64,000 bases of DNA from Reichenbachiella faecimaris. Lineage in GTDB: Bacteria; Bacteroidota; Bacteroidia; Cytophagales; Cyclobacteriaceae. The position numbers and the translations under genes are program-made. The stretch spans positions 496,001 through 560,000 of the forward strand of contig NZ_FWYF01000003.1 of assembly GCF_900176375.1 (NCBI RefSeq), read 5' to 3'. Positions 1 through 64,000 of this stretch are shown here, piece by piece. The notes below the pieces were generated by a model that saw only the letters and a program-made list of their open reading frames with translations, was not told where the DNA came from and did no database searches. The stretch's first letter is position 1, and each line of letters opens with the position of its first letter.

Positions 1-980
1 TTTGTGAAGCTTCTGAAGGGTACACCAATTTCCAATCGGGAAAGTCCAAATTCATGAGAGATCCAAAGCCCTCCTTCATGATCACGACCTATGGTATAGA
101 TTTCATTATCAGGCAATCCCTTGTCATGATTGATAACATCTACGATTTTTGAATGACGATTGCTGTACAAAATGATTCCATCTTCAAGCGTACTGAGTGC
201 GAAATGATTGTCGTCTACCCATACGCCATTGTTGACAAAAGACTCATGCTCTGTCAAGAACTTGGACATCTTACATTCGTAAAAATTCTTCTGTCTGTAG
301 ATATAAACTTTGTTGTCTGTAGTGCCAGCTACATATTGATCCCTAGTAGGATGCTTGTCAAAGAAGAGAAATTGTGCGTTTTCGGGTAGCTTCCAATCGA
401 AGTCATCCAAAAGTTGATCCTCATGGTACCTATAGATTTTTTTATTGGTCTGCACCATGATGTTGCCATTCACTTCAAATAAATAAGTGAAATATTCATC
501 AGGATCTTGTAAATAGGTAATGTATGATTTTTCCTGTCCGAGGTGATAGCGAATCAAATTACTTTCACTAATAAAGAAAGCTAAAGTATCGGCAACTATA
601 GTTTTGAAATAGAGACTTTCATCTGACCGATTGGGATTTAATGAGATAAACTGATACTTACCGTCAATAAAACCAAACTTGCCAAAGTCACCTGCGCATC
701 CTACATATATATGCCCTATTGAATCAAAGTCGAGTGAAAGTGCCGCACTCGGCGTAGCTTGAAATACCCAATCATGACCTTCATAGAGCAGTACGCCCGA
801 ACGGTTAGCTATACACAGTTGCCCATCATCGTTTACTTTCAGCTCAAAGTTGAGATTGTCAAGCCCATCTACATCCAAAGAATAGTGAGACAACAAAAAA
901 TCTCCTTTTTGGCCATTTACATAACTAAATGTAAGGAGCAAGAAAATGAGCAAGTAATTTTTCAAAGTAGAAGTAGGCAT
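1..980 (-). CDS. Two-component-regulator propeller protein, N-terminal part (runs off window)
   Basis: The frame is open from an ATG at 980 down to base 1, so the gene is cut by the window edge. The first residues form a signal peptide (hydrophobic NYLLIFLLLTFSYVNG). The rest reads as a beta-propeller; near the cut end there is a typical regulator-propeller motif, GLPDNEIYTI followed by GGLWI and GLSRLE. In Bacteroidota such propellers sit in the periplasm and are usually followed by a Y_Y_Y domain, a membrane helix and a histidine kinase, GGDEF or LuxR-type output. The output part is outside the window, so kinase versus regulator cannot be decided. Confidence 0.75.
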   Translation of the reverse strand, partial: MPTSTLKNYLLIFLLLTFSYVNGQKGDFLLSHYSLDVDGLDNLNFELKVNDDGQLCIANRSGVLLYEGHDWVFQATPSAALSLDFDSIGHIYVGCAGDFGKFGFIDGKYQFISLNPNRSDESLYFKTIVADTLAFFISESNLIRYHLGQEKSYITYLQDPDEYFTYLFEVNGNIMVQTNKKIYRYHEDQLLDDFDWKLPENAQFLFFDKHPTRDQYVAGTTDNKVYIYRQKNFYECKMSKFLTEHESFVNNGVWVDDNHFALSTLEDGIILYSNRHSKIVDVINHDKGLPDNEIYTIGRDHEGGLWISHEFGLSRLEIGVPFRSFT

Positions 981-1158
981 TGAAAATTGATTTAGTATAG
1001 AAGTACTTTCTAGTCAAATATAACAAGGTTCAGAATATTAACCTTCCGGTATTTTTTATAAAAAAATGAATACGCCAGATACTTCTTTTTTGGAAAGCCC
1101 ATAATCTTAAATTATTAATTATTTTAATTTAAGCACACAAGCTCTTTGGGTAGTCTTC

Positions 1159-1166
1159 TATATTTG
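1159..1166 (+). promoter_or_regulatory. Bacteroidota -7 box upstream of the sodium channel gene
   Basis: TATATTTG matches the TAnnTTTG -7 consensus of Bacteroidota and lies 36 bp before the ATG at 1203. No convincing -33 TTG element was seen at the expected spacing, so this is a moderate call. Confidence 0.4.
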
Positions 1167-1202
1167 TCTAACTTTTAAAAAACACTCTATTCTTACTTGA
1201 AA

Positions 1203-2015
1203 ATGGCAAATCATAGAGAAAAGCTGGGCAAAATTCTGGAGAGCTCAAAATTCCAAAACTTCATTGTTGGACTAATCATACTCAATAGCATCACCATAGG
1301 CATGGAGACTTCCAAGTCATGGGTGAACAGCTTTGGTTCTTTTTTCGAATGGATAGATGATACCATCTTAGCCATATTTGTAGTTGAGATAGCGTTAAAA
1401 CTATATGCATTCGGTTTTCGATTTTTCAAGAGTGCCTGGAATATTTTTGATTTTCTCATTGTAGCCATTGCGGCAGTACCAGCAGCTGGCTCATTCTCAG
1501 TTTTTCGTACGATCCGTATCTTAAGGACGCTGAGGCTGATCAAAAATATACCTAAGCTGAGGATGATCATAGAGGCACTGATCAAATCCATTCCAAGTAT
1601 TGGCTGGATTATGGTTCTCCTGATTATGGTGTTTTACATTTTTGCGGTACTGGCTACGAACTTATATAGTCAGGATTTTCCACAGTGGTTTGGGGATATT
1701 GGGGAATCCATGTTTACGCTATTCCAGATTATGACTTTGGAAAGCTGGTCTTCGGGAATTGCCCGACCCATGATGGAACAGACGCCACATGCATACATTT
1801 TCTTTATTCCATTTATTCTAATCGCAACTTATACCACACTCAACATCTTTATCGCTATTGTGGTGAATACCATGAATGAAATGCACATGCAGGATGTGAA
1901 AGATGAGGAGGATTTGAAGTCTGAAATCACACTGGCAGAACACCGAAAATCCCAGCACCAGATAGAACTATTGAATCGTAAAATTGACAAACTAATCAAG
2001 CAACTGGACAAATAA
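1203..2015 (+). CDS. Bacterial voltage-gated sodium channel (NaChBac/NavAb type)
   Basis: This is a single-domain six-helix channel subunit of 270 residues that should assemble as a tetramer in the inner membrane. S4 carries arginines every third residue (FRTIRILRTLRLIK, about residues 101-114), the voltage sensor. The pore loop has TLESWSS (about 178-184), the sodium-selective filter seen in BacNav channels. S5 and S6 flank it, and the C-terminus ends in a charged helix (about 235-268) that fits the BacNav coiled coil. The ATG at 1203 was chosen over an in-frame TTG two codons earlier. It stands alone with its own promoter box and a hairpin behind it. Ion selectivity is inferred from the filter. 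Confidence 0.9.
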   Translation: MANHREKLGKILESSKFQNFIVGLIILNSITIGMETSKSWVNSFGSFFEWIDDTILAIFVVEIALKLYAFGFRFFKSAWNIFDFLIVAIAAVPAAGSFSVFRTIRILRTLRLIKNIPKLRMIIEALIKSIPSIGWIMVLLIMVFYIFAVLATNLYSQDFPQWFGDIGESMFTLFQIMTLESWSSGIARPMMEQTPHAYIFFIPFILIATYTTLNIFIAIVVNTMNEMHMQDVKDEEDLKSEITLAEHRKSQHQIELLNRKIDKLIKQLDK

Positions 2016-2017
2016 AA

Positions 2018-2044
2018 GTCCCACTACATCATCTGTAATGGGAC
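2018..2044 (+). terminator. Hairpin after the sodium channel gene
   Basis: GTCCCA and TGGGAC form a six-base stem around a 15-base loop between the convergent channel and queA genes. There is no strong T tract, so it is a weak terminator candidate. Confidence 0.25.
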
Positions 2045-2099
2045 CTTAAAATCAAACTAGGAAAATCAAGTATTTATACGGTTGACTCAGTGCCAAGGT

Positions 2100-3302
2100 T
2101 TAGCCGTGCGGCAAAAGTAACGAGGTGTCTCCATAACTTAGGAATCTGTAATCCTTGTCCAGTGCTTCCTGATATATTTTTTTCCAGTCATCCCCTACGA
2201 AAGCCGCGACCAATAAAACCAATGTAGAAGCTGGCATATGAAAGTTGGTAAACAGGCCATTGGCCACTTTAAACTCATAACCTGGATAGATGAAGATTTC
2301 AGTTTCTCCTTTAAGTTGATCGATATTTTCCGAATCCATTTTATTCAAAATTGCTGTCATGGCATGCTCCAATGATATCCCTTGCAAATGCTTTTCATAG
2401 GGATCATTTTTCTCTACGAAGAATTTCGTTTTACGATCTTTGGCTAGTTTGACGCCATACCAATAAAGACTTTCAAGTGTGCGTAGGGCAGTAGTCCCCA
2501 CAGGAATAATTGACCCTGTAGCAGCTAAAATATTTGCAATATTCTGTCGATTTACAATGATGCGCTCATTGTGCATGTCGTGATTTTTGAAGTCAGCATC
2601 TTTGATTGGACGAAAAGTGCCTGCACTTACATGCAAGGTTAGGCGATCTTGTTTTATACCTTTTTTGGCGAGTTTTTTTAAAATGTCATCCGTAAAGTGC
2701 AATCCAGCTGTGGGAGCAGCCACTGCACCCTCTAATTCGGAAAATACGGTTTGGTAACGATCTTTGTCTTCGGCTTCTTCTTCTCGATTGAGGTAGGGAG
2801 GAAGGGGAACATGGCCTGCAGCTTCCACAATGGAAAGAAACTCATGATTTCCCTCCCAAGTGAATTCAACCAGGTTTTTTTTGCGATCCACCAATCTGGC
2901 TTCTATCGTCAATTCATCATTTAGCTTTAGCGAAAGCACGTTCTCATCTTTCCATTTTTTCAGATTGCCTATCATGCATTTCCAAGTGCACTTGTTTTTG
3001 ACTTTCAGTGCGTTCTGAAATTCAGTGTGTGGTAAAATGGGCTCTGTAAGAAAAACCTCAATTTGAGCACCTGTAGATTTGTGAAAAAATAGACGGGCCG
3101 CAATCACCTTGGTATTATTCAAAAACAAAAGCGAATCGTCAGGTACCAAATCAACTACATCTTTGAAGGTCTGATGTTCGATTTCTCCAGCTCGATAAAG
3201 AAGCAATTTGGAATCATCCCTATGTGCTAGTGGATGCTTGGCAATGCGATGGTCGGGAAGTTCGTACAGGTATTTTTCTAGAGACGCAGAATCTGATGAC
3301 AT
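2100..3302 (-). CDS. queA: S-adenosylmethionine:tRNA ribosyltransferase-isomerase QueA
   Basis: QueA transfers and rearranges the ribosyl part of SAM onto preQ1 in the wobble position of tRNAs, making epoxyqueuosine. The 400-residue protein starts at an ATG at 3302 and shows family blocks such as YLYELPDHRIAKHP near the start, FLNNTKVIAARL, the GAVAAPTAGLHFT block near the middle, LHVSAGTFRPI, GTTALRTLES and TNFHMPASTL near the end, and the FLSYGDTSLLL tail. It is somewhat longer than the roughly 350-residue enterobacterial form, which is usual in Bacteroidota. A queuosine-precursor transporter lies 1.4 kb away on the same strand, with menC between on the other strand. Confidence 0.95.
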   Translation of the reverse strand: MSSDSASLEKYLYELPDHRIAKHPLAHRDDSKLLLYRAGEIEHQTFKDVVDLVPDDSLLFLNNTKVIAARLFFHKSTGAQIEVFLTEPILPHTEFQNALKVKNKCTWKCMIGNLKKWKDENVLSLKLNDELTIEARLVDRKKNLVEFTWEGNHEFLSIVEAAGHVPLPPYLNREEEAEDKDRYQTVFSELEGAVAAPTAGLHFTDDILKKLAKKGIKQDRLTLHVSAGTFRPIKDADFKNHDMHNERIIVNRQNIANILAATGSIIPVGTTALRTLESLYWYGVKLAKDRKTKFFVEKNDPYEKHLQGISLEHAMTAILNKMDSENIDQLKGETEIFIYPGYEFKVANGLFTNFHMPASTLVLLVAAFVGDDWKKIYQEALDKDYRFLSYGDTSLLLPHG

Positions 3303-3443
3303 AGAATAAATATTTAAAGATTCAAAATTCTTATATTCTCCACATAATGTAGAATGAATGGCTATTTTTATTCTGCCTTATGGTTCATTCTTCACAGGTA
3401 AGGGTTTAATTCCTCACCTTGTGGTAATAATATTTTTATATAC

Positions 3444-4535
3444 ATGGGATTAATTCTAAAATTCACCAAACACGTACTCAACTTCAAATTTGATGCAGGT
3501 ACCTCCAGAGGTGTCCTCAAAACCAAGGAGGCTTGGATCTTAAAAGTCTATCAAGCAGGCAATCCGAAAATATACGGTTTAGGGGAGGTGAGTACTATCG
3601 AAAGATTGAGTTTCGACTATAGCGTGGATTTTGAGAGCGAGTTGGAAGAGTTAAAAAAGGAATTGGCACAAATGGAGTTGCCCCAGTACGAAAATGATAT
3701 TTATAAATTGGTCAAAAATGTAGTTTCTGAATATCGCCCTGCAATCCGTTTTGGGTTGGAAACGGCACTTTTGGATTTGCTTCATGGCGGAGAATTCAAA
3801 ATTTTCAATAATGATTTTTATCATTCTGAAAAAGGTATTCCTATCAATGGTCTGATCTGGATGGGCGAAAGGGATTTTATGAAACAGCAGATTGATGAAA
3901 AACTCAAACTGGGTTTTAAATGCATCAAACTAAAGATAGGAGCGATTGATTTTGATGCAGAATGTGAGTTGCTCAAATACATTAGGTCTCAGTATCCAGC
4001 CGACCAACTTATTCTACGGGTAGATGCCAATGGCGCCTTTATTACACAAGATGTGCTCAAGAAGCTGGAACGATTGATTGACTTTGATTTGCACTCTATC
4101 GAGCAGCCCATCATGCCTAAGCAACCTGAAGCCATGCAGTTGGTCTGTGAGAAATCCCAAGTACCTATAGCACTAGATGAAGAGCTGATTGGGGTTTTTA
4201 GCAAACGCGATAAAACTGAATTGCTGAAAGATATTAAACCCAAATACATCATTCTCAAGCCGTCTTTGGTAGGAGGGTTTGCAGCCACAGCAGAGTGGAT
4301 TGAAATAGCCGAATCTCAGCACATGGGCTGGTGGATTACGTCTGCTCTGGAATCCAACATAGGTCTCAATGCGATATGTCAATTCACAGCTGGTTACAAT
4401 TATGTAGGTCATCAAGGACTTGGGACGGGGCAGCTATTTGAAAACAACATCCATTCACCACTTGCCATTCAAGGAGAAGAGATTGTCTATAATCAGACTT
4501 TAAGCTGGGATTATGCCGATCTCGAATTCAATTGA
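3444..4535 (+). CDS. menC: o-Succinylbenzoate synthase MenC (enolase superfamily)
   Basis: The 363-residue protein has the enolase-superfamily barrel: KLKIG with the two catalytic lysines (about residues 157-160), the metal ligands in RVDANGAF, IEQPI and ALDEEL, the second-side lysine in ILKPSLVGG, and SALESNIGLNAICQF near the end. The QGLGTGQLF tail block is like Bacteroidota MenC. It would dehydrate SHCHC to o-succinylbenzoate in menaquinone synthesis. The alternative is a dipeptide epimerase of the same superfamily, but the tail motifs favour MenC. No other men genes are adjacent. It is divergent from queA and convergent with the transporter gene. Confidence 0.82.
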   Translation: MGLILKFTKHVLNFKFDAGTSRGVLKTKEAWILKVYQAGNPKIYGLGEVSTIERLSFDYSVDFESELEELKKELAQMELPQYENDIYKLVKNVVSEYRPAIRFGLETALLDLLHGGEFKIFNNDFYHSEKGIPINGLIWMGERDFMKQQIDEKLKLGFKCIKLKIGAIDFDAECELLKYIRSQYPADQLILRVDANGAFITQDVLKKLERLIDFDLHSIEQPIMPKQPEAMQLVCEKSQVPIALDEELIGVFSKRDKTELLKDIKPKYIILKPSLVGGFAATAEWIEIAESQHMGWWITSALESNIGLNAICQFTAGYNYVGHQGLGTGQLFENNIHSPLAIQGEEIVYNQTLSWDYADLEFN

Positions 4536-4661
4536 TACCTTAAATTCTTGAGTTGATCGAAATTATTTGATTTTGAGGTTAGAATGAATCAACTTCTATG
4601 GCCTAATGCAACAAGGTTCGTTTATTAACAGAGAACAACCACCTAAGGAAGAATTTGCATT

Positions 4662-5477
4662 CTATATTAAGGATTTGCTGGATGCTGCTGCTTCGTCAGT
4701 CAAGCGTTCAGCATTTTCTTTTCCCAAATACCTGTCGATCAGATGATGCCCCAAATAGATCAAGGGAGTAAGCAACACGGCTACTGCAAACTTGTAAATG
4801 TAATTGATCGTTCCCACAGCCATCACTTGCGAAATAGACCACTGGGTATTTTCAGGTGCTAATAAATAAAAGGCAATAAACAGCACCACAAAACTGTCGA
4901 TCAATTGAGAAATCAAAGTTGACCCTGTTGCTCGTAGCCAAATCATTTTCGACCCAGTAAATTTTCTGAGTTTTTGGAATATATATACATCCAAGAGCTG
5001 CCCTATCAAAAAGGCAATCAGAGACCCTACAATGATGCCCAATCCTTGTCTGAAGATTGCTTTGAAAGCATAATTGATATCAAAGGCATTTCCATCAGGG
5101 GCAGTACCATTCACGTCCACCCAAAAATCTGCAGGAGGAAGGATCGTAATAACGTAGATGACCAAAAAAGCAAAAGAGATGAGCCCTGCCGTGAGGTAAC
5201 TGATCTTTTTTACACCCGCCTTGCCAAAGTACTCATTGATAATGTCTGTAGTCAGGAATACTACTGGCCAGAGGATCACACCCGCTGTGAGATTAAAATC
5301 CAACACAAAGTCTCCGAACAGTTTGATCTGAGCTGGATTGACCCCAATGGTTTTTTCTGCCGAAAATATCTTTACACCTACCAATTCTGCTAACAGCGCA
5401 CTGGTGATAAATATACCAGCCAGTACTAGAAAGAGGTTTGTTTTTTTGTTTTGGAAGGAGGCAGTAGGGCTGTTCAT
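4662..5477 (-). CDS. Queuosine precursor transporter, YhhQ/VUT family
   Basis: This is a 271-residue inner-membrane protein with about six hydrophobic helices. It has the family features of the former DUF165: an early helix with LLAELVGVKIF, the FNLTAGVILWPVVFLTTDIINEYFG block split over residues about 60-85, and a C-terminal helix pair containing GTINYIYKFAVAVLLTPLIY. Characterised relatives import preQ0/preQ1. Its proximity to queA supports a role in queuosine supply. The ATG at 5477 is the only reasonable start. The C-terminal 20 residues are polar and look cytoplasmic. Confidence 0.85.
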   Translation of the reverse strand: MNSPTASFQNKKTNLFLVLAGIFITSALLAELVGVKIFSAEKTIGVNPAQIKLFGDFVLDFNLTAGVILWPVVFLTTDIINEYFGKAGVKKISYLTAGLISFAFLVIYVITILPPADFWVDVNGTAPDGNAFDINYAFKAIFRQGLGIIVGSLIAFLIGQLLDVYIFQKLRKFTGSKMIWLRATGSTLISQLIDSFVVLFIAFYLLAPENTQWSISQVMAVGTINYIYKFAVAVLLTPLIYLGHHLIDRYLGKENAERLTDEAAASSKSLI

Positions 5478-5597
5478 TTATATTAATTTTAATTGTGCAA
5501 TATAAAATCATTTGTATTGAAGCCAAATCATACATTGTCATATCTTATGAGCACAATTGGGTCATTAACTTGAGTTGGATTAGCATCTTGAAAGATT

Positions 5598-5697
5598 GAT
5601 AAGATTTCTCTCTTTTCTTGTTGGTTGGATTGTTCGAAATGACAAGTAATGGTAATTTTTCTTTTTTGTCATCTCGACTGGAAGGAGAGATCGTATC
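5598..5697. repeat. Imperfect palindromic repeat, left of GIY-YIG gene
   Basis: The left arm runs GATAAGATTTCTCTC to CGAAATGACAA and the right arm TTTTGTCATCTCGAC to GGAGAGATCGTATC; each is roughly the reverse complement of the other. The same two arms recur at 6046-6155, and the same half-units in opposite order at 49908-49986, so this is a dispersed intergenic element rather than a local hairpin. Confidence 0.7.
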
Positions 5698-5731
5698 TCT
5701 ATTTATAAGATTGTTTTCTATTTTTAAACCA

Positions 5732-6034
5732 GTGAAGCAACACAATTATTTCGTCTATATCACCACCAACCCCAACAAAACCACACTCTATGTAGGATTG
5801 ACAAATGACCTTCCTACTCGATTGGATCAACATTTTGAAAATCGAGGTAAATTTAAAACGTACGCAGGCAGGTATTTCTGTTTCAATCTAATCTATTGGG
5901 AACGGCACCAGTATATTGATCACGCTATCGAGCGAGAAAAGGAAATCAAAAAATGGAGAAGGGAGAAAAAGGAAGCTTTGATAAATGCAATGAATCCAGA
6001 GTGGAATTTTTTGAATGAAAAGGTTAGGGATTAG
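5732..6034 (+). CDS. Single-domain GIY-YIG nuclease
   Basis: The 100-residue product is a lone GIY-YIG endonuclease domain of the UPF0213/YhbQ type: NYFVYITTNPNK gives the GIY position, LYVGLTNDLPTRLDQH holds the YIG position and the catalytic arginine and histidine, and AIEREKEIKKWRREKK carries the conserved glutamate helix, followed by NPEWNFLNE. I chose the GTG at 5732 because family members start just before NYFVY and because all upstream in-frame sequence lies in the palindromic repeat. The gene sits 34 bp from the left palindrome and 11 bp from the right one, which suggests gene and repeats are linked. The nuclease target is unknown. Confidence 0.85.
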   Translation: MKQHNYFVYITTNPNKTTLYVGLTNDLPTRLDQHFENRGKFKTYAGRYFCFNLIYWERHQYIDHAIEREKEIKKWRREKKEALINAMNPEWNFLNEKVRD

Positions 6035-6045
6035 TGCATCTTAGT

Positions 6046-6155
6046 TCGATGAGATTTCTCTCTGCCCCTACCTGTCGGTTGGATCGTTCGAAATGACAAA
6101 ATAATTTAGAGAATGGTATCTTTTGTCATCTCGACGATAGGAGAGATCTCATCGA
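6046..6155. repeat. Imperfect palindromic repeat, right of GIY-YIG gene
   Basis: The outer ends are TCGATGAGATTTCTCTC and GGAGAGATCTCATCGA, the inner ends CGAAATGACAAA and TTTTGTCATCTCGACG. It is the same element as at 5598-5697 and in the same orientation, better preserved at the outer ends. It fills nearly all the space before the 3' end of the RNase Z gene. Confidence 0.75.
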
Positions 6156-6171
6156 AATTCTTTACGTGAAC

Positions 6172-7086
6172 TCACTCCACACTAAAAGTCTCTCCCTCTA
6201 TCGCCAATTCGGCATTTTCAAAAATACTCCTGGTTTCCTCCAGCATGGGTTCGAGCTCTTTGTATCTGGTAGAGAAGTGGCCGATCAGTAGTTTGCTTAC
6301 CTTGGCTTTTTTGGCGATTTCGCCAGCTTGTTTGGTGGTGGTATGATAGGTGGTGGCTGCACGGTCTCGCATGTCTTCCATGAAAGTAGCTTCGTGATAG
6401 AGTAAGTCTACTCCCATGATATGAGGAAGAATTGCTTCACTGTACTTCGTGTCCGAACAAAAGGCATAGGAGCAGGATCGGGCGGGTTCCATGGTATATT
6501 TCTTGTTGGCTAGAAGCACATTGCCGTCGTCATCCAGCACATCTTTGCCATCTTTGAGTGATATGATTTTGAGTGGAGAAATGTCCTTTTCCAGTAGCCC
6601 TTTTTTGATTCTTCTCTTTTTGGGTTTCTCTCGAAAAAGGAATCCAGAGCAGTCAATCCTGTGATTCAGCGGAAACGAATGTACGGTAAGATTTACGTTT
6701 TCAAACAAGAGCTGACTTTCTCCTGGTGTCCATTCTTTAAAATTGATTTTATAATTCAACGAAGACTGAGAGTACTTGAGCTGAATAGAAATGATCTCTT
6801 TGAGCCCTGGAGGCGCATAGATATTCAGTTCCTTTTTTCTTCCGTATAGGTGAAGAGAAGAAATCAGTCCCATCAAACCATAATAGTGATCACCATGCAA
6901 ATGGCTGATAAAAATATGATCAATTCTTTGAGATTTAATTTTGAATTTCTTGAGTCTGGCTTGCGTGCCTTCGCCGCAGTCGATCAGGAAAGGCACCTGC
7001 ATCATAGTGAGCAACTGTGAAGTCTGATGTCTATGATGCGCTGCTATGGCGGCATTGGAGCCTAGTATTTGTAAGGTAAATGACAA
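6172..7086 (-). CDS. rnz: Ribonuclease Z
   Basis: RNase Z is the cytoplasmic zinc endonuclease that removes tRNA 3' trailers. The 304-residue protein belongs to the metallo-beta-lactamase fold: the N-terminus SFTLQILGSNAA, the zinc motif HLHGDHYYGLMG (about residues 60-71), the LNHRIDCSGFLF block, SDTKYSEAI, LYHEATF and the late histidine in IGHFSTRY. The N-terminus matches family members only if the TTG at 7086 is the start codon; no in-frame ATG fits. It is followed on the same strand upstream by the STAS and purC genes and could share their transcript. Confidence 0.93.
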   Translation of the reverse strand: MSFTLQILGSNAAIAAHHRHQTSQLLTMMQVPFLIDCGEGTQARLKKFKIKSQRIDHIFISHLHGDHYYGLMGLISSLHLYGRKKELNIYAPPGLKEIISIQLKYSQSSLNYKINFKEWTPGESQLLFENVNLTVHSFPLNHRIDCSGFLFREKPKKRRIKKGLLEKDISPLKIISLKDGKDVLDDDGNVLLANKKYTMEPARSCSYAFCSDTKYSEAILPHIMGVDLLYHEATFMEDMRDRAATTYHTTTKQAGEIAKKAKVSKLLIGHFSTRYKELEPMLEETRSIFENAELAIEGETFSVE

Positions 7087-7128
7087 TAAGAGTTGGTTTA
7101 GTTGATAGGTAGGTTGGTAAAGAAAGAC

Positions 7129-7506
7129 CTAGTCTTCCTCGCTGCCCAATCCTTGCTCAAGCTCATTCATAAAGACAGCATCTACTGCTTCTTCTATAGT
7201 TGGGAGAATATCCAATACACCATCCAATTGAGAGATTTTAATCAATTTCATGGCATGATCAGAGACGCCTGAGAGAATGAAAGAACCCTCGGCCTCCGTG
7301 AATACACGGTTGCCCACCAAAATGGCACTTAACCCAGAAGAGTCAATGTACTTTACGTCAGACAGATCTACAATGATGTTTTTGATGCCCTGACCCTGAA
7401 TGGTCAAGAATTCTGATTTGAGGTCTGGAGAAATGGTAGAATCCAATTTTTCCTCATCTACTTTTAGCGTATTGTATTTTTCTTGTCTGTCTAGTGTAAA
7501 CTTCAT
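7129..7506 (-). CDS. STAS-domain protein, anti-sigma-factor-antagonist-like
   Basis: The 125-residue protein is a single STAS domain: a beta strand (NIIVDLSDVKYID), the phospho-acceptor loop DSSGLSAILVG around residues 57-67, and SFILSGVSDHAMKLIKIS. Such proteins bind anti-sigma kinases or act as partners in signalling or transport complexes; the serine in DSSG is the usual phosphorylation site. The ATG at 7506 is 17 bp after the purC stop codon and matches the domain start; an upstream start would overlap purC. No partner kinase or phosphatase is nearby. The acidic tail (LEQGLGSEED) is common in Bacteroidota versions. Confidence 0.82.
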   Translation of the reverse strand: MKFTLDRQEKYNTLKVDEEKLDSTISPDLKSEFLTIQGQGIKNIIVDLSDVKYIDSSGLSAILVGNRVFTEAEGSFILSGVSDHAMKLIKISQLDGVLDILPTIEEAVDAVFMNELEQGLGSEED

Positions 7507-7522
7507 AGTCTTTGATTTAAAC

Positions 7523-8467
7523 TCACTGTAATTTAATCGATTTTTCAATGTTCGACTGAATGCGTGCTTCGATATCTTTAGTTGGCACGCGGTCGAATGT
7601 ATCTCCAGTTATTTTTTCAAAAAGCTCAATGTAACGTTCTGAAATGGAGTTGATTTTTTCTTCAGACATGTCAGGTACGGTTTGTCCATCTTTGCCTTGA
7701 AATCCCTCGGAGATTAACCATTGACGAACAAACTCCTTCGAAAGTTGTCTTTGTGGTTCGTTTTTGTCCTGTAGTTCTTGATAAGTGTCCTGATAAAAGT
7801 AGCGTGAGGAGTCTGGCGTATGAATTTCATCTATCAAAATGATTTTGCCGTCATACATCCCAAATTCGTATTTGGTGTCCACCAAAATCAGACCTCTGTC
7901 GGCAGCCATTTCTGTTCCGCGTTGAAATAGTTTTTTGGTATAGTTTTCCAGCTGCACATATAGGCTCTCTTCTACAACCCCTTGAGCTAAAATTTCTTCT
8001 CTTGAAATGTCTTCATCGTGTCCTTCGTGAGCTTTCGTAGTAGGTGTGATGATTGGCTCTGGCAGTTTGTCATTTTCTTTCAAGCCCTCAGGTAAAGCCA
8101 CACCACAAAGCTGTCTTTTGCCAGCTTTATATTCTCTGGCAGCATGTCCAGCGAGGTAGCCTCTAATCACCATTTCTACTTGAAAAGGTTCACATCTTTT
8201 GCCTATGGTTACGTTTGGATCTGGCACAGCCTCTACCCAGTTAGGTACAATGTCAGCTGTGGCTTCCAGAAAGCGTGCGGCGATCTGATTGAGTACCTGT
8301 CCTTTGTAAGGAATTGGTTCTGGAAGTACCACATCGAATGCAGAAATTCTGTCAGAAGCTACCATGACGAGTTGATTTTCAAACTCATATACATCGCGCA
8401 CTTTGCCCGTGTATTTTTTGGTCTGTCCTTCGAATTTGTAGTTGGTAGATTTTAGCCCTTTTGTCAT
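7523..8467 (-). CDS. purC: Phosphoribosylaminoimidazole-succinocarboxamide synthase (SAICAR synthase)
   Basis: PurC condenses CAIR with aspartate in purine synthesis. The 314-residue protein has [11 protein letters not shown] at the start, [37 protein letters not shown], and the ATP/substrate block [11 protein letters not shown] with [14 protein letters not shown] chose the ATG at 8467: a TAnnTTTG promoter box ends only 5 bp before it, so a start five codons upstream would lie inside the promoter. The same placement implies a nearly leaderless mRNA. Downstream genes for the STAS protein and RNase Z are on the same strand. A large palindrome overlaps the promoter (separate entry). Confidence 0.95.
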
Positions 8468-8471
8468 GGCG

Positions 8472-8521
8472 CAAAAGTACATAATAGAAACTTTTCTAAA
8501 GTTTCAAACTTTAGAAAAGTT
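8472..8521 (-). promoter_or_regulatory. purC promoter box with large perfect palindrome (operator candidate)
   Basis: Read on the minus strand, TACTTTTG (8479-8472) fits the TAnnTTTG -7 box and ends 5 bp before the purC ATG. Just upstream, 8489-8504 and 8506-8521 are perfect 16-base inverted arms (AACTTTTCTAAAGTTT and its complement) around a single base. The palindrome covers the -33 region, so a dimeric repressor or activator site is likely. The protein that would bind is not identifiable here. Confidence 0.6.
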
Positions 8522-8617
8522 GTTTGTGTTTAGTGTCATTCTAGGAACTCTTTTCCCCAAGAGAGGGTTATTCCCCCTTAGGAAAAAGGGGCGAGAGGGA
8601 TTTGATAATGAATCGAA

Positions 8618-9928
8618 TTATTTAATAGAAACCAACCGCCCAAACTTATAAATCTCCTTTTTCATAATCTCACCTTTCTTATCATAGTAAATCCACTCAC
8701 CATTTTTCTCATTGCGGGTGTAGTGTCCAGTGATTTCAGAGTCTTGAGATTTGTGATACTTCTTATATTCACCATCCAGACGATCGAACTTATAGTTTAT
8801 CTCTTCTGCTTTCTTGCCATTGCTGAAATAAACAGTGGCTACTCCATGTTTTTTGTCTTTTTGGTAATTCTCCTCTTTAGTGATATGTCCTTTCTCATCG
8901 TACTCAGTGCGTTTACCTTCCAACTTACCCAATTCGTAATTTTCTTTAATCACGAGATCTCCCTTAGAATTGAAATACCTCCAGGTACCTTCTTTAAAGT
9001 CATTCTTATACTGTCTGGTAGCAATGAGTTTACCTGATCTATTGTATTCTTCTGCCGTCCAGTTTTTTTCTTCATTAGAATAATTGGCCTTGATTTTCAA
9101 TTCCCCATCTGGGTAGTAAGTAAAATTGGCGCCACTCATTTTATCATCTACAATGTTGAGTTTTTTCTCAAGACTCCCATCTTCGTAGTATGATTTAAAC
9201 TCACCATTGCGCATGCCATTTTCGTATTGGCCTTGCATTTTGATTTGGCCATTGCTGTAGTATTTGACATAGTCTCCATGCAAAGAGTGATTGGATTGAG
9301 TGGCTTTGGTGTCCATCTGCCCATTTGGGTAGTAGCTAATCATAATCCCATCAATCACACCATACGTGTAGTTGATTTTTGATTTGGGCAAACCAGATTC
9401 GTAGTAGGTAATATTTAGCCCGTGTTGTTTGCCATTTTTGTAGTTGACTTCTTCTTTCAGAACACCTGAGGGGAAATATTCTTTGACTAAACCATCCGGT
9501 TTACCGTTTTTGAAAGCAGACGTGTTTTTGATTTTTCCTGATGGGAAGTAAGTGACCAATTCTCCAATAAGAGAATCATTTCTGAATTGAACTTCTTGGA
9601 TCAAGTTTCCTTTCTGATCAAAGACTTCAGTGGTACCTTGTCTCAAGCCACTTTGATAGTTAGTCTTTCGCTGAGTAATGCCGTTTTCATAAAGATTCAA
9701 AAATTCACCTTCGCGCATACCATCTAGATATGTGCCTGTTACGATCACTTGACCAGATGGGCTAAACTTCTTATAAGGCCCCTCAAGTACGACAGTGTCT
9801 TTTTGAACCACGAAATACTCCTCCATTAATGCGGATTGTTCATTATCATAATAGGTTCTTATTTTTTCCTGTGCGGAAAGAAAGGAGAAGGGCGCTACTA
9901 AAATCAAAAAACAAATCGGGTACCTCAT
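8618..9928 (-). CDS. Secreted MORN-variant repeat protein (YwqK-like)
   Basis: The 436-residue protein has a signal peptide (MRYPICFLILVAPFSFLSAQ) and then tandem repeats of about 23 residues from about residue 25 to the end, with cores such as YYPNGQMD, YYSNGQIKMQGQYENG, YYEDGSLEKK and YYPDGELKIKANYSNE. These are MORN_2 repeats, which stack as beta hairpins. Bacteroidota carry many such proteins, often annotated as YwqK-family antitoxins, but here there is no toxin partner and the signal peptide points to the cell envelope. Function is unknown; a role as an envelope scaffold or in binding is only a guess. The gene stands alone between purC and the thiolase gene. Confidence 0.8.
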   Translation of the reverse strand: MRYPICFLILVAPFSFLSAQEKIRTYYDNEQSALMEEYFVVQKDTVVLEGPYKKFSPSGQVIVTGTYLDGMREGEFLNLYENGITQRKTNYQSGLRQGTTEVFDQKGNLIQEVQFRNDSLIGELVTYFPSGKIKNTSAFKNGKPDGLVKEYFPSGVLKEEVNYKNGKQHGLNITYYESGLPKSKINYTYGVIDGIMISYYPNGQMDTKATQSNHSLHGDYVKYYSNGQIKMQGQYENGMRNGEFKSYYEDGSLEKKLNIVDDKMSGANFTYYPDGELKIKANYSNEEKNWTAEEYNRSGKLIATRQYKNDFKEGTWRYFNSKGDLVIKENYELGKLEGKRTEYDEKGHITKEENYQKDKKHGVATVYFSNGKKAEEINYKFDRLDGEYKKYHKSQDSEITGHYTRNEKNGEWIYYDKKGEIMKKEIYKFGRLVSIK

Positions 9929-10034
9929 TAACTTTTCAAGCTGATTAATTGGAACTCAAGGGGTATAAATAAAAAAGACTTCAAACCTGAGTTTCCTCAA
10001 ATCTAAAGTCTCTTACGCCGAATTACTTATTTTA

Positions 10035-11213
10035 TTATGCTTTTTCTATCACGATAGCAGAAGCACCCCCGCCACCATTACAAATTCCGGCTACACCAAT
10101 GTTGCCACCTTTCTCATGTAGCACGGAATTCAGCGTGGTGATGATTCTAGCGCCAGAGCATCCGAGGGGATGACCTAAGGCTACAGCTCCACCAAAAGCA
10201 TTCACACTTTCAGGGTTTAAGTCCAATTCTTTCATATTGGCCAAAGCCACAGCTGAGAATGCCTCGTTGATTTCATAAAAGTCAACGTCAGATTTTTCAA
10301 TGCCGGCATTTTTGATTGCCTTAGGGATCGCCAATGAAGGAGCTGTAGTAAACCACAGCGGTTCTTGTGCTGCATCAGCAAATCCTCTGATTTTAGCAAC
10401 TGGCGTCAATCCTAGTTCTTCCATTTTTGTCTTGCTCATCAGGATCAATGCGGAGGCTCCATCATTGATGGTAGATGCGTTGGCGGCAGTAACCGAGCCG
10501 TCTTTATTGAATACTGGACGAAGGGAAGGAATCTTTTCAAATTTCACATTCTTATATTCTTCATCCTCAGACATCACGATAGGGTCGCCTTTTCTTTGGG
10601 GAATTTCTACTGGTACAATTTCATTTTTGAAAAGACCATTAGCGACAGAGTCAGCGATTTTCTTGTAAGAGTTGATCGCATATTCGTCTTGTGCTTCACG
10701 CGAAATGTTCATTTCCTTGGCTGTATTGTCAGCACAGCTACCCATTGGAAACTGGTGATAGGGTTCCCAAAGGCCATCGTGCATCAAGCCGTCAAGCAGT
10801 TGCCCGTGACCGTAGCCGTGGCCGTATCTTGCTTTAGGTACATAATACGGCACATTCGACATGCTTTCCATACCGCCCGCTACGATTACGTCAGCATGCC
10901 CAAGCATAATGCTTTGTGCTCCAAGCATCACAGACTTCATTCCTGAAGCACATACTTTGTTGATAGTAGTACAAGGCACATTGTATCCAATGCCAGCTCC
11001 TATAGCTGCTTGTCTTGCAGGTGCCTGACCAAGACCGGCAGACACTACATTGCCCATAAATACTTCATCTACAGATTCGGCTTTTACACCTGCTTTTTCT
11101 AGTGCGCCTGTGATCGCAATGGATCCGAGTTTGGTGGCAGTTAGGCTGGAAAGGCTTCCGCCAAAACTTCCAATGGGCGTTCTTACCGCCGATACTATAT
11201 ATACTTCTTGCAT
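10035..11213 (-). CDS. Acetyl-CoA C-acetyltransferase (thiolase)
   Basis: The 392-residue protein is a full-length thiolase. The acylated nucleophile is Cys88 in TTINKVCASGMKS, the histidine is in ALGHPLGCSGARI (about 348) and the second cysteine in GICNGGGGASA (about 378). The MAGGMESMSNVPYY-type block is present as VAGGMESMSNVPYYVP. The LWEPYHQFPMGSCADN and INEAFSAVALAN blocks are typical of the acetoacetyl-CoA thiolase group. It could act in acetoacetyl-CoA formation for mevalonate-type or ketone metabolism, or in degradation; neighbours do not help. The start is an ATG at 11213. Confidence 0.9.
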   Translation of the reverse strand: MQEVYIVSAVRTPIGSFGGSLSSLTATKLGSIAITGALEKAGVKAESVDEVFMGNVVSAGLGQAPARQAAIGAGIGYNVPCTTINKVCASGMKSVMLGAQSIMLGHADVIVAGGMESMSNVPYYVPKARYGHGYGHGQLLDGLMHDGLWEPYHQFPMGSCADNTAKEMNISREAQDEYAINSYKKIADSVANGLFKNEIVPVEIPQRKGDPIVMSEDEEYKNVKFEKIPSLRPVFNKDGSVTAANASTINDGASALILMSKTKMEELGLTPVAKIRGFADAAQEPLWFTTAPSLAIPKAIKNAGIEKSDVDFYEINEAFSAVALANMKELDLNPESVNAFGGAVALGHPLGCSGARIITTLNSVLHEKGGNIGVAGICNGGGGASAIVIEKA

Positions 11214-11430
11214 ATGCTTACTGGGTTAATATTTTATACTTGTAAAAATAAAAAGGACAGGTGATTCCAAGGACAATAAGCAGCATTATTTGGATAAATA
11301 AGAATCCTCTCCTGACAAAAGTCCACCCTGAAGAATAATCACTAAATATTGGAAAATGCTAATAGGTATATTGAGTCTTATTATGCTAAAAAACGAAATA
11401 ATGTATTTCCAATTGAGCTGGTATTAGCTA

Positions 11431-11450
11431 AGCCTTTAATGTTAAAGGCT
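11431..11450 (+). other. Hairpin in the 324-bp gap upstream of repeat A
   Basis: The gap 11214-11537 has no recognisable gene; a 62-codon frame beginning with TTG at 11349 has no support. It contains a perfect hairpin with arms AGCCTTTAA and TTAAAGGCT around TG. Together with the terminator in repeat A directly downstream this makes the plus strand a candidate for a structured transcript of about 250-400 nt. Confidence 0.3.
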
Positions 11451-11537
11451 CAATCGAAATCGAGCCATTTCATTGGTTCAACGAGAAAAATGAGACTATC
11501 ACCGAGCTATATCTATTGTGGAATCAAATTGTTTTAG

Positions 11538-11617
11538 CTTGCCTTCAGGTTAGGTTGGTTAAGGCCTGTAGACAATGAGTTCGTTCGCGGATAGTTGTTT
11601 GCAGGCTTCTTTTTTTA
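11538..11617 (+). repeat. Repeat A: conserved 25-base block plus intrinsic terminator
   Basis: This copy begins CTTGCCTTCAGGTTAGG and ends in a terminator: arms GCCTGTAGAC (11564-11573) and GTTTGCAGGC (11597-11606), then a T-rich run. Copy B at 14532-14612 has the same first 25 bases, the same spacing, a changed loop, and substitutions in the stem that keep pairing through G-T wobbles. Both copies point right and end close to the 3' end of a minus-strand gene. They frame the four-gene sulfotransferase operon. Confidence 0.75.
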
Positions 11618-11619
11618 TC

Positions 11620-12294
11620 TCATTGAAGGATTGCCGGGCGTGCTGATTTATTCGAATGGTTGAGTAACTCTTTTATTTTCCGATCAAACAACTTCATTTT
11701 TCGATTGCCAACAAATAATTCTCCATTGATAATGAATGACGGAGTTCGATGTACGCCAGCTGCCAATGCCTCTTTACTCGTTTGTGAAATATTAATTTCA
11801 GTTTCATCTAATTTTAAGTGTAGCCGATCTGCCAATTCTCCAGCACTAAAAAGGCGGTCAGTGATTACCAGTTTCAAAAAGTTATTAAAATTGCCTTGCT
11901 CATGACTTAAATATGCCAATTTGATCAAAGACTCGTCCTCTGACTTTGAGGAACTAAGAAATCGGATGGTGAATTTCAGTACGTTTTTTTGAATATAAAG
12001 ACTGTCTAATTCATGGAATGTGGAAGTGAAAAATTCATGACAATAAGGGCAATCAAATTTTGAGTACATGATGATCGAGATGGGGGCGTCTTTGTTCCCT
12101 AAGGTGATATCATTTGCAGCTAGTTGCGAAATTTTCTGAAGTCCAGAATCGATTCTTTGGCTGTATAGTAATTTATTGGTATTAAACAGTTTTTCGGAAA
12201 TTTCATCCAATCTATTGATGCCAAAGATGGCTAGTGCTATGAGGATCAATATTTGAATTTGAAGAATGGCAAGAATCCAAGGTTTAATTTTCAT
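11620..12294 (-). CDS. Membrane-anchored DsbA/thioredoxin-like oxidoreductase
   Basis: The 224-residue protein has an N-terminal membrane helix (about residues 6-26) and a periplasmic thioredoxin-fold domain of the DsbA/DsbG class (Thioredoxin_4). The redox motif is FDCPYCHEFF with cysteines 82 and 85, and the cis-proline loop is HRTPSFIING. It would oxidise or isomerise disulfides of exported proteins. It is the last gene of an operon and overlaps the previous gene by 11 bp. The first gene of the operon encodes a small lipoprotein whose mature part has four extra cysteines, a plausible substrate (inference). Confidence 0.82.
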   Translation of the reverse strand: MKIKPWILAILQIQILILIALAIFGINRLDEISEKLFNTNKLLYSQRIDSGLQKISQLAANDITLGNKDAPISIIMYSKFDCPYCHEFFTSTFHELDSLYIQKNVLKFTIRFLSSSKSEDESLIKLAYLSHEQGNFNNFLKLVITDRLFSAGELADRLHLKLDETEINISQTSKEALAAGVHRTPSFIINGELFVGNRKMKLFDRKIKELLNHSNKSARPAILQ

Positions 12295-12916
12295 TGCTAC
12301 TTTGATTTAAGTGGTATTTTTCAAATCCCGAAATGGATGGGTGATAGCCGGTTGTTTCTAAGAGTAAATCAGTTACTTTTTTTGCAATATTCATACAAGT
12401 AGGGAGGCTCATGTTGTCGGAATCTAAAGTGAGTTTAAAGAGCTCCCCATCGCCGTTTTTGACATACAATTTTGGGTTATTTTCTGAGTTTAATTTAAAC
12501 ATACCAATCCTTTTAATAGCCTCTAAAGGCAAAGTAGATTGATTTTCCATTATATAGGCAAGGAGACCAAACGACATAGTCTTTTGTTTCTCGGAACTCA
12601 TCCGATTAACTGATTGAGCACTATTTGTTGCCAAGAGATACAGCACACTATCTATTCTTATAATGACAATGTTTTTGCAACAATTGTCTTGATATTCAAA
12701 TAGAACAGCTGTGATTTGTTGGCCCAGTTTTGATGTGTCTTCGAACTTCGTAAAAGCTTGATTTACTATTTCAAAAAAAGAAGAGCTATGAGGTTCCTTT
12801 TTTTTTCTGACATCATCGGCATTTGGAATTTTATCGGTTCGAAAAGCATATATGCCGACCACAAGCAGCATTATTGATATACTAGACACTACAATGAAAG
12901 GAGATCTATTTTTCAT
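12284..12916 (-). CDS. Membrane-anchored protein of unknown function in the sulfotransferase operon
   Basis: I do not recognise this family. The 210-residue product starts at an ATG at 12916 that overlaps the sulfotransferase stop codon as ATGA, a strong sign of translational coupling. It has one N-terminal membrane helix (SPFIVVSSISIMLLVVGIYAF is the hydrophobic stretch, about residues 5-25) and a mostly polar domain outside the membrane. Two adjacent cysteines (DNCCKN) lie near residue 80 and another in LPTCMN near 175. Its place between a sulfotransferase and a disulfide oxidoreductase suggests it helps process or export the same product, but nothing in the sequence proves it. Confidence 0.65.
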   Translation of the reverse strand: MKNRSPFIVVSSISIMLLVVGIYAFRTDKIPNADDVRKKKEPHSSSFFEIVNQAFTKFEDTSKLGQQITAVLFEYQDNCCKNIVIIRIDSVLYLLATNSAQSVNRMSSEKQKTMSFGLLAYIMENQSTLPLEAIKRIGMFKLNSENNPKLYVKNGDGELFKLTLDSDNMSLPTCMNIAKKVTDLLLETTGYHPSISGFEKYHLNQSSNEN

Positions 12917-13797
12917 CGAGTACAATTTCCAAAAACGGTTGATTCTATGGGTTCAAGAATCTTTTTGTGATGTTTTTTATACAGATTTTGTTGATTGTCC
13001 GAAAGTGCCACTTTGCCTTCGCCAGACTTGCCTTCTCGTATAAACTGATTGAACACCTGATGTTTTTCTTTTGGCTGGTTGCCAAATTTATCTTCATGCA
13101 TTTTCATCGTTTCAAAACTACTCAAGTGCAGAGCCCTTTGAATTTGATCCTCGCTTGATTTTATATTGCAGAATTCTATGATTCGCTGAATTTCATTTTC
13201 CTTCTTTTCAATTAAGTCCTCATATCTTATATAGAGAATAGGGAATTTATTTTTGTTTTTGAGCCAAGACTTTGAGTATTTGAACCAACTTTTGGATTTG
13301 ATAAATGAGTCTACAAATTTATCGAATTTCAGATCCTTATTGTTGTAGTTTTTATTTTGGTGATAGAGAGATACCGAAACGTCCATGCCATCCCGATATA
13401 CAAAAATGAAACGTCCCTTCGTTTTTTTATCAAATTCCTCATAATTATCATGGGATTTGATAATTCGAGGAGAAGGTAGGTCTATTGGGTCTTGTCTTCT
13501 AAATGAAGCATTCCTAATCCAAGGTGAGACATCATATATATGATCAAAATCCAGTCCTCCTTCGGTAGTTAATTGATAGAGAATCATTTGAGTCAGCGTA
13601 GTTCCTGATTTTGGGTGTGTCACTACGTAAATATCCTCATCTCTTTCACCAAAAATCATCTTGTACTGCATAAACTTCAGACGGTCTGCAGCTCTGGAGA
13701 TTTTTTTACTAACGACTCGAAACGGTCTGCTGATTCTTAATAGGATTTCAAAAAGGACACCCAACCCTTTATACTCAGTAGAATCTTTAATGTTCAT
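12913..13797 (-). CDS. PAPS-dependent sulfotransferase
   Basis: The 294-residue protein is a cytosolic-type sulfotransferase. The 5'-phosphosulfate loop is THPKSGTTLTQM (about residues 60-71), the catalytic histidine fits IIKSHDNYE (His116), and the 3'-phosphate site is FVYRDGMDVSVSLYHQ (Arg135, Ser141). The late FNQFIREGKSGE stretch matches the family's RKG-like PAPS-binding region. It would move sulfate from PAPS to an acceptor hydroxyl. The acceptor cannot be read from the protein. The gene directly upstream encodes a Tyr-rich acidic lipoprotein, and those downstream a membrane protein and a DsbA-like protein, so a peptide acceptor is possible (inference). Confidence 0.85.
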   Translation of the reverse strand: MNIKDSTEYKGLGVLFEILLRISRPFRVVSKKISRAADRLKFMQYKMIFGERDEDIYVVTHPKSGTTLTQMILYQLTTEGGLDFDHIYDVSPWIRNASFRRQDPIDLPSPRIIKSHDNYEEFDKKTKGRFIFVYRDGMDVSVSLYHQNKNYNNKDLKFDKFVDSFIKSKSWFKYSKSWLKNKNKFPILYIRYEDLIEKKENEIQRIIEFCNIKSSEDQIQRALHLSSFETMKMHEDKFGNQPKEKHQVFNQFIREGKSGEGKVALSDNQQNLYKKHHKKILEPIESTVFGNCTR

Positions 13798-13868
13798 TGG
13801 TGATGTAATCCAACTGAATCAGGAATTGTTTCAGGCTAGAAGCGCTTACTGATTCAGTTGAACAAGTT

Positions 13869-14102
13869 TTATCCACAGTCAGCGTCGTATTCATCTTGTA
13901 CATAGTCCTTGAATTCATTCCATGACGCATCATACTCGTCAAGTAACCTTTTGGTGGAACCATCATCCTCACAATAGCTGTACCGTTCTCCATCATACCT
14001 CCACGAGCAGCACTCCTCATTGTCTTTTTTGCAAGAACTCAAGCCTCCAGTGGTGACTACAGCGCCTAGAATAATAGCAGTTAATCTGATTAATAATTTC
14101 AT
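13869..14102 (-). CDS. Small acidic Cys/Tyr-rich lipoprotein, first gene of the sulfotransferase operon
   Basis: The 77-residue product has a signal peptide with lipobox GGLSSC (lipidated Cys24). The mature part is only 54 residues, very acidic, with four further cysteines (31, 32, 44, 76) and six tyrosines. Tyr57 sits in DEYDA and Tyr72 in DEYDAD, flanked on both sides by acidic residues, the kind of context known for tyrosine sulfation. The sulfotransferase gene begins 71 bp downstream on the same strand. I do not know the family; a short surface lipoprotein unrelated to sulfation is the plain alternative. Confidence 0.7.
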   Translation of the reverse strand: MKLLIRLTAIILGAVVTTGGLSSCKKDNEECCSWRYDGERYSYCEDDGSTKRLLDEYDASWNEFKDYVQDEYDADCG

Positions 14103-14293
14103 AATTAATAAGTTTAGTTCGCCTACTCTTATCGATTTTCAGTACCTCGCCTTGCTTTTATTGAGATGAATTGTCAAGGTTTTTCATCATAAATCCAGTT
14201 AAGATTGGGTTTAATGAATTTTATTTTGAATGCCACATTCAATTTAATTAATTTTTTATTTCACTTCCATGATTACGTTCTGTATTAATCAAA

Positions 14294-14313
14294 AATACCT
14301 AATATTAGGTATT
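14294..14313. promoter_or_regulatory. Perfect 20-bp palindrome in the 429-bp gap upstream of the lipoprotein gene
   Basis: AATACCTAATATTAGGTATT is fully self-complementary and lies about 190 bp upstream of the lipoprotein start, in AT-rich sequence. It looks like an operator for a dimeric regulator. The rest of the gap 14103-14531 shows no gene; a 40-codon open stretch ending at 14521 has no start and no recognisable similarity. Confidence 0.35.
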
Positions 14314-14531
14314 ATCAAATCCTTGACAAGCAGTATTATTATAGAACATCACCTTATGAGCTTTTGAGTCGAACCACGACACAATGGATCAGGACTGAAT
14401 ATTGCCTATCTGGTCTCAGCGAGATGCTTTTCGGAAGTTTGTTTCTCTACAAAGTGAGTCTTTGGAATCAGTCACCGAGAAAATGCTCCTATTCGCCGAG
14501 TTGCTGATGGGAAGAAAATGAATAACCCTAT

Positions 14532-14612
14532 CTTGCCTTCAGGTTAGGTTGGTTAAAGCCTGTAAGCATCGAGTACGCACGCGGAAAGAGGTTTGCAGGC
14601 TTCCTTTTTTTA
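14532..14612 (+). repeat. Repeat B: second copy of the terminator-bearing repeat
   Basis: The first 25 bases match repeat A exactly. The terminator arms are GCCTGTAAGC (14558-14567) and GTTTGCAGGC (14591-14600), followed by a T tract at 14605-14611. Relative to copy A the 26-base loop is diverged and two stem positions differ but still pair. Its T tract is on the plus strand, facing the 3' end of the sialidase-like gene. Confidence 0.75.
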
Positions 14613-14646
14613 TCAGAGTCCACGATCTGGATGCAAGCAGAAGAGC

Positions 14647-15936
14647 TTATGGGCTCCATCTAAAAAGAACCTCACAGGTTTGCAATTCAAAAAATCCGTT
14701 ACGACTATCGCTCCATATCAGTTGAAATTTCCCGTTCGCTTTGGCTACAATATTTAGATAATGCCCACCTCCAGGAAATTTATTAGCCACATCACCATTG
14801 GATTCACTTCTGGGGCTGGTGCTGATTTTGGTGATTCGTGCAGGTTTTGAAAAACTCATCCCACCGTCTATCGAGTAGCTGAAATAGACATCGTACTTTT
14901 CTTGATTTGGATTGTGTTGACTATCCACCCAGGATATACCAACTACCCCTTCCTTATTCGTGACAATCGAAGCAACCATGGCTTTTGAAGGTAAACCATT
15001 TTCAAATTGATCCACTCGAACATCTGTGCTCCAGGTTTCACCTTTATCTATAGAATAATTGAGCCAAACGCCATCTGCAGCTCTCAAAAAATATATCTGA
15101 TTTCTAAATTTTGACAGCGGACTCGTATCTGCTGTCATTCTCATATAGCCTCTGCTCCCTCCTGGACGAGTGGTAATCAAATGTTTGGGAGAGAGAACTT
15201 TGGCTCTAAGGTCATAAGATTGCACCCATGCCTTTCGTAAATAATGTGAAGAGGGTATTAGAATAGTGTCGTCTGAGAGTATAACTGGTTCACAAAAATT
15301 GAGTCGAACACCTTGACTCGGAACAAGGGTAATTTCATTAAAAGAACCATTCCCTGTTCTTTGATAAAGGATCACATCAGCACTCATGTCATCTTTGAAT
15401 CTCACTGTGGTGAAGAAGAAGTTGTTTTTGAACCCTGTGATTTTGGTGCCGTCGTGCCCATGGTTAGACTTAAAAGTTTGAACCTCATCTTTCCAGCTTT
15501 CTCCGCCGTTGTCAGAACTAAAAAACTGAATGGGGAATTGGTGTTTGAAACTGCCAGAAGTGCCCAGCCAACTCATGGCCGTTTGCCCATCAGGTAATAT
15601 GGCTGTCCATGGATCATACCCCCAGTAGTCATGTGGAGTTTCTTTCCATGTCTGACCACCATCTTTGGATACAAAACTAGACAGTCTCGCACTTTGGTAT
15701 GGCTGATTGATATTGGTAATGATCATGGCTGCCGCCAACAAATGCAAACTGTCACTGGGGTGTGCTGACAAATGTGGTTCTACTATAGGAAGGCCTTTGA
15801 ATTGCGAATGAATAGTGACCGTCTCCCCAACCATAACCGAGGAAACGGTCTTAAGTTCTGCTTGCGAAAAGCAAAGCCTATTTGTGAAAAAACAAACTAC
15901 CAATAGAACCATTTGAGTATGAAAAATCTTTTGCAT
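14647..15936 (-). CDS. Secreted sialidase-like (BNR/Asp-box) protein
   Basis: The 429-residue protein has a signal peptide (ending near CFSQAEL) and at least four Asp boxes: SKDGGQTW, SSDNGGESW, SIDKGETW and SIDGGMSF. These mark a six-bladed propeller of the sialidase/BNR type. Catalytic sialidase residues could not be placed with certainty, so it may be a glycosidase-like or binding protein rather than a true sialidase. The start ATG at 15936 lies 9 bp after the stop of the DJ-1/PfpI gene, and an AraC regulator gene precedes that, so the three are likely one operon. Confidence 0.75.
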   Translation of the reverse strand: MQKIFHTQMVLLVVCFFTNRLCFSQAELKTVSSVMVGETVTIHSQFKGLPIVEPHLSAHPSDSLHLLAAAMIITNINQPYQSARLSSFVSKDGGQTWKETPHDYWGYDPWTAILPDGQTAMSWLGTSGSFKHQFPIQFFSSDNGGESWKDEVQTFKSNHGHDGTKITGFKNNFFFTTVRFKDDMSADVILYQRTGNGSFNEITLVPSQGVRLNFCEPVILSDDTILIPSSHYLRKAWVQSYDLRAKVLSPKHLITTRPGGSRGYMRMTADTSPLSKFRNQIYFLRAADGVWLNYSIDKGETWSTDVRVDQFENGLPSKAMVASIVTNKEGVVGISWVDSQHNPNQEKYDVYFSYSIDGGMSFSKPARITKISTSPRSESNGDVANKFPGGGHYLNIVAKANGKFQLIWSDSRNGFFELQTCEVLFRWSP

Positions 15937-15945
15937 AACAATGGA

Positions 15946-17079
15946 TTAAAACGATTCTTTTTGCAACCTTCTGGCTTTGATGACGGCTATTGGGTTAGGT
16001 TTATTTTCAATAGCAAAACTTACTTCACCTTGGCCTATCATTGGATGATTGACCGTGCCCTTGAGAAATGATTTATTTGATTTTTTAATTACCCAATTGC
16101 CTGATTTTTCTAATTCCTTCTGAACCAGCAGCTTGATCTTTTCAGCGCTCATTTGCTCAGTTAAATGGTATCTGCATTCCCATTCATCTTGATTGCCTTG
16201 CGAATAAAAAAAGTCGATGGCAAAGAGCTGTGTCAGTGTTTGAATATGACTCATGTAGTTAATAGCCAGTTGGCTTCTGGCATAGTCATGTTCACGCTTC
16301 CAGGGATATTCCATGTGATTGGCGATTTCTTGTGCTCTACCCACTCCATAAAACTTCGAAACTACTTGAAACGAAGCATCAATACCTGAGGATAGACCTG
16401 CAGAGGTGACAATCTGCCCATTGTCCGTATATTTTACATTGTTTAGCACTTCAGACTTTGGATATTGAGATGCAAGTCTTGGGATGAGTCCAGCGAAAGT
16501 AGTGGACTTCTTATCATTCAATAATCCGGCTTCACCTAAAAAGAATGAGCCACTGCAGACGGAAAGAATTACTTTGGTTGAATCTTTTCTTTCTTTTAAA
16601 AAATTGACTACTTCTTGGTCAGCAGGATTGCTCTCAGCTAGTCCACCTCCAGGGAGTACTAATATGTCAACAGCAGGCAGGGTTTTAATACTGTGGTCGG
16701 GCATCAATTCTACGTTCATTCCTATTCGAGTCATCTCCTTTTGTTTTCCAAAAGTGATGATATTGAATCCAGCATGCTCAAACACTGAAAGTGGTCCAGA
16801 TACATCCATGACGTCTGCGCCATGAAATAAAAAGATACCAACTGATGGTCTTGGCGTTGGCTGGTTTGCCCTCTCTAGACTCGGCATGGTGGGTCTAAAT
16901 TCCATTTGACAGGCGCTGCAAATGCTAGAGTTGGCGAAGTATTTTCCATCCTCAGAGCAACCACAGGGGCTACAGAAGTAAATGATTTGGTCTTGGGGCA
17001 GGTCGCCTTCAATGGCCTTTTGAGCTAAAGTTGAGTGGTGCCAAATGAGGAGTAATAGCATGTATTTTAAGCTTTTCAT
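15946..17079 (-). CDS. Exported DJ-1/PfpI-family protein with N-terminal cysteine cluster
   Basis: The 377-residue protein begins with a signal peptide (to about LAQ, residue 20). Residues 36-57 hold five cysteines as FCSPCGCSEDG and CSACQMEF, like a small zinc or metal knuckle. Residues about 78-265 are a DJ-1/PfpI class I amidotransferase-like domain with the nucleophile Cys175 in SVCSGSFFLGEAGLL, the glycine-rich LPGGGLAES loop, and SAGLSSGIDASF. This type of domain is also the N-terminal half of many AraC activators. The C-terminal 110 residues are unassigned. An exported PfpI fused to a cysteine knuckle is unusual. It lies in an operon with AraC and sialidase-like genes. Confidence 0.72.
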   Translation of the reverse strand: MKSLKYMLLLLIWHHSTLAQKAIEGDLPQDQIIYFCSPCGCSEDGKYFANSSICSACQMEFRPTMPSLERANQPTPRPSVGIFLFHGADVMDVSGPLSVFEHAGFNIITFGKQKEMTRIGMNVELMPDHSIKTLPAVDILVLPGGGLAESNPADQEVVNFLKERKDSTKVILSVCSGSFFLGEAGLLNDKKSTTFAGLIPRLASQYPKSEVLNNVKYTDNGQIVTSAGLSSGIDASFQVVSKFYGVGRAQEIANHMEYPWKREHDYARSQLAINYMSHIQTLTQLFAIDFFYSQGNQDEWECRYHLTEQMSAEKIKLLVQKELEKSGNWVIKKSNKSFLKGTVNHPMIGQGEVSFAIENKPNPIAVIKARRLQKESF

Positions 17080-17157
17080 AACCTTTAAGTTTTAGGCTAC
17101 AAGAAGCAATGGTTTGTGATCAATTACTTGTACAATATTGCTGTTTTGATGAACGGT

Positions 17158-17961
17158 TTAGGCTTGTTTGGTGATTTGCTTTGAAGGTGCTACGCCTTCT
17201 ATTTTTTTAAAAGATTTAAGAAAATGACTGTGGTCATAGAATCCTACCTGATGTGCAGCTTGAGAAATGGGATGGTGAGGTAGTAATGCTTTGGCCTTTT
17301 CTACTCGTATATTCCTGAGATACTGGAAGGGTGCGATGCCAAATTGTTTTTTAAACTGGCGTAAAAAATGATAAGGGCTTAAGTGACATACTTCTGCAAT
17401 TTGATTGAGCGTTAGATTTTTGTTGTAATGCTCATGCAAAAAATCTTGAGCCAATCTCAAGGGAATTTTTGATTGCGTCCCAGGCGATTTCTGGTGGTTA
17501 CTTGTCAACGTAATCAAGATTCCGGTAAGGTTACTTTCAAAACGCAAATGATTATTGTGCCTAAGGCTAGCAATTAATGAATTCATCATGTGCGTAATTT
17601 GAGCGCAATAAATAGGCTGTATGTCAAAATGAAAATCACCTTTACGAGGGATTTCATTTTTCTCATGAAATGAATGAATAAAGCTTTGATCCAAGCGAAT
17701 CGTATGAAATTTCAAATACTCATGGTTCAATGAATTGCCCGCATGCAATTCACCTGGATTGATCACCAGTAAGCCATTTTGACCTACTTTGTATTTTACT
17801 GATTCTGTGAAACCTTCATTTACTCCCTCCTCGATCAGCTGGATCGTATAGTGATCATGGAAATGTTTGGGAAATTGATGGTCTCGATAGGAGGTAGTAC
17901 TGATAGATACACCCTTAGGTAGTTGTTTTTGAAAGTACTGGGTGTGAATGATTTGAGCCAT
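17158..17961 (-). CDS. AraC-family transcriptional regulator
   Basis: The 267-residue protein has an N-terminal cupin-like sensing domain (HFHDHYTIQLIEEG is the histidine-rich metal/ligand region) and a C-terminal double helix-turn-helix of the AraC type: NLTLNQIAEVCHLSPYHFLRQFKKQFG is the first helix pair (about residues 175-205) and ISQAAHQVGFYDHSHFLKSFKK the second. The ATG at 17961 was taken; an in-frame TTG lies three codons earlier. It is 78 bp upstream of the PfpI gene on the same strand and probably regulates that operon. Confidence 0.88.
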   Translation of the reverse strand: MAQIIHTQYFQKQLPKGVSISTTSYRDHQFPKHFHDHYTIQLIEEGVNEGFTESVKYKVGQNGLLVINPGELHAGNSLNHEYLKFHTIRLDQSFIHSFHEKNEIPRKGDFHFDIQPIYCAQITHMMNSLIASLRHNNHLRFESNLTGILITLTSNHQKSPGTQSKIPLRLAQDFLHEHYNKNLTLNQIAEVCHLSPYHFLRQFKKQFGIAPFQYLRNIRVEKAKALLPHHPISQAAHQVGFYDHSHFLKSFKKIEGVAPSKQITKQA

Positions 17962-18010
17962 ATCTCTCAAACGTGTGATATCATGTCAAGTTTGACCGCT
18001 CATGTAATTG

Positions 18011-19558
18011 TCAAATCTCACTCAATCTAAGCAATGCCTTATCTTTAATAATGCTTTGAACGGGACGCCTTTCTATTTTGGACTCTAGCCAAGAGATAAT
18101 GTCGAAGTAGATAAATGCGCGTCGTTCGTATGGGTCTTTTGCAAGAGGTATGAGATTTTCACGCAAGGCACGAAAGCGCTTGACCAATTCTTCTTGCGTG
18201 ATATTGGTTTTCAATCGTACCAGGAAATTGAGGATGTATTTTTGATATAGGTGCAGGTCTTCTTTTTTCAACAAAAAACGGTAGGTAGATCGCACGTAAT
18301 ATTCGATCAATTCCATATTGTTCAGTTCGTAGTGAGCAATCAAATTGAGTATTCGCGCAAAGCCATGAATGTCCTCCCTCAAATCCACCTCCTTTGAATT
18401 TATGATTTGATTAAGCCAATAAATGGCCGTTTGATAATTGTCATTACCAAAATAAAGACAAGCCGTTTTGTAGAATAGAATCACTTTGGAGTGCATGTCG
18501 ATCTGACTGATAAACTGCTCCATACCAGGCTTGATGCGCTCCATTAATTTGACACCTCGTTCGAAATCCCCCATTAAAAACAAGCGATTAAACTCATGCA
18601 CGAACGTATACTTCAAAAGCTTCATTCTGATGTTCTCGTTCAGCTGTGCAGAAGGTAAATTATTGAGTGCTCTAAGCTCGCGGGTGGTCGCTTGAAACTC
18701 TCTATATTTCAAAAGTTTGTTTTGAGCTATCAATAGGTTGTTCAGGCTATTGATGTAGGCTTCTAGCATGGAGTTGATCAGGGCTTTATTTTTGTTGAAG
18801 AGATTCACCAATTTATTGGCATATTGAAATCCCTTCTCAAAATCTTGTAAGAAGAAGTAGTAGCCTGTATACAAATTGTACAAGCTGATTTTTTCACTGT
18901 TGGACAGTTCTTCTTCTACAAATACGGGCAAGGAAGCTGCAAATACATTTTGAATTTTGTTATAATCACTTTCGCTCCTTATAAAGCCAATTTTTTGGTA
19001 TAATGAATGAAGTTTTACTTGCAGGTTAGAAAAGGAATTGATGTTATTGATCCGATTGTTGACTCGTTGTACATCCGCAATAATATCATTGGTTCTTGCT
19101 ACATTTTCTTTTCCTGAAGTATGGAAAAGCACTTGTTTTTCCCACTTTAGTATTTCCAACTGCATTTCTAAATTACCACCCTTGACTGCTATTTTTTTCA
19201 CCTTTTTGATTACCTCAGCGCATTGTTTGTAGAGCCCCTTGTTAAACAAAATTTCTGCATGGTCGATCATGTCTCGAATTTTGATGTTGGGCAGGGTGTT
19301 GGAATTATAATCTCTGAGCGCATTTAGAATTTTGGTGTACAAATGGGCTTTCATATTTGAAAGCTGAGAAGGCTTAATTGTGGCATCCTTTTTTAGTACT
19401 TCATCATCATCAAAAACCGACTGACTTTCTATGATATTAAATAGCCTAGAGAATTTTTTTTCTTCAGCATTTACCATTGAGAGCTTAAAATAGCGCTTTT
19501 CACTTTTCTTTAGTGATTTGATCAAATGGAATAATGCGTCTGACCTCTCTTTAGACAT
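18011..19558 (-). CDS. All-helical TPR-like protein of unknown function
   Basis: The 515-residue protein has no signal peptide and no membrane segment. It is almost entirely helical, with repeated 30-40 residue helix pairs such as LFNKGLYKQCAEVIKKVKK, KISLYNLYTGYYFFLQDFEK and ACLYFGNDNYQTAIYWLNQI that resemble degenerate TPRs. The N-terminus (FHLIKSLKKSEKRYFK) is basic. Similar proteins occur singly in Cytophagales, but I know no function. It is divergent from leuA, with 134 bp between the starts. A possible promoter pair, TTG-N20-TAATTTTA, precedes it on the minus strand. Confidence 0.75.
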   Translation of the reverse strand: MSKERSDALFHLIKSLKKSEKRYFKLSMVNAEEKKFSRLFNIIESQSVFDDDEVLKKDATIKPSQLSNMKAHLYTKILNALRDYNSNTLPNIKIRDMIDHAEILFNKGLYKQCAEVIKKVKKIAVKGGNLEMQLEILKWEKQVLFHTSGKENVARTNDIIADVQRVNNRINNINSFSNLQVKLHSLYQKIGFIRSESDYNKIQNVFAASLPVFVEEELSNSEKISLYNLYTGYYFFLQDFEKGFQYANKLVNLFNKNKALINSMLEAYINSLNNLLIAQNKLLKYREFQATTRELRALNNLPSAQLNENIRMKLLKYTFVHEFNRLFLMGDFERGVKLMERIKPGMEQFISQIDMHSKVILFYKTACLYFGNDNYQTAIYWLNQIINSKEVDLREDIHGFARILNLIAHYELNNMELIEYYVRSTYRFLLKKEDLHLYQKYILNFLVRLKTNITQEELVKRFRALRENLIPLAKDPYERRAFIYFDIISWLESKIERRPVQSIIKDKALLRLSEI

Positions 19559-19671
19559 TGTAATTAAAATTATGTTTAATGAGCAATTAAGTCAATTAAT
19601 GAGTAAAAATACAATTTTTAGAAATCGTAATTAAATAAATAATAGGCATTTTTTAGCGAATTGTCGCTATT

Positions 19672-19679
19672 TAGTTTTG
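19672..19679 (+). promoter_or_regulatory. leuA -7 promoter box
   Basis: TAGTTTTG fits TAnnTTTG and ends 13 bp before the leuA ATG. The implied 5' leader is under 20 nt, so leuA itself has no room for an attenuator, unlike ilvE. Confidence 0.5.
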
Positions 19680-19692
19680 TAACCAGAATTAA

Positions 19693-20868
19693 ATGAGAAC
19701 TATGGACAATCGCATACACATATTCGATACAACACTACGTGATGGGGAACAAGTGCCAGGTTGCAGACTAGACACCAAAGGCAAACTCTTGATTGCCGAG
19801 CAATTAGAGCATCTTGGAGTAGACATCATAGAAGCTGGATTTCCTATTTCCAGCCCAGGTGATTTCGAATCTGTTTCAGAGATTTCAAAATTAGTAAAAG
19901 ATACAACCGTTTGTGGTTTGACCCGAGCAGTACAAAAAGATATAGAGTGCGCAGCTGAAGCACTGAAACATGCCAAGCGACCAAGAATCCATACGGGTAT
20001 TGGTACTTCTGATCAGCACGTGTTCACCAAAATCAAAACCACTAGAGAAGATATCATTGCCAGAAGTAAGCAAGCAGTCAAGTGGGCTAAAAATTTTGTA
20101 GATGATGTGGAGTTCTATGCAGAGGACGCCGGAAGAACGGAAAATGCCTTTTTGGCTCAAGTCATTGAAGCTGCTATTTCTGAAGGTGCTACTGTGGTCA
20201 ATATTCCTGATACTACAGGATATTGTCTGCCAGAGGAATATGGTGCTAAGATCAAGTACTTGATAGACAATGTAAAAGGAATTGAAAATGCGATCATTTC
20301 TACCCACTGTCACAATGATCTGGGTTTGGCTACAGCCAATTCGATAGCAGGTATCCAAAACGGTGCGCGTCAGATTGAATGTACCATCAATGGCATAGGA
20401 GAGAGGGCAGGCAACACTTCACTCGAAGAAGTAGTGATGATCATGCGCAAGCACAACTGGATGAAATCTGATACAGAGATAGATGCAACACGTTTGAATG
20501 CAATGTCAAGATTGGTTTCAGAAACCATGAGAATGCCTGTGCAGCCTAACAAGGCAATTGTGGGCAGCAATGCCTTTGCTCACTCTTCGGGTATTCACCA
20601 AGATGGAGTGATCAAAAATAGAGACAATTACGAAATCATTGACCCTGCAGAAGTGGGTGTAGATGAGTCTTCCATTGTGTTGACGGCAAGAAGTGGAAGG
20701 GCTGCATTGAACTACAGAGTGGAAAAACTCAATGTAAATCTTACCAAAGAAGAACTAGAAAAAGTCTATCACGAATTCTTGAAGGTGGCAGACAAACATG
20801 ATGTAGTGGATGACAAATTGCTTAAAAGCATGTTGAGCGAGTATTTGATGACTAATGTAGAAATGTAG
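19693..20868 (+). CDS. leuA: 2-Isopropylmalate synthase lacking the C-terminal regulatory domain
   Basis: LeuA condenses 2-ketoisovalerate with acetyl-CoA, the first leucine step. The 391-residue protein has the HMGL-like barrel: [13 protein letters not shown] at the start (metal Asp and catalytic Arg), [15 protein letters not shown] (metal histidines), [17 protein letters not shown], and [12 protein letters not shown]. It stops after the linker domain; the LeuA allosteric domain that makes other family members about 510-550 residues long is missing, so leucine feedback should not act on this copy. A second homologue with that domain lies at 23119. The start may be the ATG at 19693 or the one at 19702. 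Confidence 0.93.
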
Positions 20869-20871
20869 CAG

Positions 20872-21042
20872 ATGGATAATTACAACAATAAAAATAACCC
20901 AGAAAAAGAAAATCAACAGTTGGAAGCCTTACAAGAGGAGTTTGAAATGGACAAAAAGGCATTGAATGCCAGAGTCTTTTTGGCTTCATCACAATGTAGG
21001 GGAACCAACGAGAACTTTTTGTATGCCTTTGGCTGCGAATAA
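20872..21042 (+). CDS. Possible small protein between leuA and leuC
   Basis: A 56-codon frame starts with ATG 3 bp after the leuA stop codon. The product is hydrophilic: an Asn/Lys/Glu/Gln-rich first half, then a short mixed region with SSQCRGTNENFLYAFGC and two cysteines near the end. I recognise no family. It is followed at once by an intrinsic terminator, so leuA and this frame may form a short transcript. It may also be only a spacer between leuA and leuC. Confidence 0.35.
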   Translation: MDNYNNKNNPEKENQQLEALQEEFEMDKKALNARVFLASSQCRGTNENFLYAFGCE

Positions 21043-21056
21043 AAATTAGGGTAAAC

Positions 21057-21082
21057 GTCATTCAGCAATGAATGGCTTTTTT
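21057..21082 (+). terminator. Intrinsic terminator between leuA and leuC
   Basis: GTCATTCA and TGAATGGC pair around GCAA and are followed by six T residues at 21077-21082. It stands 33 bp before the leuC GTG start, so leuCD-leuA2-leuB expression would depend on read-through or on a promoter I could not find. It could reset the ratio of leuA to the rest of the operon. Confidence 0.6.
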
Positions 21083-21114
21083 AATAAGTAATTAATTAGA
21101 GAATTAGATTAAAC

Positions 21115-22521
21115 GTGGAAGCAAAAACATTATTTGATAAAATCTGGGATGCTCATGTGGTGAGCGAGATCGAGGGGGGGCCAAGTGCCATATATATTGA
21201 TTGTCATTTGATTCACGAAGTGACGAGTCCACAGGCTTTTGCAGGAATTGAGAAAAGAGGTGTGCCAGTGTTTAGACCAGATCAAACATTCGCGACACCT
21301 GATCACAACGTGCCAACTGAAAATCAACACCTACCAATTCAAGATGCTTTATCAAAATTTCAGGTAGATAAACTGACTGAAAATTGTGAAAAGCATGGCG
21401 TGTCACTATATGGATTGAATCACCCTTACCAGGGTGTGGTGCACGTGGTAGGGCCGCAATTGGGATTGACTCAGCCAGGCATGACGATCGTATGTGGTGA
21501 TAGCCACACTTCTACGCATGGCGCTTTTGGTGCGATTGCTTTTGGTATTGGAACCAGCGAGGTAGAAATGGTTCTGGCTTCTCAGTGTATCATGCAGCCT
21601 AAGCCTAAGAAAATGAGAATCACCGTAAATGGTGATTTGGGAGCGGGTGTTACAGCCAAAGATTTAGTGCTTTACATCATTTCAAAAGTGACTGCTGGTG
21701 GCGGAACAGGCTACTTCATTGAGTATGCAGGCTCAGCCTTCGAAAAGCTTTCTATGGAAGGCAGAATGACGGTTTGTAACATGAGTATTGAAATGGGCGC
21801 CAGAGGCGGATTGATTGCTCCAGACGAAACTACCTTCGAATATGTCAGAGGAAGAGAAAATGCACCTAAGGGTGCTGATTTCGACAGGGCTGTTGAAGAA
21901 TGGAGAAAATTGAAAACTGATGATGGTGCTGTATTCGATAAGGAATTGGAATTCGATGCAGCAGACATCGAGCCTATGATCACGTATGGGACTAACCCAG
22001 GTATGGGCACGAAGATCAAATCTTCTATTCCAGCATTGTCTGAGATTGAAAAGTCTGAACAGGAGTCATTCCAAAAGTCTATGAACTATATGGGATTCTC
22101 TGATGGAGATGTATTGGTAGGCAAGCCAATAGACTATGTCTTCGTTGGTAGCTGTACAAATGGACGTATTGAGGATTTAAGAGAAGTTGCGGCCTTTGTG
22201 AAAGGCAAGCAAAAAGCTGAAAACATTACGGCTTGGATTGTGCCAGGTTCTAAACAAGTGGAGAAACAAGCACAGGAAGAAGGTTTGGTAGAAGTACTAG
22301 AAGAGGCAGGTTTCAAATTGAGACAGCCAGGTTGTTCGGCTTGTTTGGCCATGAATGATGATAAGGTGCCAAAAGGGAAATACGCAGTTTCTACCTCAAA
22401 CAGAAACTTTGAAGGTCGACAAGGGCCAGGCTCTCGAACCTTATTGGCTAGCCCATTGACTGCAGCAGCAGTAGCTGTTGCCGGGAAAATTGTAGATCCT
22501 CGTGAACCTGTAAACGTTTAA
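21115..22521 (+). CDS. leuC: 3-Isopropylmalate dehydratase large subunit
   Basis: LeuC carries the [4Fe-4S] cluster of isopropylmalate isomerase and works with LeuD. The 468-residue protein has the aconitase-fold blocks [26 protein letters not shown] and [12 protein letters not shown], and the three cluster cysteines at about 347 (GSCTNGR), 407 and 410 ([10 protein letters not shown]). The GTG at 21115 gives the usual N-terminus. The gene is 4 bp from leuD. Confidence 0.97.
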
Positions 22522-22525
22522 TCAG

Positions 22526-23119
22526 ATGGCATTAGAAAAATTCGAAAAAATAAATTCATCGGCAGTTCCAGTAGCTACCGAAAATGTAGATACAGATCAA
22601 ATCATACCAGCAAGATTCTTGAAGGCAACGACCAGAGAGGGTTTTGGTGAAAACCTTTTCCGTGATTGGAGATACGATGGAGATGGAAATGAAATTCCAG
22701 ACTTTCCATTGAATGACAAGAAATACTCAGGTACCATCTTGGTCGCTGGAAAAAACTTTGGTTGCGGATCGAGTCGTGAGCACGCTGCTTGGGCAGTTCA
22801 TGATTATGGATTCAAAGTAGTAGTATCTAGCTTCTTCGCAGATATTTTTAGAAACAACTGCCTGAACAATGGCGTGTTGCCAGTTCAAGTTTCAACTGAA
22901 TTTGCAGAAAAAGTATTTGCTGCAATTGCAGCCGATCCTAAGACACAATTTGAAGCAGATCTAGATACACAGACATTCACTATTTCTTCTACAGGTGATT
23001 CGACTTCGTTCGAAATCAGTCCATACAAGAAAGAGTGTTTGCAAAATGGATACGACGATATTGATTATCTAATCTCTCTAAGAGATAAAATAGAAGCATA
23101 CGAAGTAGCGCGAGCTTAA
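22526..23119 (+). CDS. leuD: 3-Isopropylmalate dehydratase small subunit
   Basis: The 197-residue swivelling-domain partner of LeuC shows [13 protein letters not shown] near the start and [16 protein letters not shown], where the substrate-binding loop lies, around residues 75-92. It overlaps the start of the next gene by one base (TAATG), which indicates tight coupling in the leuCD-leuA2-leuB unit. Confidence 0.97.
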
Positions 23120-24654
23120 TGAAAGTAGAAATCCTAGATACTACCCTTCGAGATGGCGAACAAACGTCTGGTGTAGCTTTTACTGAAAGTGAAAAGCTAA
23201 CCCTCGCCCAACTTATCATAGATGAGCTGGGCGTGGATCGTTTGGAGATTGCCTCTGCACGTGTGTCAGAAGGTGAATATCGTGGAGCTCAACATATATT
23301 GGATTGGGCGAATAGCCATGGACACGGTCACAAAATCGAAATTCTTGGTTTTGTAGATGATGGCAAATCATTGGACTGGATTAAAGAAGCCAACGGGCAG
23401 GTGATGAACCTGTTGACCAAAGGCTCTTTGAAGCATTGCCAGGCGCAATTGAGGAAGACACCTGAAGAGCACTTGGCAAATATTGCTGAAACTATAGCCT
23501 ACGCAGACGAATTAGGAATAGCCGTCAATGTCTATCTCGAAGATTGGTCTAATGGCATGATCGATTCTCCAGAGTATGTCTACCAAATGGTAGAAGGTCT
23601 GCAAAAAACCAGTGCGAAAAGAATCATGCTACCAGATACGTTGGGCGTACTCAATCATCAAGATGTCAGGAAGTATTGTTCAGAAATGGTGAAACGTTTC
23701 CCAAATGTTCATTTCGACTTTCATGCCCACAATGATTATGATCTTTCTGTAGCCAATGTATTTGAAGCATTGAAAGCTGGAATGAGAGGCATTCATACGA
23801 CATTGAATGGATTGGGAGAAAGAGCTGGAAATGTGCCGCTATCAAGTGTAGTGGGTATCATGAAAGATCACCTCCACTTAGAAGTGAATCTGGATGAAAC
23901 CAAGCTATACAAAGTAAGTAAGGTAGTGGAAGCCTTTTCTGGCGTGCGAATTCCAGCCAACAAACCATTAATTGGTGAATTTGTTTTTACACAAACTTCT
24001 GGCGTGCACGCAGATGGAGACAGCAAAGACAATTTATACCAGACGGCCTTAGAGCCCACTCGATTTGGAAGGTCATACACTTATGCCTTGGGCAAACTTT
24101 CGGGCAAGTCCAACATTCTAAAAAATTTGGAAGAGTTAGGTATCCAATTGTCCAATGATGAGACAAAAAAAGTCACTGAGCGAATCATTGAGTTGGGCGA
24201 CAAAAAGGAAAGCATCACGCAGGAGGATTTGCCATTTATTGTCAATGACGTGTTGGGCAATTCAGTTTCTGATCCTACAGTTGAGATTTTAAATTATTCA
24301 CTGTCAGTGGCAAAAGGATTGAAGCCCTCGGCCACCATTTCGGTAAGTCTTGACGGTATTGTGCAAGAAGAAACAGCACCTGGTGACGGGCAATATGATG
24401 CATTCATGAATGCGTTATTGAAGATCTACGCTACAGTAGGAAGAACCTTCCCGAAGTTGGTGGATTACGAAGTAAGAATACCACCTGGAGGCAATACTGA
24501 CGCATTGGTGATGACGACTATTTCATGGAATTGGAATGGAAAAATATTGAAAACCAAAGGGCTAGACCCTGACCAAACCGTGGCGGCTATTAAGGCGACC
24601 ACACGAATGTTGAACATAGTAGAAAGTAAAGAAGTAAAAGAATATGCAGTTTAA
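23119..24654 (+). CDS. Isopropylmalate/citramalate synthase homologue with regulatory domain
   Basis: The 511-residue protein is a second member of the LeuA family. It has [16 protein letters not shown], a [14 protein letters not shown] metal site, [16 protein letters not shown] and [14 protein letters not shown], then an extra C-terminal domain of about 125 residues (from about [10 protein letters not shown] to [17 protein letters not shown]) that fits the LeuA allosteric dimerisation domain. It may be a leucine-regulated isopropylmalate synthase, or a citramalate synthase (CimA) that makes 2-oxobutyrate precursors from pyruvate. The sequence alone does not decide. It overlaps leuB by 11 bp. 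Confidence 0.85.
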
Positions 24655-25726
24655 AATAGCTACCCTTCCTGGAGACGGAATCGGACCTGAAATAGTAGAA
24701 CAGGCAGTCAAAGCCATGAAATCAGTGGGAGAGGTATTCAACCATGAGTTTGATTTTCAGTACGCAGAAGTAGGTGCTTCAGCGATTGATAAAGTAGGAG
24801 AGCCGTATCCAGAAGCTACACACAATCTATGTATGGAGTCAGATGCCGTGCTATTTGGTGCTATAGGCGACCCTAAATATGACAACGATCCATCTGCTAA
24901 AGTTCGTCCAGAACAAGGTTTGTTGAAAATGAGAAAATTGTTGGGCTTGTATGCCAACATCCGTCCGGTAGTGACTTTTCCTTCCTTGAACTACAAGTCT
25001 CCGTTGAAAGAAGAAATTGTTGAAGGTTCTGATTTTGTTGTAATTCGTGAGTTGACTGGTGGCATCTACTTTGGAGAGCCAAGAGGTAGATCTGAAGATG
25101 GAAATACTGCTTTTGATACTTGTGTTTACAAAAGAGAAGAGGTCGAAAGAATCTTGGAATTGGCGTACGAATATGCGGCTAAGAGAAGAAAACATTTGAC
25201 GGTAGTTGACAAAGCTAATGTTTTGGGAACCTCAAGGTTGTGGAGAGAAGTAGCTCAGAAAATGGAGAAAGAACACGCGGATATCCAGACAGAATATATG
25301 TTCGTGGATAACGCAGCCATGCAGTTGATTCAATGGCCAAAGAAATTTGACGTGATGGTCACTGAGAATATGTTTGGTGATATTCTTTCTGATGAAGCAA
25401 GTGTGATTACAGGCTCTATGGGCTTGTTGCCATCGGCTTCAGTAGGGGTGCATACTTCAGTGTTTGAGCCGATCCACGGATCATATCCTCAGGCCACTGG
25501 AAAGAACATCGCGAATCCTATTGCTACTATTCTTTCAGCGGCTATGTTGTTAGAATCATTGGATCTGATGAAGGAAGCAGAAGCGATAAGAAATGCAGTA
25601 AATCAAGTAATCGAAGAGAGCTACTTGACAGAAGATTTGAATAGTGACAATGCAAAATCTACTACAGAGGTAGGAGATAAAATAGCCGAACTGATTCGTG
25701 CAAATAGCACAGTATTAGAAGGTTAG
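24644..25726 (+). CDS. leuB: 3-Isopropylmalate dehydrogenase
   Basis: LeuB oxidatively decarboxylates 3-isopropylmalate using NAD. The 360-residue protein begins [13 protein letters not shown] and contains [14 protein letters not shown] with the catalytic region, VDKANVL (catalytic lysine), [19 protein letters not shown] (metal aspartates) and [18 protein letters not shown]. It is the last gene of the leu operon; the first ilv attenuator lies 85 bp downstream and its terminator probably also ends leu transcripts. Confidence 0.96.
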
Positions 25727-25781
25727 ATAAAATAGTATCAAAAATTGACTAAAATGCTAGGATGATGAAAATGAAATGTTC

Positions 25782-25789
25782 TACCTTTG
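25782..25789 (+). promoter_or_regulatory. -7 promoter box for the ilv leader region
   Basis: TACCTTTG is an exact TAnnTTTG match, 21 bp upstream of the first leader-peptide ATG. A transcript starting just after it would carry both leader peptides and both terminators before ilvE. No clear -33 element was seen. Confidence 0.5.
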
Positions 25790-25810
25790 GAATTCGAAAG
25801 AACAACAAAA

Positions 25811-25879
25811 ATGAAGAACATTATTGTCATAGCATTAGCGATTATTACTGAGGTCACAGTCACCTCAGGTCGGGAATGA
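25811..25879 (+). CDS. Leader peptide 1 of the ilv operon (22 aa)
   Basis: A 22-codon frame, too short for routine gene calling, reads MKNIIVIALAIITEVTV then a short polar end. Nine codons are Ile, Val or Leu (five Ile, three GTC Val, one Leu) and three are Thr. Its stop codon overlaps the 5' strand of an antiterminator (GGGAATGA, 25872-25879) that can pair with TCATTCCC in the terminator stem at 25912-25919. This is the classical arrangement for translation-coupled attenuation: stalled ribosomes allow read-through, and ribosomes reaching the stop free the terminator to form. Confidence 0.8.
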   Translation: MKNIIVIALAIITEVTVTSGRE

Positions 25880-25939
25880 TATGCAATAGTATAAAACGAT
25901 ATTCTAAAGCGTCATTCCCAACAGGATGGCGCTTTTTTT
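25848..25939 (+). promoter_or_regulatory. Transcription attenuator 1 (pause hairpin, antiterminator, terminator)
   Basis: Hairpin CTGAGGT/ACCTCAG (25848-25854 with 25862-25868) lies in the leader frame. Antiterminator: GGGAATGA (25872-25879) with TCATTCCC (25912-25919). Terminator: AAGCGTCATTCC with GGATGGCGCTT and seven T residues, 25907-25939. The terminator 5' arm and the antiterminator 3' arm share the same bases, so the two folds exclude each other. Confidence 0.78.
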
Positions 25940-25953
25940 ATGTGTGCGCCGAA

Positions 25954-25971
25954 GTGAATTGAGAAATTCAC
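25954..25971 (+). other. Hairpin just before leader peptide 2
   Basis: GTGAATT and AATTCAC pair perfectly around a GAGA tetraloop. It ends directly at the GGAGGA sequence (25972-25977) that may be the ribosome binding site of leader 2, so it could tune translation of that leader. Confidence 0.45.
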
Positions 25972-25987
25972 GGAGGATTATACCCAA

Positions 25988-26065
25988 ATGTTGACCCAAA
26001 AAATGATAACGACTATTGTCACAGTATTAGCCATCGTGATTATTACCATTATTGGTGATACGTGA
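25988..26065 (+). CDS. Leader peptide 2 of the ilv-thr cluster (25 aa)
   Basis: A 25-codon frame starts at an ATG 10 bp after GGAGGA (another in-frame ATG is at 26003). It contains the run MITTIVTVLAIVIITIIG. Of 25 codons seven are Ile, three Val, two Leu and six Thr. The stop overlaps GAGAGAGG (26064-26071), which can pair with CCTTTCTC at 26098-26105, the 5' arm of a second terminator. The Thr content fits the downstream ilvA and thrABC genes as well as ilvEDBN. It has the same logic as leader 1, in tandem with it. Confidence 0.82.
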   Translation: MLTQKMITTIVTVLAIVIITIIGDT

Positions 26066-26125
26066 GAGAGGTATATAAGAACTAAATGATTCTAAAGCCT
26101 TTCTCCAATGAGAAAGGTTTTTTTT
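26064..26125 (+). promoter_or_regulatory. Transcription attenuator 2 with strong terminator
   Basis: Terminator: CCTTTCTC (26098-26105) with GAGAAAGG (26110-26117) around CAAT, extended outward by AAAG/TTTT, then an eight-T tract. Antiterminator: GAGAGAGG (26064-26071) with the same CCTTTCTC arm. The terminator ends 46 bp before the ilvE ATG. Confidence 0.82.
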
Positions 26126-26171
26126 ATGACAAGAATCGAACAAAAGAAATTATTAACTAAAGAGATAGACT

Positions 26172-27062
26172 ATGTATTACAACGAAAACTCGATCCTTTT
26201 CCTAGACGGACAGTGGGTAAAAGCATCAGAAGCAAAAGTTGACTTGTTTAGCCAGACCATGCACTATGGCAATGGCGCCTTTGAAGGTATCCGCTCGTAC
26301 GCTGGTGCAGCCGGACCCAATGTCTTCAAGGCCAAGGAACATTTCGAAAGACTAAAATACTCAGCAGAAAAAATGGGTATCAAAATCAGCCAGTCCGTCG
26401 ATGAGTTGGTCAAAGTCTCTTATGAGTTATTGGATAGAAATGGATTGAGCAATGCTTACATCCGCCCAATGGTTTACCTCGGAGCCAATATGAAATTGCT
26501 TTCTTGTGGAGAAGTTCATGTGATGATGGCCGCTTGGGATTGGCCTCCATACCTAGGTGACGAAGCCTTGAAAGTAATGATTTCCTCCGTGGAAAGACCA
26601 AATCCAAAATCCATTCCTGTAGACGCCAAGGTAACTGGCAACTACACCAATTCGATCATGGCATCTAACGAAGCCAAGCGAAATGGTTATGACGAAGCCT
26701 TGTTGTTGGATTCAGAAGGGTATGTTGCTGAAGGCTCTGGTCAGAACTTCTTCTTTGTGAAGGACGATGTGATCTATACGCCACCACTTGGAAACATCCT
26801 ACCTGGAATCACCAGGGCGACCATCATTGAGTATGCCATGGAATTGGGATACCCAGTAGTAGAAAAGCTATTCAAGCCTGAAGAAATGAAAGGTGCTGAA
26901 GTAGCCTTCTTCACGGGTACGGCAACAGAAGTGGCAAGTATCAAATCGATTGACGATATGGAATTTGCTGCAGATTGGAAAGAAACTGTCGCTTATGATT
27001 TGTTCTTGATGTATCGTCAGCGTGTCAGCAATGCCGAACTGAGTGAATTCACTTTGGTTTGA
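26172..27062 (+). CDS. ilvE: Branched-chain amino acid aminotransferase
   Basis: IlvE performs the last step of valine, isoleucine and leucine synthesis. The 296-residue fold-type IV PLP enzyme has MHYGNGAFEGIRSY near residue 34, YIRPMVYLG, the PLP lysine in VDAKVTGNYTNSIMA (about 155), DEALLLDSEGYVAEGSGQNFF and FFTGTATEV. It is the first structural gene after the tandem attenuators and is separated from ilvD by 112 bp. Confidence 0.96.
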   Translation: MYYNENSILFLDGQWVKASEAKVDLFSQTMHYGNGAFEGIRSYAGAAGPNVFKAKEHFERLKYSAEKMGIKISQSVDELVKVSYELLDRNGLSNAYIRPMVYLGANMKLLSCGEVHVMMAAWDWPPYLGDEALKVMISSVERPNPKSIPVDAKVTGNYTNSIMASNEAKRNGYDEALLLDSEGYVAEGSGQNFFFVKDDVIYTPPLGNILPGITRATIIEYAMELGYPVVEKLFKPEEMKGAEVAFFTGTATEVASIKSIDDMEFAADWKETVAYDLFLMYRQRVSNAELSEFTLV

Positions 27063-27174
27063 TTGGAACCAAGAGCCAAGATATAAGAGCGAAGAAAAAA
27101 TATCAATTAGAAAAAAGAGAATATCAAAAGGCAAGCAATCAAGTTATGATTCTTGTCTCTAGTATCAAAATAGT

Positions 27175-28845
27175 ATGAGTTTAAATAAATACAGCAAAAC
27201 GATCACTCAAGACCCTTCACAGCCGGCATCACAGGCGCAGTTGTACGCCACTGGCTTGACTGAGGAGGACATGAAAAAAGCACAAGTTGGGATCGTGAGT
27301 ACAGGATTTGAAGGCAACCCTTGCAACATGCACCTCAACATTCTTTCACACCAAGTGAAAAAAGGTGTTCGTGAAGCTGATCTGGTAGGATTGATCTTTC
27401 ACACCATAGGTGTAAGCGATGGGATATCCAATGGTACAACTGGGATGAAATACTCTTTGATCTCTAGAGATATCATTGCTGATTCTATCGAAACTGTAGT
27501 TAATGCACAGTTTTATGATGCAGTGGTTCCTGTAGTCGGATGTGATAAAAATATGCCTGGTTCTATCATGGCTTTGGGTCGATTGAATCGACCAGGACTG
27601 ATGGTATATGGCGGTACAGTAAGACCAGGTAAATGGAAGGGTGAAGACTTGAATATCGTTTCGGCATTTGAGGCTTATGGCCAAAAATTAGCCAACAATA
27701 TCTCGGATGAAGATTATAATGGCATCATCAAAAACTCTATTCCTGGCCCTGGAGCTTGTGGTGGAATGTATACGGCCAATACGATGTCTTCGGCTATCGA
27801 AGCCATGGGTATGAGTTTACCGTCTTCTTCTTCTAATCCTGCGGAAAGTGAAGACAAAAAACAAGAGACCTATAGAGTAGGACAAGCCGTAAGGCACTTG
27901 CTTGAGCAAGACTTGCGTCCGAGAGATATCATGACTAAAGATGCATTCGAAAATGCCATTCGGATCATAATGATTTTGGGTGGGTCTACCAATGCTGTGC
28001 TTCATTTGATCGCCATGGCGAAATCTGTAGATGTACCGATTGGTCTAGACGATTTCCAAAGAATCTCTGACAGTACGCCGTTTATTGCTGACTTGAAACC
28101 TAGTGGTAAATATTTGATGGAAGATCTTCATTTTGTGGGCGGTGTTCCAGCTGTGATGAAAGCTTTATTGCACGAAGGATACTTGCACGGCGACTGTATG
28201 ACTGTGACTGGCAAGACCTTGGCGGAAAATATTGAAGAAGGACCGTCATTGAAAGAAGGACAAAAGATCATTCACTCTTTCTCTGATCCGATTAAACCAT
28301 CTGGTCATCTACAAATCTTGTATGGCAATCTGGCACCTGAGGGGTCAGTGGCAAAAATTACTGGTAAGGAAGGTGAGTATTTCGAAGGACCAGCGAGATG
28401 TTATGATGATGAATTCGAAGCCATCATTGGGATTGGTAAAGAGGTGAAGAAAGGAGAAGTGATCGTGATCAGACAATCTGGACCTAAAGGGGCTCCGGGT
28501 ATGCCAGAAATGTTGAAGCCAACCAGTGCGGTAATGGGCGCAGGACTAGGTAAAGATGTGGCATTGATTACGGATGGCCGATTCTCAGGTGGGTCTCACG
28601 GTTTTGTGGTAGGTCACGTCACGCCAGAATCTCAAGAAGGAGGCCCATTGGCGTTGGTGAAAGATGGTGACATCATTAGCATAGATGCGGTGAAAAACGA
28701 AATGAACCTTAAAATATCTGATGAAGAAATGGCAGCAAGAAAAGCCGCTTGGAAGCAACCAGCATACAAAGCCAAAAAAGGAATATTAAAAAAATATATC
28801 AATCAAGTAGCATCAGCTTCAGAGGGCTGTGTAACTGACGAATAA
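27175..28845 (+). CDS. ilvD: Dihydroxyacid dehydratase
   Basis: IlvD dehydrates dihydroxyacids to the 2-keto acids of valine and isoleucine using an Fe-S cluster. The 556-residue protein is full length. It has FEGNPCNMH and [14 protein letters not shown] (cluster cysteines and catalytic metal region), [20 protein letters not shown] with the third cysteine, [12 protein letters not shown], and the [17 protein letters not shown] block with the active-site serine region near the end. The start is an ATG at 27175. Confidence 0.96.
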
Positions 28846-28856
28846 TTTAGACGACA

Positions 28857-28894
28857 GTCAATAGTCTATGGTCTGTGGACTATAGACTATTGAC
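28857..28894. repeat. Long palindrome between ilvD and ilvB
   Basis: Perfect 13-base arms GTCAATAGTCTAT and ATAGACTATTGAC continue inward (GGTC/GACT) to a TGTG loop. No T tract follows, so it is not a standard terminator. The rest of the 120-bp gap has AATCTTGAATC-like direct repeats up to the ilvB start. Confidence 0.65.
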
Positions 28895-28965
28895 AATAAA
28901 GTAATACTAGATTCTTGAACCAAGTTGATAAAAAGTCTTGAATCTAAAATCTTGAATCTATCAAA

Positions 28966-30705
28966 ATGAACACATCGACACTAGAATTGGAAGAAAAACC
29001 AAAACAAGGCACGAAACGATTGACAGGGTCTCAGGCATTGCTTGAGTGCTTGCTTGCCGAAGGCGTGGAAACGCTTTTTGGATATCCAGGTGGAGCCATC
29101 ATGCCAGTCTATGATGAATTATATAAGTACGCAGACCGACTCAATCATATCTTGGTTCGTCATGAGCAAGGTGCTGCACATGCCGCGCAAGGATTTGCAA
29201 GGGTCAACGGGAAAACGGGAGTTTGTATGGCTACTTCAGGGCCAGGCGCTACCAATTTGATCACAGGCATAGCAGATGCTCAAATTGATTCTACGCCTAT
29301 GGTTGCCATCACAGGTCAGGTGTTTTCTCATCTTTTGGGTACGGATGCCTTTCAGGAGACAGATGTAATTGGGATTTCTATGCCAGTGACTAAGTGGAAT
29401 TTTCAGGTAACTAAAGCTGAAGAAATACCTCAAGCTATTGCTAAGGCATTTTACATCGCTAACACGGGTAGACCAGGGCCAGTTTTGATTGATATCACAA
29501 AGGATGCACAAGTAACGGAATTTGATTTTCCAGTATATGAGAAGTGTACAAAAATCAGGAGCTACCATCCATTCCCCATTTTAGAGCGATCTAAAGTGAC
29601 GGAGGCCGCAGCACTGATCAATCAAGCAAAAAAACCATTGATGCTTGTGGGACATGGTGTCTTGATCTCACAAGCGCAAAGTGAGCTTTTGGCTTTCGCT
29701 GAAAAGGCAGAAATTCCTATGGCATCTACACTATTAGGCTTATCTGCTGTACCCAACAAACATCCACTATACGTAGGTATGTTGGGCATGCATGGAAACT
29801 ATGGTCCTAATTTGAAGACCAACGAAGCTGATGTGATCATTGCTGTTGGTATGCGATTCGATGATCGAGTGACAGGCGACTTGAGCAGATACGCCAAACA
29901 AGCCAAGATTATTCATATCGAAATTGACCCTGCTGAGGTAGATAAAAATGTGAAAACAGACGTGGCTATCGTTTGTGATGCAAAAGCGGCTTTGATTCAA
30001 CTGGAAAAAGAAATTGCTTCAAATAGCCATAAAGATTGGCTTCAGGAATTTGCAGATTGTGATGCCAAGGAATTTGAGAAAGTAGGGAAACTAGATCTTC
30101 ATTCTGAAAAGGACGAGATCAAAATGGCTGAAGTAATCAAGTTGATTTCTGACCAGTCTGAAGGAAAAGCCATTGTGGTGACTGACGTTGGACAACATCA
30201 AATGATTGCCAGTAGATACTATGCATTTGATGATACCAGATGCAATGTGACCTCTGGTGGATTGGGTACCATGGGATTCTCATTACCAGCCGCTATGGGA
30301 GCTAAAGTGGCTCGCCCAGAAAAGCAGGTGATTGCTGTGATAGGTGATGGTGGTTTTCAAATGACTATCCAAGAGCTTGGTACTATCTTTCAAAGCAACA
30401 TTGGAGTGAAAATATTGATTTTGAATAACCAATTCTTGGGCATGGTGCGCCAATGGCAAGAAATGTTTTTTGACAAGAGATACGCCCATACCGAAATGAT
30501 AAACCCTGATTTTCAATTGATATCAAAGGGTTATGGCATTCCTTGCAACAAAGTAACAAGCAGAGATGAATTGGCAGTGGCAGTGGATGTATTCTTGGAG
30601 CACGAAGGGCCTTATTTACTGGAGGTGTGTGTAGAGCAGGAAGGGAATGTATTCCCGATGGTTCCTACTGGAGCATCTGTAGCAGAAGTAAAATTGGAAA
30701 GATAG
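28966..30705 (+). CDS. ilvB: Acetolactate synthase large subunit
   Basis: This is the TPP-dependent catalytic subunit that makes acetolactate and acetohydroxybutyrate. The 579-residue protein has the catalytic glutamate in [16 protein letters not shown] (about residue 66), [17 protein letters not shown], the central FAD/Rossmann domain with [12 protein letters not shown], and the TPP motif [12 protein letters not shown] followed by [18 protein letters not shown]. It is 5 bp upstream of ilvN. Confidence 0.97.
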
Positions 30706-30710
30706 TAATC

Positions 30711-31271
30711 ATGGAAGCAGAAAAACAATATACCATATCGGTCTTGACCGAAGACAGAGCGGGTTTACTCAACCACTTGACTGTTATTCTAAACAGAAGA
30801 AAGATCAATATTGATTCACTCAATGTATCTACGACTGAGGTGGCTGGGATCAGTAGGTTTACTATTGTGATTACCACCACACGCGACAGTGCGGACAATT
30901 GTTGTAAACAATTCAGAAAACTCATAGAAGTATTGGGTGCTTTTGTCTACGAAGAAAACGAGATTTATTACCAGGAGATCGCCTTGTATAAGGTGCCTAC
31001 TTCCGTATTCCTCAATGGAAATAAAATCGAAACACTCGTGAGAAACAATGGCGCAAGAATCTTAGTGATCGAAGAAGACCATATTATCATTGAGAAGACT
31101 GGCCATATAGCTGATACCCACGATCTTTACAAAAAACTAGAGCCATTAGGCCTACTGGAATTTGTAAGGTCAGGTCGAGTAGCGATTTCCAAATCTAAAC
31201 GCAAAACAGAAGCGTACATCAAAGAATTGGAAGAGACCAAGTCGAATCTATTGAGTATAAAAGACTATTAA
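30711..31271 (+). CDS. ilvN: Acetolactate synthase small (regulatory) subunit
   Basis: The 186-residue protein has an N-terminal ACT domain (YTISVLTEDRAGLLNHLTVI, residues about 7-80) and a C-terminal domain typical of the larger ilvN/ilvH type. It should confer valine feedback on IlvB. The ATG at 30711, five bases after the ilvB stop, was chosen over starts inside ilvB. Confidence 0.94.
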   Translation: MEAEKQYTISVLTEDRAGLLNHLTVILNRRKINIDSLNVSTTEVAGISRFTIVITTTRDSADNCCKQFRKLIEVLGAFVYEENEIYYQEIALYKVPTSVFLNGNKIETLVRNNGARILVIEEDHIIIEKTGHIADTHDLYKKLEPLGLLEFVRSGRVAISKSKRKTEAYIKELEETKSNLLSIKDY

Positions 31272-31280
31272 AATTTAAAA

Positions 31281-31353
31281 CGTCATTGCGAGGAGGGACG
31301 ACGAAGCAATCTTAATAATTGATGAGATTACTTCGCTAAAGCTCGCAATGACG
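31281..31353. repeat. Palindromic intergenic repeat between ilvN and the aminotransferase gene
   Basis: Outer arms CGTCATTGCGAG and CTCGCAATGACG are perfect complements; inner arms ACGAAGCAATCT and GATTACTTCGC pair with mismatches. This sequence type (CGTCATTGCGAGG...CGAAGCAATC) is known as a dispersed repeat in many bacteria. Confidence 0.75.
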
Positions 31354-31368
31354 TAAAATAAGACAACA

Positions 31369-32694
31369 ATGCGCCAAGTACTACTACATGAAGGATCCAA
31401 TCAGCTAGACTATGAAATCAGAGACATAGTCAAGAAAGCTGAGGCTTTGCAAGCACTGGGTCAGCGGATCTATTGGGAAAATATAGGAGACCCCATTCTC
31501 AAGCACGCCGTAGTGCCTGCGTGGATCAAAGAAATTTTGACCAATTTGGTCAATCAGAATTCCACTTATGGCTATTGCCATTCCAAAGGTGTGTTGGAGA
31601 CGAGACAATATTTAGCTGAGAAAAACAACAAAAGGGGTGGCGTGCAAATCACATCTGATGATGTCTTGTTTTTCAATGGATTAGGTGATGCGATTGGTAA
31701 ATTGTATCAATTCCTCAATCCTTATTCGCGTGTGATTGGACCTTCACCTGCCTACTCTACGCATTCGGCACTGGAAGCTGCACACTCCAATAAGGAGCCG
31801 CTGACTTACAATCTCGATCCAGAAAACAACTGGTACCCAGATTTGGACGACTTGCGTCTAAAAGTCAAATACAATCCGAATATTGTTGGCATATTGATCA
31901 TCAATCCGGATAATCCTACAGGCATGGTATATCCAGAGGAGTATTTGATAAAAATCGTTGAGATCGCCAAAGAGTTCAATTTATTCATAGCCAGTGATGA
32001 AATTTATACGAACATCATTTACAATGATACAAAGACCAAAGCTTTGGCTGAAGTCTTGGGAGATGTGCCTGGCATTGCCTTAAAGGGTATTTCTAAGGAC
32101 TGTCCTTGGCCAGGTAGCCGTTGTGGGTGGATGGAATTTTATAACCGAGAGGCAGACGAGGAATTCAATAAGTATTGCGCAACATTAGAAAATGCCAAGA
32201 TGGTAGAGGTATGCTCCACTACGTTACCACAAAAGGCTCTACCATTGATTCAGGAACATCCTAACTATCAGAAGTATCTGGCTCAGCGTAGAACCGAAAT
32301 CGCAGAACGAAGTGAGATCATTTCGCAGTATTTGAAAGACCTGCCTTATGTCACCTTCAACAAGACGAATGGAGCTTTCTACAATACTATTGTTTTTAAG
32401 GACGGCGTATTGAATAATAATCAAGTGTTGCAAATAAGTAATCTTGAAATCAAACAACTAGCAGAATCATGGGTGGAGCGTGTAGGAGAACCAGATAAAA
32501 GATTTGTTTATTACTTACTAGCCGCCAAGGGCGTCTGTGTGGTACCATTATCTTCTTTTCAGTCTGAATTGAGAGGATTTAGAATCACCCTACTCGAAGA
32601 AAATAAAGAAGTCTTGCACGAGACTTTTAGCAAGATCGCTGCTGCGATCAATGAATTTTGCACCTCAGATGTAAAGGAAGAAGTGGTAGCTTAA
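31369..32694 (+). CDS. PLP-dependent class I/II aminotransferase in the ilv cluster
   Basis: The 441-residue protein is a fold-type I aminotransferase with IYWENIGDPI near the start, SPAYSTHSALEAA, IINPDNPTGMVYPEE, ASDEIYTNIIYN, and the PLP lysine in KGISKDCPWPGSRCGWMEF. The KDCPWPGSRCGW block resembles the AlaA/aspartate-type group. It lies where ilvC often sits in Bacteroidota ilv operons and is only 9 bp before ilvA, so it probably serves amino acid synthesis (for example alanine-valine transamination), but the substrate is not known. Confidence 0.85.
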   Translation: MRQVLLHEGSNQLDYEIRDIVKKAEALQALGQRIYWENIGDPILKHAVVPAWIKEILTNLVNQNSTYGYCHSKGVLETRQYLAEKNNKRGGVQITSDDVLFFNGLGDAIGKLYQFLNPYSRVIGPSPAYSTHSALEAAHSNKEPLTYNLDPENNWYPDLDDLRLKVKYNPNIVGILIINPDNPTGMVYPEEYLIKIVEIAKEFNLFIASDEIYTNIIYNDTKTKALAEVLGDVPGIALKGISKDCPWPGSRCGWMEFYNREADEEFNKYCATLENAKMVEVCSTTLPQKALPLIQEHPNYQKYLAQRRTEIAERSEIISQYLKDLPYVTFNKTNGAFYNTIVFKDGVLNNNQVLQISNLEIKQLAESWVERVGEPDKRFVYYLLAAKGVCVVPLSSFQSELRGFRITLLEENKEVLHETFSKIAAAINEFCTSDVKEEVVA

Positions 32695-32703
32695 GCATAG
32701 AAA

Positions 32704-33972
32704 ATGGAAGTAGCAGAATTAGAATTGATGATACCGACTTACGATGGGATACAAGCCGCCAAGGTGAAGCTCAACCATGTAGTTGTGCGCACACCACTCA
32801 TGAAAAATCTCAATTTTTCTGAGCGATTTCAAGCAGAAGTTTCTTTCAAAAGAGAGGATCTTCAAGCGGTTCGATCTTATAAGATCAGAGGGGCATACAA
32901 CAAAATTTCTAGTCTCAACGAAATCGAGCGTCAAAACGGAATCGTTTGTGCCAGTGCTGGCAATCACGCCCAAGGGGTGGCTTACTCTTGTCAGAAACTA
33001 GGTATCAAAGGGACGATCTTCATGCCAAGCGTCACGCCCAAACAAAAGATTGGTCAGGTTAGAATGTTTGGCAAAGACATGGTGGAAGTGGTATTGATTG
33101 GAGACACTTTTGATGATGCCTATAATGAAGCCATGACATACTGTGACAAGCACAAGGCTACGTTCGTGCACCCATTTGATGACGAAAAAGTGATTGAAGG
33201 ACAGGGTACTGTAGCTCTTGAAATATTAGAAGATGCTGATGGGCCTATAGATTATTTATTTGTTCCAATTGGCGGAGGAGGCTTGGCAGCAGGAGCCATT
33301 ACTGTACTGAAAACCTTGTCTCCCAATACCAAGGTCATTGGTGTAGAGCCAACGGGCGCACCAGCCATGAAGGAATCCATCACTCAGGGAACCAATATCG
33401 TTTTGCCCAAAATAGATACTTTCATTGATGGAGCAGCCGTGAGACAGGTGGGAGCAAAGACGTTGGATATTTGCAAAGAAGGTTTGGATGATATCATTCT
33501 GGTACCAGAAGGCAAGGTGTGTTCTATGATTTTACAATTGTATAATCAGGAGGCCATTGTCGTGGAGCCAGCAGGTGCTTTAAGCTTGGCAGCTTTGGAT
33601 TTGTATAAGGAGAAGATCAAAGGCAAAAACGTAGTCTGCGTCATCAGTGGTAGCAATAATGACATTACCCGAACAGAAGAAATTAAAGAACGATCCTTAT
33701 TGTACGAAGGTATCAAGCACTATTTTATTATTCGCTTTCCCCAAAGGGCAGGAGCTCTAAGGGAGTTTTTAACTGAAGTGCTTGGCCCTGGAGATGATAT
33801 TGTTCATTTCGAATACTCGAAAAAGAACAGCAGGGAAAAAGGCCCTGCATTGATAGGATTGGAATTACAAAATAAGGATAGTTTGAAGGAGCTATTCGAA
33901 AAACTAGAAGCCAAAAGTTTTGCATTTGAATATCTGAATGAAAAACCAGATTTGATGCAGTATTTGGTTTAA
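32704..33972 (+). CDS. ilvA: Threonine ammonia-lyase (biosynthetic)
   Basis: IlvA makes 2-oxobutyrate from threonine for isoleucine. The 422-residue protein has the PLP lysine in FKREDLQAVRSYKIRGAYNK, CASAGNHAQGVAYSC, the PLP phosphate loop PIGGGGLAAG and VISGSNNDITRTEE. A single C-terminal ACT-like domain (about residues 345-420) gives it the short biosynthetic form. The ATG at 32704 follows the aminotransferase by 9 bp; an ATG nine codons later is possible. Confidence 0.94.
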   Translation: MEVAELELMIPTYDGIQAAKVKLNHVVVRTPLMKNLNFSERFQAEVSFKREDLQAVRSYKIRGAYNKISSLNEIERQNGIVCASAGNHAQGVAYSCQKLGIKGTIFMPSVTPKQKIGQVRMFGKDMVEVVLIGDTFDDAYNEAMTYCDKHKATFVHPFDDEKVIEGQGTVALEILEDADGPIDYLFVPIGGGGLAAGAITVLKTLSPNTKVIGVEPTGAPAMKESITQGTNIVLPKIDTFIDGAAVRQVGAKTLDICKEGLDDIILVPEGKVCSMILQLYNQEAIVVEPAGALSLAALDLYKEKIKGKNVVCVISGSNNDITRTEEIKERSLLYEGIKHYFIIRFPQRAGALREFLTEVLGPGDDIVHFEYSKKNSREKGPALIGLELQNKDSLKELFEKLEAKSFAFEYLNEKPDLMQYLV

Positions 33973-33977
33973 TCCCA

Positions 33978-34058
33978 CCGTCATCACCCGTGTTTATCCG
34001 GGTGATCTGACAGAAGATGGCGCCGAAGCGGATTACCCGGATAAAACCGGGTAACGAC
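33978..34058. repeat. Palindromic intergenic repeat between ilvA and thrA
   Basis: The arms CGTCATCACCCG...TTTATCCGGGTGATC and GATTACCCGGATAAA...CGGGTAACGACG pair with a few mismatches. It contains GGCGCCGAAGCG in the centre and fills 80 of the 200 bp between ilvA and thrA. A second small inverted repeat AGACTC/GAGTCT lies at about 34128-34153. Confidence 0.65.
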
Positions 34059-34172
34059 GAAGAAATAAATAATTCGAGCCCCAGCTTAGTTTGTTGTAAG
34101 CGAAGGTTCAAAACTTAAATAAATAAAGACTCTGGTCTAATTTCCTGAGTCTAACGTCTAAAATCTTATATA

Positions 34173-36617
34173 ATGAAAGTGTTGAAATTTGGAGGTACAT
34201 CCGTAGGTACCCCGGATAATCTGAGAGTGGTAAAGGACATCTTATCGGCTGGAAAGGAAGAAAAACAAGTGTGCGTCGTATCAGCCTTTGGAGGTGTGAC
34301 CAACCTGCTCCATGAGTGTAGTGATTTGGCAGCTGCAGGCGACGAATCCTACCAGGGGCTATTCGCTAAAATAGAGGCCAGACATCTGGATACTGTCAAA
34401 GAGTTGCTGCCAGTGAAAAGCCAATCTGGTACACTTAGCAAAACCAAAATCTTACTTAATGATCTGGAAGATATCATGAAAGGTATCTTTCTGATTGGTG
34501 AACTTTCGCCAAGATCTCTGGATCGCGTATTAGGGATGGGAGAGATCTTATCATCTAATATCATTGTCGACTTTCTGAATTCTGAAGGATTGACCACAGA
34601 TTGGGGAAATACTGGTGCGATGATCAAAACAGATAGCACTTTCAATAATGCGATTGTTGACTTTTCCAGTACCAACCAAAACATAAAAGACTTCTTCAAG
34701 TCTTCAGCTGACTTAGTGATATGTCCAGGATTCGTTTCTTCCAATCAGGATAATGTAAATACCACTTTAGGACGTGGCGGGTCTGATTATACGGCAGCGA
34801 TTTTAGCGGCAGCTTTGGAGGTAGATACATTCGAAATCTGGACAGATGTGAGTGGCATGATGACTTCCGATCCACGAGCAGTTTCCTCTGCTCACCCAAT
34901 CGAAAAAATTTCCTATCAGGAAGCCATGGAGCTGTCACACTTTGGGGCTAAGGTCATTTATCCGCCCACCATACAGCCGGCATTGGACAAGAACATTCCG
35001 ATTAAGATCAAAAATACTTTTAGGCCTCAGGATGCAGGTACTACTATTAGTGCTGACTCAAACGGCTCCAAGCAGTTTGTAAAAGGCCTGTCGAGTGTCA
35101 AAAATATTGCATTGCTCAACTTGTCCGGCAGTGGTATGATTGGTATTCCAAAATTCTCTTTCCGTTTGTTCAAGGCTTTATCTGAAGCCAAAGTGAATGT
35201 GATTATAATCACTCAGGCATCTTCCGAACACTCCATCTGTGTGGGTATTGATGGCAATGATGTGGAGGCTAGCAGAGCTGCCATTGCCGAAGAATTTCAA
35301 TTTGAATTGAGCTTGAATAAGGTCAATCCACTAGAGGTGGAAGAACATTTGGCCATTGTCGCACTGGTAGGCGACAAGATGCGTGATCACGTCGGAATCA
35401 GTGGTCAGATGTTTGCTGCATTGGGTGAAAATGGCGTAAATATCAAAGCCATAGCTCAAGGCTCTTCCGAACGGAATATTACGGTAGTGATTCAGGAGCG
35501 TCATTTGAAGAAATCACTCAACGTGTTGCACGAGAGTTTCTTCTTGTCAGAGAAAAAACGGATCAACTTATTCCTAGTGGGAATAGGTAATGTAGGTGGT
35601 ACACTGATCCAGCAGATAGCCAAGCAGCAAGAATATTTGAGTGAAAACGAGCATGTGGATTTACGAATTGTAGGCTTGGCCAATAGCAAAAAAATGTACT
35701 TTGATGAGGAAGGTATTGACTTGTCGAAGTGGAAAGACTTGCTTTTGAATGGTACTTTAAAGATGGAGAATGCGGCCTTCATTCAATCCATTCAGAATAT
35801 GAACCTGCGCAACAGTGTGTTTGTGGATAATACCGCAAGTGCAGAGATAGCAGGGTTGTACAATGGCATTTTGAGTAAAAATATTTCTGTAGTTACACCA
35901 AATAAAATTGCCTGTGCTTCTTCTTATGAAAATTATCAGGAACTGAAAAATACAGCTCGCGAATACAAGTCTAAGTTTTATTATGAGACGAACGTGGGTG
36001 CTGGTTTGCCAGTGATCACTACCCTCAACGATCTGATTAAAAGTGGAGATCGAGTCAAAAAAATTGAAGCAGTACTTTCTGGAAGTTTAAATTTTATTTT
36101 CAACAACTTCAAGCCAGGTGTGAAATTCGTAGACATAGTTAAGCAGGCTGGAGAAGAGGGTTATACCGAACCAGATCCAAAAATTGACTTGAGTGGTGTG
36201 GATGTGATGCGGAAGATTTTGATTCTCATTCGCGAGTGTGGTGTTGAAGCAGAACTTTCTGATATCACTGCTGACTCATTCATTCCAGCGGATTGCATGA
36301 AGACCAAAACCAATGAAGAGTTCTACGCCAAATTAGAAGCGCATGAAGAGCATTTTCAGTCATTAGTAAAACAGGCTGAAGACAACAATGCGCGATTGAA
36401 GGTGGTGGCTACTTATGACGATGGTAAAGCATCTGTAGGACTAAAGGAAATCACCAAATCCCACCCATTTTATATACTAGAAGGAAGTGACAATATTGTA
36501 TTGTTCAATACCAATAGATATGCTGATCAACCCTTGGTGATTAAAGGTGCTGGAGCAGGGGCTGCTGTGACAGCCATGGGTATATTTGCTGACATCATGC
36601 GAATTGCAAATAGCTAA
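34173..36617 (+). CDS. thrA: Bifunctional aspartate kinase / homoserine dehydrogenase I
   Basis: The 814-residue fusion performs the first and third steps from aspartate to threonine. Residues 1 to about 285 are the aspartokinase (LKFGGTSVGTPDNL, RGGSDYTAAILAAAL, WTDVSGMMTSDPRA), residues about 310-455 hold two ACT domains, and residues about 462-814 are homoserine dehydrogenase (VGIGNVGGTLIQQI for NAD, VTPNKIACAS, NVGAGLPVITTL, GYTEPDPKIDLSGVDVMRK). It heads thrA-thrB-(DUF1330)-thrC; thrB starts 3 bp after it. Confidence 0.97.
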   Translation: MKVLKFGGTSVGTPDNLRVVKDILSAGKEEKQVCVVSAFGGVTNLLHECSDLAAAGDESYQGLFAKIEARHLDTVKELLPVKSQSGTLSKTKILLNDLEDIMKGIFLIGELSPRSLDRVLGMGEILSSNIIVDFLNSEGLTTDWGNTGAMIKTDSTFNNAIVDFSSTNQNIKDFFKSSADLVICPGFVSSNQDNVNTTLGRGGSDYTAAILAAALEVDTFEIWTDVSGMMTSDPRAVSSAHPIEKISYQEAMELSHFGAKVIYPPTIQPALDKNIPIKIKNTFRPQDAGTTISADSNGSKQFVKGLSSVKNIALLNLSGSGMIGIPKFSFRLFKALSEAKVNVIIITQASSEHSICVGIDGNDVEASRAAIAEEFQFELSLNKVNPLEVEEHLAIVALVGDKMRDHVGISGQMFAALGENGVNIKAIAQGSSERNITVVIQERHLKKSLNVLHESFFLSEKKRINLFLVGIGNVGGTLIQQIAKQQEYLSENEHVDLRIVGLANSKKMYFDEEGIDLSKWKDLLLNGTLKMENAAFIQSIQNMNLRNSVFVDNTASAEIAGLYNGILSKNISVVTPNKIACASSYENYQELKNTAREYKSKFYYETNVGAGLPVITTLNDLIKSGDRVKKIEAVLSGSLNFIFNNFKPGVKFVDIVKQAGEEGYTEPDPKIDLSGVDVMRKILILIRECGVEAELSDITADSFIPADCMKTKTNEEFYAKLEAHEEHFQSLVKQAEDNNARLKVVATYDDGKASVGLKEITKSHPFYILEGSDNIVLFNTNRYADQPLVIKGAGAGAAVTAMGIFADIMRIANS

Positions 36618-36620
36618 ACT

Positions 36621-37544
36621 ATGTTTGACAAAATAAAAATATTTTCTCCAGCTACTGTGGCCAATGTAGGCTGTGGGTACGATGTACTCGGCTTTGCATT
36701 AGATGGTATTGGGGAGGAAATGGAAGTTTCGAAAAGAAATGATGGAAAGCTTGTGATTGACGAGATCATTGGCTTCGATCTACCCAAAGATCCGTTGGTG
36801 AATACTGCTACTGTGGCTGCTCAAGCCTTGCTTGATGCCGCAGGGAGTAAGCAGGGTTTTTCATTTACAATCAAGAAAACCATTAATCCAGGTAGTGGCA
36901 TGGGAACTAGCGCTTCAAGCTCTGCTGGCGGAGTCTTCGCATTGAATGAATTATTGGGTCGTCCATTCACACCCTCACAGCTAGTGGAATTCGCCATGGA
37001 AGGAGAAAAGGCCGTGTCAAAAAAGGCACATGCTGATAACGTGGCGCCCAATTTACTTGGTGGGTTCACCCTAGTGAGGAGCTATGATCCATTGGATATA
37101 TTGACTTTGCCAGTGCCAGAAGAATTGTACGTGACTGTGGTGCATCCACAGGTAGAGGTAAAAACGACTGACGCCAAGAAGATTCTGAAAAAGCAAGTTG
37201 ACCTGTCAGTGGCAGTTCAGCAGTGGGGCAATGTTGGGGGGTTAGTCTCGGGACTGTATGAGTCAGATTATGATTTAATTGGTCGATCCATGGTAGATGT
37301 GATTGTAGAGCCTATTAGGAAGATTTTAATTCCGCTCTATGATGATGTGAAAGCCAAGGCATTAGAAGAAGGTGCACTGGGTTGTAGTATTGCAGGGTCT
37401 GGGCCTTCAATTTTTGCGTTTAGCAAAGGCGAAGAAACGGCTTTGAAAATCAAAAACATGATGCAAGTCAAGTATGACGAGGTTGGCATTTTAGCCTACA
37501 CCTACATGTCCAAGATTGGAAAGGAAGGCGTAAGAATCATTTAA
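36621..37544 (+). CDS. thrB: Homoserine kinase
   Basis: ThrB phosphorylates homoserine. The 307-residue GHMP kinase starts with IFSPATVANVGCGYDVLGFAL, has the ATP loop NPGSGMGTSASSSAGGVFAL at about residues 90-109, and the third GHMP motif GCSIAGSGPSIFAF. It lies 3 bp after thrA and 4 bp before the DUF1330 gene, so translation is probably coupled. Confidence 0.95.
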   Translation: MFDKIKIFSPATVANVGCGYDVLGFALDGIGEEMEVSKRNDGKLVIDEIIGFDLPKDPLVNTATVAAQALLDAAGSKQGFSFTIKKTINPGSGMGTSASSSAGGVFALNELLGRPFTPSQLVEFAMEGEKAVSKKAHADNVAPNLLGGFTLVRSYDPLDILTLPVPEELYVTVVHPQVEVKTTDAKKILKKQVDLSVAVQQWGNVGGLVSGLYESDYDLIGRSMVDVIVEPIRKILIPLYDDVKAKALEEGALGCSIAGSGPSIFAFSKGEETALKIKNMMQVKYDEVGILAYTYMSKIGKEGVRII

Positions 37545-37548
37545 TGTC

Positions 37549-37851
37549 ATGTTGTATATCACACAGCTCATTTATATCAAACCTGGCAAGGAAAAGGTTT
37601 TCCACGAGTTTGAGAACCATGCAATTCCATTGATGGAAAAATACACGGGAAAATTGGTTCAACGTCTGAGGCCAGATGATGCTGCGTATGTAGCTGGAGA
37701 AGAACAAAAACCTTATGAAATTCATATAGTGAGTTTTGAATCAGAAGAAAAATTGCAAGAATTTTTTCAGGATGAAACTCGTTTGCAATTCAAACATCTC
37801 AAAGATGATTCAGTCAAATCAATCTTGATGTTTAGAGGAGAGAAAATGTAA
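37549..37851 (+). CDS. DUF1330-type dimeric alpha/beta barrel protein inside the thr operon
   Basis: The 100-residue protein has the ferredoxin-like alpha/beta-barrel pattern of the DUF1330/ABM group: a first strand MLYITQLIYIKPGKE, a helix with FHEFENHAIPLMEKY, YEIHIVSFESEEKLQEFFQD and a last strand KSILMFRG. No catalytic residues are obvious. It starts 4 bp after thrB, so it is part of the operon. A link to threonine synthesis is not known and is worth testing by comparing neighbours in other Cytophagales. Confidence 0.7.
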   Translation: MLYITQLIYIKPGKEKVFHEFENHAIPLMEKYTGKLVQRLRPDDAAYVAGEEQKPYEIHIVSFESEEKLQEFFQDETRLQFKHLKDDSVKSILMFRGEKM

Positions 37852-37911
37852 GTATCAGATAGCCCAGCAATGTAAAATCTTGATCATTGAATTTAAAATT
37901 TTGAATCAGAA

Positions 37912-39204
37912 GTGAAATATTATAGCACGAACAAACAGGTACCAGAAGTAAGTTTTGAGAAGGCCATTTTTCAGGGATTGCCAGACGATAATGGCTTATA
38001 TATGCCAAAAAAGATCAAGCAATTGCCATCCGAATTTTTCAAAAATATTCATGATATGCCCTTGCATGACATCGCTTTTGAAGTGGCAAAATGTTTTATT
38101 GAAGATGAGATTCCTGAAAAGGAGCTAAGAAAAATAGTAGCGGAAACGTTGAATTTTGAATTGCCATTGGTAGAGGTAGAAGATCAAGTATACGCTTTGG
38201 AATTGTACCATGGGCCTACCTGTGCATTCAAGGATGTAGGCGCTAGATTTCTAGCCAGATGTTTGAGCTATTTTTCTCGTCAGAGTCATAAGAAAGCTAC
38301 GATTTTGGTAGCTACTTCAGGAGATACTGGCAGTGCAGTGGCCAGTGGCTTTTTGGGTATGAAAAACATCAACGTGGTGATTCTTTACCCAAAAGGTAAG
38401 ATTAGCAAGATTCAAGAGCAGCAACTCACGACACTTGGCGAAAATATCACAGCTTGTGAAATAGAAGGTACTTTTGATGATTGTCAGAAGATGGTCAAAG
38501 ATGCTTTTCTTAATCTTGAGCTAAAAGAAAAGTACAATCTGACCTCTGCCAATTCTATCAATATGGCGCGTCTGGTACCACAGTCGTTTTACTACTTCTG
38601 GACTTATGCTATGCTGGGAGAAGAAAATGATCTAGTGATCTCTGTCCCTAGTGGTAATTATGGAAATCTAACGGCTGGGCTGTTAGCAAAAAAAATGGGT
38701 TTGCCAATCAAACAATTCATCGCATCTGCGAATGCCAACGACATTGTGCCCGCTTATCTGAAGTCTGGAAATTTTGAGCCTAGAAGATCCATAGAGACTA
38801 TTTCCAATGCCATGGATGTAGGAAATCCAAGCAACTTCTATCGAATGAATGATTTGTTTGGAGCAGATGTAGAAGTCTTCAGGAAGGAATTGGTCGGTTG
38901 CACATATTCAGATGAGGAAACCAGCAAAACAATTAGGCAAGTGTATGGAGATACTGGCTACTTGTTAGATCCACATGGAGCTGTTGGGTATTTGGGTCTA
39001 AAAGCATATTTGAAAGACCATGACGCTGTGGGTGTTTTCTTAGAAACAGCCCATCCAGCCAAGTTTTTGGATGTAGTGGAGCCAATCATCAATGAGAAAG
39101 TGGAAATTCCTCAAAGACTACAAGATTATATTGATAGAAAAAAAGTGGCTATTGAGATGCAGGCTGATTTAGGGCAGTTGGAAGAGGTGCTGAAAACACT
39201 GTAG
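37912..39204 (+). CDS. thrC: Threonine synthase
   Basis: ThrC converts O-phosphohomoserine to threonine with PLP. The 430-residue protein starts at a GTG (MKYYSTNKQVPEVSFEKA), has the PLP lysine in GPTCAFKDVGARFLAR (about residue 108), ATSGDTGSAVASGF, VSVPSGNYGNLTAG as ISVPSGNYGNLTAG, and LDPHGAVGYLGL near the end. The shorter enterobacterial-like form matches the length. It is last in the ilv-thr supercluster. Confidence 0.96.
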   Translation: MKYYSTNKQVPEVSFEKAIFQGLPDDNGLYMPKKIKQLPSEFFKNIHDMPLHDIAFEVAKCFIEDEIPEKELRKIVAETLNFELPLVEVEDQVYALELYHGPTCAFKDVGARFLARCLSYFSRQSHKKATILVATSGDTGSAVASGFLGMKNINVVILYPKGKISKIQEQQLTTLGENITACEIEGTFDDCQKMVKDAFLNLELKEKYNLTSANSINMARLVPQSFYYFWTYAMLGEENDLVISVPSGNYGNLTAGLLAKKMGLPIKQFIASANANDIVPAYLKSGNFEPRRSIETISNAMDVGNPSNFYRMNDLFGADVEVFRKELVGCTYSDEETSKTIRQVYGDTGYLLDPHGAVGYLGLKAYLKDHDAVGVFLETAHPAKFLDVVEPIINEKVEIPQRLQDYIDRKKVAIEMQADLGQLEEVLKTL

Positions 39205-39222
39205 CCTTATTTAAAAGTATCA

Positions 39223-39256
39223 CGTCATTCCGAACCTCGCTTCACTCGTGATGACG
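39223..39256. repeat. Palindromic element after thrC
   Basis: CGTCATTCCGA and TCGTGATGACG pair imperfectly. It resembles the outer arms of the repeats at 31281 and 33978. No T tract follows directly, so termination of thrC by it is uncertain. Confidence 0.5.
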
Positions 39257-39288
39257 GACTTATTTACTTTTAAATTTGATCAATTAAG

Positions 39289-39495
39289 TCAATTCAAGCA
39301 TTCCCCCTTCTCATATTCAGTAATACTAGCACATTCGGCCATGCACGAATTTCCGTAGGTGATGCCATTGCATCCGCAAACTGGGTCATAATTTGTGCTA
39401 CAGGTGCAGTTTGCTTTTAATTTTTCAATGCATTCCTTTTCATCTTCAGAACAAGAGGCCAGGCTAATGAATAGGATTAATAGGAATAGTTTCAT
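39289..39495 (-). CDS. Kazal-type protease-inhibitor-like lipoprotein
   Basis: The 68-residue product has a lipoprotein signal (LFISLASC, Cys15) and a mature Kazal domain with the pattern [20 protein letters not shown] and then SCMAECASI...GEC. The cysteine spacing and the DPVCG...TYGNSC core are typical. Kazal domains inhibit serine proteases; a small surface inhibitor could protect against prey, host or self proteases (inference). A 9-base inverted repeat lies 13 bp upstream of the start. Confidence 0.82.
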
Positions 39496-39508
39496 ACTTC
39501 GATTTTAT

Positions 39509-39536
39509 TTATCAAGACTTATTTAGTTCTTGATAA
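39509..39536. promoter_or_regulatory. Inverted repeat upstream of the Kazal lipoprotein gene
   Basis: TTATCAAGA and TCTTGATAA are perfect 9-base arms 10 bases apart, ending 13 bp before the ATG at 39495. The spacing fits an operator bound by a dimer, or a 5' UTR hairpin. Confidence 0.4.
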
Positions 39537-39635
39537 CTAGACACTGAAAGTATGGAAAAGGATGGACTGGAAGCAAAGAGGATGAAATGATTCCATGCTT
39601 ATAGCTCGTGAAGGTCTACAGACCAATATATTCAA

Positions 39636-40754
39636 CTAAGCTTTTGCAACAAAATAAGCGGGTTGTCCTTCATACACCTCTTGCTTACCTAATTGTTTGA
39701 GCATGTGGAAATGGCTGGCAACTGCATCTCCAAAAGTGTCTACTGCATAGTACGGCAGCCCATATTCTTTCGTGGTTTGCTGCACAATAGGCGCAATGGC
39801 AGGATAATGCACATGGCAAATGTCTGGAAAAAGATGGTGCTCCACCTGATAATTCAAACCTCCTACAAGCCAGCTCAAAATTTTATCATTCATACCATAG
39901 TTGCAAGTTGTCAATAGCTGATGGGCAGACCAGCTGTGGTCTACCTCTTCACCTTCTATTTCATAGAAAGCTGCAGAAGGCACCACATGAGCCGTCTGGA
40001 AAATCATAGCCAACATAATCCCTGTAACGCCACTAGACACTAAAATCATTACCAAAGTAATCCAAGCTGGTATTGGAATCACAAGCATGGGTACGGCTAC
40101 AAAGAAGATATAGTAAAAGAATTTTCGTGCGATAATAGCAGCTAGTTCTTTTCTGAATTCTGCTCCAGGCTTGATCAATCGCATTTTTTTATAGTCAAAT
40201 GCTTTCAGAAAGTCTTTGGTCGTCAGCCATTCTAAAAGTGGTACGCAGTAGAAAATTGGTGCATAGAGATGTTGAAATCTATGAAACCACATTTTTGGTT
40301 GATTATTCGAAAATCGAAATACAAAACGAGGCAAAATATCTTCGTCCGTGTGTTCTATATTGGTGTAGGTATGGTGAATGACATTATGCTGGATCTTCCA
40401 GATTAGAGAATCCACACCAATAATCATGGCAGATAAACCCATCCAGAAGTTCACTTTTTTACTATTGGAATAAGAACCATGTAAGGAATCATGCATCACG
40501 GCTGTTCCGATAAATGCTTTGCCAAGTCCCATCACTACCCATAGAGCCATAAGAATGGGCAAGCTAGTGATCCCAGAAAAAATCAGAACGAAAAAGGGAG
40601 CAAGATACCAGGTGAATAGACAAATGGATTTGATGACCATGGTCGAGTTTGCATCTCTGTTTAGGTTATTCTCTTGAAAATAGGCATTGACCCTAGAACG
40701 CAAAGTGGCGGTAAATTCTTGATCCTGTTTTTTGGAGAATTTATATCTGATCAT
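39636..40754 (-). CDS. Membrane fatty acid desaturase (front-end type histidine boxes)
   Basis: The 372-residue membrane protein has three histidine boxes: HDSLHG (88-93), HNVIHH (123-128) and QVEHH (303-307), with pairs of membrane helices between them. QxxHH as third box is typical of front-end (delta-5/6-like) desaturases, though there is no fused cytochrome b5 domain. It would introduce a double bond into membrane acyl chains using an external electron donor. The gene is monocistronic; the start is an ATG at 40754. Confidence 0.88.
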   Translation of the reverse strand: MIRYKFSKKQDQEFTATLRSRVNAYFQENNLNRDANSTMVIKSICLFTWYLAPFFVLIFSGITSLPILMALWVVMGLGKAFIGTAVMHDSLHGSYSNSKKVNFWMGLSAMIIGVDSLIWKIQHNVIHHTYTNIEHTDEDILPRFVFRFSNNQPKMWFHRFQHLYAPIFYCVPLLEWLTTKDFLKAFDYKKMRLIKPGAEFRKELAAIIARKFFYYIFFVAVPMLVIPIPAWITLVMILVSSGVTGIMLAMIFQTAHVVPSAAFYEIEGEEVDHSWSAHQLLTTCNYGMNDKILSWLVGGLNYQVEHHLFPDICHVHYPAIAPIVQQTTKEYGLPYYAVDTFGDAVASHFHMLKQLGKQEVYEGQPAYFVAKA

Positions 40755-40915
40755 AGCTGCTTATTTTTCTCAATTGTGGTGTAAAAACCTTGCCTTTTTT
40801 TGAAACTTCGATTTTTTTCTTCCGTAGTCAATCCGCAAATTTAATGAGAATAAGGGGACATACCTAATTTGCAAGGTCTGCCAGGCCTCTTGAGTCAGTA
40901 GCAGCCATTCAGATA

Positions 40916-43291
40916 CTAATCAGCATCTTCTTTTTTCTGGCCATTGATCAAGTCCACTTGAAGGGTGAGAATAAAAGCAGTACCAACACCTATCTTACTT
41001 CTGACATCAATATGGCCACGATGTGTTTTGACAATATCTGTAGTGATAGATAAACCTAAACCTGTGCCTTTTCCAGATTCCTTAGTCGTGTATAGGGGTT
41101 CGAATATTTTCTTTTTAACATCTTCCGACATTCCACTGCCACTATCCTGAACAATGGCACGAACATATTTATTGTCAATATTTTGGAGGATAATTTTTAT
41201 CCAGCCTTCGCCCTCTATGGCATCAGATGCATTGCCAATCAGGTTGATGAAAATCTGATTCAGCTGACCAGGAAAACAATCTATGGATGGCATGTTCTCA
41301 CCATATTCTTTTATAATTTGAATTCTGCCTTTGTATTTAGACTTTGAGATCAATAAGGCTGATTCAATGATTTCACTGAGTTGAGATTTTTTAAATTTCT
41401 TTTCGTCCTTTCTGGAGAAGATACGAAGACCATCTACTATTTCGGTAATTCTAGTAGCACCAAAGGTCACATCTCCAAGTAAGTCAGCTGTGTCTTTTTT
41501 GAGTACAGATACACTTTGATTTTCAGCTTTGTGAATGTTGTAGTTGCTTTTGATCTCATCAATGTCATTGAGTTGAATGATTTGCTCAAAAGTGGTTAAA
41601 GAATCAAAGGCTTCCGAAATATTCTCTTCTAATATTTGAAGTCCATTGCTTACAAAACTGATTGGGTTGTTTACCTCGTGCGCAATTCCAGCCGTGAGCA
41701 TCCCCAACGCTGACATTTTCTCAGCTTGAATCAAATTGGCCTGAGTCCGTTTGAGTTCATTATGAGCCTTATGCAGCTTGGCATTCTTTTCCATAATTGT
41801 ACCATTGCTGATCTCAAGTTCTACATTCCGCTGATGGATGGTTGCCTGCTGAGTCTTAAGCAATTTGTTCAGCTTTCTGATTCTTACGTATTCCACACCC
41901 AGTATGATGGCAATGAGTAAAAATGCTCCACCTACTATAATGTAAATCTGCTGACGCTTTTCACTGATCTCTGCTTGCTGTAGTAGTATCAGTTTTTCCT
42001 CTTCTGCTACTTTTAGTTCCAGTTGATGTCTCAATAGGCTTTCTTTATATCTGAGGATTTCTGCCTGACGTTCAGTACTTTCAAATTCGTGCTGCGCCAC
42101 CATCAAATCCTGATGAATATATTCTGCTTCCAGAGCAGTATGCCCAAGATTTCTGTCGCCAACAAGTGCTTCATGCTCCAATAATTTCAGCCTGTTGATT
42201 TCGTCACTCAGGATTTCCTTACGCTTGTTCTTATCAGCTTCTTCTTTGATGAGTTGCTGTTCTGTTATGATTGCCCTGGACGTTTTTTCCAACTCTCTTG
42301 CCAGTAGTTCGGCTTCTTCAAGATCATCAGGGTGATAGCTGGTTTCTGCTGGTAGCTGTCTTTTCAGTGATTCGAATCTATTCCTGTATTGGTTCGATTG
42401 ATCTGAATTGCCAAGTGCATCATAGGCTTGGGAGAGCAATTGGTAGGTTTGAGAGAGTATTTTGTTTCCTGCGGCCCCTCGTCGACCTATGTCCTCAGCT
42501 TTCTTCAACGACTCTTGCGCTAATGGATTGTCGCTATTGGCTAGGTACAAAGCAGCCATTCTGTTATAAGCATTCGCTGCCATCTGCTCACTTCCACCTT
42601 CTGTTTCTATTAGAGATAGATAGGACTTGCCTATTTCAATGCCTTTTTTTGTTTCTTTAGATTTTTGGTAAACTTCCAGTAAGCCATCATGAGCGATCAG
42701 TTTGAAATACGCCAAATTATCCTCAGTGGCCAATGCCAGCAGTTTTTGGTAAGAAGAAAGCGCTTTGTCAAGATTGTTGCCTGTCAAGTGGTTGAGGCTA
42801 GCTGCGGCTTTCACTTCTATCATTCCCAGTTCATAATCAATTTGGTTAAACTGATCATAAGCCAATTCATAGGTTTCATTGGCCTTGTTGAATGCTCCCA
42901 TATGAGAGTAGATGTTGGCAAGTGATAGGTAGCCGTTTGCCGAAACACTATAGTTGTTTACCTTTTCGGCTTCCATGCTCATTTCCAAAAAAATGTGAAT
43001 GGCTTTCTGAAAATCATTTTGGGTCAAATAAATTTCGCCCACAAGATTTTTGGCTTCCCAGGACTTCTGTACATTATTAATGCTTTCAGCCAGTTCTAGT
43101 GCTGACTGAGCTTGATTTAATGCATTAGACAGATTATAGCGATTGATGCTATTTTTTGCACCTGAGAGTAAATTGTCTATTCTTTGTTTGTCTTGCTTAC
43201 TTCCATTTTGAGCAAGACTTGCTGTTCCCACTGATAGGAGTACCAAAAACAGAAGGAGAGAATATCTTGATTTGGAAAGCAATAATTTCAT
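40916..43291 (-). CDS. TPR-containing sensor histidine kinase
   Basis: The 791-residue protein has a signal peptide (to about LAQNG), periplasmic TPR repeats (about residues 30-310; for example NDFQKAIHIFLEMSMEAEKV), a long coiled coil (about 320-445), a membrane helix (IYIIVGGAFLLIAIILGV), a second coiled coil, and a cytoplasmic kinase core: HisKA with GIAHEVNNPISF, then HATPase boxes IFINLIGNASDAIEG, VQDSGSGMSED and ESGKGTGLGLSIT. The response regulator is not adjacent. It is divergent from the ECF sigma gene, with 202 bp between. Confidence 0.92.
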   Translation of the reverse strand: MKLLLSKSRYSLLLFLVLLSVGTASLAQNGSKQDKQRIDNLLSGAKNSINRYNLSNALNQAQSALELAESINNVQKSWEAKNLVGEIYLTQNDFQKAIHIFLEMSMEAEKVNNYSVSANGYLSLANIYSHMGAFNKANETYELAYDQFNQIDYELGMIEVKAAASLNHLTGNNLDKALSSYQKLLALATEDNLAYFKLIAHDGLLEVYQKSKETKKGIEIGKSYLSLIETEGGSEQMAANAYNRMAALYLANSDNPLAQESLKKAEDIGRRGAAGNKILSQTYQLLSQAYDALGNSDQSNQYRNRFESLKRQLPAETSYHPDDLEEAELLARELEKTSRAIITEQQLIKEEADKNKRKEILSDEINRLKLLEHEALVGDRNLGHTALEAEYIHQDLMVAQHEFESTERQAEILRYKESLLRHQLELKVAEEEKLILLQQAEISEKRQQIYIIVGGAFLLIAIILGVEYVRIRKLNKLLKTQQATIHQRNVELEISNGTIMEKNAKLHKAHNELKRTQANLIQAEKMSALGMLTAGIAHEVNNPISFVSNGLQILEENISEAFDSLTTFEQIIQLNDIDEIKSNYNIHKAENQSVSVLKKDTADLLGDVTFGATRITEIVDGLRIFSRKDEKKFKKSQLSEIIESALLISKSKYKGRIQIIKEYGENMPSIDCFPGQLNQIFINLIGNASDAIEGEGWIKIILQNIDNKYVRAIVQDSGSGMSEDVKKKIFEPLYTTKESGKGTGLGLSITTDIVKTHRGHIDVRSKIGVGTAFILTLQVDLINGQKKEDAD

Positions 43292-43493
43292 AGAAGGTTA
43301 AATAAGTAGAATATTTGATTTGTACAAAAATCAGTTACATCAGACTATTCTGTTCAAACTAAGCTACAGAAATCATCCAATTCGCCAAAAAAAATATGTG
43401 AAAAGAATAGAATATTCGTCTATTGGGAATGAACAGCTCTAAAAGTGACGATAATCGCTGTGTTTATTCTCAAATCTTGATAGTTTCGTCGAG

Positions 43494-44081
43494 TTGTTGA
43501 ATATTGATTTGGAAATCGTCAAAAACATTACTGATCTATCAAACAAGAACACCTTTGAGAAGGTGTTTAGAACCTATTATCAACAATTGGCGGCTTTTGC
43601 CTACCAGTATGTGGAGAGTCACGAAACGGCAGAGGAAATTGTTCAGGATGTATTTACAAATGTTTGGACAAAATCTGATCAGATCGAAATCAGAACTGCT
43701 GTAAAATCATACCTCTATGGTGCTGTTCGAAATGCCTGTCTAAATTTCATTAAGCACAAAAAAATAGAACGTCGATACGAAGAACAGGAACTGCTGAAAG
43801 CGGATGGCTACGAAACTGATTTTCTAGAGCTAGATGAACTACAAAAAGAGATAGATGCGGCACTAGATCAATTGCCAGAAAAGTGTCGCCAAATCTTTGA
43901 AATGAGCCGATTTGAAGAAAAAAAATATAAAGAAATAGCTGAAGAACTCGGGCTGTCTATCAAGACCGTAGAGAATCAAATGGGTAGAGCCTTGAAAGTA
44001 ATGCGAACGGCTTTGAGTAGATATCTACCAAGCTTTATCTTTTGGATAATTTCAGCACTTCAAAAAAACTTGTGGGGGTAA
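43494..44081 (+). CDS. ECF RNA polymerase sigma factor (FecI-like, Bacteroidota type)
   Basis: The 195-residue protein has sigma region 2 (FRTYYQQLAAFAYQYV, then AEEIVQDVFTNVWTK, residues about 25-60) and region 4 (LPEKCRQIFEMSRFEEKKYKE split around AEELGLSIKTVENQMGRAL, residues about 130-165). It should direct RNA polymerase to the promoter of the trio under FecR control. There is no upstream ATG; the start is a TTG at 43494 or 43497. The FecR gene begins 33 bp downstream. Confidence 0.9.
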   Translation: MLNIDLEIVKNITDLSNKNTFEKVFRTYYQQLAAFAYQYVESHETAEEIVQDVFTNVWTKSDQIEIRTAVKSYLYGAVRNACLNFIKHKKIERRYEEQELLKADGYETDFLELDELQKEIDAALDQLPEKCRQIFEMSRFEEKKYKEIAEELGLSIKTVENQMGRALKVMRTALSRYLPSFIFWIISALQKNLWG

Positions 44082-44114
44082 AATGAGAGGTAGTTGTCCA
44101 CATTATAGCAGAAA

Positions 44115-45110
44115 ATGAGTGAGAAAAACAGACATAGCGTTTCAGAACAATTATTGTTCAGATATTTCGCAAATGAGGTGAGCCCTGATGAGCAAGAAAC
44201 GGTATTGTCCTGGAAATCTGAAAATGAAGAAAACCTACAAGAATTTGAGCGGATCAATCTGCTATTTCTTGACCTAAAGGCCGTCAATAGCATTGGAAAG
44301 AGTGGGAAAGCGTATGATGTGAATGGTGCCTGGCAGAAAATAGTACAATTAAGAAAGATCGGCAGTAATGAAACCAGATCAACACGCGGATGGTGGAAAA
44401 TGGCAGCAGCTGTCTTAGTGCTGATAGGTACGGGATGGTTTACTTATGTTTCCCGTCAGGTAGAAACTTTGGAATTGGTCGCTCTGGACGCTCAACAATC
44501 CGTGCAGTTGGCTGATGGGTCCCAGGTTTCTTTGAATGAAGGAAGTAGCTTGACCTACCCAGATAAATTTAATGGAGACAAAAGAAAAGTTGAACTGAAG
44601 GGGGAGGCCTATTTTGAAGTGGCTCATAATCCTAAGCAGCCATTTTTGATTCAAACCGATGAAGTGCTGGTACAAGTGTTGGGAACGACTTTCAATGTGA
44701 ACAATGCAAATGCTGATAGCATTATTGTTACTGTAGATACAGGAAAGGTGCTTATGACTGTAGGCGCGAATAAAGAAACATTACTAGCTGGATATACGGG
44801 GGTGTATTACAGAAGCAGTCAACTTTTGGTGAAGATCAAATCTGAACGTACGGGCATGCACAACTACTGGCGTACCAAAACACTCTCATTTAATGGTGCT
44901 ACCGTAGCACAGGCTGTCAGTGCCATAGAGAGTATTTATAAGGTGAAGGTCAATCTTTCAAATCCTGATATAGCTAACTGTAAAATCAATGTTGATTTTG
45001 AAGATGAAAAAATTGAGCATGTACTTGAGATCATGGGTGAAACACTCAATCTGGTTTGGTCGAATCAAGGCGAATCCTATCTGTTAGCTGGTTATGGATG
45101 TCCTCAATAA
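44115..45110 (+). CDS. FecR-family anti-sigma factor
   Basis: The 331-residue protein has a cytoplasmic N-terminus that should bind the sigma factor (FRYFANEVSPDEQETV), one membrane helix (WWKMAAAVLVLIGTGWFTYV, about residues 95-114), a FecR domain (VQLADGSQVSLNEGSSLTYP to VTVDTGKVLMTV) and a C-terminal DUF4974 (LSFNGATVAQAVSAIESIY onward). It passes a signal from the periplasm to the sigma factor. It overlaps the next gene by 17 bp. Confidence 0.92.
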   Translation: MSEKNRHSVSEQLLFRYFANEVSPDEQETVLSWKSENEENLQEFERINLLFLDLKAVNSIGKSGKAYDVNGAWQKIVQLRKIGSNETRSTRGWWKMAAAVLVLIGTGWFTYVSRQVETLELVALDAQQSVQLADGSQVSLNEGSSLTYPDKFNGDKRKVELKGEAYFEVAHNPKQPFLIQTDEVLVQVLGTTFNVNNANADSIIVTVDTGKVLMTVGANKETLLAGYTGVYYRSSQLLVKIKSERTGMHNYWRTKTLSFNGATVAQAVSAIESIYKVKVNLSNPDIANCKINVDFEDEKIEHVLEIMGETLNLVWSNQGESYLLAGYGCPQ

Positions 45111-46851
45111 GCTGAGACTGGTCTTACTCCTGTTCATTTGCTGGAATACGCTTAGTGCACAGGAGCTATCTAAGCAACTTATCACTATCGAATTTGAGCA
45201 TGTTACGTTGAATGAGGCGTTGATCCAAATCAATGCATTGGATCAGGTAAGGCTCTCCTATAACCCTGATCATATCTCAAAAGAGAAATGGATTGACGAG
45301 TCTTTTGAAAACAAATCTTTGGATGCCATCCTAAAAACCTTACTTGGTTCGGAATTCGAGATCAAATACAGGGGTAGTTATATCATCATTCAGCCCAAAA
45401 AGGAAGAAGTAAAAAAAAAGCACCCGATTAAGCTATCAGGACAAGTAACTGATGCGGAAACGGGAGAAGTAATCAAGGACGTAACTATTTATGAAGTCAA
45501 TAAACTGGATGCAACTTTAACGAATGATCGCGGGCAGTTTGATTTAGTTGTCCAAGCCAAAACGGAATATTTGACTTTTGCAGTAAGTAGAGAACACTAT
45601 CAGGATACGATTATTCAAGTGCGTGATGCCTCGGAAATGTCCGTATCTCTGAAACCTGAAAAGAAAGAAAAAACTTCAATTGTCGACCGCTTCGAAATAG
45701 AAACAAAAAAGTTGGTTCAATTTTTTGCACCAAAGGAATCCAGAAAAAACGCCAGAAATGTAAAAATGGACGAGGAACGATTTTTTCAATTTTCATTGGT
45801 GCCTATGATTGGTACCAATGGAAAACTGAGTGGCCAGGTCACCAATAAGCTTTCTGTGAATTTATTGGCAGGTTATGCTCACGGCGTCAAAGGAGTTGAA
45901 TTGGGTGGATTCTACAACATTGACCGTAGAGGAATGACAGGTTTGCAAATGGGTGGATTTGGCAACGCTGTAGGAGAAGAATCACATGGCGTTCAACTTG
46001 CAGGGTTTCTCAATACCACAAAAGGTTATACAAATGGTGTACAGGCAGCCGGGTTTCTCAACGTGGTCACAGATGATGTCAAAGGTGTTCAAGCGGCTGG
46101 ATTTGTAAATATCTCCAAGAAAGTAGAAGGTGTACAGGCTGCAGGCTATGTTAATTTGGCGACGCAGGAGCTCAGAGGAGTACAAGCCTCTGGCTTTGTC
46201 AATTTGGCTAAAAGCATCAATGGCACACAAGCCACTGGATTCGTCAATGTAACCAAGAAAGTGGAAGGAGTTCAAATAGCTGGTTTTTTGAATGTGACCA
46301 AAAAGCTAAAAGGGGTTCAACTCGGAATTGTAAATATTGCTGACACAGTAGAAAGAGGCGTTCCCATAGGTTTGTTCAGCTTTGTGAAAAGTGGCTTGCA
46401 CCAATTTGGTGTAGAACATAATGAATTCATGCCTTATCAGGTTTCTTTCAGATCTGGCCTGCACCAGTTCTATAGTGTCCTGTCAGTAAGTATAGACCCA
46501 TCAAAGGATAATCTTTGGAGCTATGGTTTAGGGTTTGGCTCACAGTTTAGTTTAAAGAAAAAATGGTATGGGAACCTTGAGCTTGTAGCGCACAGCATTC
46601 AAAATCCCCAACGTGATCAAGAGGAAGATGATTTCAATTTGCTCAATAGATTAAATCTGAATGTTGGCTATCAAATGGGCAAACATCTTTCCATCAATGC
46701 TGGGCCTTCACTAAATCTATACCTTACCAAGGTGTATGATCCTGTGACTGACACTTATGGTGACTTGGACCAATCTGGTTTTTATGAGTCCACCTCTGAC
46801 GACCTGCATCTTTCTGCTTGGGTGGGATATGCAGTTTCCTTGAGGTTTTAA
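45094..46851 (+). CDS. STN + carboxypeptidase-regulatory domain + surface-repeat outer-membrane protein
   Basis: The 585-residue protein has a signal peptide (to about SAQ), an STN domain (residues about 28-100, ITIEFEHVTLNEALIQI to IKYRGSYIIIQP), a CarboxypepD_reg-like beta-sandwich (about 112-186), a linker, then nine to ten copies of a 15-16 residue repeat from about 267 to 424 with core GVQAAGFVN, and a C-terminal part that looks like outer-membrane strands ending in aromatic RF. The repeat resembles the LA_2272-type surface repeat. In the usual trio this position is held by a SusC/TonB-dependent receptor; no plug or 22-strand barrel is seen here. Confidence 0.8.
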   Translation: MDVLNKLRLVLLLFICWNTLSAQELSKQLITIEFEHVTLNEALIQINALDQVRLSYNPDHISKEKWIDESFENKSLDAILKTLLGSEFEIKYRGSYIIIQPKKEEVKKKHPIKLSGQVTDAETGEVIKDVTIYEVNKLDATLTNDRGQFDLVVQAKTEYLTFAVSREHYQDTIIQVRDASEMSVSLKPEKKEKTSIVDRFEIETKKLVQFFAPKESRKNARNVKMDEERFFQFSLVPMIGTNGKLSGQVTNKLSVNLLAGYAHGVKGVELGGFYNIDRRGMTGLQMGGFGNAVGEESHGVQLAGFLNTTKGYTNGVQAAGFLNVVTDDVKGVQAAGFVNISKKVEGVQAAGYVNLATQELRGVQASGFVNLAKSINGTQATGFVNVTKKVEGVQIAGFLNVTKKLKGVQLGIVNIADTVERGVPIGLFSFVKSGLHQFGVEHNEFMPYQVSFRSGLHQFYSVLSVSIDPSKDNLWSYGLGFGSQFSLKKKWYGNLELVAHSIQNPQRDQEEDDFNLLNRLNLNVGYQMGKHLSINAGPSLNLYLTKVYDPVTDTYGDLDQSGFYESTSDDLHLSAWVGYAVSLRF

Positions 46852-46870
46852 AATATTGCGTGAGGTACCC

Positions 46871-46899
46871 CTGGGTTACTTATTCTATAATAACCCCAG
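46871..46899. terminator. Hairpin between convergent surface-repeat and aroA genes
   Basis: CTGGGTTA and TAACCCCAG pair with one bulge around a 12-base AT-rich loop; the aroA stop lies in the loop. It may serve as a two-way terminator, but no long T tract follows. Confidence 0.35.
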
Positions 46900-48106
46900 C
46901 CATCTCCAAGTGCTCCCAGTACTCAGGGTAAGATTTTACTACCACTTCTGGCTCATGAATGATGCAATCAAACTTCATGGCCAATGGTGCCAAAGCCATT
47001 GCCATTCTGTGATCGTCATAGGTATCGAATTCAATAACTTCAGTTACATCCAATTTTTTTGGGGAAGTGAGTATCCAAAGTCCATCTGCATGTTCTTCCA
47101 GTTTCGCACCTATTTTTGAAAGCTCTGTCGCCATAGCAGCCGTTCGATCAGACTCTTTGATTCTGAGACTTTCCAGTCCAGACATCTCCAGATCTACACC
47201 CAATGCAGCTGCACAAGCCATGACGGTTTGCGCCAAATCTGGACAAGACTTGAAGTCAATGACCAATTTCTGCTTGATTTCGGTTTTACTCAAAGTGACC
47301 GTTTCGTTATCAAAAGTTGATTGAACTCCTAGCCCTTCCATAATTGAAGCAATGGCATGATCACCTTGATTGGAGATTGATCGCAAACCCTGAAGTTTGA
47401 TTTGTGCGTCATCTGCTAGGGCAAATAGGCTGTACCAATAACTGGCACCAGACCAGTCAGATTCTATAGTATAGCTATTGGATTGGTAATCTTGAGACGC
47501 CACGGTAATCTGGCTGCCCTCAAATTTCCCTGAAACGCCAAAGTGTTTCATCAGGTTCAGCGTCATTTCAATATAAGGACGACTATAAATCTCTCCTTCA
47601 AGCGTAATGGTCAGCCCCTTGGGAAGCGTAGGTGCAATCATCAGTAAGGCAGAAATATATTGACTGCTGATATTGCCTGGTATTGTCAGTTGGCTAGTTT
47701 TTTGAGTTGTAAATGGTTTGAACAAAAGTGGTGGGAAACCTTCTTCATTTTCATAAGTTATTTCCGCCCCTAAGTCATTGAGTGCATCTACCAAAAGTTT
47801 GATTGGTCTCTTGCACATACGAGGAGTCCCAGTAATACGTCTTTCTTTTTTGCCAACGGCCAAATAGGCAGTCATAAACCTCATCACAGTACCGGCATCC
47901 AGCACATCTAGAGTGTACGCTTCCGCTGCCAGTAATTTAGTCATGGTATCTGTGTCTCTTGCCGATGAAAGGTTCTTGAGTTCAGAATTACCACCTCCCA
48001 GTTCATTTAGAAGTAAAGCACGATTGCTCTCACTTTTTGATGAGGTCAAGGGAACATTGAGGGATAATGTTGTTGTAGGTCTGCTTAATTTGATCGATCC
48101 ACTCAT
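46880..48106 (-). CDS. aroA: 3-Phosphoshikimate 1-carboxyvinyltransferase (EPSP synthase)
   Basis: AroA transfers enolpyruvate from PEP to shikimate-3-phosphate. The 408-residue protein has PLTSSKSESNRALLL near the start (substrate lysine and serines), DAGTVMRFMTAYLA, GTPRMCKRPI, ISSQYISALLMIAP, and the late catalytic DLAQTVMACAAALG, LRIKESDRTAAMA and DTYDDHRMAMALAP. It is shorter than the 420-450 residue enzymes of many bacteria but complete. aroB lies 0.5 kb upstream on the same strand with one small gene between on the other strand. Confidence 0.95.
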   Translation of the reverse strand: MSGSIKLSRPTTTLSLNVPLTSSKSESNRALLLNELGGGNSELKNLSSARDTDTMTKLLAAEAYTLDVLDAGTVMRFMTAYLAVGKKERRITGTPRMCKRPIKLLVDALNDLGAEITYENEEGFPPLLFKPFTTQKTSQLTIPGNISSQYISALLMIAPTLPKGLTITLEGEIYSRPYIEMTLNLMKHFGVSGKFEGSQITVASQDYQSNSYTIESDWSGASYWYSLFALADDAQIKLQGLRSISNQGDHAIASIMEGLGVQSTFDNETVTLSKTEIKQKLVIDFKSCPDLAQTVMACAAALGVDLEMSGLESLRIKESDRTAAMATELSKIGAKLEEHADGLWILTSPKKLDVTEVIEFDTYDDHRMAMALAPLAMKFDCIIHEPEVVVKSYPEYWEHLEMAGVIIE

Positions 48107-48297
48107 GTTCTTGAATTGAATTTTTTTGAAGTTGCAATATTAAAGTCTAGGCAGGAAAATGAAGTCATTAGACAGGATTTTAATTTGAATAGTGTCTTAC
48201 TTGCCTTTGACTTGATTGAGGATTAGCAATAGATTTTCCCCTAAACCACAGACTTAAACAAGTCTATTGTTGATCTCAATTTAGTAAATCTATTGTT

Positions 48298-48320
48298 CGA
48301 TTTATACGTTAAATAAATCG
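48298..48320. other. Inverted repeat in the aroA upstream gap
   Basis: CGATTTAT and ATAAATCG are perfect arms around ACGTTAA. It lies between aroA and the small plus-strand gene and may be an operator; the remaining sequence of the gap is AT-rich without a clear signal. Confidence 0.3.
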
Positions 48321-48382
48321 AATAAAAACTTGAGGGCTGACACCCCAAAAGTTGTTTTATATATAGGTCAGAGAATAATACA

Positions 48383-48562
48383 ATGAAGCAAACAAACAAA
48401 AAAAGAAAAGGAATTTTGGGTAAACTGGTTGCGGGGGCAACCGCAGGAGCCACCGTTGGGTTGGCGACTTATTTATACCTCAAAAACGACAAAGTGGAGA
48501 CCCATAAAAAGGTTGAAGATTTGATCGTGGCTGAAGATTCCAAAGCTGACCTTTTTGTCTAA
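48383..48562 (+). CDS. Small one-helix membrane protein, YtxH-like
   Basis: The 59-residue product has a very basic start (KQTNKKRKG), a Gly/Ala-rich membrane helix (LVAGATAGATVGLATYLYL, about residues 13-31) and a polar tail. It resembles the N-terminal part of YtxH/gas-vesicle-related small proteins. It is a real gene candidate because it is followed directly by a perfect 12-base-pair hairpin that includes its last codons. Function unknown. Confidence 0.55.
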   Translation: MKQTNKKRKGILGKLVAGATAGATVGLATYLYLKNDKVETHKKVEDLIVAEDSKADLFV

Positions 48563-48578
48563 GAGGCAAAAAGGTCAG
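48546..48578. terminator. Perfect 12-bp hairpin between the small gene and aroB
   Basis: CTGACCTTTTTG and CAAAAAGGTCAG pair perfectly around a 9-base loop that holds the stop codon of the small gene. It separates two convergent genes and probably acts as a two-way terminator, though external T tracts are weak. Confidence 0.5.
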
Positions 48579-48601
48579 TTCCATTATTTATAACACCCGG
48601 A

Positions 48602-49648
48602 TTACCCCAATTGTTGATTGAAATAGAACAAACTATCCAGCATGTCTGGTGTAGCTATTGGAATATTCACTTTACAGGCACCCATGCCAGTCAGTAGACT
48701 AAACTGAACGGCACCCCCTTCATTTTTCTTGTCCTGAAGTGTCAGGCCAATGATTTCATCAAACAGGGATTTGTCAATCTTCACTGGATGGTAAATGCCT
48801 ATCAGGTATGCAACAATTTCATCCAATTCTTCAATAGAAAGTCCCGTGAACTTATGAGAAAGATAAGCTTCGCAAATCATCCCTACTGCTATGGCTTCAC
48901 CATGAAGCAATCTTTGATCTCCTTTGTCCAGAAAATAAGATTCTACCGCGTGACCTATGGTATGTCCAAAATTTAAAATCTTCCGTAAACCAGATTCGAA
49001 TGGATCTGCTTTCACCACTTCCTTTTTGATGTCAATGGATCGGCTGACCAGTTCAGACCAGTTGGCATCATCTAAATCAATGGTCTTCACTTTCTGCCAA
49101 TAGGACTTGTCATAAATCAACCCATGTTTGATCACTTCAGCAAATCCAGAACGAAGTTCCCTTTGGGGTAAAGTAGCATAGAAACAAGTGTCGATCAAAA
49201 CATTTTGAGGCTCAGCAAAGAGGCCAATGTGATTTTTGAATCCATGGAAATCCACACCTAGCTTACCACCTACACTTGCATCCACTTGGGATAATAGAGT
49301 GGTCGGGATATTCAGAAAGTCCATGCCTCGTTTATAGGTACTGGCCACAAATCCCCCCATATCACCAATGACACCTCCTCCAAGATTGATAACCAACCCT
49401 TTGCGGTCAAAACCTGCATCAGTGAGAGCCATCCAAAGTTGCTCACAGGTGCCCAAGTGTTTGTTTTCTTCTCCACTATCAATTCTGAGGAGATAATGCT
49501 CAGGCAGGCCATCCAAAATCACTGGTAGGCAATGCTCTTCTGTGTTTTCGTCACAAATTACAGCGATTTGGCTATATTTTTTGCCGTCAAGGAAATTACG
49601 TATGCTTTGGGTAATGTCGTTCGTGATTTCTGTGCGGTGATTTTCCAT
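48602..49648 (-). CDS. aroB: 3-Dehydroquinate synthase
   Basis: AroB cyclises DAHP to 3-dehydroquinate using NAD and a divalent metal. The 348-residue protein has NLGGGVIGDMGGFVASTYKRG (NAD and phosphate loop, about residues 85-105), PTTLLSQVDASVGGKLGVD, KNHIGLF, the metal histidines in LNFGHTIGHAVES and LLHGEAIAVGM. A TACATTTG promoter box lies 20 bp before the ATG. Confidence 0.95.
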   Translation of the reverse strand: MENHRTEITNDITQSIRNFLDGKKYSQIAVICDENTEEHCLPVILDGLPEHYLLRIDSGEENKHLGTCEQLWMALTDAGFDRKGLVINLGGGVIGDMGGFVASTYKRGMDFLNIPTTLLSQVDASVGGKLGVDFHGFKNHIGLFAEPQNVLIDTCFYATLPQRELRSGFAEVIKHGLIYDKSYWQKVKTIDLDDANWSELVSRSIDIKKEVVKADPFESGLRKILNFGHTIGHAVESYFLDKGDQRLLHGEAIAVGMICEAYLSHKFTGLSIEELDEIVAYLIGIYHPVKIDKSLFDEIIGLTLQDKKNEGGAVQFSLLTGMGACKVNIPIATPDMLDSLFYFNQQLG

Positions 49649-49667
49649 GAGTTTAGCTTGTAAGCGG

Positions 49668-49675
49668 CAAATGTA
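49668..49675 (-). promoter_or_regulatory. aroB -7 promoter box
   Basis: TACATTTG on the minus strand matches TAnnTTTG and ends 19 bp before the aroB ATG, giving a leader of about a dozen bases. Confidence 0.5.
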
Positions 49676-49733
49676 GTCGGGTCGCTTTTAAATTCCTTTT
49701 AAATGCTTGTCAAAAACGGACGCAGTTATTCAA

Positions 49734-49790
49734 TAGCAGCTCATCCAAAGGTTAAAAGCTTTGGATGATTCCAGCTTCTGGAAGCTGCTA
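49734..49790. other. Three-way-junction (cloverleaf) inverted repeat
   Basis: An outer stem TAGCAGC/GCTGCTA encloses two hairpins: TCATCCAAAG/CTTTGGATGA with an 8-base loop and CCAG/CTGG with a 3-base loop. All three stems pair perfectly. It is the first of three palindromic elements in the 437-bp gap between aroB and ygiQ. Confidence 0.65.
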
Positions 49791-49830
49791 AAACCTAATC
49801 ATGAAGATTGCTACGTATTGGCAGGAATAC

Positions 49831-49860
49831 ACTCAGAGTTACTCGTAGAGAACTCTGAGT
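49831..49860. repeat. Inverted repeat in the aroB-ygiQ gap
   Basis: ACTCAGAGTT and AACTCTGAGT are perfect 10-base arms around a 10-base loop; CCTCAGAGTCC nearby at 49873 repeats part of the arm. Confidence 0.5.
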
Positions 49861-49907
49861 AATTCGTCTAGGCCTCAGAGTCCTTAGTAATGCAATTTTA
49901 TCATTGT

Positions 49908-49986
49908 TTGTCATTTCGTAGCGCAGCGGAGAAATCTCATTAGTGTATGGCAGAATGATAAGATTTCTCCTCTCTGGTAGAAATGA
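49908..49986. repeat. Palindromic repeat related to those flanking the GIY-YIG gene
   Basis: TTTGTCATTTCG...GGAGAAATCTCAT and ATAAGATTTCTCC...GAAATGA are opposing half-units. They match the halves of the repeats at 5598 and 6046, but in the reverse order (the TGTCAT ends are outside here and inside there). Confidence 0.65.
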
Positions 49987-50073
49987 AGAAATCAGATAGA
50001 TCAATGAAACTGCTAGGCTTAAAAGGTCTTCCGAGTCACAAACGACTCATACACGTTTCCTTACTTTTTTCGC

Positions 50074-50081
50074 TAGCTTTG
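50074..50081 (+). promoter_or_regulatory. ygiQ -7 promoter box
   Basis: TAGCTTTG matches TAnnTTTG and ends only 4 bp before the ATG at 50086, so the transcript would be leaderless or nearly so. Confidence 0.5.
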
Positions 50082-50085
50082 CAAA

Positions 50086-52023
50086 ATGGCAGTGAAGCAC
50101 GAACTAAAGAACTGGCTTCCAATCACTAAGAAGGAACTGGAAGCACATGGATGGGATGAATTGGATGTAATTATTATATCTGGAGATGCCTACGTGGATC
50201 ACCCTGCTTTTGGAGGTGCTGTCATTGGTCGAATTATTGAGTCTGCTGGCTATCGTGTGGGTATCATACCCCAGCCCAACTGGCAAGATGATCTTCGCGA
50301 TTTCAAGAAATTTGGTAAACCTAGGTTGTTTTTTGGCGTGACTTCAGGATGTATGGATTCCATGGTGAATCATTATACAGCTAACAAAAGAAAGCGCTCG
50401 AATGATGCCTATACCCCAGGTGGAGATGCAGGATTCAGACCTGACTATGCGACCATTACCTATACCAAAATATTAAAAGAGCTCTATCCAGATGTGCCAG
50501 TAGTTGTGGGTGGAGTGGAAGCTAGTCTACGAAGAGTGACCCATTACGACTATTGGTCAGATCAATTAATGCCCTCTATTTTGATTGATAGTGGAGCAGA
50601 TTTGTTGGTGTATGGCATGGGAGAACAACCACTTAGGGAAATCATGAGTTTGTTGGGCAAAGGTGTGCCGTTTCATCAACTCACAAATATTCCACAGACT
50701 AGCTATAAAGCGCCAAGAAATGAAGAGGTAGCAAAACACAAAGACTGGAAAGATATTGTCCTGAATACTCACGAGAAGTGTTTGAGAGATAAGAAATCCT
50801 ATGCTTCTAATTTCAAGTTTGTAGAACAGGAATCTAATAGGCTTCAAGCAGATAGAATTATTCAAGCTGCTGGTGATTTTAATGTGGTGATTAACCCGCC
50901 ATACTACACCATGACAGAGCAAGAGATCGATCAGTCATTTGATTTGCCATACACTCGATTGCCGCATCCTAAATACAATAAGCGAGGACCCATTCCAGCT
51001 TATGAAATGATCAAATTCTCCATCAATATGCACCGTGGTTGTTTTGGTGGCTGTAGTTTTTGTACCATATCTGCGCATCAAGGAAAGTTTATCGCAAGTC
51101 GTAGTCAGGAGTCGATTATGAAGGAGGTAGATCAAGTAACAAGCATGCCTGATTTTAAAGGATATATCTCCGATCTTGGTGGCCCATCAGCCAATATGTA
51201 TGGATTGAAGGGAAAGGTGCAAGAAATTTGTGATCGCTGTGTGAGTCCTTCTTGTATTCATCCAGTGATCTGTAGCAATTTGGATACTGATCACAGTCAG
51301 ATGACTGATATTTATCGCAAGGTGGACAAACACCCAAAGGTGAAAAAAGCTTTTGTAGGTAGTGGCATCAGATATGATCTGCTTACCAAGAGCTATAACA
51401 AAGATGCGAATGACAGCATTGATGAATACATGGAGCAGCTGATCACTAGGCATGTGTCTGGTAGATTGAAAGTGGCTCCTGAACATACAGCTGATGATAC
51501 ATTGAAAATCATGAGAAAGCCTTCTTTTAAGCATTTCCATGAATTCAAAAAGAAATACGATCAAATCAACGAAAAGCATCAGCTCAATCAGCAGTTGATT
51601 CCTTATTTTATATCTAGTCACCCAGGATGCAAAGAGGAGGACATGGCCAATTTAGCTGCTGAAACCAAGGATATGGGATTCAGATTGGAACAGGTGCAGG
51701 ATTTTACACCTACTCCTATGACTGTTGCCACAGTGATCTATTATTCTGGTTTTCATCCATACACCATGCAGAAGCTGTTTACGCCTAAGTCAGAAAAGGA
51801 AAAACGCAATCAGCACATGTTCTTCTTTTGGCACAAGAATGAATATCGTCAACGAATCAAAGACAAATTGCAAAGCAAGGGTCGTGAAGATCTAATAGAA
51901 AGGCTCTTGTTTAGCAAACCTGAAAAAAAACAGTTTGCGCAAAAAGAAGAAGGAAAGAGTAAAGTCTTTGGTAAAAAGAAATCCTTCTCAGGAAAGCGAT
52001 CAGGGAAGAGCAGAAGGAAATAA
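50086..52023 (+). CDS. YgiQ-family radical SAM protein
   Basis: The 645-residue protein has an N-terminal UPF0313 region (WDELDVIIISGDAYVDHPAFG), a VVVGGVEASLRR block, and the radical SAM CxxxCxxC motif in HRGCFGGCSFCTISAHQG (about residues 315-330). A second cysteine cluster follows (CDRCVSPSCIHPVIC), and the tail is Lys/Arg-rich (KKSFSGKRSGKSRRK). YgiQ proteins are widespread but their reaction is not established. An intrinsic terminator follows directly. Confidence 0.9.
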   Translation: MAVKHELKNWLPITKKELEAHGWDELDVIIISGDAYVDHPAFGGAVIGRIIESAGYRVGIIPQPNWQDDLRDFKKFGKPRLFFGVTSGCMDSMVNHYTANKRKRSNDAYTPGGDAGFRPDYATITYTKILKELYPDVPVVVGGVEASLRRVTHYDYWSDQLMPSILIDSGADLLVYGMGEQPLREIMSLLGKGVPFHQLTNIPQTSYKAPRNEEVAKHKDWKDIVLNTHEKCLRDKKSYASNFKFVEQESNRLQADRIIQAAGDFNVVINPPYYTMTEQEIDQSFDLPYTRLPHPKYNKRGPIPAYEMIKFSINMHRGCFGGCSFCTISAHQGKFIASRSQESIMKEVDQVTSMPDFKGYISDLGGPSANMYGLKGKVQEICDRCVSPSCIHPVICSNLDTDHSQMTDIYRKVDKHPKVKKAFVGSGIRYDLLTKSYNKDANDSIDEYMEQLITRHVSGRLKVAPEHTADDTLKIMRKPSFKHFHEFKKKYDQINEKHQLNQQLIPYFISSHPGCKEEDMANLAAETKDMGFRLEQVQDFTPTPMTVATVIYYSGFHPYTMQKLFTPKSEKEKRNQHMFFFWHKNEYRQRIKDKLQSKGREDLIERLLFSKPEKKQFAQKEEGKSKVFGKKKSFSGKRSGKSRRK

Positions 52024-52053
52024 AAAAGGCTCTCAATTCATCGAGAGCCTTTT
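52024..52053. terminator. Two-way intrinsic terminator
   Basis: AAAAGGCTCTC and GAGAGCCTTTT pair perfectly around AATTCATC, with A and T runs on each side, between convergent ygiQ and protease genes. Confidence 0.85.
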
Positions 52054-52072
52054 CTTTAATTTTCAGAAAATC

Positions 52073-52915
52073 TTAGTAAAGATAATCCAAAGCAGTTTTG
52101 TCATTGTTAGAGAATGGAGTGTCTCCACCTGAACAAGAAAGCATCCAAGATCCATTTTCAGGACCTGTTGGAGTACCTGGGATATGGTTTGCGCCAATGC
52201 CAGCTGAACCTTCGTTAGCGTAATCTCCACCACAGCTGAAGCTTCTGTCCATATAATCAGTGTGTCTAAAACCAATACAGTGACCCATTTCGTGAGCGAT
52301 AGTAGTTGCCAAGGCGTCTACATCATCAAAGGTGTCATAGTAATAAGTATTCAAGTTGATTTTGTTGTAAGGTTTTCCTCTTCTGGTTGGGAAACCAGCA
52401 GACCCTAAAGTGATGTAGCCTCCACTTGGACCTTCGTAGAAAGCCACAATACTGATGTCAGCTTTTACTTTTCTTTTTCCGTTGCCAGTCACTCTGGTAA
52501 ACTGAAGATCAAGGTTTTCTGCATTGTATCTGGCAATAGCGATGTCAGTAGCTTGAACATAGAAATTAGAGAAGTTTGGATCAACGTAAACCTTTATTGA
52601 CCTTGGAAGCCCAGTCACTAGGTTGTTGGTAGAGTAGTGTTCTTCTTCAATGCCAGGAACGATTTCTCGTGCTGACATTTCATTTGCAAGGTACTCTTCA
52701 GTCAAGAAGATGTCGCCTTCTACTATGTAGCCAGCCTCACCAGATGGATCAGTAAATTTGTGGGCGTTTTCTACATTGAATCCTAAGGCTTCAATTTTAG
52801 CCAAGGTGTTAGATGGAACAGCTTGTGATGCTTCTACAGAAGCTTTTTCACAAGATGTGAAAACAGTGGTAACTGCCATGGCAGCTACTAAAGATAATGA
52901 AGCGAATTGTTTCAT
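52073..52915 (-). CDS. M57 (dual-action HEIGH) metalloprotease lipoprotein
   Basis: The 280-residue protein has a lipoprotein signal (VTTVFTSC, Cys22) and a zincin domain with HEMGHCIGFRHTD: zinc ligands His208, His212 and His218 and the catalytic Glu209. The downstream YMDRSF provides the Met-turn region. The HEMGH form is that of peptidase family M57 of Bacteroidota, related to matrixins. It should work on the cell surface. Targets are unknown. Confidence 0.87.
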   Translation of the reverse strand: MKQFASLSLVAAMAVTTVFTSCEKASVEASQAVPSNTLAKIEALGFNVENAHKFTDPSGEAGYIVEGDIFLTEEYLANEMSAREIVPGIEEEHYSTNNLVTGLPRSIKVYVDPNFSNFYVQATDIAIARYNAENLDLQFTRVTGNGKRKVKADISIVAFYEGPSGGYITLGSAGFPTRRGKPYNKINLNTYYYDTFDDVDALATTIAHEMGHCIGFRHTDYMDRSFSCGGDYANEGSAGIGANHIPGTPTGPENGSWMLSCSGGDTPFSNNDKTALDYLY

Positions 52916-53110
52916 TTTTGTTATAGAGTTTAGTTTAAATAATTAGTTAATCCAGTAATATATATCATAACTTTCGAACTTTATTTATTTGTCAAACAAA
53001 ATATTCTATTGGTAATTATTAACATTAATTGATTTATATGTTAAATATTTAACCAAATAAGCTATAATGTTTCAAATTTTAACAATAAAACCAATAATTG
53101 GATAGATGAA

Positions 53111-55891
53111 ATGCTAAGGTCAAGGTGGTTGATTTTTTTGTTGGTAATTACAACGAGTATTCGAATTTCTGTTGGGTATGCGACATCCATGGAGAAATAT
53201 GGTTGGTTTTATTTATCCATTGATTCATCTGAAAAGTCAAGTTTGTTAGCACAAGATTCGAGCGCATTGAAGAAGGTCAAAGGGCTGAATATTGCTGTTG
53301 AACAGGCTGTGAAATTCATTCCACAATTCAACAATGGTCATTCCAAGAACGGAAGAGATTCCTTAATAGAAATTGACGCTCAAGCCTATCAAACTTTTGA
53401 ATCTAAAAAAACCGAGACCTATTCAGTCATTGCTGGAAATCTAAATGAATTCATTGAATATCTGAATTCATTAGCATTGGAATTGAAAATAATTGCTGTC
53501 CATGAGTCTACAAATGCTCTTTCCATTCAATGCCAGGGATCTCTAATGGAGCGGATAGTTAAAGACTATATGGCATTGTCCTACGTAGGGCTGAGTCCAA
53601 TGACTCCGAAATTGGAAAGTAGTATCAACTATATGGACTTATCCGTCAATAGAATCAATGTCGTTCATTCGGCATATCCTGAATTAAAAGGCGAGACTAT
53701 TAAGGTATCTATCAAGGAGCAGTTTGTAGACACCACTGATATAGACCTAAAAGGGAGGTATTTTTCGTCAGGTCTGGAAAGTGAGATCATCTCTCAACAT
53801 GCGAATTTCATGGCGACTATGATAGCAGGAGCAGGCAATACCTATCATTTGGGCAAAGGTGTGGCTTCATCTGCCTCTATTACCTCTTCAGATTTCACCT
53901 CTATTTTTCCTGATGAAAATGACCTACTGGAATCCTATGATATATCCATTCAAAATCACTCCTATGGTTTTGAAATTGATAATAGGTATAGCCCAGAGAC
54001 TCAGGCCTATGATCATCAGTCATATCAAATGTCTGAATTGTTGCATGTATTTTCAGCTGGAAACAAAGGGAACGAGGTCAGTGAAGAAGGTGTGTATGCT
54101 AATATTGAAGGATTTGCCAATCTAACAGGCAGCCAAAAAATGGCAAAAAACGCCGTGGTAGTTGGAGCCACTGATCGCTTTGGGGTAAGGGACAGCAGAA
54201 GTTCTGCAGGACCAACTTTCGATGGCAGAATAAAACCTGATCTAATGGCTTACGGACAGGAAGGATCTTCAGATGCTGCCGCATTGGTAAGTGGTGCTTC
54301 TGTGCTTGTTCAGGATTCATATTGGCTAACCCATGGTGAATTGCCACCTTCTAGTTTGGTGAAAGCCCTATTGATTGCAGGGGCTAGTGCCTATGATGAC
54401 CCAATTAGTTTCAAGACAGGTTATGGACAGCTCAATAGCTTAACTGCTGTGGATATTCAACGTGCCAGTCAGTATATAACAGGGGCAGTTCAGAAAAATT
54501 TGCCTTCCGTGTTTGAATTGATTATTCCAGAAAAAACTCACAAGGTGAGGGTAGTGCTTTGTTGGACTGATCCTGCTGGGGTTGCTGGCGCAGATCAAGC
54601 TTTGACCAATGACCTGGATATGAAAATCATTAATCCAAACGACCAAATGTGGTTGCCCTGGGTGCTGGATCACAGCCCTAATACTGAGTCGTTGATGAAC
54701 GCACCAATAAGGGGTATAGACTCCATAAACAATACAGAACTCATCACCATTGACAATCCTGAAGCAGGGACTTATACCATTCAGGTTTCTACGGAAACTC
54801 TCATGAGCTTCCCTCAGAATTTCTCTTTGGCCTATCAACTGGAAGAAGAAAACACCTTTGATTGGACATTTCCAAAACGTACAGACATTTGCCTGACAGG
54901 TAAAGAGTTGATTTTTAGATGGGATAGTAATTTGGCAGGGACTGGAAAACTAGAATTGAGAAATGGAGAGGGAGATTGGATGATGCTGTCTGAAGGCATG
55001 GATCTAAGCGATTCACAGTTTGCCTGGATTTCAGATGAGCCTTTTATCCAAACACAGTTGCGAATGACGGTTGGGGCAAATAGCTATCTGTCTGATGAGT
55101 TCAATATTGTAGGTGAAACTGAATTGACAGTAGATTACAATTGTACGGATAAGTTTAAACTGATTTGGGAGAAGGACGAAGAGGCTGTGGGATATGAACT
55201 GTACGATCTGTCTGATGAGGAGTTAGCGCTTAATCAAGTTACTGCAGATACTTTTTTGATTTTTTCAAAATCATCAAACCCAGCACTCAATTATGCTGTT
55301 CGTCCACTTTATGTAAATTCATCTGAATATAATTCACGAACTATAGACTACACGCAGCAGGGTGTTAACTGTTATTATAAAAATTTTACGGCAGAGCTGA
55401 TTGACGATACCTACGTGGAAAACAATTTGAGTTTGACCAGCATTTCAGATATTGCCAGTGTTGATTTTTATAATTGGAAGGATGGGATTCCGCAAAAGAT
55501 TATGGCAGTGAAAGAAGGGTTAGAGGCTGAACTTTTGATTGAAGATGTAAATCCAAGTGAAGGTGTTAATAACTATTTTGCTCAAATCAACCTGAAGGAC
55601 GGGGCTAATATTCAGACAGATACTACCAGTATTTATTTCACAAGGGAGCACACGCTTATCATCTTTCCGAACCCCATTGCAAAAAGCAATTTTCTGAACG
55701 TACTCACTGGAAAGCCTGGAGCTACGTTGCAACTGCTCAATACACGCGGAGACTTGTTGTACGAAGAGGAGGTGTTTTTTGATTTTGTCCAAATACCTAT
55801 TGCTGACCTCTCTGAGGGCATTTATATCCTTCGTCTTTACCATGGCAACAACAACAATATATCGCATGCGAAGTTGATGGTGACAGATTAG
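53111..55891 (+). CDS. T9SS-exported subtilisin-like (S8) protease
   Basis: The 926-residue protein has a signal peptide (to about YAT), an N-terminal prodomain-like part, an S8 domain at about residues 185-450, and a fibronectin-like region before a type IX sorting domain (about 850-926: IFPNPI, LQLLNTRGDLLYEE, ADLSEGIYILRLYHG). His230 (SQHANFMATMIAG), the oxyanion Asn318 (SAGN) and Ser387 (GSSDAAALVSG) are present. The usual catalytic Asp position reads Glu203 (VSIKEQFVD). I have seen the same KE form in related Bacteroidota proteins, so it is probably a subfamily trait. Confidence 0.85.
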   Translation: MLRSRWLIFLLVITTSIRISVGYATSMEKYGWFYLSIDSSEKSSLLAQDSSALKKVKGLNIAVEQAVKFIPQFNNGHSKNGRDSLIEIDAQAYQTFESKKTETYSVIAGNLNEFIEYLNSLALELKIIAVHESTNALSIQCQGSLMERIVKDYMALSYVGLSPMTPKLESSINYMDLSVNRINVVHSAYPELKGETIKVSIKEQFVDTTDIDLKGRYFSSGLESEIISQHANFMATMIAGAGNTYHLGKGVASSASITSSDFTSIFPDENDLLESYDISIQNHSYGFEIDNRYSPETQAYDHQSYQMSELLHVFSAGNKGNEVSEEGVYANIEGFANLTGSQKMAKNAVVVGATDRFGVRDSRSSAGPTFDGRIKPDLMAYGQEGSSDAAALVSGASVLVQDSYWLTHGELPPSSLVKALLIAGASAYDDPISFKTGYGQLNSLTAVDIQRASQYITGAVQKNLPSVFELIIPEKTHKVRVVLCWTDPAGVAGADQALTNDLDMKIINPNDQMWLPWVLDHSPNTESLMNAPIRGIDSINNTELITIDNPEAGTYTIQVSTETLMSFPQNFSLAYQLEEENTFDWTFPKRTDICLTGKELIFRWDSNLAGTGKLELRNGEGDWMMLSEGMDLSDSQFAWISDEPFIQTQLRMTVGANSYLSDEFNIVGETELTVDYNCTDKFKLIWEKDEEAVGYELYDLSDEELALNQVTADTFLIFSKSSNPALNYAVRPLYVNSSEYNSRTIDYTQQGVNCYYKNFTAELIDDTYVENNLSLTSISDIASVDFYNWKDGIPQKIMAVKEGLEAELLIEDVNPSEGVNNYFAQINLKDGANIQTDTTSIYFTREHTLIIFPNPIAKSNFLNVLTGKPGATLQLLNTRGDLLYEEEVFFDFVQIPIADLSEGIYILRLYHGNNNNISHAKLMVTD

Positions 55892-55898
55892 ATTGAGC

Positions 55899-58004
55899 TT
55901 AACAAGCCTCTAGATTCACAGGCACACCATTGATGGCCGCATTGCCAGTCAGCTGATCAACAAAGTGGTCATCCGTGAGCTCATTGATATTGGTGCCTGG
56001 AGAGGTGGAAGCTACATCCAATTTGATAGCACCTTTGTGCCCCCAGCCGTGAGGTAAGCTCACCACGCCTGGCATGATCTCTTCAGTAGTTTCAAATGGA
56101 ACTACAATTTGCCCAACTCTGGAAGAAACTCTAATGTTGCCGTTATCAGAAAGACCTAATTGTTGTGCGTCTTCGGGATGTAAGTACAGATGGCAAGAGT
56201 TGTTTTTAAGCAGTCTTTGGCTATTGTGAAGCCAGGAGTTACAAGTTCTCAATTGGCGCCTGCCAATCAATAGAAAATCCCTTTCTGGTTTATATGTTTC
56301 AAATTTGTTTTTAACTCGCTCCAGGTCTATTTTGATTTCATTTGGAAAGAGGTTGATTTTTTTGTCTTTGCTATACAATGATGCAGGCATCTGAGATTTT
56401 AACGCACCCAAATCTATGCCATGAGGCTTTTGTTTTAATTTCTTAATGCTCAAATCATACGGTCCTTTTTTGAGTAAAATGTTGAGCATTTTTTCTGGAG
56501 AAAACAGATGGGCTATTGAAAGTTGCAATCGTTTGGTCAAAGTCATTTTGTTCATTGACTTCAGATAAGCCATTTTCAGTCCTCTGAAAACCTCCCAGTC
56601 ATATTTGGCACCGTCCGATTTCTCAAAAAGAGCAGTCGAATATTTGGAGGTATTTCTTACCGCCAATGTATGAAATATGACATCATAAAGTTCCGTTTCC
56701 AGCCCTGTAGCAGGTGGTAAAATGATATTGGCTAGCTTAGAAGTCTCATTGATGTAAATGTCAATAGACACCATAAAGTCGAGCGACTCAAAGGCTTTTT
56801 CTAATTGCGCTCCATTAGGTGTTGAAAGCACAGGGTTGCCTGCACTGATGACCATGGCTTTGATTTGCCCCTCACCTGGGGTCATCATCTCTTCAGCCAT
56901 GACTGAAGACGGAAGCTCTCCACCTACTTCAGGAAGTCCCCTCACTCTGCTTTTCCATTTTCCTATATGCCCTTTCGAAATTTGTGGCTTTAAGTCTATA
57001 GCAGGTGTAGTAAACATATAGCCACCTGGTTCGTCAAAATGACCTGTGAGGATATTGAGCACATTGACCAGCCACATGCACATGCCACCAAACTCCTGAG
57101 TACAGACGCCCATTCGTCCATATAGAACCGCTTTTTGCGTGTTAGCAAATTCTTTGGTTAAAGCCTTGAGGACCTCTGGTTCAATTCCAGTGATGGTAGC
57201 AGTCTTATCTGGTGAGTAGTTGTCGGCCACCTGGTGCAACTCTTCAAAGCCTTTCTGGTGCGGCTCAAACCTTCCCAATTTCACTAAGTTCTCATCAAAT
57301 AGAACATGAAGCATACTCAAAAGCATAAATACATCTGAACCTGGCCGGATGAATAGATGCTGATCAGATTTGGCGGATGTTTCTGTGTAGCGCGGATCTA
57401 TATTCACAATTTTGCCTCCTCTCTCTTGAATGTTTTTCAATCTTTTTTTGATATTGGGAGCGGAGAGTAAACTGCCATTAGAGATGATTGGGTTGGCACC
57501 TAGTATAATCAAAAAATCTGTTCGGTCAATATCAGGAATTGGGATTTGGAGCTGATGACCATACATCAAATAAGCCATATACTGGTGAGGTAACTGGTCT
57601 ACACTAGTTGCAGAGAATTTGTTCTTGGTTCTAAGTTCTTTGATGAATTCTGGGGCAGATAATATAGCGCCCGAGTTATGTACATTGGGGTTGCCGCTAT
57701 ATACTCCTACGGCATCTGATCCATATTTTTTCCTAGTAGAGACGAGTGCATCTGTTACGTCTTTGATCGCTTGATCCCAAGGAATTTCCATCCAACCACT
57801 TTCGGTTTTTTTGACAGGCTTTTTCAGTCTGTTAGGGTCCTCGTAGATGTCTTTTAAAGCAAGTGCTTTAGGGCATATATGTCCTTGACTGAACTCGTCA
57901 TCCATATCACCCTTGATAGAGATCACAGCTTTTCCGTCATGTTCGATGACCAGGCCACACATGGCTTCACATAGGTTGCAGGTACGGTAGTGGGTCTGAG
58001 GCAT
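55899..58004 (-). CDS. Molybdopterin-dependent oxidoreductase (DMSO reductase family)
   Basis: The 701-residue protein has a [4Fe-4S] motif with Cys9, Cys12, Cys16 and Cys44 (RTCNLCEAMCG and GHICPKA), a molybdopterin domain (FLIILGANPIISNGS, NIDPRYTETSAKSDQH, YGRMGVCTQEFG) and a C-terminal molydopterin dinucleotide-binding domain (RQLRTCNSWLHNSQRL, VVSLPHGWGHKG, GNAAINGVPVNLE). It has no twin-arginine signal, so it looks cytoplasmic. The substrate and electron partner are unknown; no partner subunit lies beside it. Confidence 0.85.
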   Translation of the reverse strand: MPQTHYRTCNLCEAMCGLVIEHDGKAVISIKGDMDDEFSQGHICPKALALKDIYEDPNRLKKPVKKTESGWMEIPWDQAIKDVTDALVSTRKKYGSDAVGVYSGNPNVHNSGAILSAPEFIKELRTKNKFSATSVDQLPHQYMAYLMYGHQLQIPIPDIDRTDFLIILGANPIISNGSLLSAPNIKKRLKNIQERGGKIVNIDPRYTETSAKSDQHLFIRPGSDVFMLLSMLHVLFDENLVKLGRFEPHQKGFEELHQVADNYSPDKTATITGIEPEVLKALTKEFANTQKAVLYGRMGVCTQEFGGMCMWLVNVLNILTGHFDEPGGYMFTTPAIDLKPQISKGHIGKWKSRVRGLPEVGGELPSSVMAEEMMTPGEGQIKAMVISAGNPVLSTPNGAQLEKAFESLDFMVSIDIYINETSKLANIILPPATGLETELYDVIFHTLAVRNTSKYSTALFEKSDGAKYDWEVFRGLKMAYLKSMNKMTLTKRLQLSIAHLFSPEKMLNILLKKGPYDLSIKKLKQKPHGIDLGALKSQMPASLYSKDKKINLFPNEIKIDLERVKNKFETYKPERDFLLIGRRQLRTCNSWLHNSQRLLKNNSCHLYLHPEDAQQLGLSDNGNIRVSSRVGQIVVPFETTEEIMPGVVSLPHGWGHKGAIKLDVASTSPGTNINELTDDHFVDQLTGNAAINGVPVNLEAC

Positions 58005-58071
58005 GCCTTATCTTTTTTTAATAAGATAAGACATTTTGGATTATAGAACAATTATTGCAAAATGGGTAGAA

Positions 58072-58875
58072 TCAAATCTCAGCCCAATAGTCAATCAATT
58101 GAGTGAGTCCTTCTATGGTTTTGATGTCGATCTCATTCTTTTCAACGTAGGCTTCAAGTTTTCTGTAATTTTTTGGGTCGAGTTCTTCGAGGAAGTCTTT
58201 ATTAATAAGTTTGTATTTGGGGTTTTCTTTATCGATTTTCGTGGGTTTTTTACTCGAGTATTGGTTTGTTTTTTCGTTGTACGATATGTTGTATTCCGAA
58301 CTGTTTGCCTTGTATTTGTGGATTTTATCAACTGGTCTATAAAGAATTGGATATGGTATTGCTCTCTTGTCTAATATGCATATTCTTTCAACAAGTATTT
58401 CTCTTTTACCACTATAATGATAACCGTTTTCATTGACGACGGCATCTTCGTAATAATAATTTTCTATATCGAAACTTAAATTAGCGAGTATAGCTGCTTT
58501 TGTATTCTTATGTTTTACAAGCAAAAACTGGTCGCTTTCTTTAATTACTTGCTTCCTAAATTGAAATCTTTCAATATCCCCTTTAGTAATATGAGCAATA
58601 AACATAGAAACGTATTCCAATTTTTCTCCTTTGGAATTTTGTACAATAAATCTATTAATGTCCTTTGCAGGGTAGGTCTTGATAGCTTTTCCAATTTTTA
58701 TTTGAATGCTTTGCGAATTAAAACTGTAAATAATCTTTCCTTCTTTCTTCTCTCCTGAAGTTAAGTACGCGTATCCATCCATCCAGATGTCAGGTTTTTC
58801 AGCGAATCTTTTATTTTGAGAATATGCCGAGAAGGAAACTATCATGCACAGGGCAAAGGTGAAGAGCAATTTCAA
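58072..58875 (-). CDS. Secreted protein of unknown function
   Basis: The 267-residue product is read from a TTG start, the only start that gives a proper signal peptide (KLLFTFALCMIVSFSAYSQ). The mature protein is basic, rich in Lys and Tyr, and contains WMDGYAYLTSGEKKEGKI near its start and paired strands, but no motif I recognise. A possible role in the envelope is only inferred from the signal peptide. It lies alone between the molybdoenzyme and the toxin-antitoxin genes. Confidence 0.6.
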   Translation of the reverse strand: MKLLFTFALCMIVSFSAYSQNKRFAEKPDIWMDGYAYLTSGEKKEGKIIYSFNSQSIQIKIGKAIKTYPAKDINRFIVQNSKGEKLEYVSMFIAHITKGDIERFQFRKQVIKESDQFLLVKHKNTKAAILANLSFDIENYYYEDAVVNENGYHYSGKREILVERICILDKRAIPYPILYRPVDKIHKYKANSSEYNISYNEKTNQYSSKKPTKIDKENPKYKLINKDFLEELDPKNYRKLEAYVEKNEIDIKTIEGLTQLIDYWAEI

Positions 58876-58953
58876 TTTGTCAAAAGTTTAGTTTTTAAAC
58901 CGCCAATCTAAAATAAAAAGAAATAGGGTCGAAATCTGATTGAACCGAATGTT

Positions 58954-59250
58954 CTAAAAACTTTTATTTGATGGATTTCTACGATTATCAAAGAGATTGA
59001 GAATGATGATTTGCTTCTGCGACACTCTGTAGAATAACCGATTATGTTTAGTTAGTTTGAATCCCCTGATGTTGTTCTGGGCATGTTCGAGGGTGCCTAT
59101 TTCTGGGTGTTCAGATATTATCTCTATGATTTGATGAGTACGAATTGCGAATTCACGGGCAGTATTAAAACTCCAATGATCTTCTAAGTAAGTTGCTATT
59201 CGTTCAAATTTGGAAATGGCTCTTTTTGTCCAGATTATTTCTTTAGCCAT
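58954..59250 (-). CDS. ParE/RelE-family toxin
   Basis: The 98-residue product fits ParE: IIWTKRAISKFERIATYLE at the start, a helix pair with FAIRTHQIIEIISEHPEIG, and RGFKLTKHNRLFYRVSQKQIIILNLFDNRRNP at the end (arginine/phenylalanine strand). Known ParE proteins inhibit gyrase and RelE cleaves mRNA; the target here is not certain. The gene overlaps the upstream antitoxin gene by 16 bp. Confidence 0.85.
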   Translation of the reverse strand: MAKEIIWTKRAISKFERIATYLEDHWSFNTAREFAIRTHQIIEIISEHPEIGTLEHAQNNIRGFKLTKHNRLFYRVSQKQIIILNLFDNRRNPSNKSF

Positions 59251-59474
59251 TTGCCATGCTGTTCTTTCACTAAGCTATGAGGAACTAAATTTTCGGGGGA
59301 ATTACTTTCGTCATATGAAATCAATAATTCTTCTTGTTCAAATTTAGAAAGTGTATTCCACAATTCTCCATTTGTCCTATTATTCAAAGATTGAATCAAA
59401 TCAAAATAGGCTTCCAATTTCTCTTCATCTTTTATACCATCGATAAGGTGGTGAAATTGCTGACGTGTTTTCAT
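59235..59474 (-). CDS. Antitoxin partner of the ParE-like toxin
   Basis: The 79-residue, acidic helical protein (QQFHHLIDGIKDEEKLEAYF, then a tail with SPENLVPHSLVKEQHGKWLKK) has no recognisable ribbon-helix-helix DNA-binding part. Its place directly upstream of, and overlapping, the toxin gene marks it as the antitoxin. The last residues fit a segment that would clamp the toxin. This short form is typical of Bacteroidota ParE partners. Autoregulation would need another DNA-binding region. Confidence 0.75.
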   Translation of the reverse strand: MKTRQQFHHLIDGIKDEEKLEAYFDLIQSLNNRTNGELWNTLSKFEQEELLISYDESNSPENLVPHSLVKEQHGKWLKK

Positions 59475-59485
59475 GTAATCAATTT

Positions 59486-59529
59486 AAAAAAAAACAGCTC
59501 AGGGTTTAAACCCTGAGCTGTTTTTTTTT
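59486..59529. terminator. Perfect two-way terminator after metG
   Basis: CAGCTCAGGGTTT and AAACCCTGAGCTG (59495-59520) form a perfect palindrome flanked by nine A and nine T residues. It ends metG on the minus strand, separating it from the toxin-antitoxin genes. Confidence 0.85.
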
Positions 59530-59551
59530 AAATTGTACGGGATATGCCAAA

Positions 59552-61621
59552 TTAGCTTATCCCCATCCCATTTTGGGTCACCTCATTGGGTTGGATCAGG
59601 CGAAGCTTGCCATCATGATCTTCTGCCATGAGGATCATACCTTGAGATTCAATGCCCATGATCGCTCTTGGGGCAAGGTTCATCAAAACAGTTACTTGCT
59701 TGCCAATCATTTCTTCTGGCGAATAATGTTTGGCAATGCCACTGAGTATCGTACGTGTGTCTACGCCAGTATCTACTTTGAATTTCAGTAGTTTGTTTGA
59801 TTTTGGTACAGCTTCTGCCTCCAAAATGGTACCCGTGCGGATATCCATTTTCATAAAGTCATCAAAGGTTACTTCTGCTTTTTGAGGGGAGATTTCCACG
59901 TCTTCTACTTTCACTGGCTTGTTGGCTTCTGTTGCCTTCAATTTCTCTACTTGTTCTTCCACTAATTTGTCTTCTATTTTTTCAAACAATAAGGCTGGCT
60001 TCTCTATGTTTTGTCCGGCCAAAAGGATATTGGCTGAACCAGCCTCGTCCCACTTCTCACCATCCATGTTGAGCATGGTGGCGATTTTTTCTGCTGTTCT
60101 TGGCAAGAAAGGTTCACAAAGAATAGATAGGTTGGCGGCTATTTGTAACGCTACGTTTAGGATGGTAGCAGTTCGCTTCTCATCTGTTTTGATCAGCTTC
60201 CACGGTTCCGTGTCCGCTAGATATTTATTGCCCAATCGAGCCAAATCCATCAAGTGAGCCAAGGCTTCTCTGAATCTGTATTTTTCGATACTCTCAGCGA
60301 TTTTAGCTGGGAAAGCCGCCAATTCTTTGATTACAGCTTCATCTTCTCCTTGTAGCGTAGCTGCAGGCAAATGGCCTCCAAAATACTTGTGTGTAAGTAC
60401 TACCGCGCGATTGACGAAGTTTCCGAAGATGGCTACAAGCTCATTGTTGACTCTGGCTTGATAGTCTTTCCAGGTAAATTCGCTGTCTTTCGTTTCTGGT
60501 GCGATCGAGGTCAAGACATACCTCAATTCGTCTTCTTTTCCTGGGAATTCATCCAGGTATTCATGAAGCCAAACCGCCCAGTTTCTAGATGTAGATATTT
60601 TCTCACCTTCCAGATTTAGAAATTCGTTGGCAGGCACATTCTCTGGCAAAATATACTCTCCATGGGCATGAAGAATCGCGGGAAAAATAATACAGTGGAA
60701 AACAATATTGTCTTTCCCAATAAAATGAATCAAGCAGGAGTCATCTGCTGGGTTGTCTTGTTTTTTCCAGTATTCTTCCCAGTTTTTATCATTGTCTTTA
60801 GCCCAATCTTTTGTGGCTGAGATATACCCAATAGGGGCATCCAGCCAGACGTATAATTTCTTGCCTTCAGCGTGAGGTAGTGGTACGTCCACCCCCCAGT
60901 CCAAATCTCTGGTCATGGCACGAGGTTGCAACCCTTCTTTGAGCCATGAGCTACATTGTCCAAATACGTTAGATTTCCACTCGCCTTTTTTTCCTTCAAT
61001 CAACCATTTTTCCAGCCAGGGCTGATATTTATCCAATGGTAGATACCAATGCTTGGTGGTTTTCAAAACTGGAGTTTTCCCACTTAAAGTGGAAATAGGG
61101 TTGATTAGATCTGTGGCATTTAAGGAAGTACCACATTTTTCGCACTGGTCTCCGTATGCAGCAGGATGACTACACTTTGGGCAGGTACCCGTTACATATC
61201 TGTCAGCCAGAAACTGCTTGTATTCTTCGTCGTAAAACTGTTCAGACTCTTTTTCAGTGAATTCACCCTTCTCATACAAATTCAAGAAGAACTCCTGAGA
61301 CGTTTTGTGGTGAATTTTCTTTGACGTACGATGATACATATCGAACGAGATGCCGAATCTCTTGAATGTATCTTTATTGATCTGATGATACTTGTCAATA
61401 ATGGCCTGTGGTGTAGTATTTTCTTTTTTTGCCCTGAGGGTAATGGCGGCACCGTGCTCGTCACTTCCACAAACGTAGGCTACTTCTTTGCCTTTACCTC
61501 TGAGGTAGCGCACATAGGTGTCAGCTGGCAAGTAAGCACCAGCGATATGACCAATGTGTAAAGGGCCATTCGCATAAGGAAGGGCAGAGGTAACGGTGTA
61601 TCTTTTGAACTCTTTTTGCAC
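59552..61621 (-). CDS. metG: Methionyl-tRNA synthetase with C-terminal tRNA-binding domain
   Basis: MetG charges tRNA-Met. The 689-residue protein has HIGH at 22-25 ([15 protein letters not shown]), a zinc knuckle ([13 protein letters not shown]...CEKCG), the KMSKS equivalent KISTS, an anticodon-binding domain, and a C-terminal OB-fold tRNA-binding domain (about residues 585-689, [19 protein letters not shown]). The start is a GTG at 61621, 14 bp after a TATCTTTG promoter box. Confidence 0.96.
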
Positions 61622-61635
61622 GGATTTTTTTTCGG

Positions 61636-61643
61636 CAAAGATA
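61636..61643 (-). promoter_or_regulatory. metG -7 promoter box
   Basis: TATCTTTG on the minus strand matches TAnnTTTG and ends 14 bp before the metG GTG, implying a very short 5' leader. Confidence 0.45.
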
Positions 61644-61746
61644 GAAATATTCGAAAGCTCAGGGATGGATTTAATACTTATTTAACGACCTAATATTCTA
61701 TTCATTCGAATAATGGGTAACTTATGCTGATCCGTAAATCATTTTG

Positions 61747-62301
61747 ATGACTGCAGACTTAATTTCTTTATTGGACAGAAATGGATATGCTATTTATCGA
61801 ACTAAAGAGTATTTTATCGTCAGGAAGCAGGTGTTTAGTTCCTGGTGGCTATTACTGCTTTTTTTATCCATTGGGCTTATCTTCTTTGCGGCCGGAACAA
61901 TGATTTTGCTTGGGACTGGTGGCGCTAAATTGTCTATGAGCGTATTTTTTCTAGCTATTGGCGTGGTTTTACTCGTTGCACCATTTTTCAACTACCTGAC
62001 TGCCGCCTATAGGAGTTTGGTGATTGATCTCCATCACCAAACCATACTTTTTAGAGCAGGATATTCTAGGGCGTATCTATTTACAGAAGTGAAGGACATA
62101 AAACTTGAAGTGCATGCCAAACAAGCGGGAACAGATCCTTTTTCTAAGTCAAATAAAGAATTTCATTACACCATTACAGCCTATATGGAAAGGGGGCATC
62201 AGGAGGAGTTGCTGGTTTTAAAATTTAGGGATGAAGAGAGCGAACGCCACATGTTCGATCTCAAGGATTATTTCCAAACCTTGCTGACTTATTCTGGTTA
62301 G
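61747..62301 (+). CDS. Small two-helix membrane protein of unknown function
   Basis: The 184-residue product has two membrane helices (SWWLLLLFLSIGLIFFAAG and LSMSVFFLAIGVVLLVAPF) followed by a cytoplasmic or periplasmic beta-rich tail with YRSLVIDLHHQTILFRAGYS. The layout resembles small PH-like membrane proteins, but I recognise no family with confidence. The ATG at 61747 was taken over a TTG one codon earlier. It is convergent with the next gene and overlaps its end by four bases. Confidence 0.6.
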   Translation: MTADLISLLDRNGYAIYRTKEYFIVRKQVFSSWWLLLLFLSIGLIFFAAGTMILLGTGGAKLSMSVFFLAIGVVLLVAPFFNYLTAAYRSLVIDLHHQTILFRAGYSRAYLFTEVKDIKLEVHAKQAGTDPFSKSNKEFHYTITAYMERGHQEELLVLKFRDEESERHMFDLKDYFQTLLTYSG

Positions 62302-63992
62302 TATTTTAGGTGTAGATTTTTTCTGGTCAGCACAAAGATGGTGAATTCGGGATCTTCGTGTTGAATGGTGATCGTGATTGCACTTTTGCCCTGAGGAACC
62401 ATAACAATACCCTTCTGGTCTTTGAATCCATACCAAAGGTTAAGCTTTTTGCCCTTATTGATTTCGATTTCAGAATCATTCAAATGCTCTGTGATTAGAC
62501 GCTTAGCTCTTGATTCAGTCATGTTTTGGTCAGACGTGTGCTGAAAAAACTTGATCTGCTCTCCATAGCTATTTTTTAATAGCAGGAAAACAGGAGATGG
62601 AAATTTTGTACCGTCATCTGAAATGCTAAATCCATCTGGGACATTAAATCGAATGCCAAGACCTTCATTTTCATAAACCGGATTTTCGAAGTAGTAGGGT
62701 AGGGCTTGACTTGATGCAGCATGCTTTTTCCCGTTCAGGGTGAAAGATTGCACTTGGATGTGTGTAATCTGCGACATGTATTTGAGGTATGAACTGTTGA
62801 GAACTGCACCAATTCCGCTTTTGTACAATGCAATTTTTAACGCAGAATTGGTTTCTATTTCTGAGGTGAGGTCTTGAGTAACCCAAACACCATCAAGAGC
62901 AACTTCTACCCATAATTTTGGAGACCAAAACCACTGGTTATAGGTATAGCCATAAACCAGTCTTGCAGGTATTTGCAAAGCCAAAACAAGTTGATAATAG
63001 GTGAGATGGGGATAAGATTGAGCTCGTGCATAGGATTTTAATGCTTTTAGTTTTTCAGTTTGATTTAGTGAGTCTTGGATCAATGAGTCAAGAATGGTTT
63101 GAGTGTTTGAGTTTTGCCAAAGAATTTCAGGCATAGAAGATGCCAAGGTGTCAGATTGTATCCACGATTGTTTTTCGTTAGAATTAATTAAAATGACAGA
63201 ACTGCTGTCTTGAGAATTGATTTTTTGATTGCCGTGGGTGAGACCAGAACGTGCCAGACTATCTAATCCAGCTATTTTTAATTTAACCAAAGAGATCTGG
63301 TTGGGGTCAGGAAACCGGATATTCGAAAGCAAGCGTCCTTGATCAAAACCATCTGGCTCAAAAAATTGAGATGGTCGAACTTGCGTGGTTCTAGTCAGTT
63401 TGATTGCTCCAAATGGTGATGGATAGCTCGTTTGAACTAAGTAGAAATTTTTGTCATACTTGCTGAGTGTGAATTGTGAACCTATAGATTCTTTCACCAA
63501 TTTCAATTTTTGAGCTTTTTCAACAGAAAAATCAATGAGTTCCCTTTTTACTTCAACTACTTGATTCAACTCTGGTGAGAAAGTCTGATAGCAGATTTGA
63601 GCACCAAGGGTATCGAGCCGCCTCAAGCTCAATGTTCTTATCTTTTCTGGGCCGTATACAACCATACTATCAGATAGATTAAGGGGTGTTGTGGTACCAT
63701 TGTCGAATCTAACTTCACGGCTCAATGTGTCTTGAAAAATGTGAGTCCAAGAAATAGACTTTAAAAATCCAGCTTCAGACTCGACAAAATGCACATCTGA
63801 TTTATACTGAAGTGTATCAGATAAAGTAAGTAGTTGAAACTGAAGTGAAGTGAATGTATGAGTATCCAGATCTACCTCAGTGCTTTGCTTGAAACTGCCT
63901 GCACGGTGGTTGTCGATTTCTATTTGATACTCCAAAGATTGAGCCTTGATGAAATTGGATAGAAATAACAAGCAGAGGAGAATGATCTTCAT
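62298..63992 (-). CDS. Secreted protein with degenerate transglutaminase-like domain
   Basis: The 564-residue protein has a signal peptide (to about IKAQS), a large N-terminal beta-rich region, and a transglutaminase-like core in residues about 305-385 with LQIPARLVYGYTYNQ and LWVEVALDGVWVTQDLT. The usual catalytic Cys before the IPAR block is missing (HLTYYQLVLALQIPAR) and the catalytic His is replaced in SPKLWVEV, where active enzymes have HAW; the Asp in VTQD is kept. It is therefore probably inactive as a transglutaminase or protease. The gene is complete; its ATG is 8 bp from the right edge. Confidence 0.7.
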   Translation of the reverse strand: MKIILLCLLFLSNFIKAQSLEYQIEIDNHRAGSFKQSTEVDLDTHTFTSLQFQLLTLSDTLQYKSDVHFVESEAGFLKSISWTHIFQDTLSREVRFDNGTTTPLNLSDSMVVYGPEKIRTLSLRRLDTLGAQICYQTFSPELNQVVEVKRELIDFSVEKAQKLKLVKESIGSQFTLSKYDKNFYLVQTSYPSPFGAIKLTRTTQVRPSQFFEPDGFDQGRLLSNIRFPDPNQISLVKLKIAGLDSLARSGLTHGNQKINSQDSSSVILINSNEKQSWIQSDTLASSMPEILWQNSNTQTILDSLIQDSLNQTEKLKALKSYARAQSYPHLTYYQLVLALQIPARLVYGYTYNQWFWSPKLWVEVALDGVWVTQDLTSEIETNSALKIALYKSGIGAVLNSSYLKYMSQITHIQVQSFTLNGKKHAASSQALPYYFENPVYENEGLGIRFNVPDGFSISDDGTKFPSPVFLLLKNSYGEQIKFFQHTSDQNMTESRAKRLITEHLNDSEIEINKGKKLNLWYGFKDQKGIVMVPQGKSAITITIQHEDPEFTIFVLTRKNLHLKY

Positions 63993-64000
63993 TAATGTTG

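Follow-up and report, generated by a model that had tools for sequence, protein, structure and literature searches.

The ilvGMEDA and thrABC operons of enterobacteria are governed by classical leader-peptide attenuators. The locus analyzed here lies in a 64,000-nucleotide stretch of DNA (hereafter the window) from a Reichenbachiella-like genome, whose IlvE shares 81% identity with its counterpart in R. agariperforans DSM 26134. It resembles the enterobacterial systems in its short ORFs rich in cognate codons, its 1:2, 2:3 and 3:4 pairings, and the placing of an intrinsic terminator before the first gene, but differs in presenting two such units in series and in belonging to another phylum. The Rfam family Bacteroid-trp (RF01692), a Trp leader-peptide attenuator, has been described from the phylum of the window, and a leader of that kind exists in the same genome: a trpE-like leader, MKMINNNTNWWWSILQAKCDRN (L124 1521-1589, contig C7; the downstream gene was named by eye), carries three Trp codons and a terminator, and scores 45.3 bits on RF01692, slightly below its gathering score (49). 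The sequence-only reading of the window regarded leader-peptide attenuation as best known from Proteobacteria, which is fair as history, but with this trpE leader in the genome such control is not foreign here. The window leaders differ from Bacteroid-trp, which is single and directed to Trp, in being double and rich in Ile and Val. At gathering thresholds, no Rfam family matched anywhere in the window, Bacteroid-trp (49 bits) included, nor was Bacteroid-trp among the 13 weak Rfam matches of the window at lax thresholds. Thr_leader (RF00506) reached 16.6 bits in the window and 33.3 bits in the best of eight relatives, with a gathering score of 55; the lax-threshold matches to this family and to GibS, discussed below, lie far below gathering and were rejected.

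Double leaders have been described in other settings. The Salmonella mgtCBR leader holds two ORFs that answer different signals, ATP and proline, with an additive effect; passages of the source (PMC3641672) treat it as a singular case, in which tandem attenuators respond to different signals, and present it, by comparison with metE, as a leader without two intrinsic terminators. Like mgtCBR, the window encodes one leader RNA with two leader ORFs and separate alternative structures for each; unlike mgtCBR as those passages depict it, its leaders are broadly alike in codons and a separate terminator follows each of them, so that passage through the two should multiply rather than add. T-boxes also occur in tandem, the tRNA being sensed directly by the RNA. 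Tandem riboswitches with two terminators are described for B. clausii metE (PMC3641672). Both arrangements place two sensing units in one leader, as here, but the ligand or tRNA is sensed by RNA and a leader peptide is absent. At ermB, two leader peptides act on one gene (PMC8274638); this feature is shared with the window, but the erythromycin-induced attenuation described there is translational and does not consist of transcription termination by amino-acid supply. Closest in codon content are the actinobacterial ilvB leaders, ORFs with runs of Ile, Val and Leu codons that precede ilv genes and overlap a terminator hairpin (PMC1262725), to which the C. glutamicum ilvBNC attenuator (PMC11857589) may be added. 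The runs are common to the ilvB leaders and the window; the phylum and the overlap of ORF and hairpin are not, and the passages on the ilvB leaders do not mention a tandem form. In Bacteroidota, short ORFs resembling leader peptides are reported in B. thetaiotaomicron 5' UTRs (PMC7366714). Among the papers listed by a literature search, none was found to describe leader peptides of ilv genes in this phylum, whether as one unit or as two; two comparative studies, Vitreschak 2004 and Lopatovskaya 2010, may hold some.

Two leader units upstream of ilvE

All genes concerned lie on the forward strand. The upstream neighbours leuA, a small ORF, leuC, leuD, a cimA-like gene and leuB (19693-25726) stand outside the gates; the two leader units follow, and beyond them lie ilvE, ilvD, ilvB, ilvN, a PLP aminotransferase gene, ilvA, thrA, thrB and thrC (26172-39204), assigned by NCBIfam matches. 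No ilvC was found among the cluster genes scanned with NCBIfam (26172-39204), and the best KARI_N match of the genome is on another contig (C7:1363146-1363655). The order from ilvE to thrC is kept in five of six other genus genomes compared. The exception, G152, keeps it as far as ilvA, thrABC being absent from the stretch examined, and is the sole such genome in the genus; in G068, thrA, thrB and thrC are all on the same strand. Four genus genomes (G148, G151, G152 and G068), in whose upstream stretch leuA alone of these leu genes was found, keep the units before ilvE, which argues that the units belong to ilvE and not to leuB.

Unit 1 is preceded by TACCTTTG (25782-25789), a candidate promoter of the leader transcript that matches TAnnTTTG, the Bacteroidota -7 promoter consensus (PMC7366714); the element is intact in the window, G150, G149 and G152 and degenerate in the other four genus members. 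Leader ORF 1, MKNIIVIALAIITEVTVTSGRE (25811-25879), runs from an ATG at 25811, kept in 8/8 genus genomes, to a stop codon at 25877-25879 (the mechanically called ORF opens at a TTG upstream of this ATG), and 12 of its 22 residues are Ile, Val, Leu or Thr. Segment 1 (25820-25842) pairs with 25869-25890 in the minimum-energy fold as the 1:2 protector, and the duplex between ORF body and stop region has an energy of -25.3 kcal/mol. The antiterminator arm (segment 2), GGGAATGA (25872-25879), contains the stop codon and pairs with TCATTCCC (25912-25919). This pairing holds in 100% of cells in seven distinct genus sequences, with one compensatory change from G-C to A-U, and its duplex energy of -15.2 kcal/mol was reached by 1/1000 mononucleotide shuffles of the stop region. 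Intrinsic terminator 1 (25906-25939), found by the consensus scan and composed of the 3:4 hairpin (25906-25935) and a U tract, is situated 180 nt 3' of leuB; 12/12 of its pairs are kept in the seven distinct sequences.

The full frame of leader 2, MLTQKMITTIVTVLAIVIITIIGDT, opens at an ATG at 25988 and stops at 26063-26065, with Ile, Val, Leu or Thr at 18 of 25 residues. The genus alignment places the conserved start at an internal ATG (26003), which is GTG in four relatives; the start column is thus ATG or GTG in the seven genus genomes with unit 2, and leader ORF 2 becomes MITTIVTVLAIVIITIIGDT (26003-26065), with 16 such residues of 20. The two short Ile/Val/Leu/Thr-rich frames of 22 and 25 codons noted from the sequence alone were both found, the second being reduced to 20 codons by its conserved start. 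Antiterminator arm 2, GAGAGAGG (26064-26071), overlaps the stop codon and pairs with CCTTTCTC (26098-26105), and its duplex energy, -13.1 kcal/mol, was reached by 6/1000 mononucleotide shuffles of the stop region. In seven genus sequences, 94.5% of cells are paired, with no compensatory changes; two positions are unpaired in G149 and one in G148. When the arm is slid by two columns, 87.8% of cells still pair because the stretch is repetitive. Terminator 2 (26094-26125), a hairpin (26094-26121) followed by a U tract, has 93.5% of cells paired and one compensatory change. In both units, the arms overlap the stop codons and pair with the 5' arms of the following terminators, just as first described, and a 1:2 protector is predicted in the minimum-energy folds of both.

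Eight genus genomes were searched, and both units are present in seven. The exception, G152, has unit 1 only and nests inside the genus on the IlvE tree, which fits a loss of unit 2. Leader, arm and terminator of both units are intact or nearly so over IlvE identities of 80-100%. Covariation, proposed as a check and followed within the genus, is thin: the pairings are kept, but only two of the four helices show a compensatory change, one pair apiece, and shuffles often reach as much (79/500 and 88/500). With so little variation, genus covariation was dropped as a proof of structure.

The flanking DNA has features of its own. The small ORF between leuA and leuC (MDNYNNKNNPEKENQQLEALQEEFEMDKKALNARVFLASSQCRGTNENFLYAFGCE, 20872-21042), followed by what by eye is a terminator-like hairpin, has no Pfam or NCBIfam match and occurs in 2/98 genomes of the family, both in the Reichenbachiella genus. 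One homologue lies directly after leuA in R. agariperforans (L002 2318-2485) and another is found in G068; ORF and homologues share the tail FLxSSQCRGTxxNxLYAFGxE. The gap between ilvN and the aminotransferase gene holds a long imperfect palindrome (31281-31353) that resembles a dispersed repeat, and a stretch similar to it by eye lies between terminator 2 and ilvE in G150. At G149 (L097 5091-8389), the identity of leuC, leuD and leuB to their window counterparts is only 66-68%, against 94% for leuA and ilvE, and cimA gave no match; replacement may therefore have affected the leu genes adjoining the attenuators in this genome.

Recurrence and anatomy of the units in Bacteroidota

The consensus terminator scan of the window yielded three sites, with 2.8 expected by shuffling. 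Since the scan was no better than shuffles, the whole unit was tested, defined as a short ORF with many Ile, Val, Thr or Leu codons and, after it, a terminator hairpin with a U tract. A strict rule found at least one unit in 63/101 regions before ilvE, and two units in 13/101, against 12/1485 control segments; a loose rule found a unit in 89/101 ilvE loci against 113/1485 segments. These controls, of similar length and mostly coding, come from elsewhere in the same loci and from the other strand, and three of the 12 strict matches are a single match that appears in three copies of related loci. The fairest control, the upstream regions themselves read on the opposite strand, gave 3/99 under the strict rule and 19/99 under the loose one. 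In 40 later loci, scanned with detector thresholds set on the first locus set and left unchanged, a unit was present in 29 by a geometry rule, which adds the stop-to-terminator distance, and in 18 by the strict rule; dinucleotide shuffles gave 0/320 under either.

The 101 loci include two repeats (L002/L098 and L057/L101), one locus with 65 nt upstream (L014), and three from outside Bacteroidota (L050, L051, L053). The 40 later loci comprise 29 new genomes and 11 hand-picked family matches, 12 family matches having been left out; four are repeats (L128/L018, L139/L023, L140/L026, L152/L041), leaving 36 new. The sample is biased towards IlvE proteins close to that of the window (family, 63/148 at 1e-60; class, 34/296 at 1e-80). 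Among the Bacteroidota sampled in this way, a putative single unit, made of an Ile/Val-rich leader and a terminator before ilvE, is common, and the evidence that such predicted units go beyond chance comes from the comparison across loci. The detector picks ORFs rich in Ile, Val, Leu and Thr, so overall richness is partly selected, but the placing of codons and the bias of Ile over Leu are not.

The pairing of each terminator with its own stop region was evaluated by permutation in 60 non-redundant units, L002 and L057 being dropped from the set. The mean energy of the terminator 5' arm against its own stop region was -10.25 kcal/mol, compared with -8.10 for permuted arms (sd 0.29; lowest of 5000, -9.21). 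Five placements of the analyzed interval were tried: the signal was strongest in the one that begins 24 nt before the stop and ends 14 nt after it (z -7.6), gave z values of -5.9, -5.6 and -3.1 in overlapping intervals, and was absent between 62 and 24 nt before the stop (z -0.6, same 60 units). The mean signal is clear and many single units are weak, the own arm ranking among the best 10% of arms in only 17/60 units (6 expected). The 1:2 pairing averaged -13.86 against -11.55 kcal/mol for permuted partners, with 0/3000 permutations as low; permutation between loci leaves some effect of base composition, most of all in this 1:2 test.

Codon placing adds a second regularity. The frequency of Ile plus Val peaks at 0.72 at codon 12 before the stop and is 0.07-0.13 in the last three codons; allowing for the size of a ribosome footprint, the control codons sit where a stalled ribosome would leave the arm free. 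In 88/91 units, 16-41 nt separate the stop from the terminator arm, although the detector accepted anything from -3 to 110. On this anatomy, the predicted geometry is that of classical attenuation: a short ORF rich in cognate codons, a terminator before the first gene and a stop-region arm exclusive with the terminator were all found, and the 1:2 pairing stands as a prediction.

Sensed amino acids and tandem arrangement

The ratio of Ile to Leu is 2.38 in the 60 units and 0.76 in 129 control matches, and each leader core of the window has one Leu codon, which makes Leu sensing unlikely. Ile plus Val is the theme that the leaders appear to sense in common. Clusters with thrA, thrB and thrC on the same strand within ~15 kb were found in 18/60 genomes with downstream DNA (11/52 outside the genus). 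Leaders before thrABC average 1.81 Thr codons, against 0.86 without it (n=18 and 38, raw p = 0.001); of the 60 loci whose downstream genes are known, four had no unit under the rule and fell out of this test, and the downstream view of G372 spans 6 kb. Outside the genus, p = 0.08 (11 and 37 loci), and phylogenetically independent pairs number only six, too small a set to decide, so the association is kept as a hint, and the idea of Thr sensing tied to thrABC is suggestive. In the window, leader 2 has six Thr codons (five from the conserved start) and leader 1 has three; leader 2 has one in G149, one in G068 and three in G151. Both leaders of the genus carry long Ile/Val runs and some Thr, their codon make-up being broadly alike, which speaks for one gate doubled and against an AND gate with two signals. 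The best candidates for gates that sense differently are L063 and L064 (G009 and G090), where, before ilvE, a Val/Leu-rich first leader (MVSEYVLSGSLIDVLVRT; MVIKYVLVYLLSKVLVWTQG) precedes a second one richer in Ile. Thus, of the amino acids first proposed as signals, Ile and Val are retained, Leu is disfavoured and Thr is suggestive only.

The promoter element points to an arrangement in series. A TTG together with TAnnTTTG occurs within 110 nt before the first leader in 12/79 loci (shuffle mean 1.05, maximum 4), and TAnnTTTG alone in 19/79 (shuffle mean 8.9). Between terminator 1 and leader 2, TAnnTTTG is absent in 16/16 tandem loci, several of these gaps being only a few bases long. In 11/16 tandem loci, no more than 30 nt separate the first U tract from the opening of the second leader, and in G150 the frame of leader 2 opens 12 nt past the start of that tract. 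As no TAnnTTTG lies between the gates, action in series is probable: most likely, leader 2 is reached only via read-through of gate 1.

Hand-checked labels assign tandem units to 21/131 loci, seven in the genus and 14 outside, and a single unit to 84/131. The 21 count L130, whose second terminator is weaker (-9.1), and exclude the possibly tandem L016 and L062. On an IlvE tree of these 131 loci, the tandem label changes 12 times, at least six of them on well-supported branches; a slower tree of 95 rows has seven changes, at least five on supported branches, with one false row among 17 tandem rows (L100, where the supposed upper leader, far upstream, is a frame due to chance, leaving unit 1 only by reading). 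In both trees, the changes count gains and losses together. The larger tree drops the repeats L002, L057, L128, L139, L140 and L152, L014 with its little upstream DNA, and the non-Bacteroidota L050, L051 and L053; the smaller drops L002, L057, L014, L050, L051 and L053. The 40 later loci contribute six two-unit rows, among which L152 is a repeat of L041 and L150 has an upper frame that resembles the tail of a coding gene.

The origin of the pair was addressed by comparing leaders 1 and 2 within each genome. In the seven genus genomes, their similarity was reached by codon shuffles in 0, 7, 14, 0, 0, 1 and 2 of 300 cases, and by leaders of other genera in 4, 4, 14, 1, 0, 1 and 0 of 75; the likeness is weak in G149 (14/300 and 14/75). 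Because the leaders are more alike than codon shuffles in most genus genomes, the two units are probably a duplication, and the claim that they are independent copies, from which chance had been judged very unlikely, is doubtful. A duplication origin for all tandem pairs was rejected, as the likeness is confined to Reichenbachiella: eight other tandem loci show no clear closeness, theirs being reached by 14 to 72 of 89 leaders from other genera.

Proposed mechanism and rival readings

We consider it very probable that two classical ribosome-mediated attenuators stand in series before ilvE. As originally proposed for the genes ilvEDBN, ilvA and thrABC beyond, this arrangement is supported by conservation in the genus, by the exclusive pairings and by the gap free of TAnnTTTG. 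With the leaders and the make-up and placing of their codons, the terminators and these features in the sequence, the pair of Ile/Val attenuators appears real, conserved and known in kind, and its doubled form recurs in the phylum. From this anatomy we infer how it would function. The transcript would start just before leader 1. When Ile- and Val-tRNA, and perhaps Thr-tRNA, are charged, a translating ribosome would reach the stop codon of leader 1 and cover the arm, the terminator would form, and transcription would end at about 25939. When charged tRNA is short, the ribosome would stall among the Ile/Val codons before it reaches the arm; the arm would then be free to pair with the terminator's 5' strand, and the polymerase would read through, to meet the same test at leader 2 before ilvE. 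If leader 1 is untranslated, its own 5' half is predicted to pair with the arm, favouring termination. Since both gates must be passed, read-through would come close to multiplying two similar responses, with a lower leak and a steeper rise.

Several other readings of the same DNA were weighed. A true AND gate, in which the two gates sense different signals, such as Ile/Val and Thr or Leu, would draw on the surplus of Thr in leader 2 of the window, on the Val/Leu-rich first leaders of L063 and L064, and on the higher Thr count before thrABC clusters; the Thr difference is gone or reversed in relatives, the association weakens outside the genus, independent pairs are too few to tell, and both genus leaders carry long Ile/Val runs. 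This reading is improbable, and the two-amino-acid AND gate was dropped as the main one after leader compositions were compared. Of the 'AND-type or steeper switch' suggested earlier, what stands is the plainer half, a steeper and less leaky gate for a single signal. It is unlikely, to a lesser degree, that only one gate works and the tandem layout as such is functionless, whether because the second gate is a duplicate, recent or in decay, or because the first is a relic. The resemblance of the genus copies to a duplication, the absence of unit 2 from G152, nested in the genus, the imperfect antiterminator of leader 2 in G149 and G148, and the preponderance of single loci (84 against 21 of 131) speak for a lone working gate; the near-intact state of both units in 7/8 genus genomes, across IlvE identities of 80-100%, and the recurrence of tandem pairs in other lineages speak against it.

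Two readings dispense with attenuation altogether. Terminator 1 might simply end the leu transcript, terminator 2 being a spacer and the ORFs chance frames in AT-rich DNA, as its position 180 nt 3' of leuB and the chance-level terminator scan would allow. The units, however, stay with ilvE when leuA, not leuB, is the upstream neighbour, they occur in 0/320 shuffles and 12/1485 segments elsewhere, and this account gives no reason for the placing of Ile and Val codons or for own-arm pairing; we regard it as very improbable. Just as hard to credit is the idea that the region yields a small RNA acting in trans and akin to GibS of Bacteroides (RF04182). In the window, a weak full-length match covers unit 1 (34.3 bits, E 0.005) and another lies over unit 2 (18 bits), while unit 1 of G149 has one of its own (38.8 bits, E 0.09); these matches prompted the idea and are not independent, as the window and G149 are close relatives; the scores are far below the gathering score of 115, and none of seven other loci searched, including G068 of the genus, matched at E <= 0.5.

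Two classical attenuators in series thus remain the preferred account, and they would extend ribosome-mediated ilv attenuation to many lineages of a phylum in which, among the papers listed by our search, no description of it was found. Loci with one gate, with two gates, and with one gate missing in a two-gate genus form a natural comparison set for the effect of a second gate on leak and steepness. More tentatively, and short of holding it probable, we propose that doubling of a same-signal gate is a recurrent, selectable sharpening of branched-chain operon control in Bacteroidota. If this is true, passage through the two gates, each coupling transcription to translation, would multiply, and lineages would tune steepness by the gain and loss of gates, as the missing second gate of G152 suggests.
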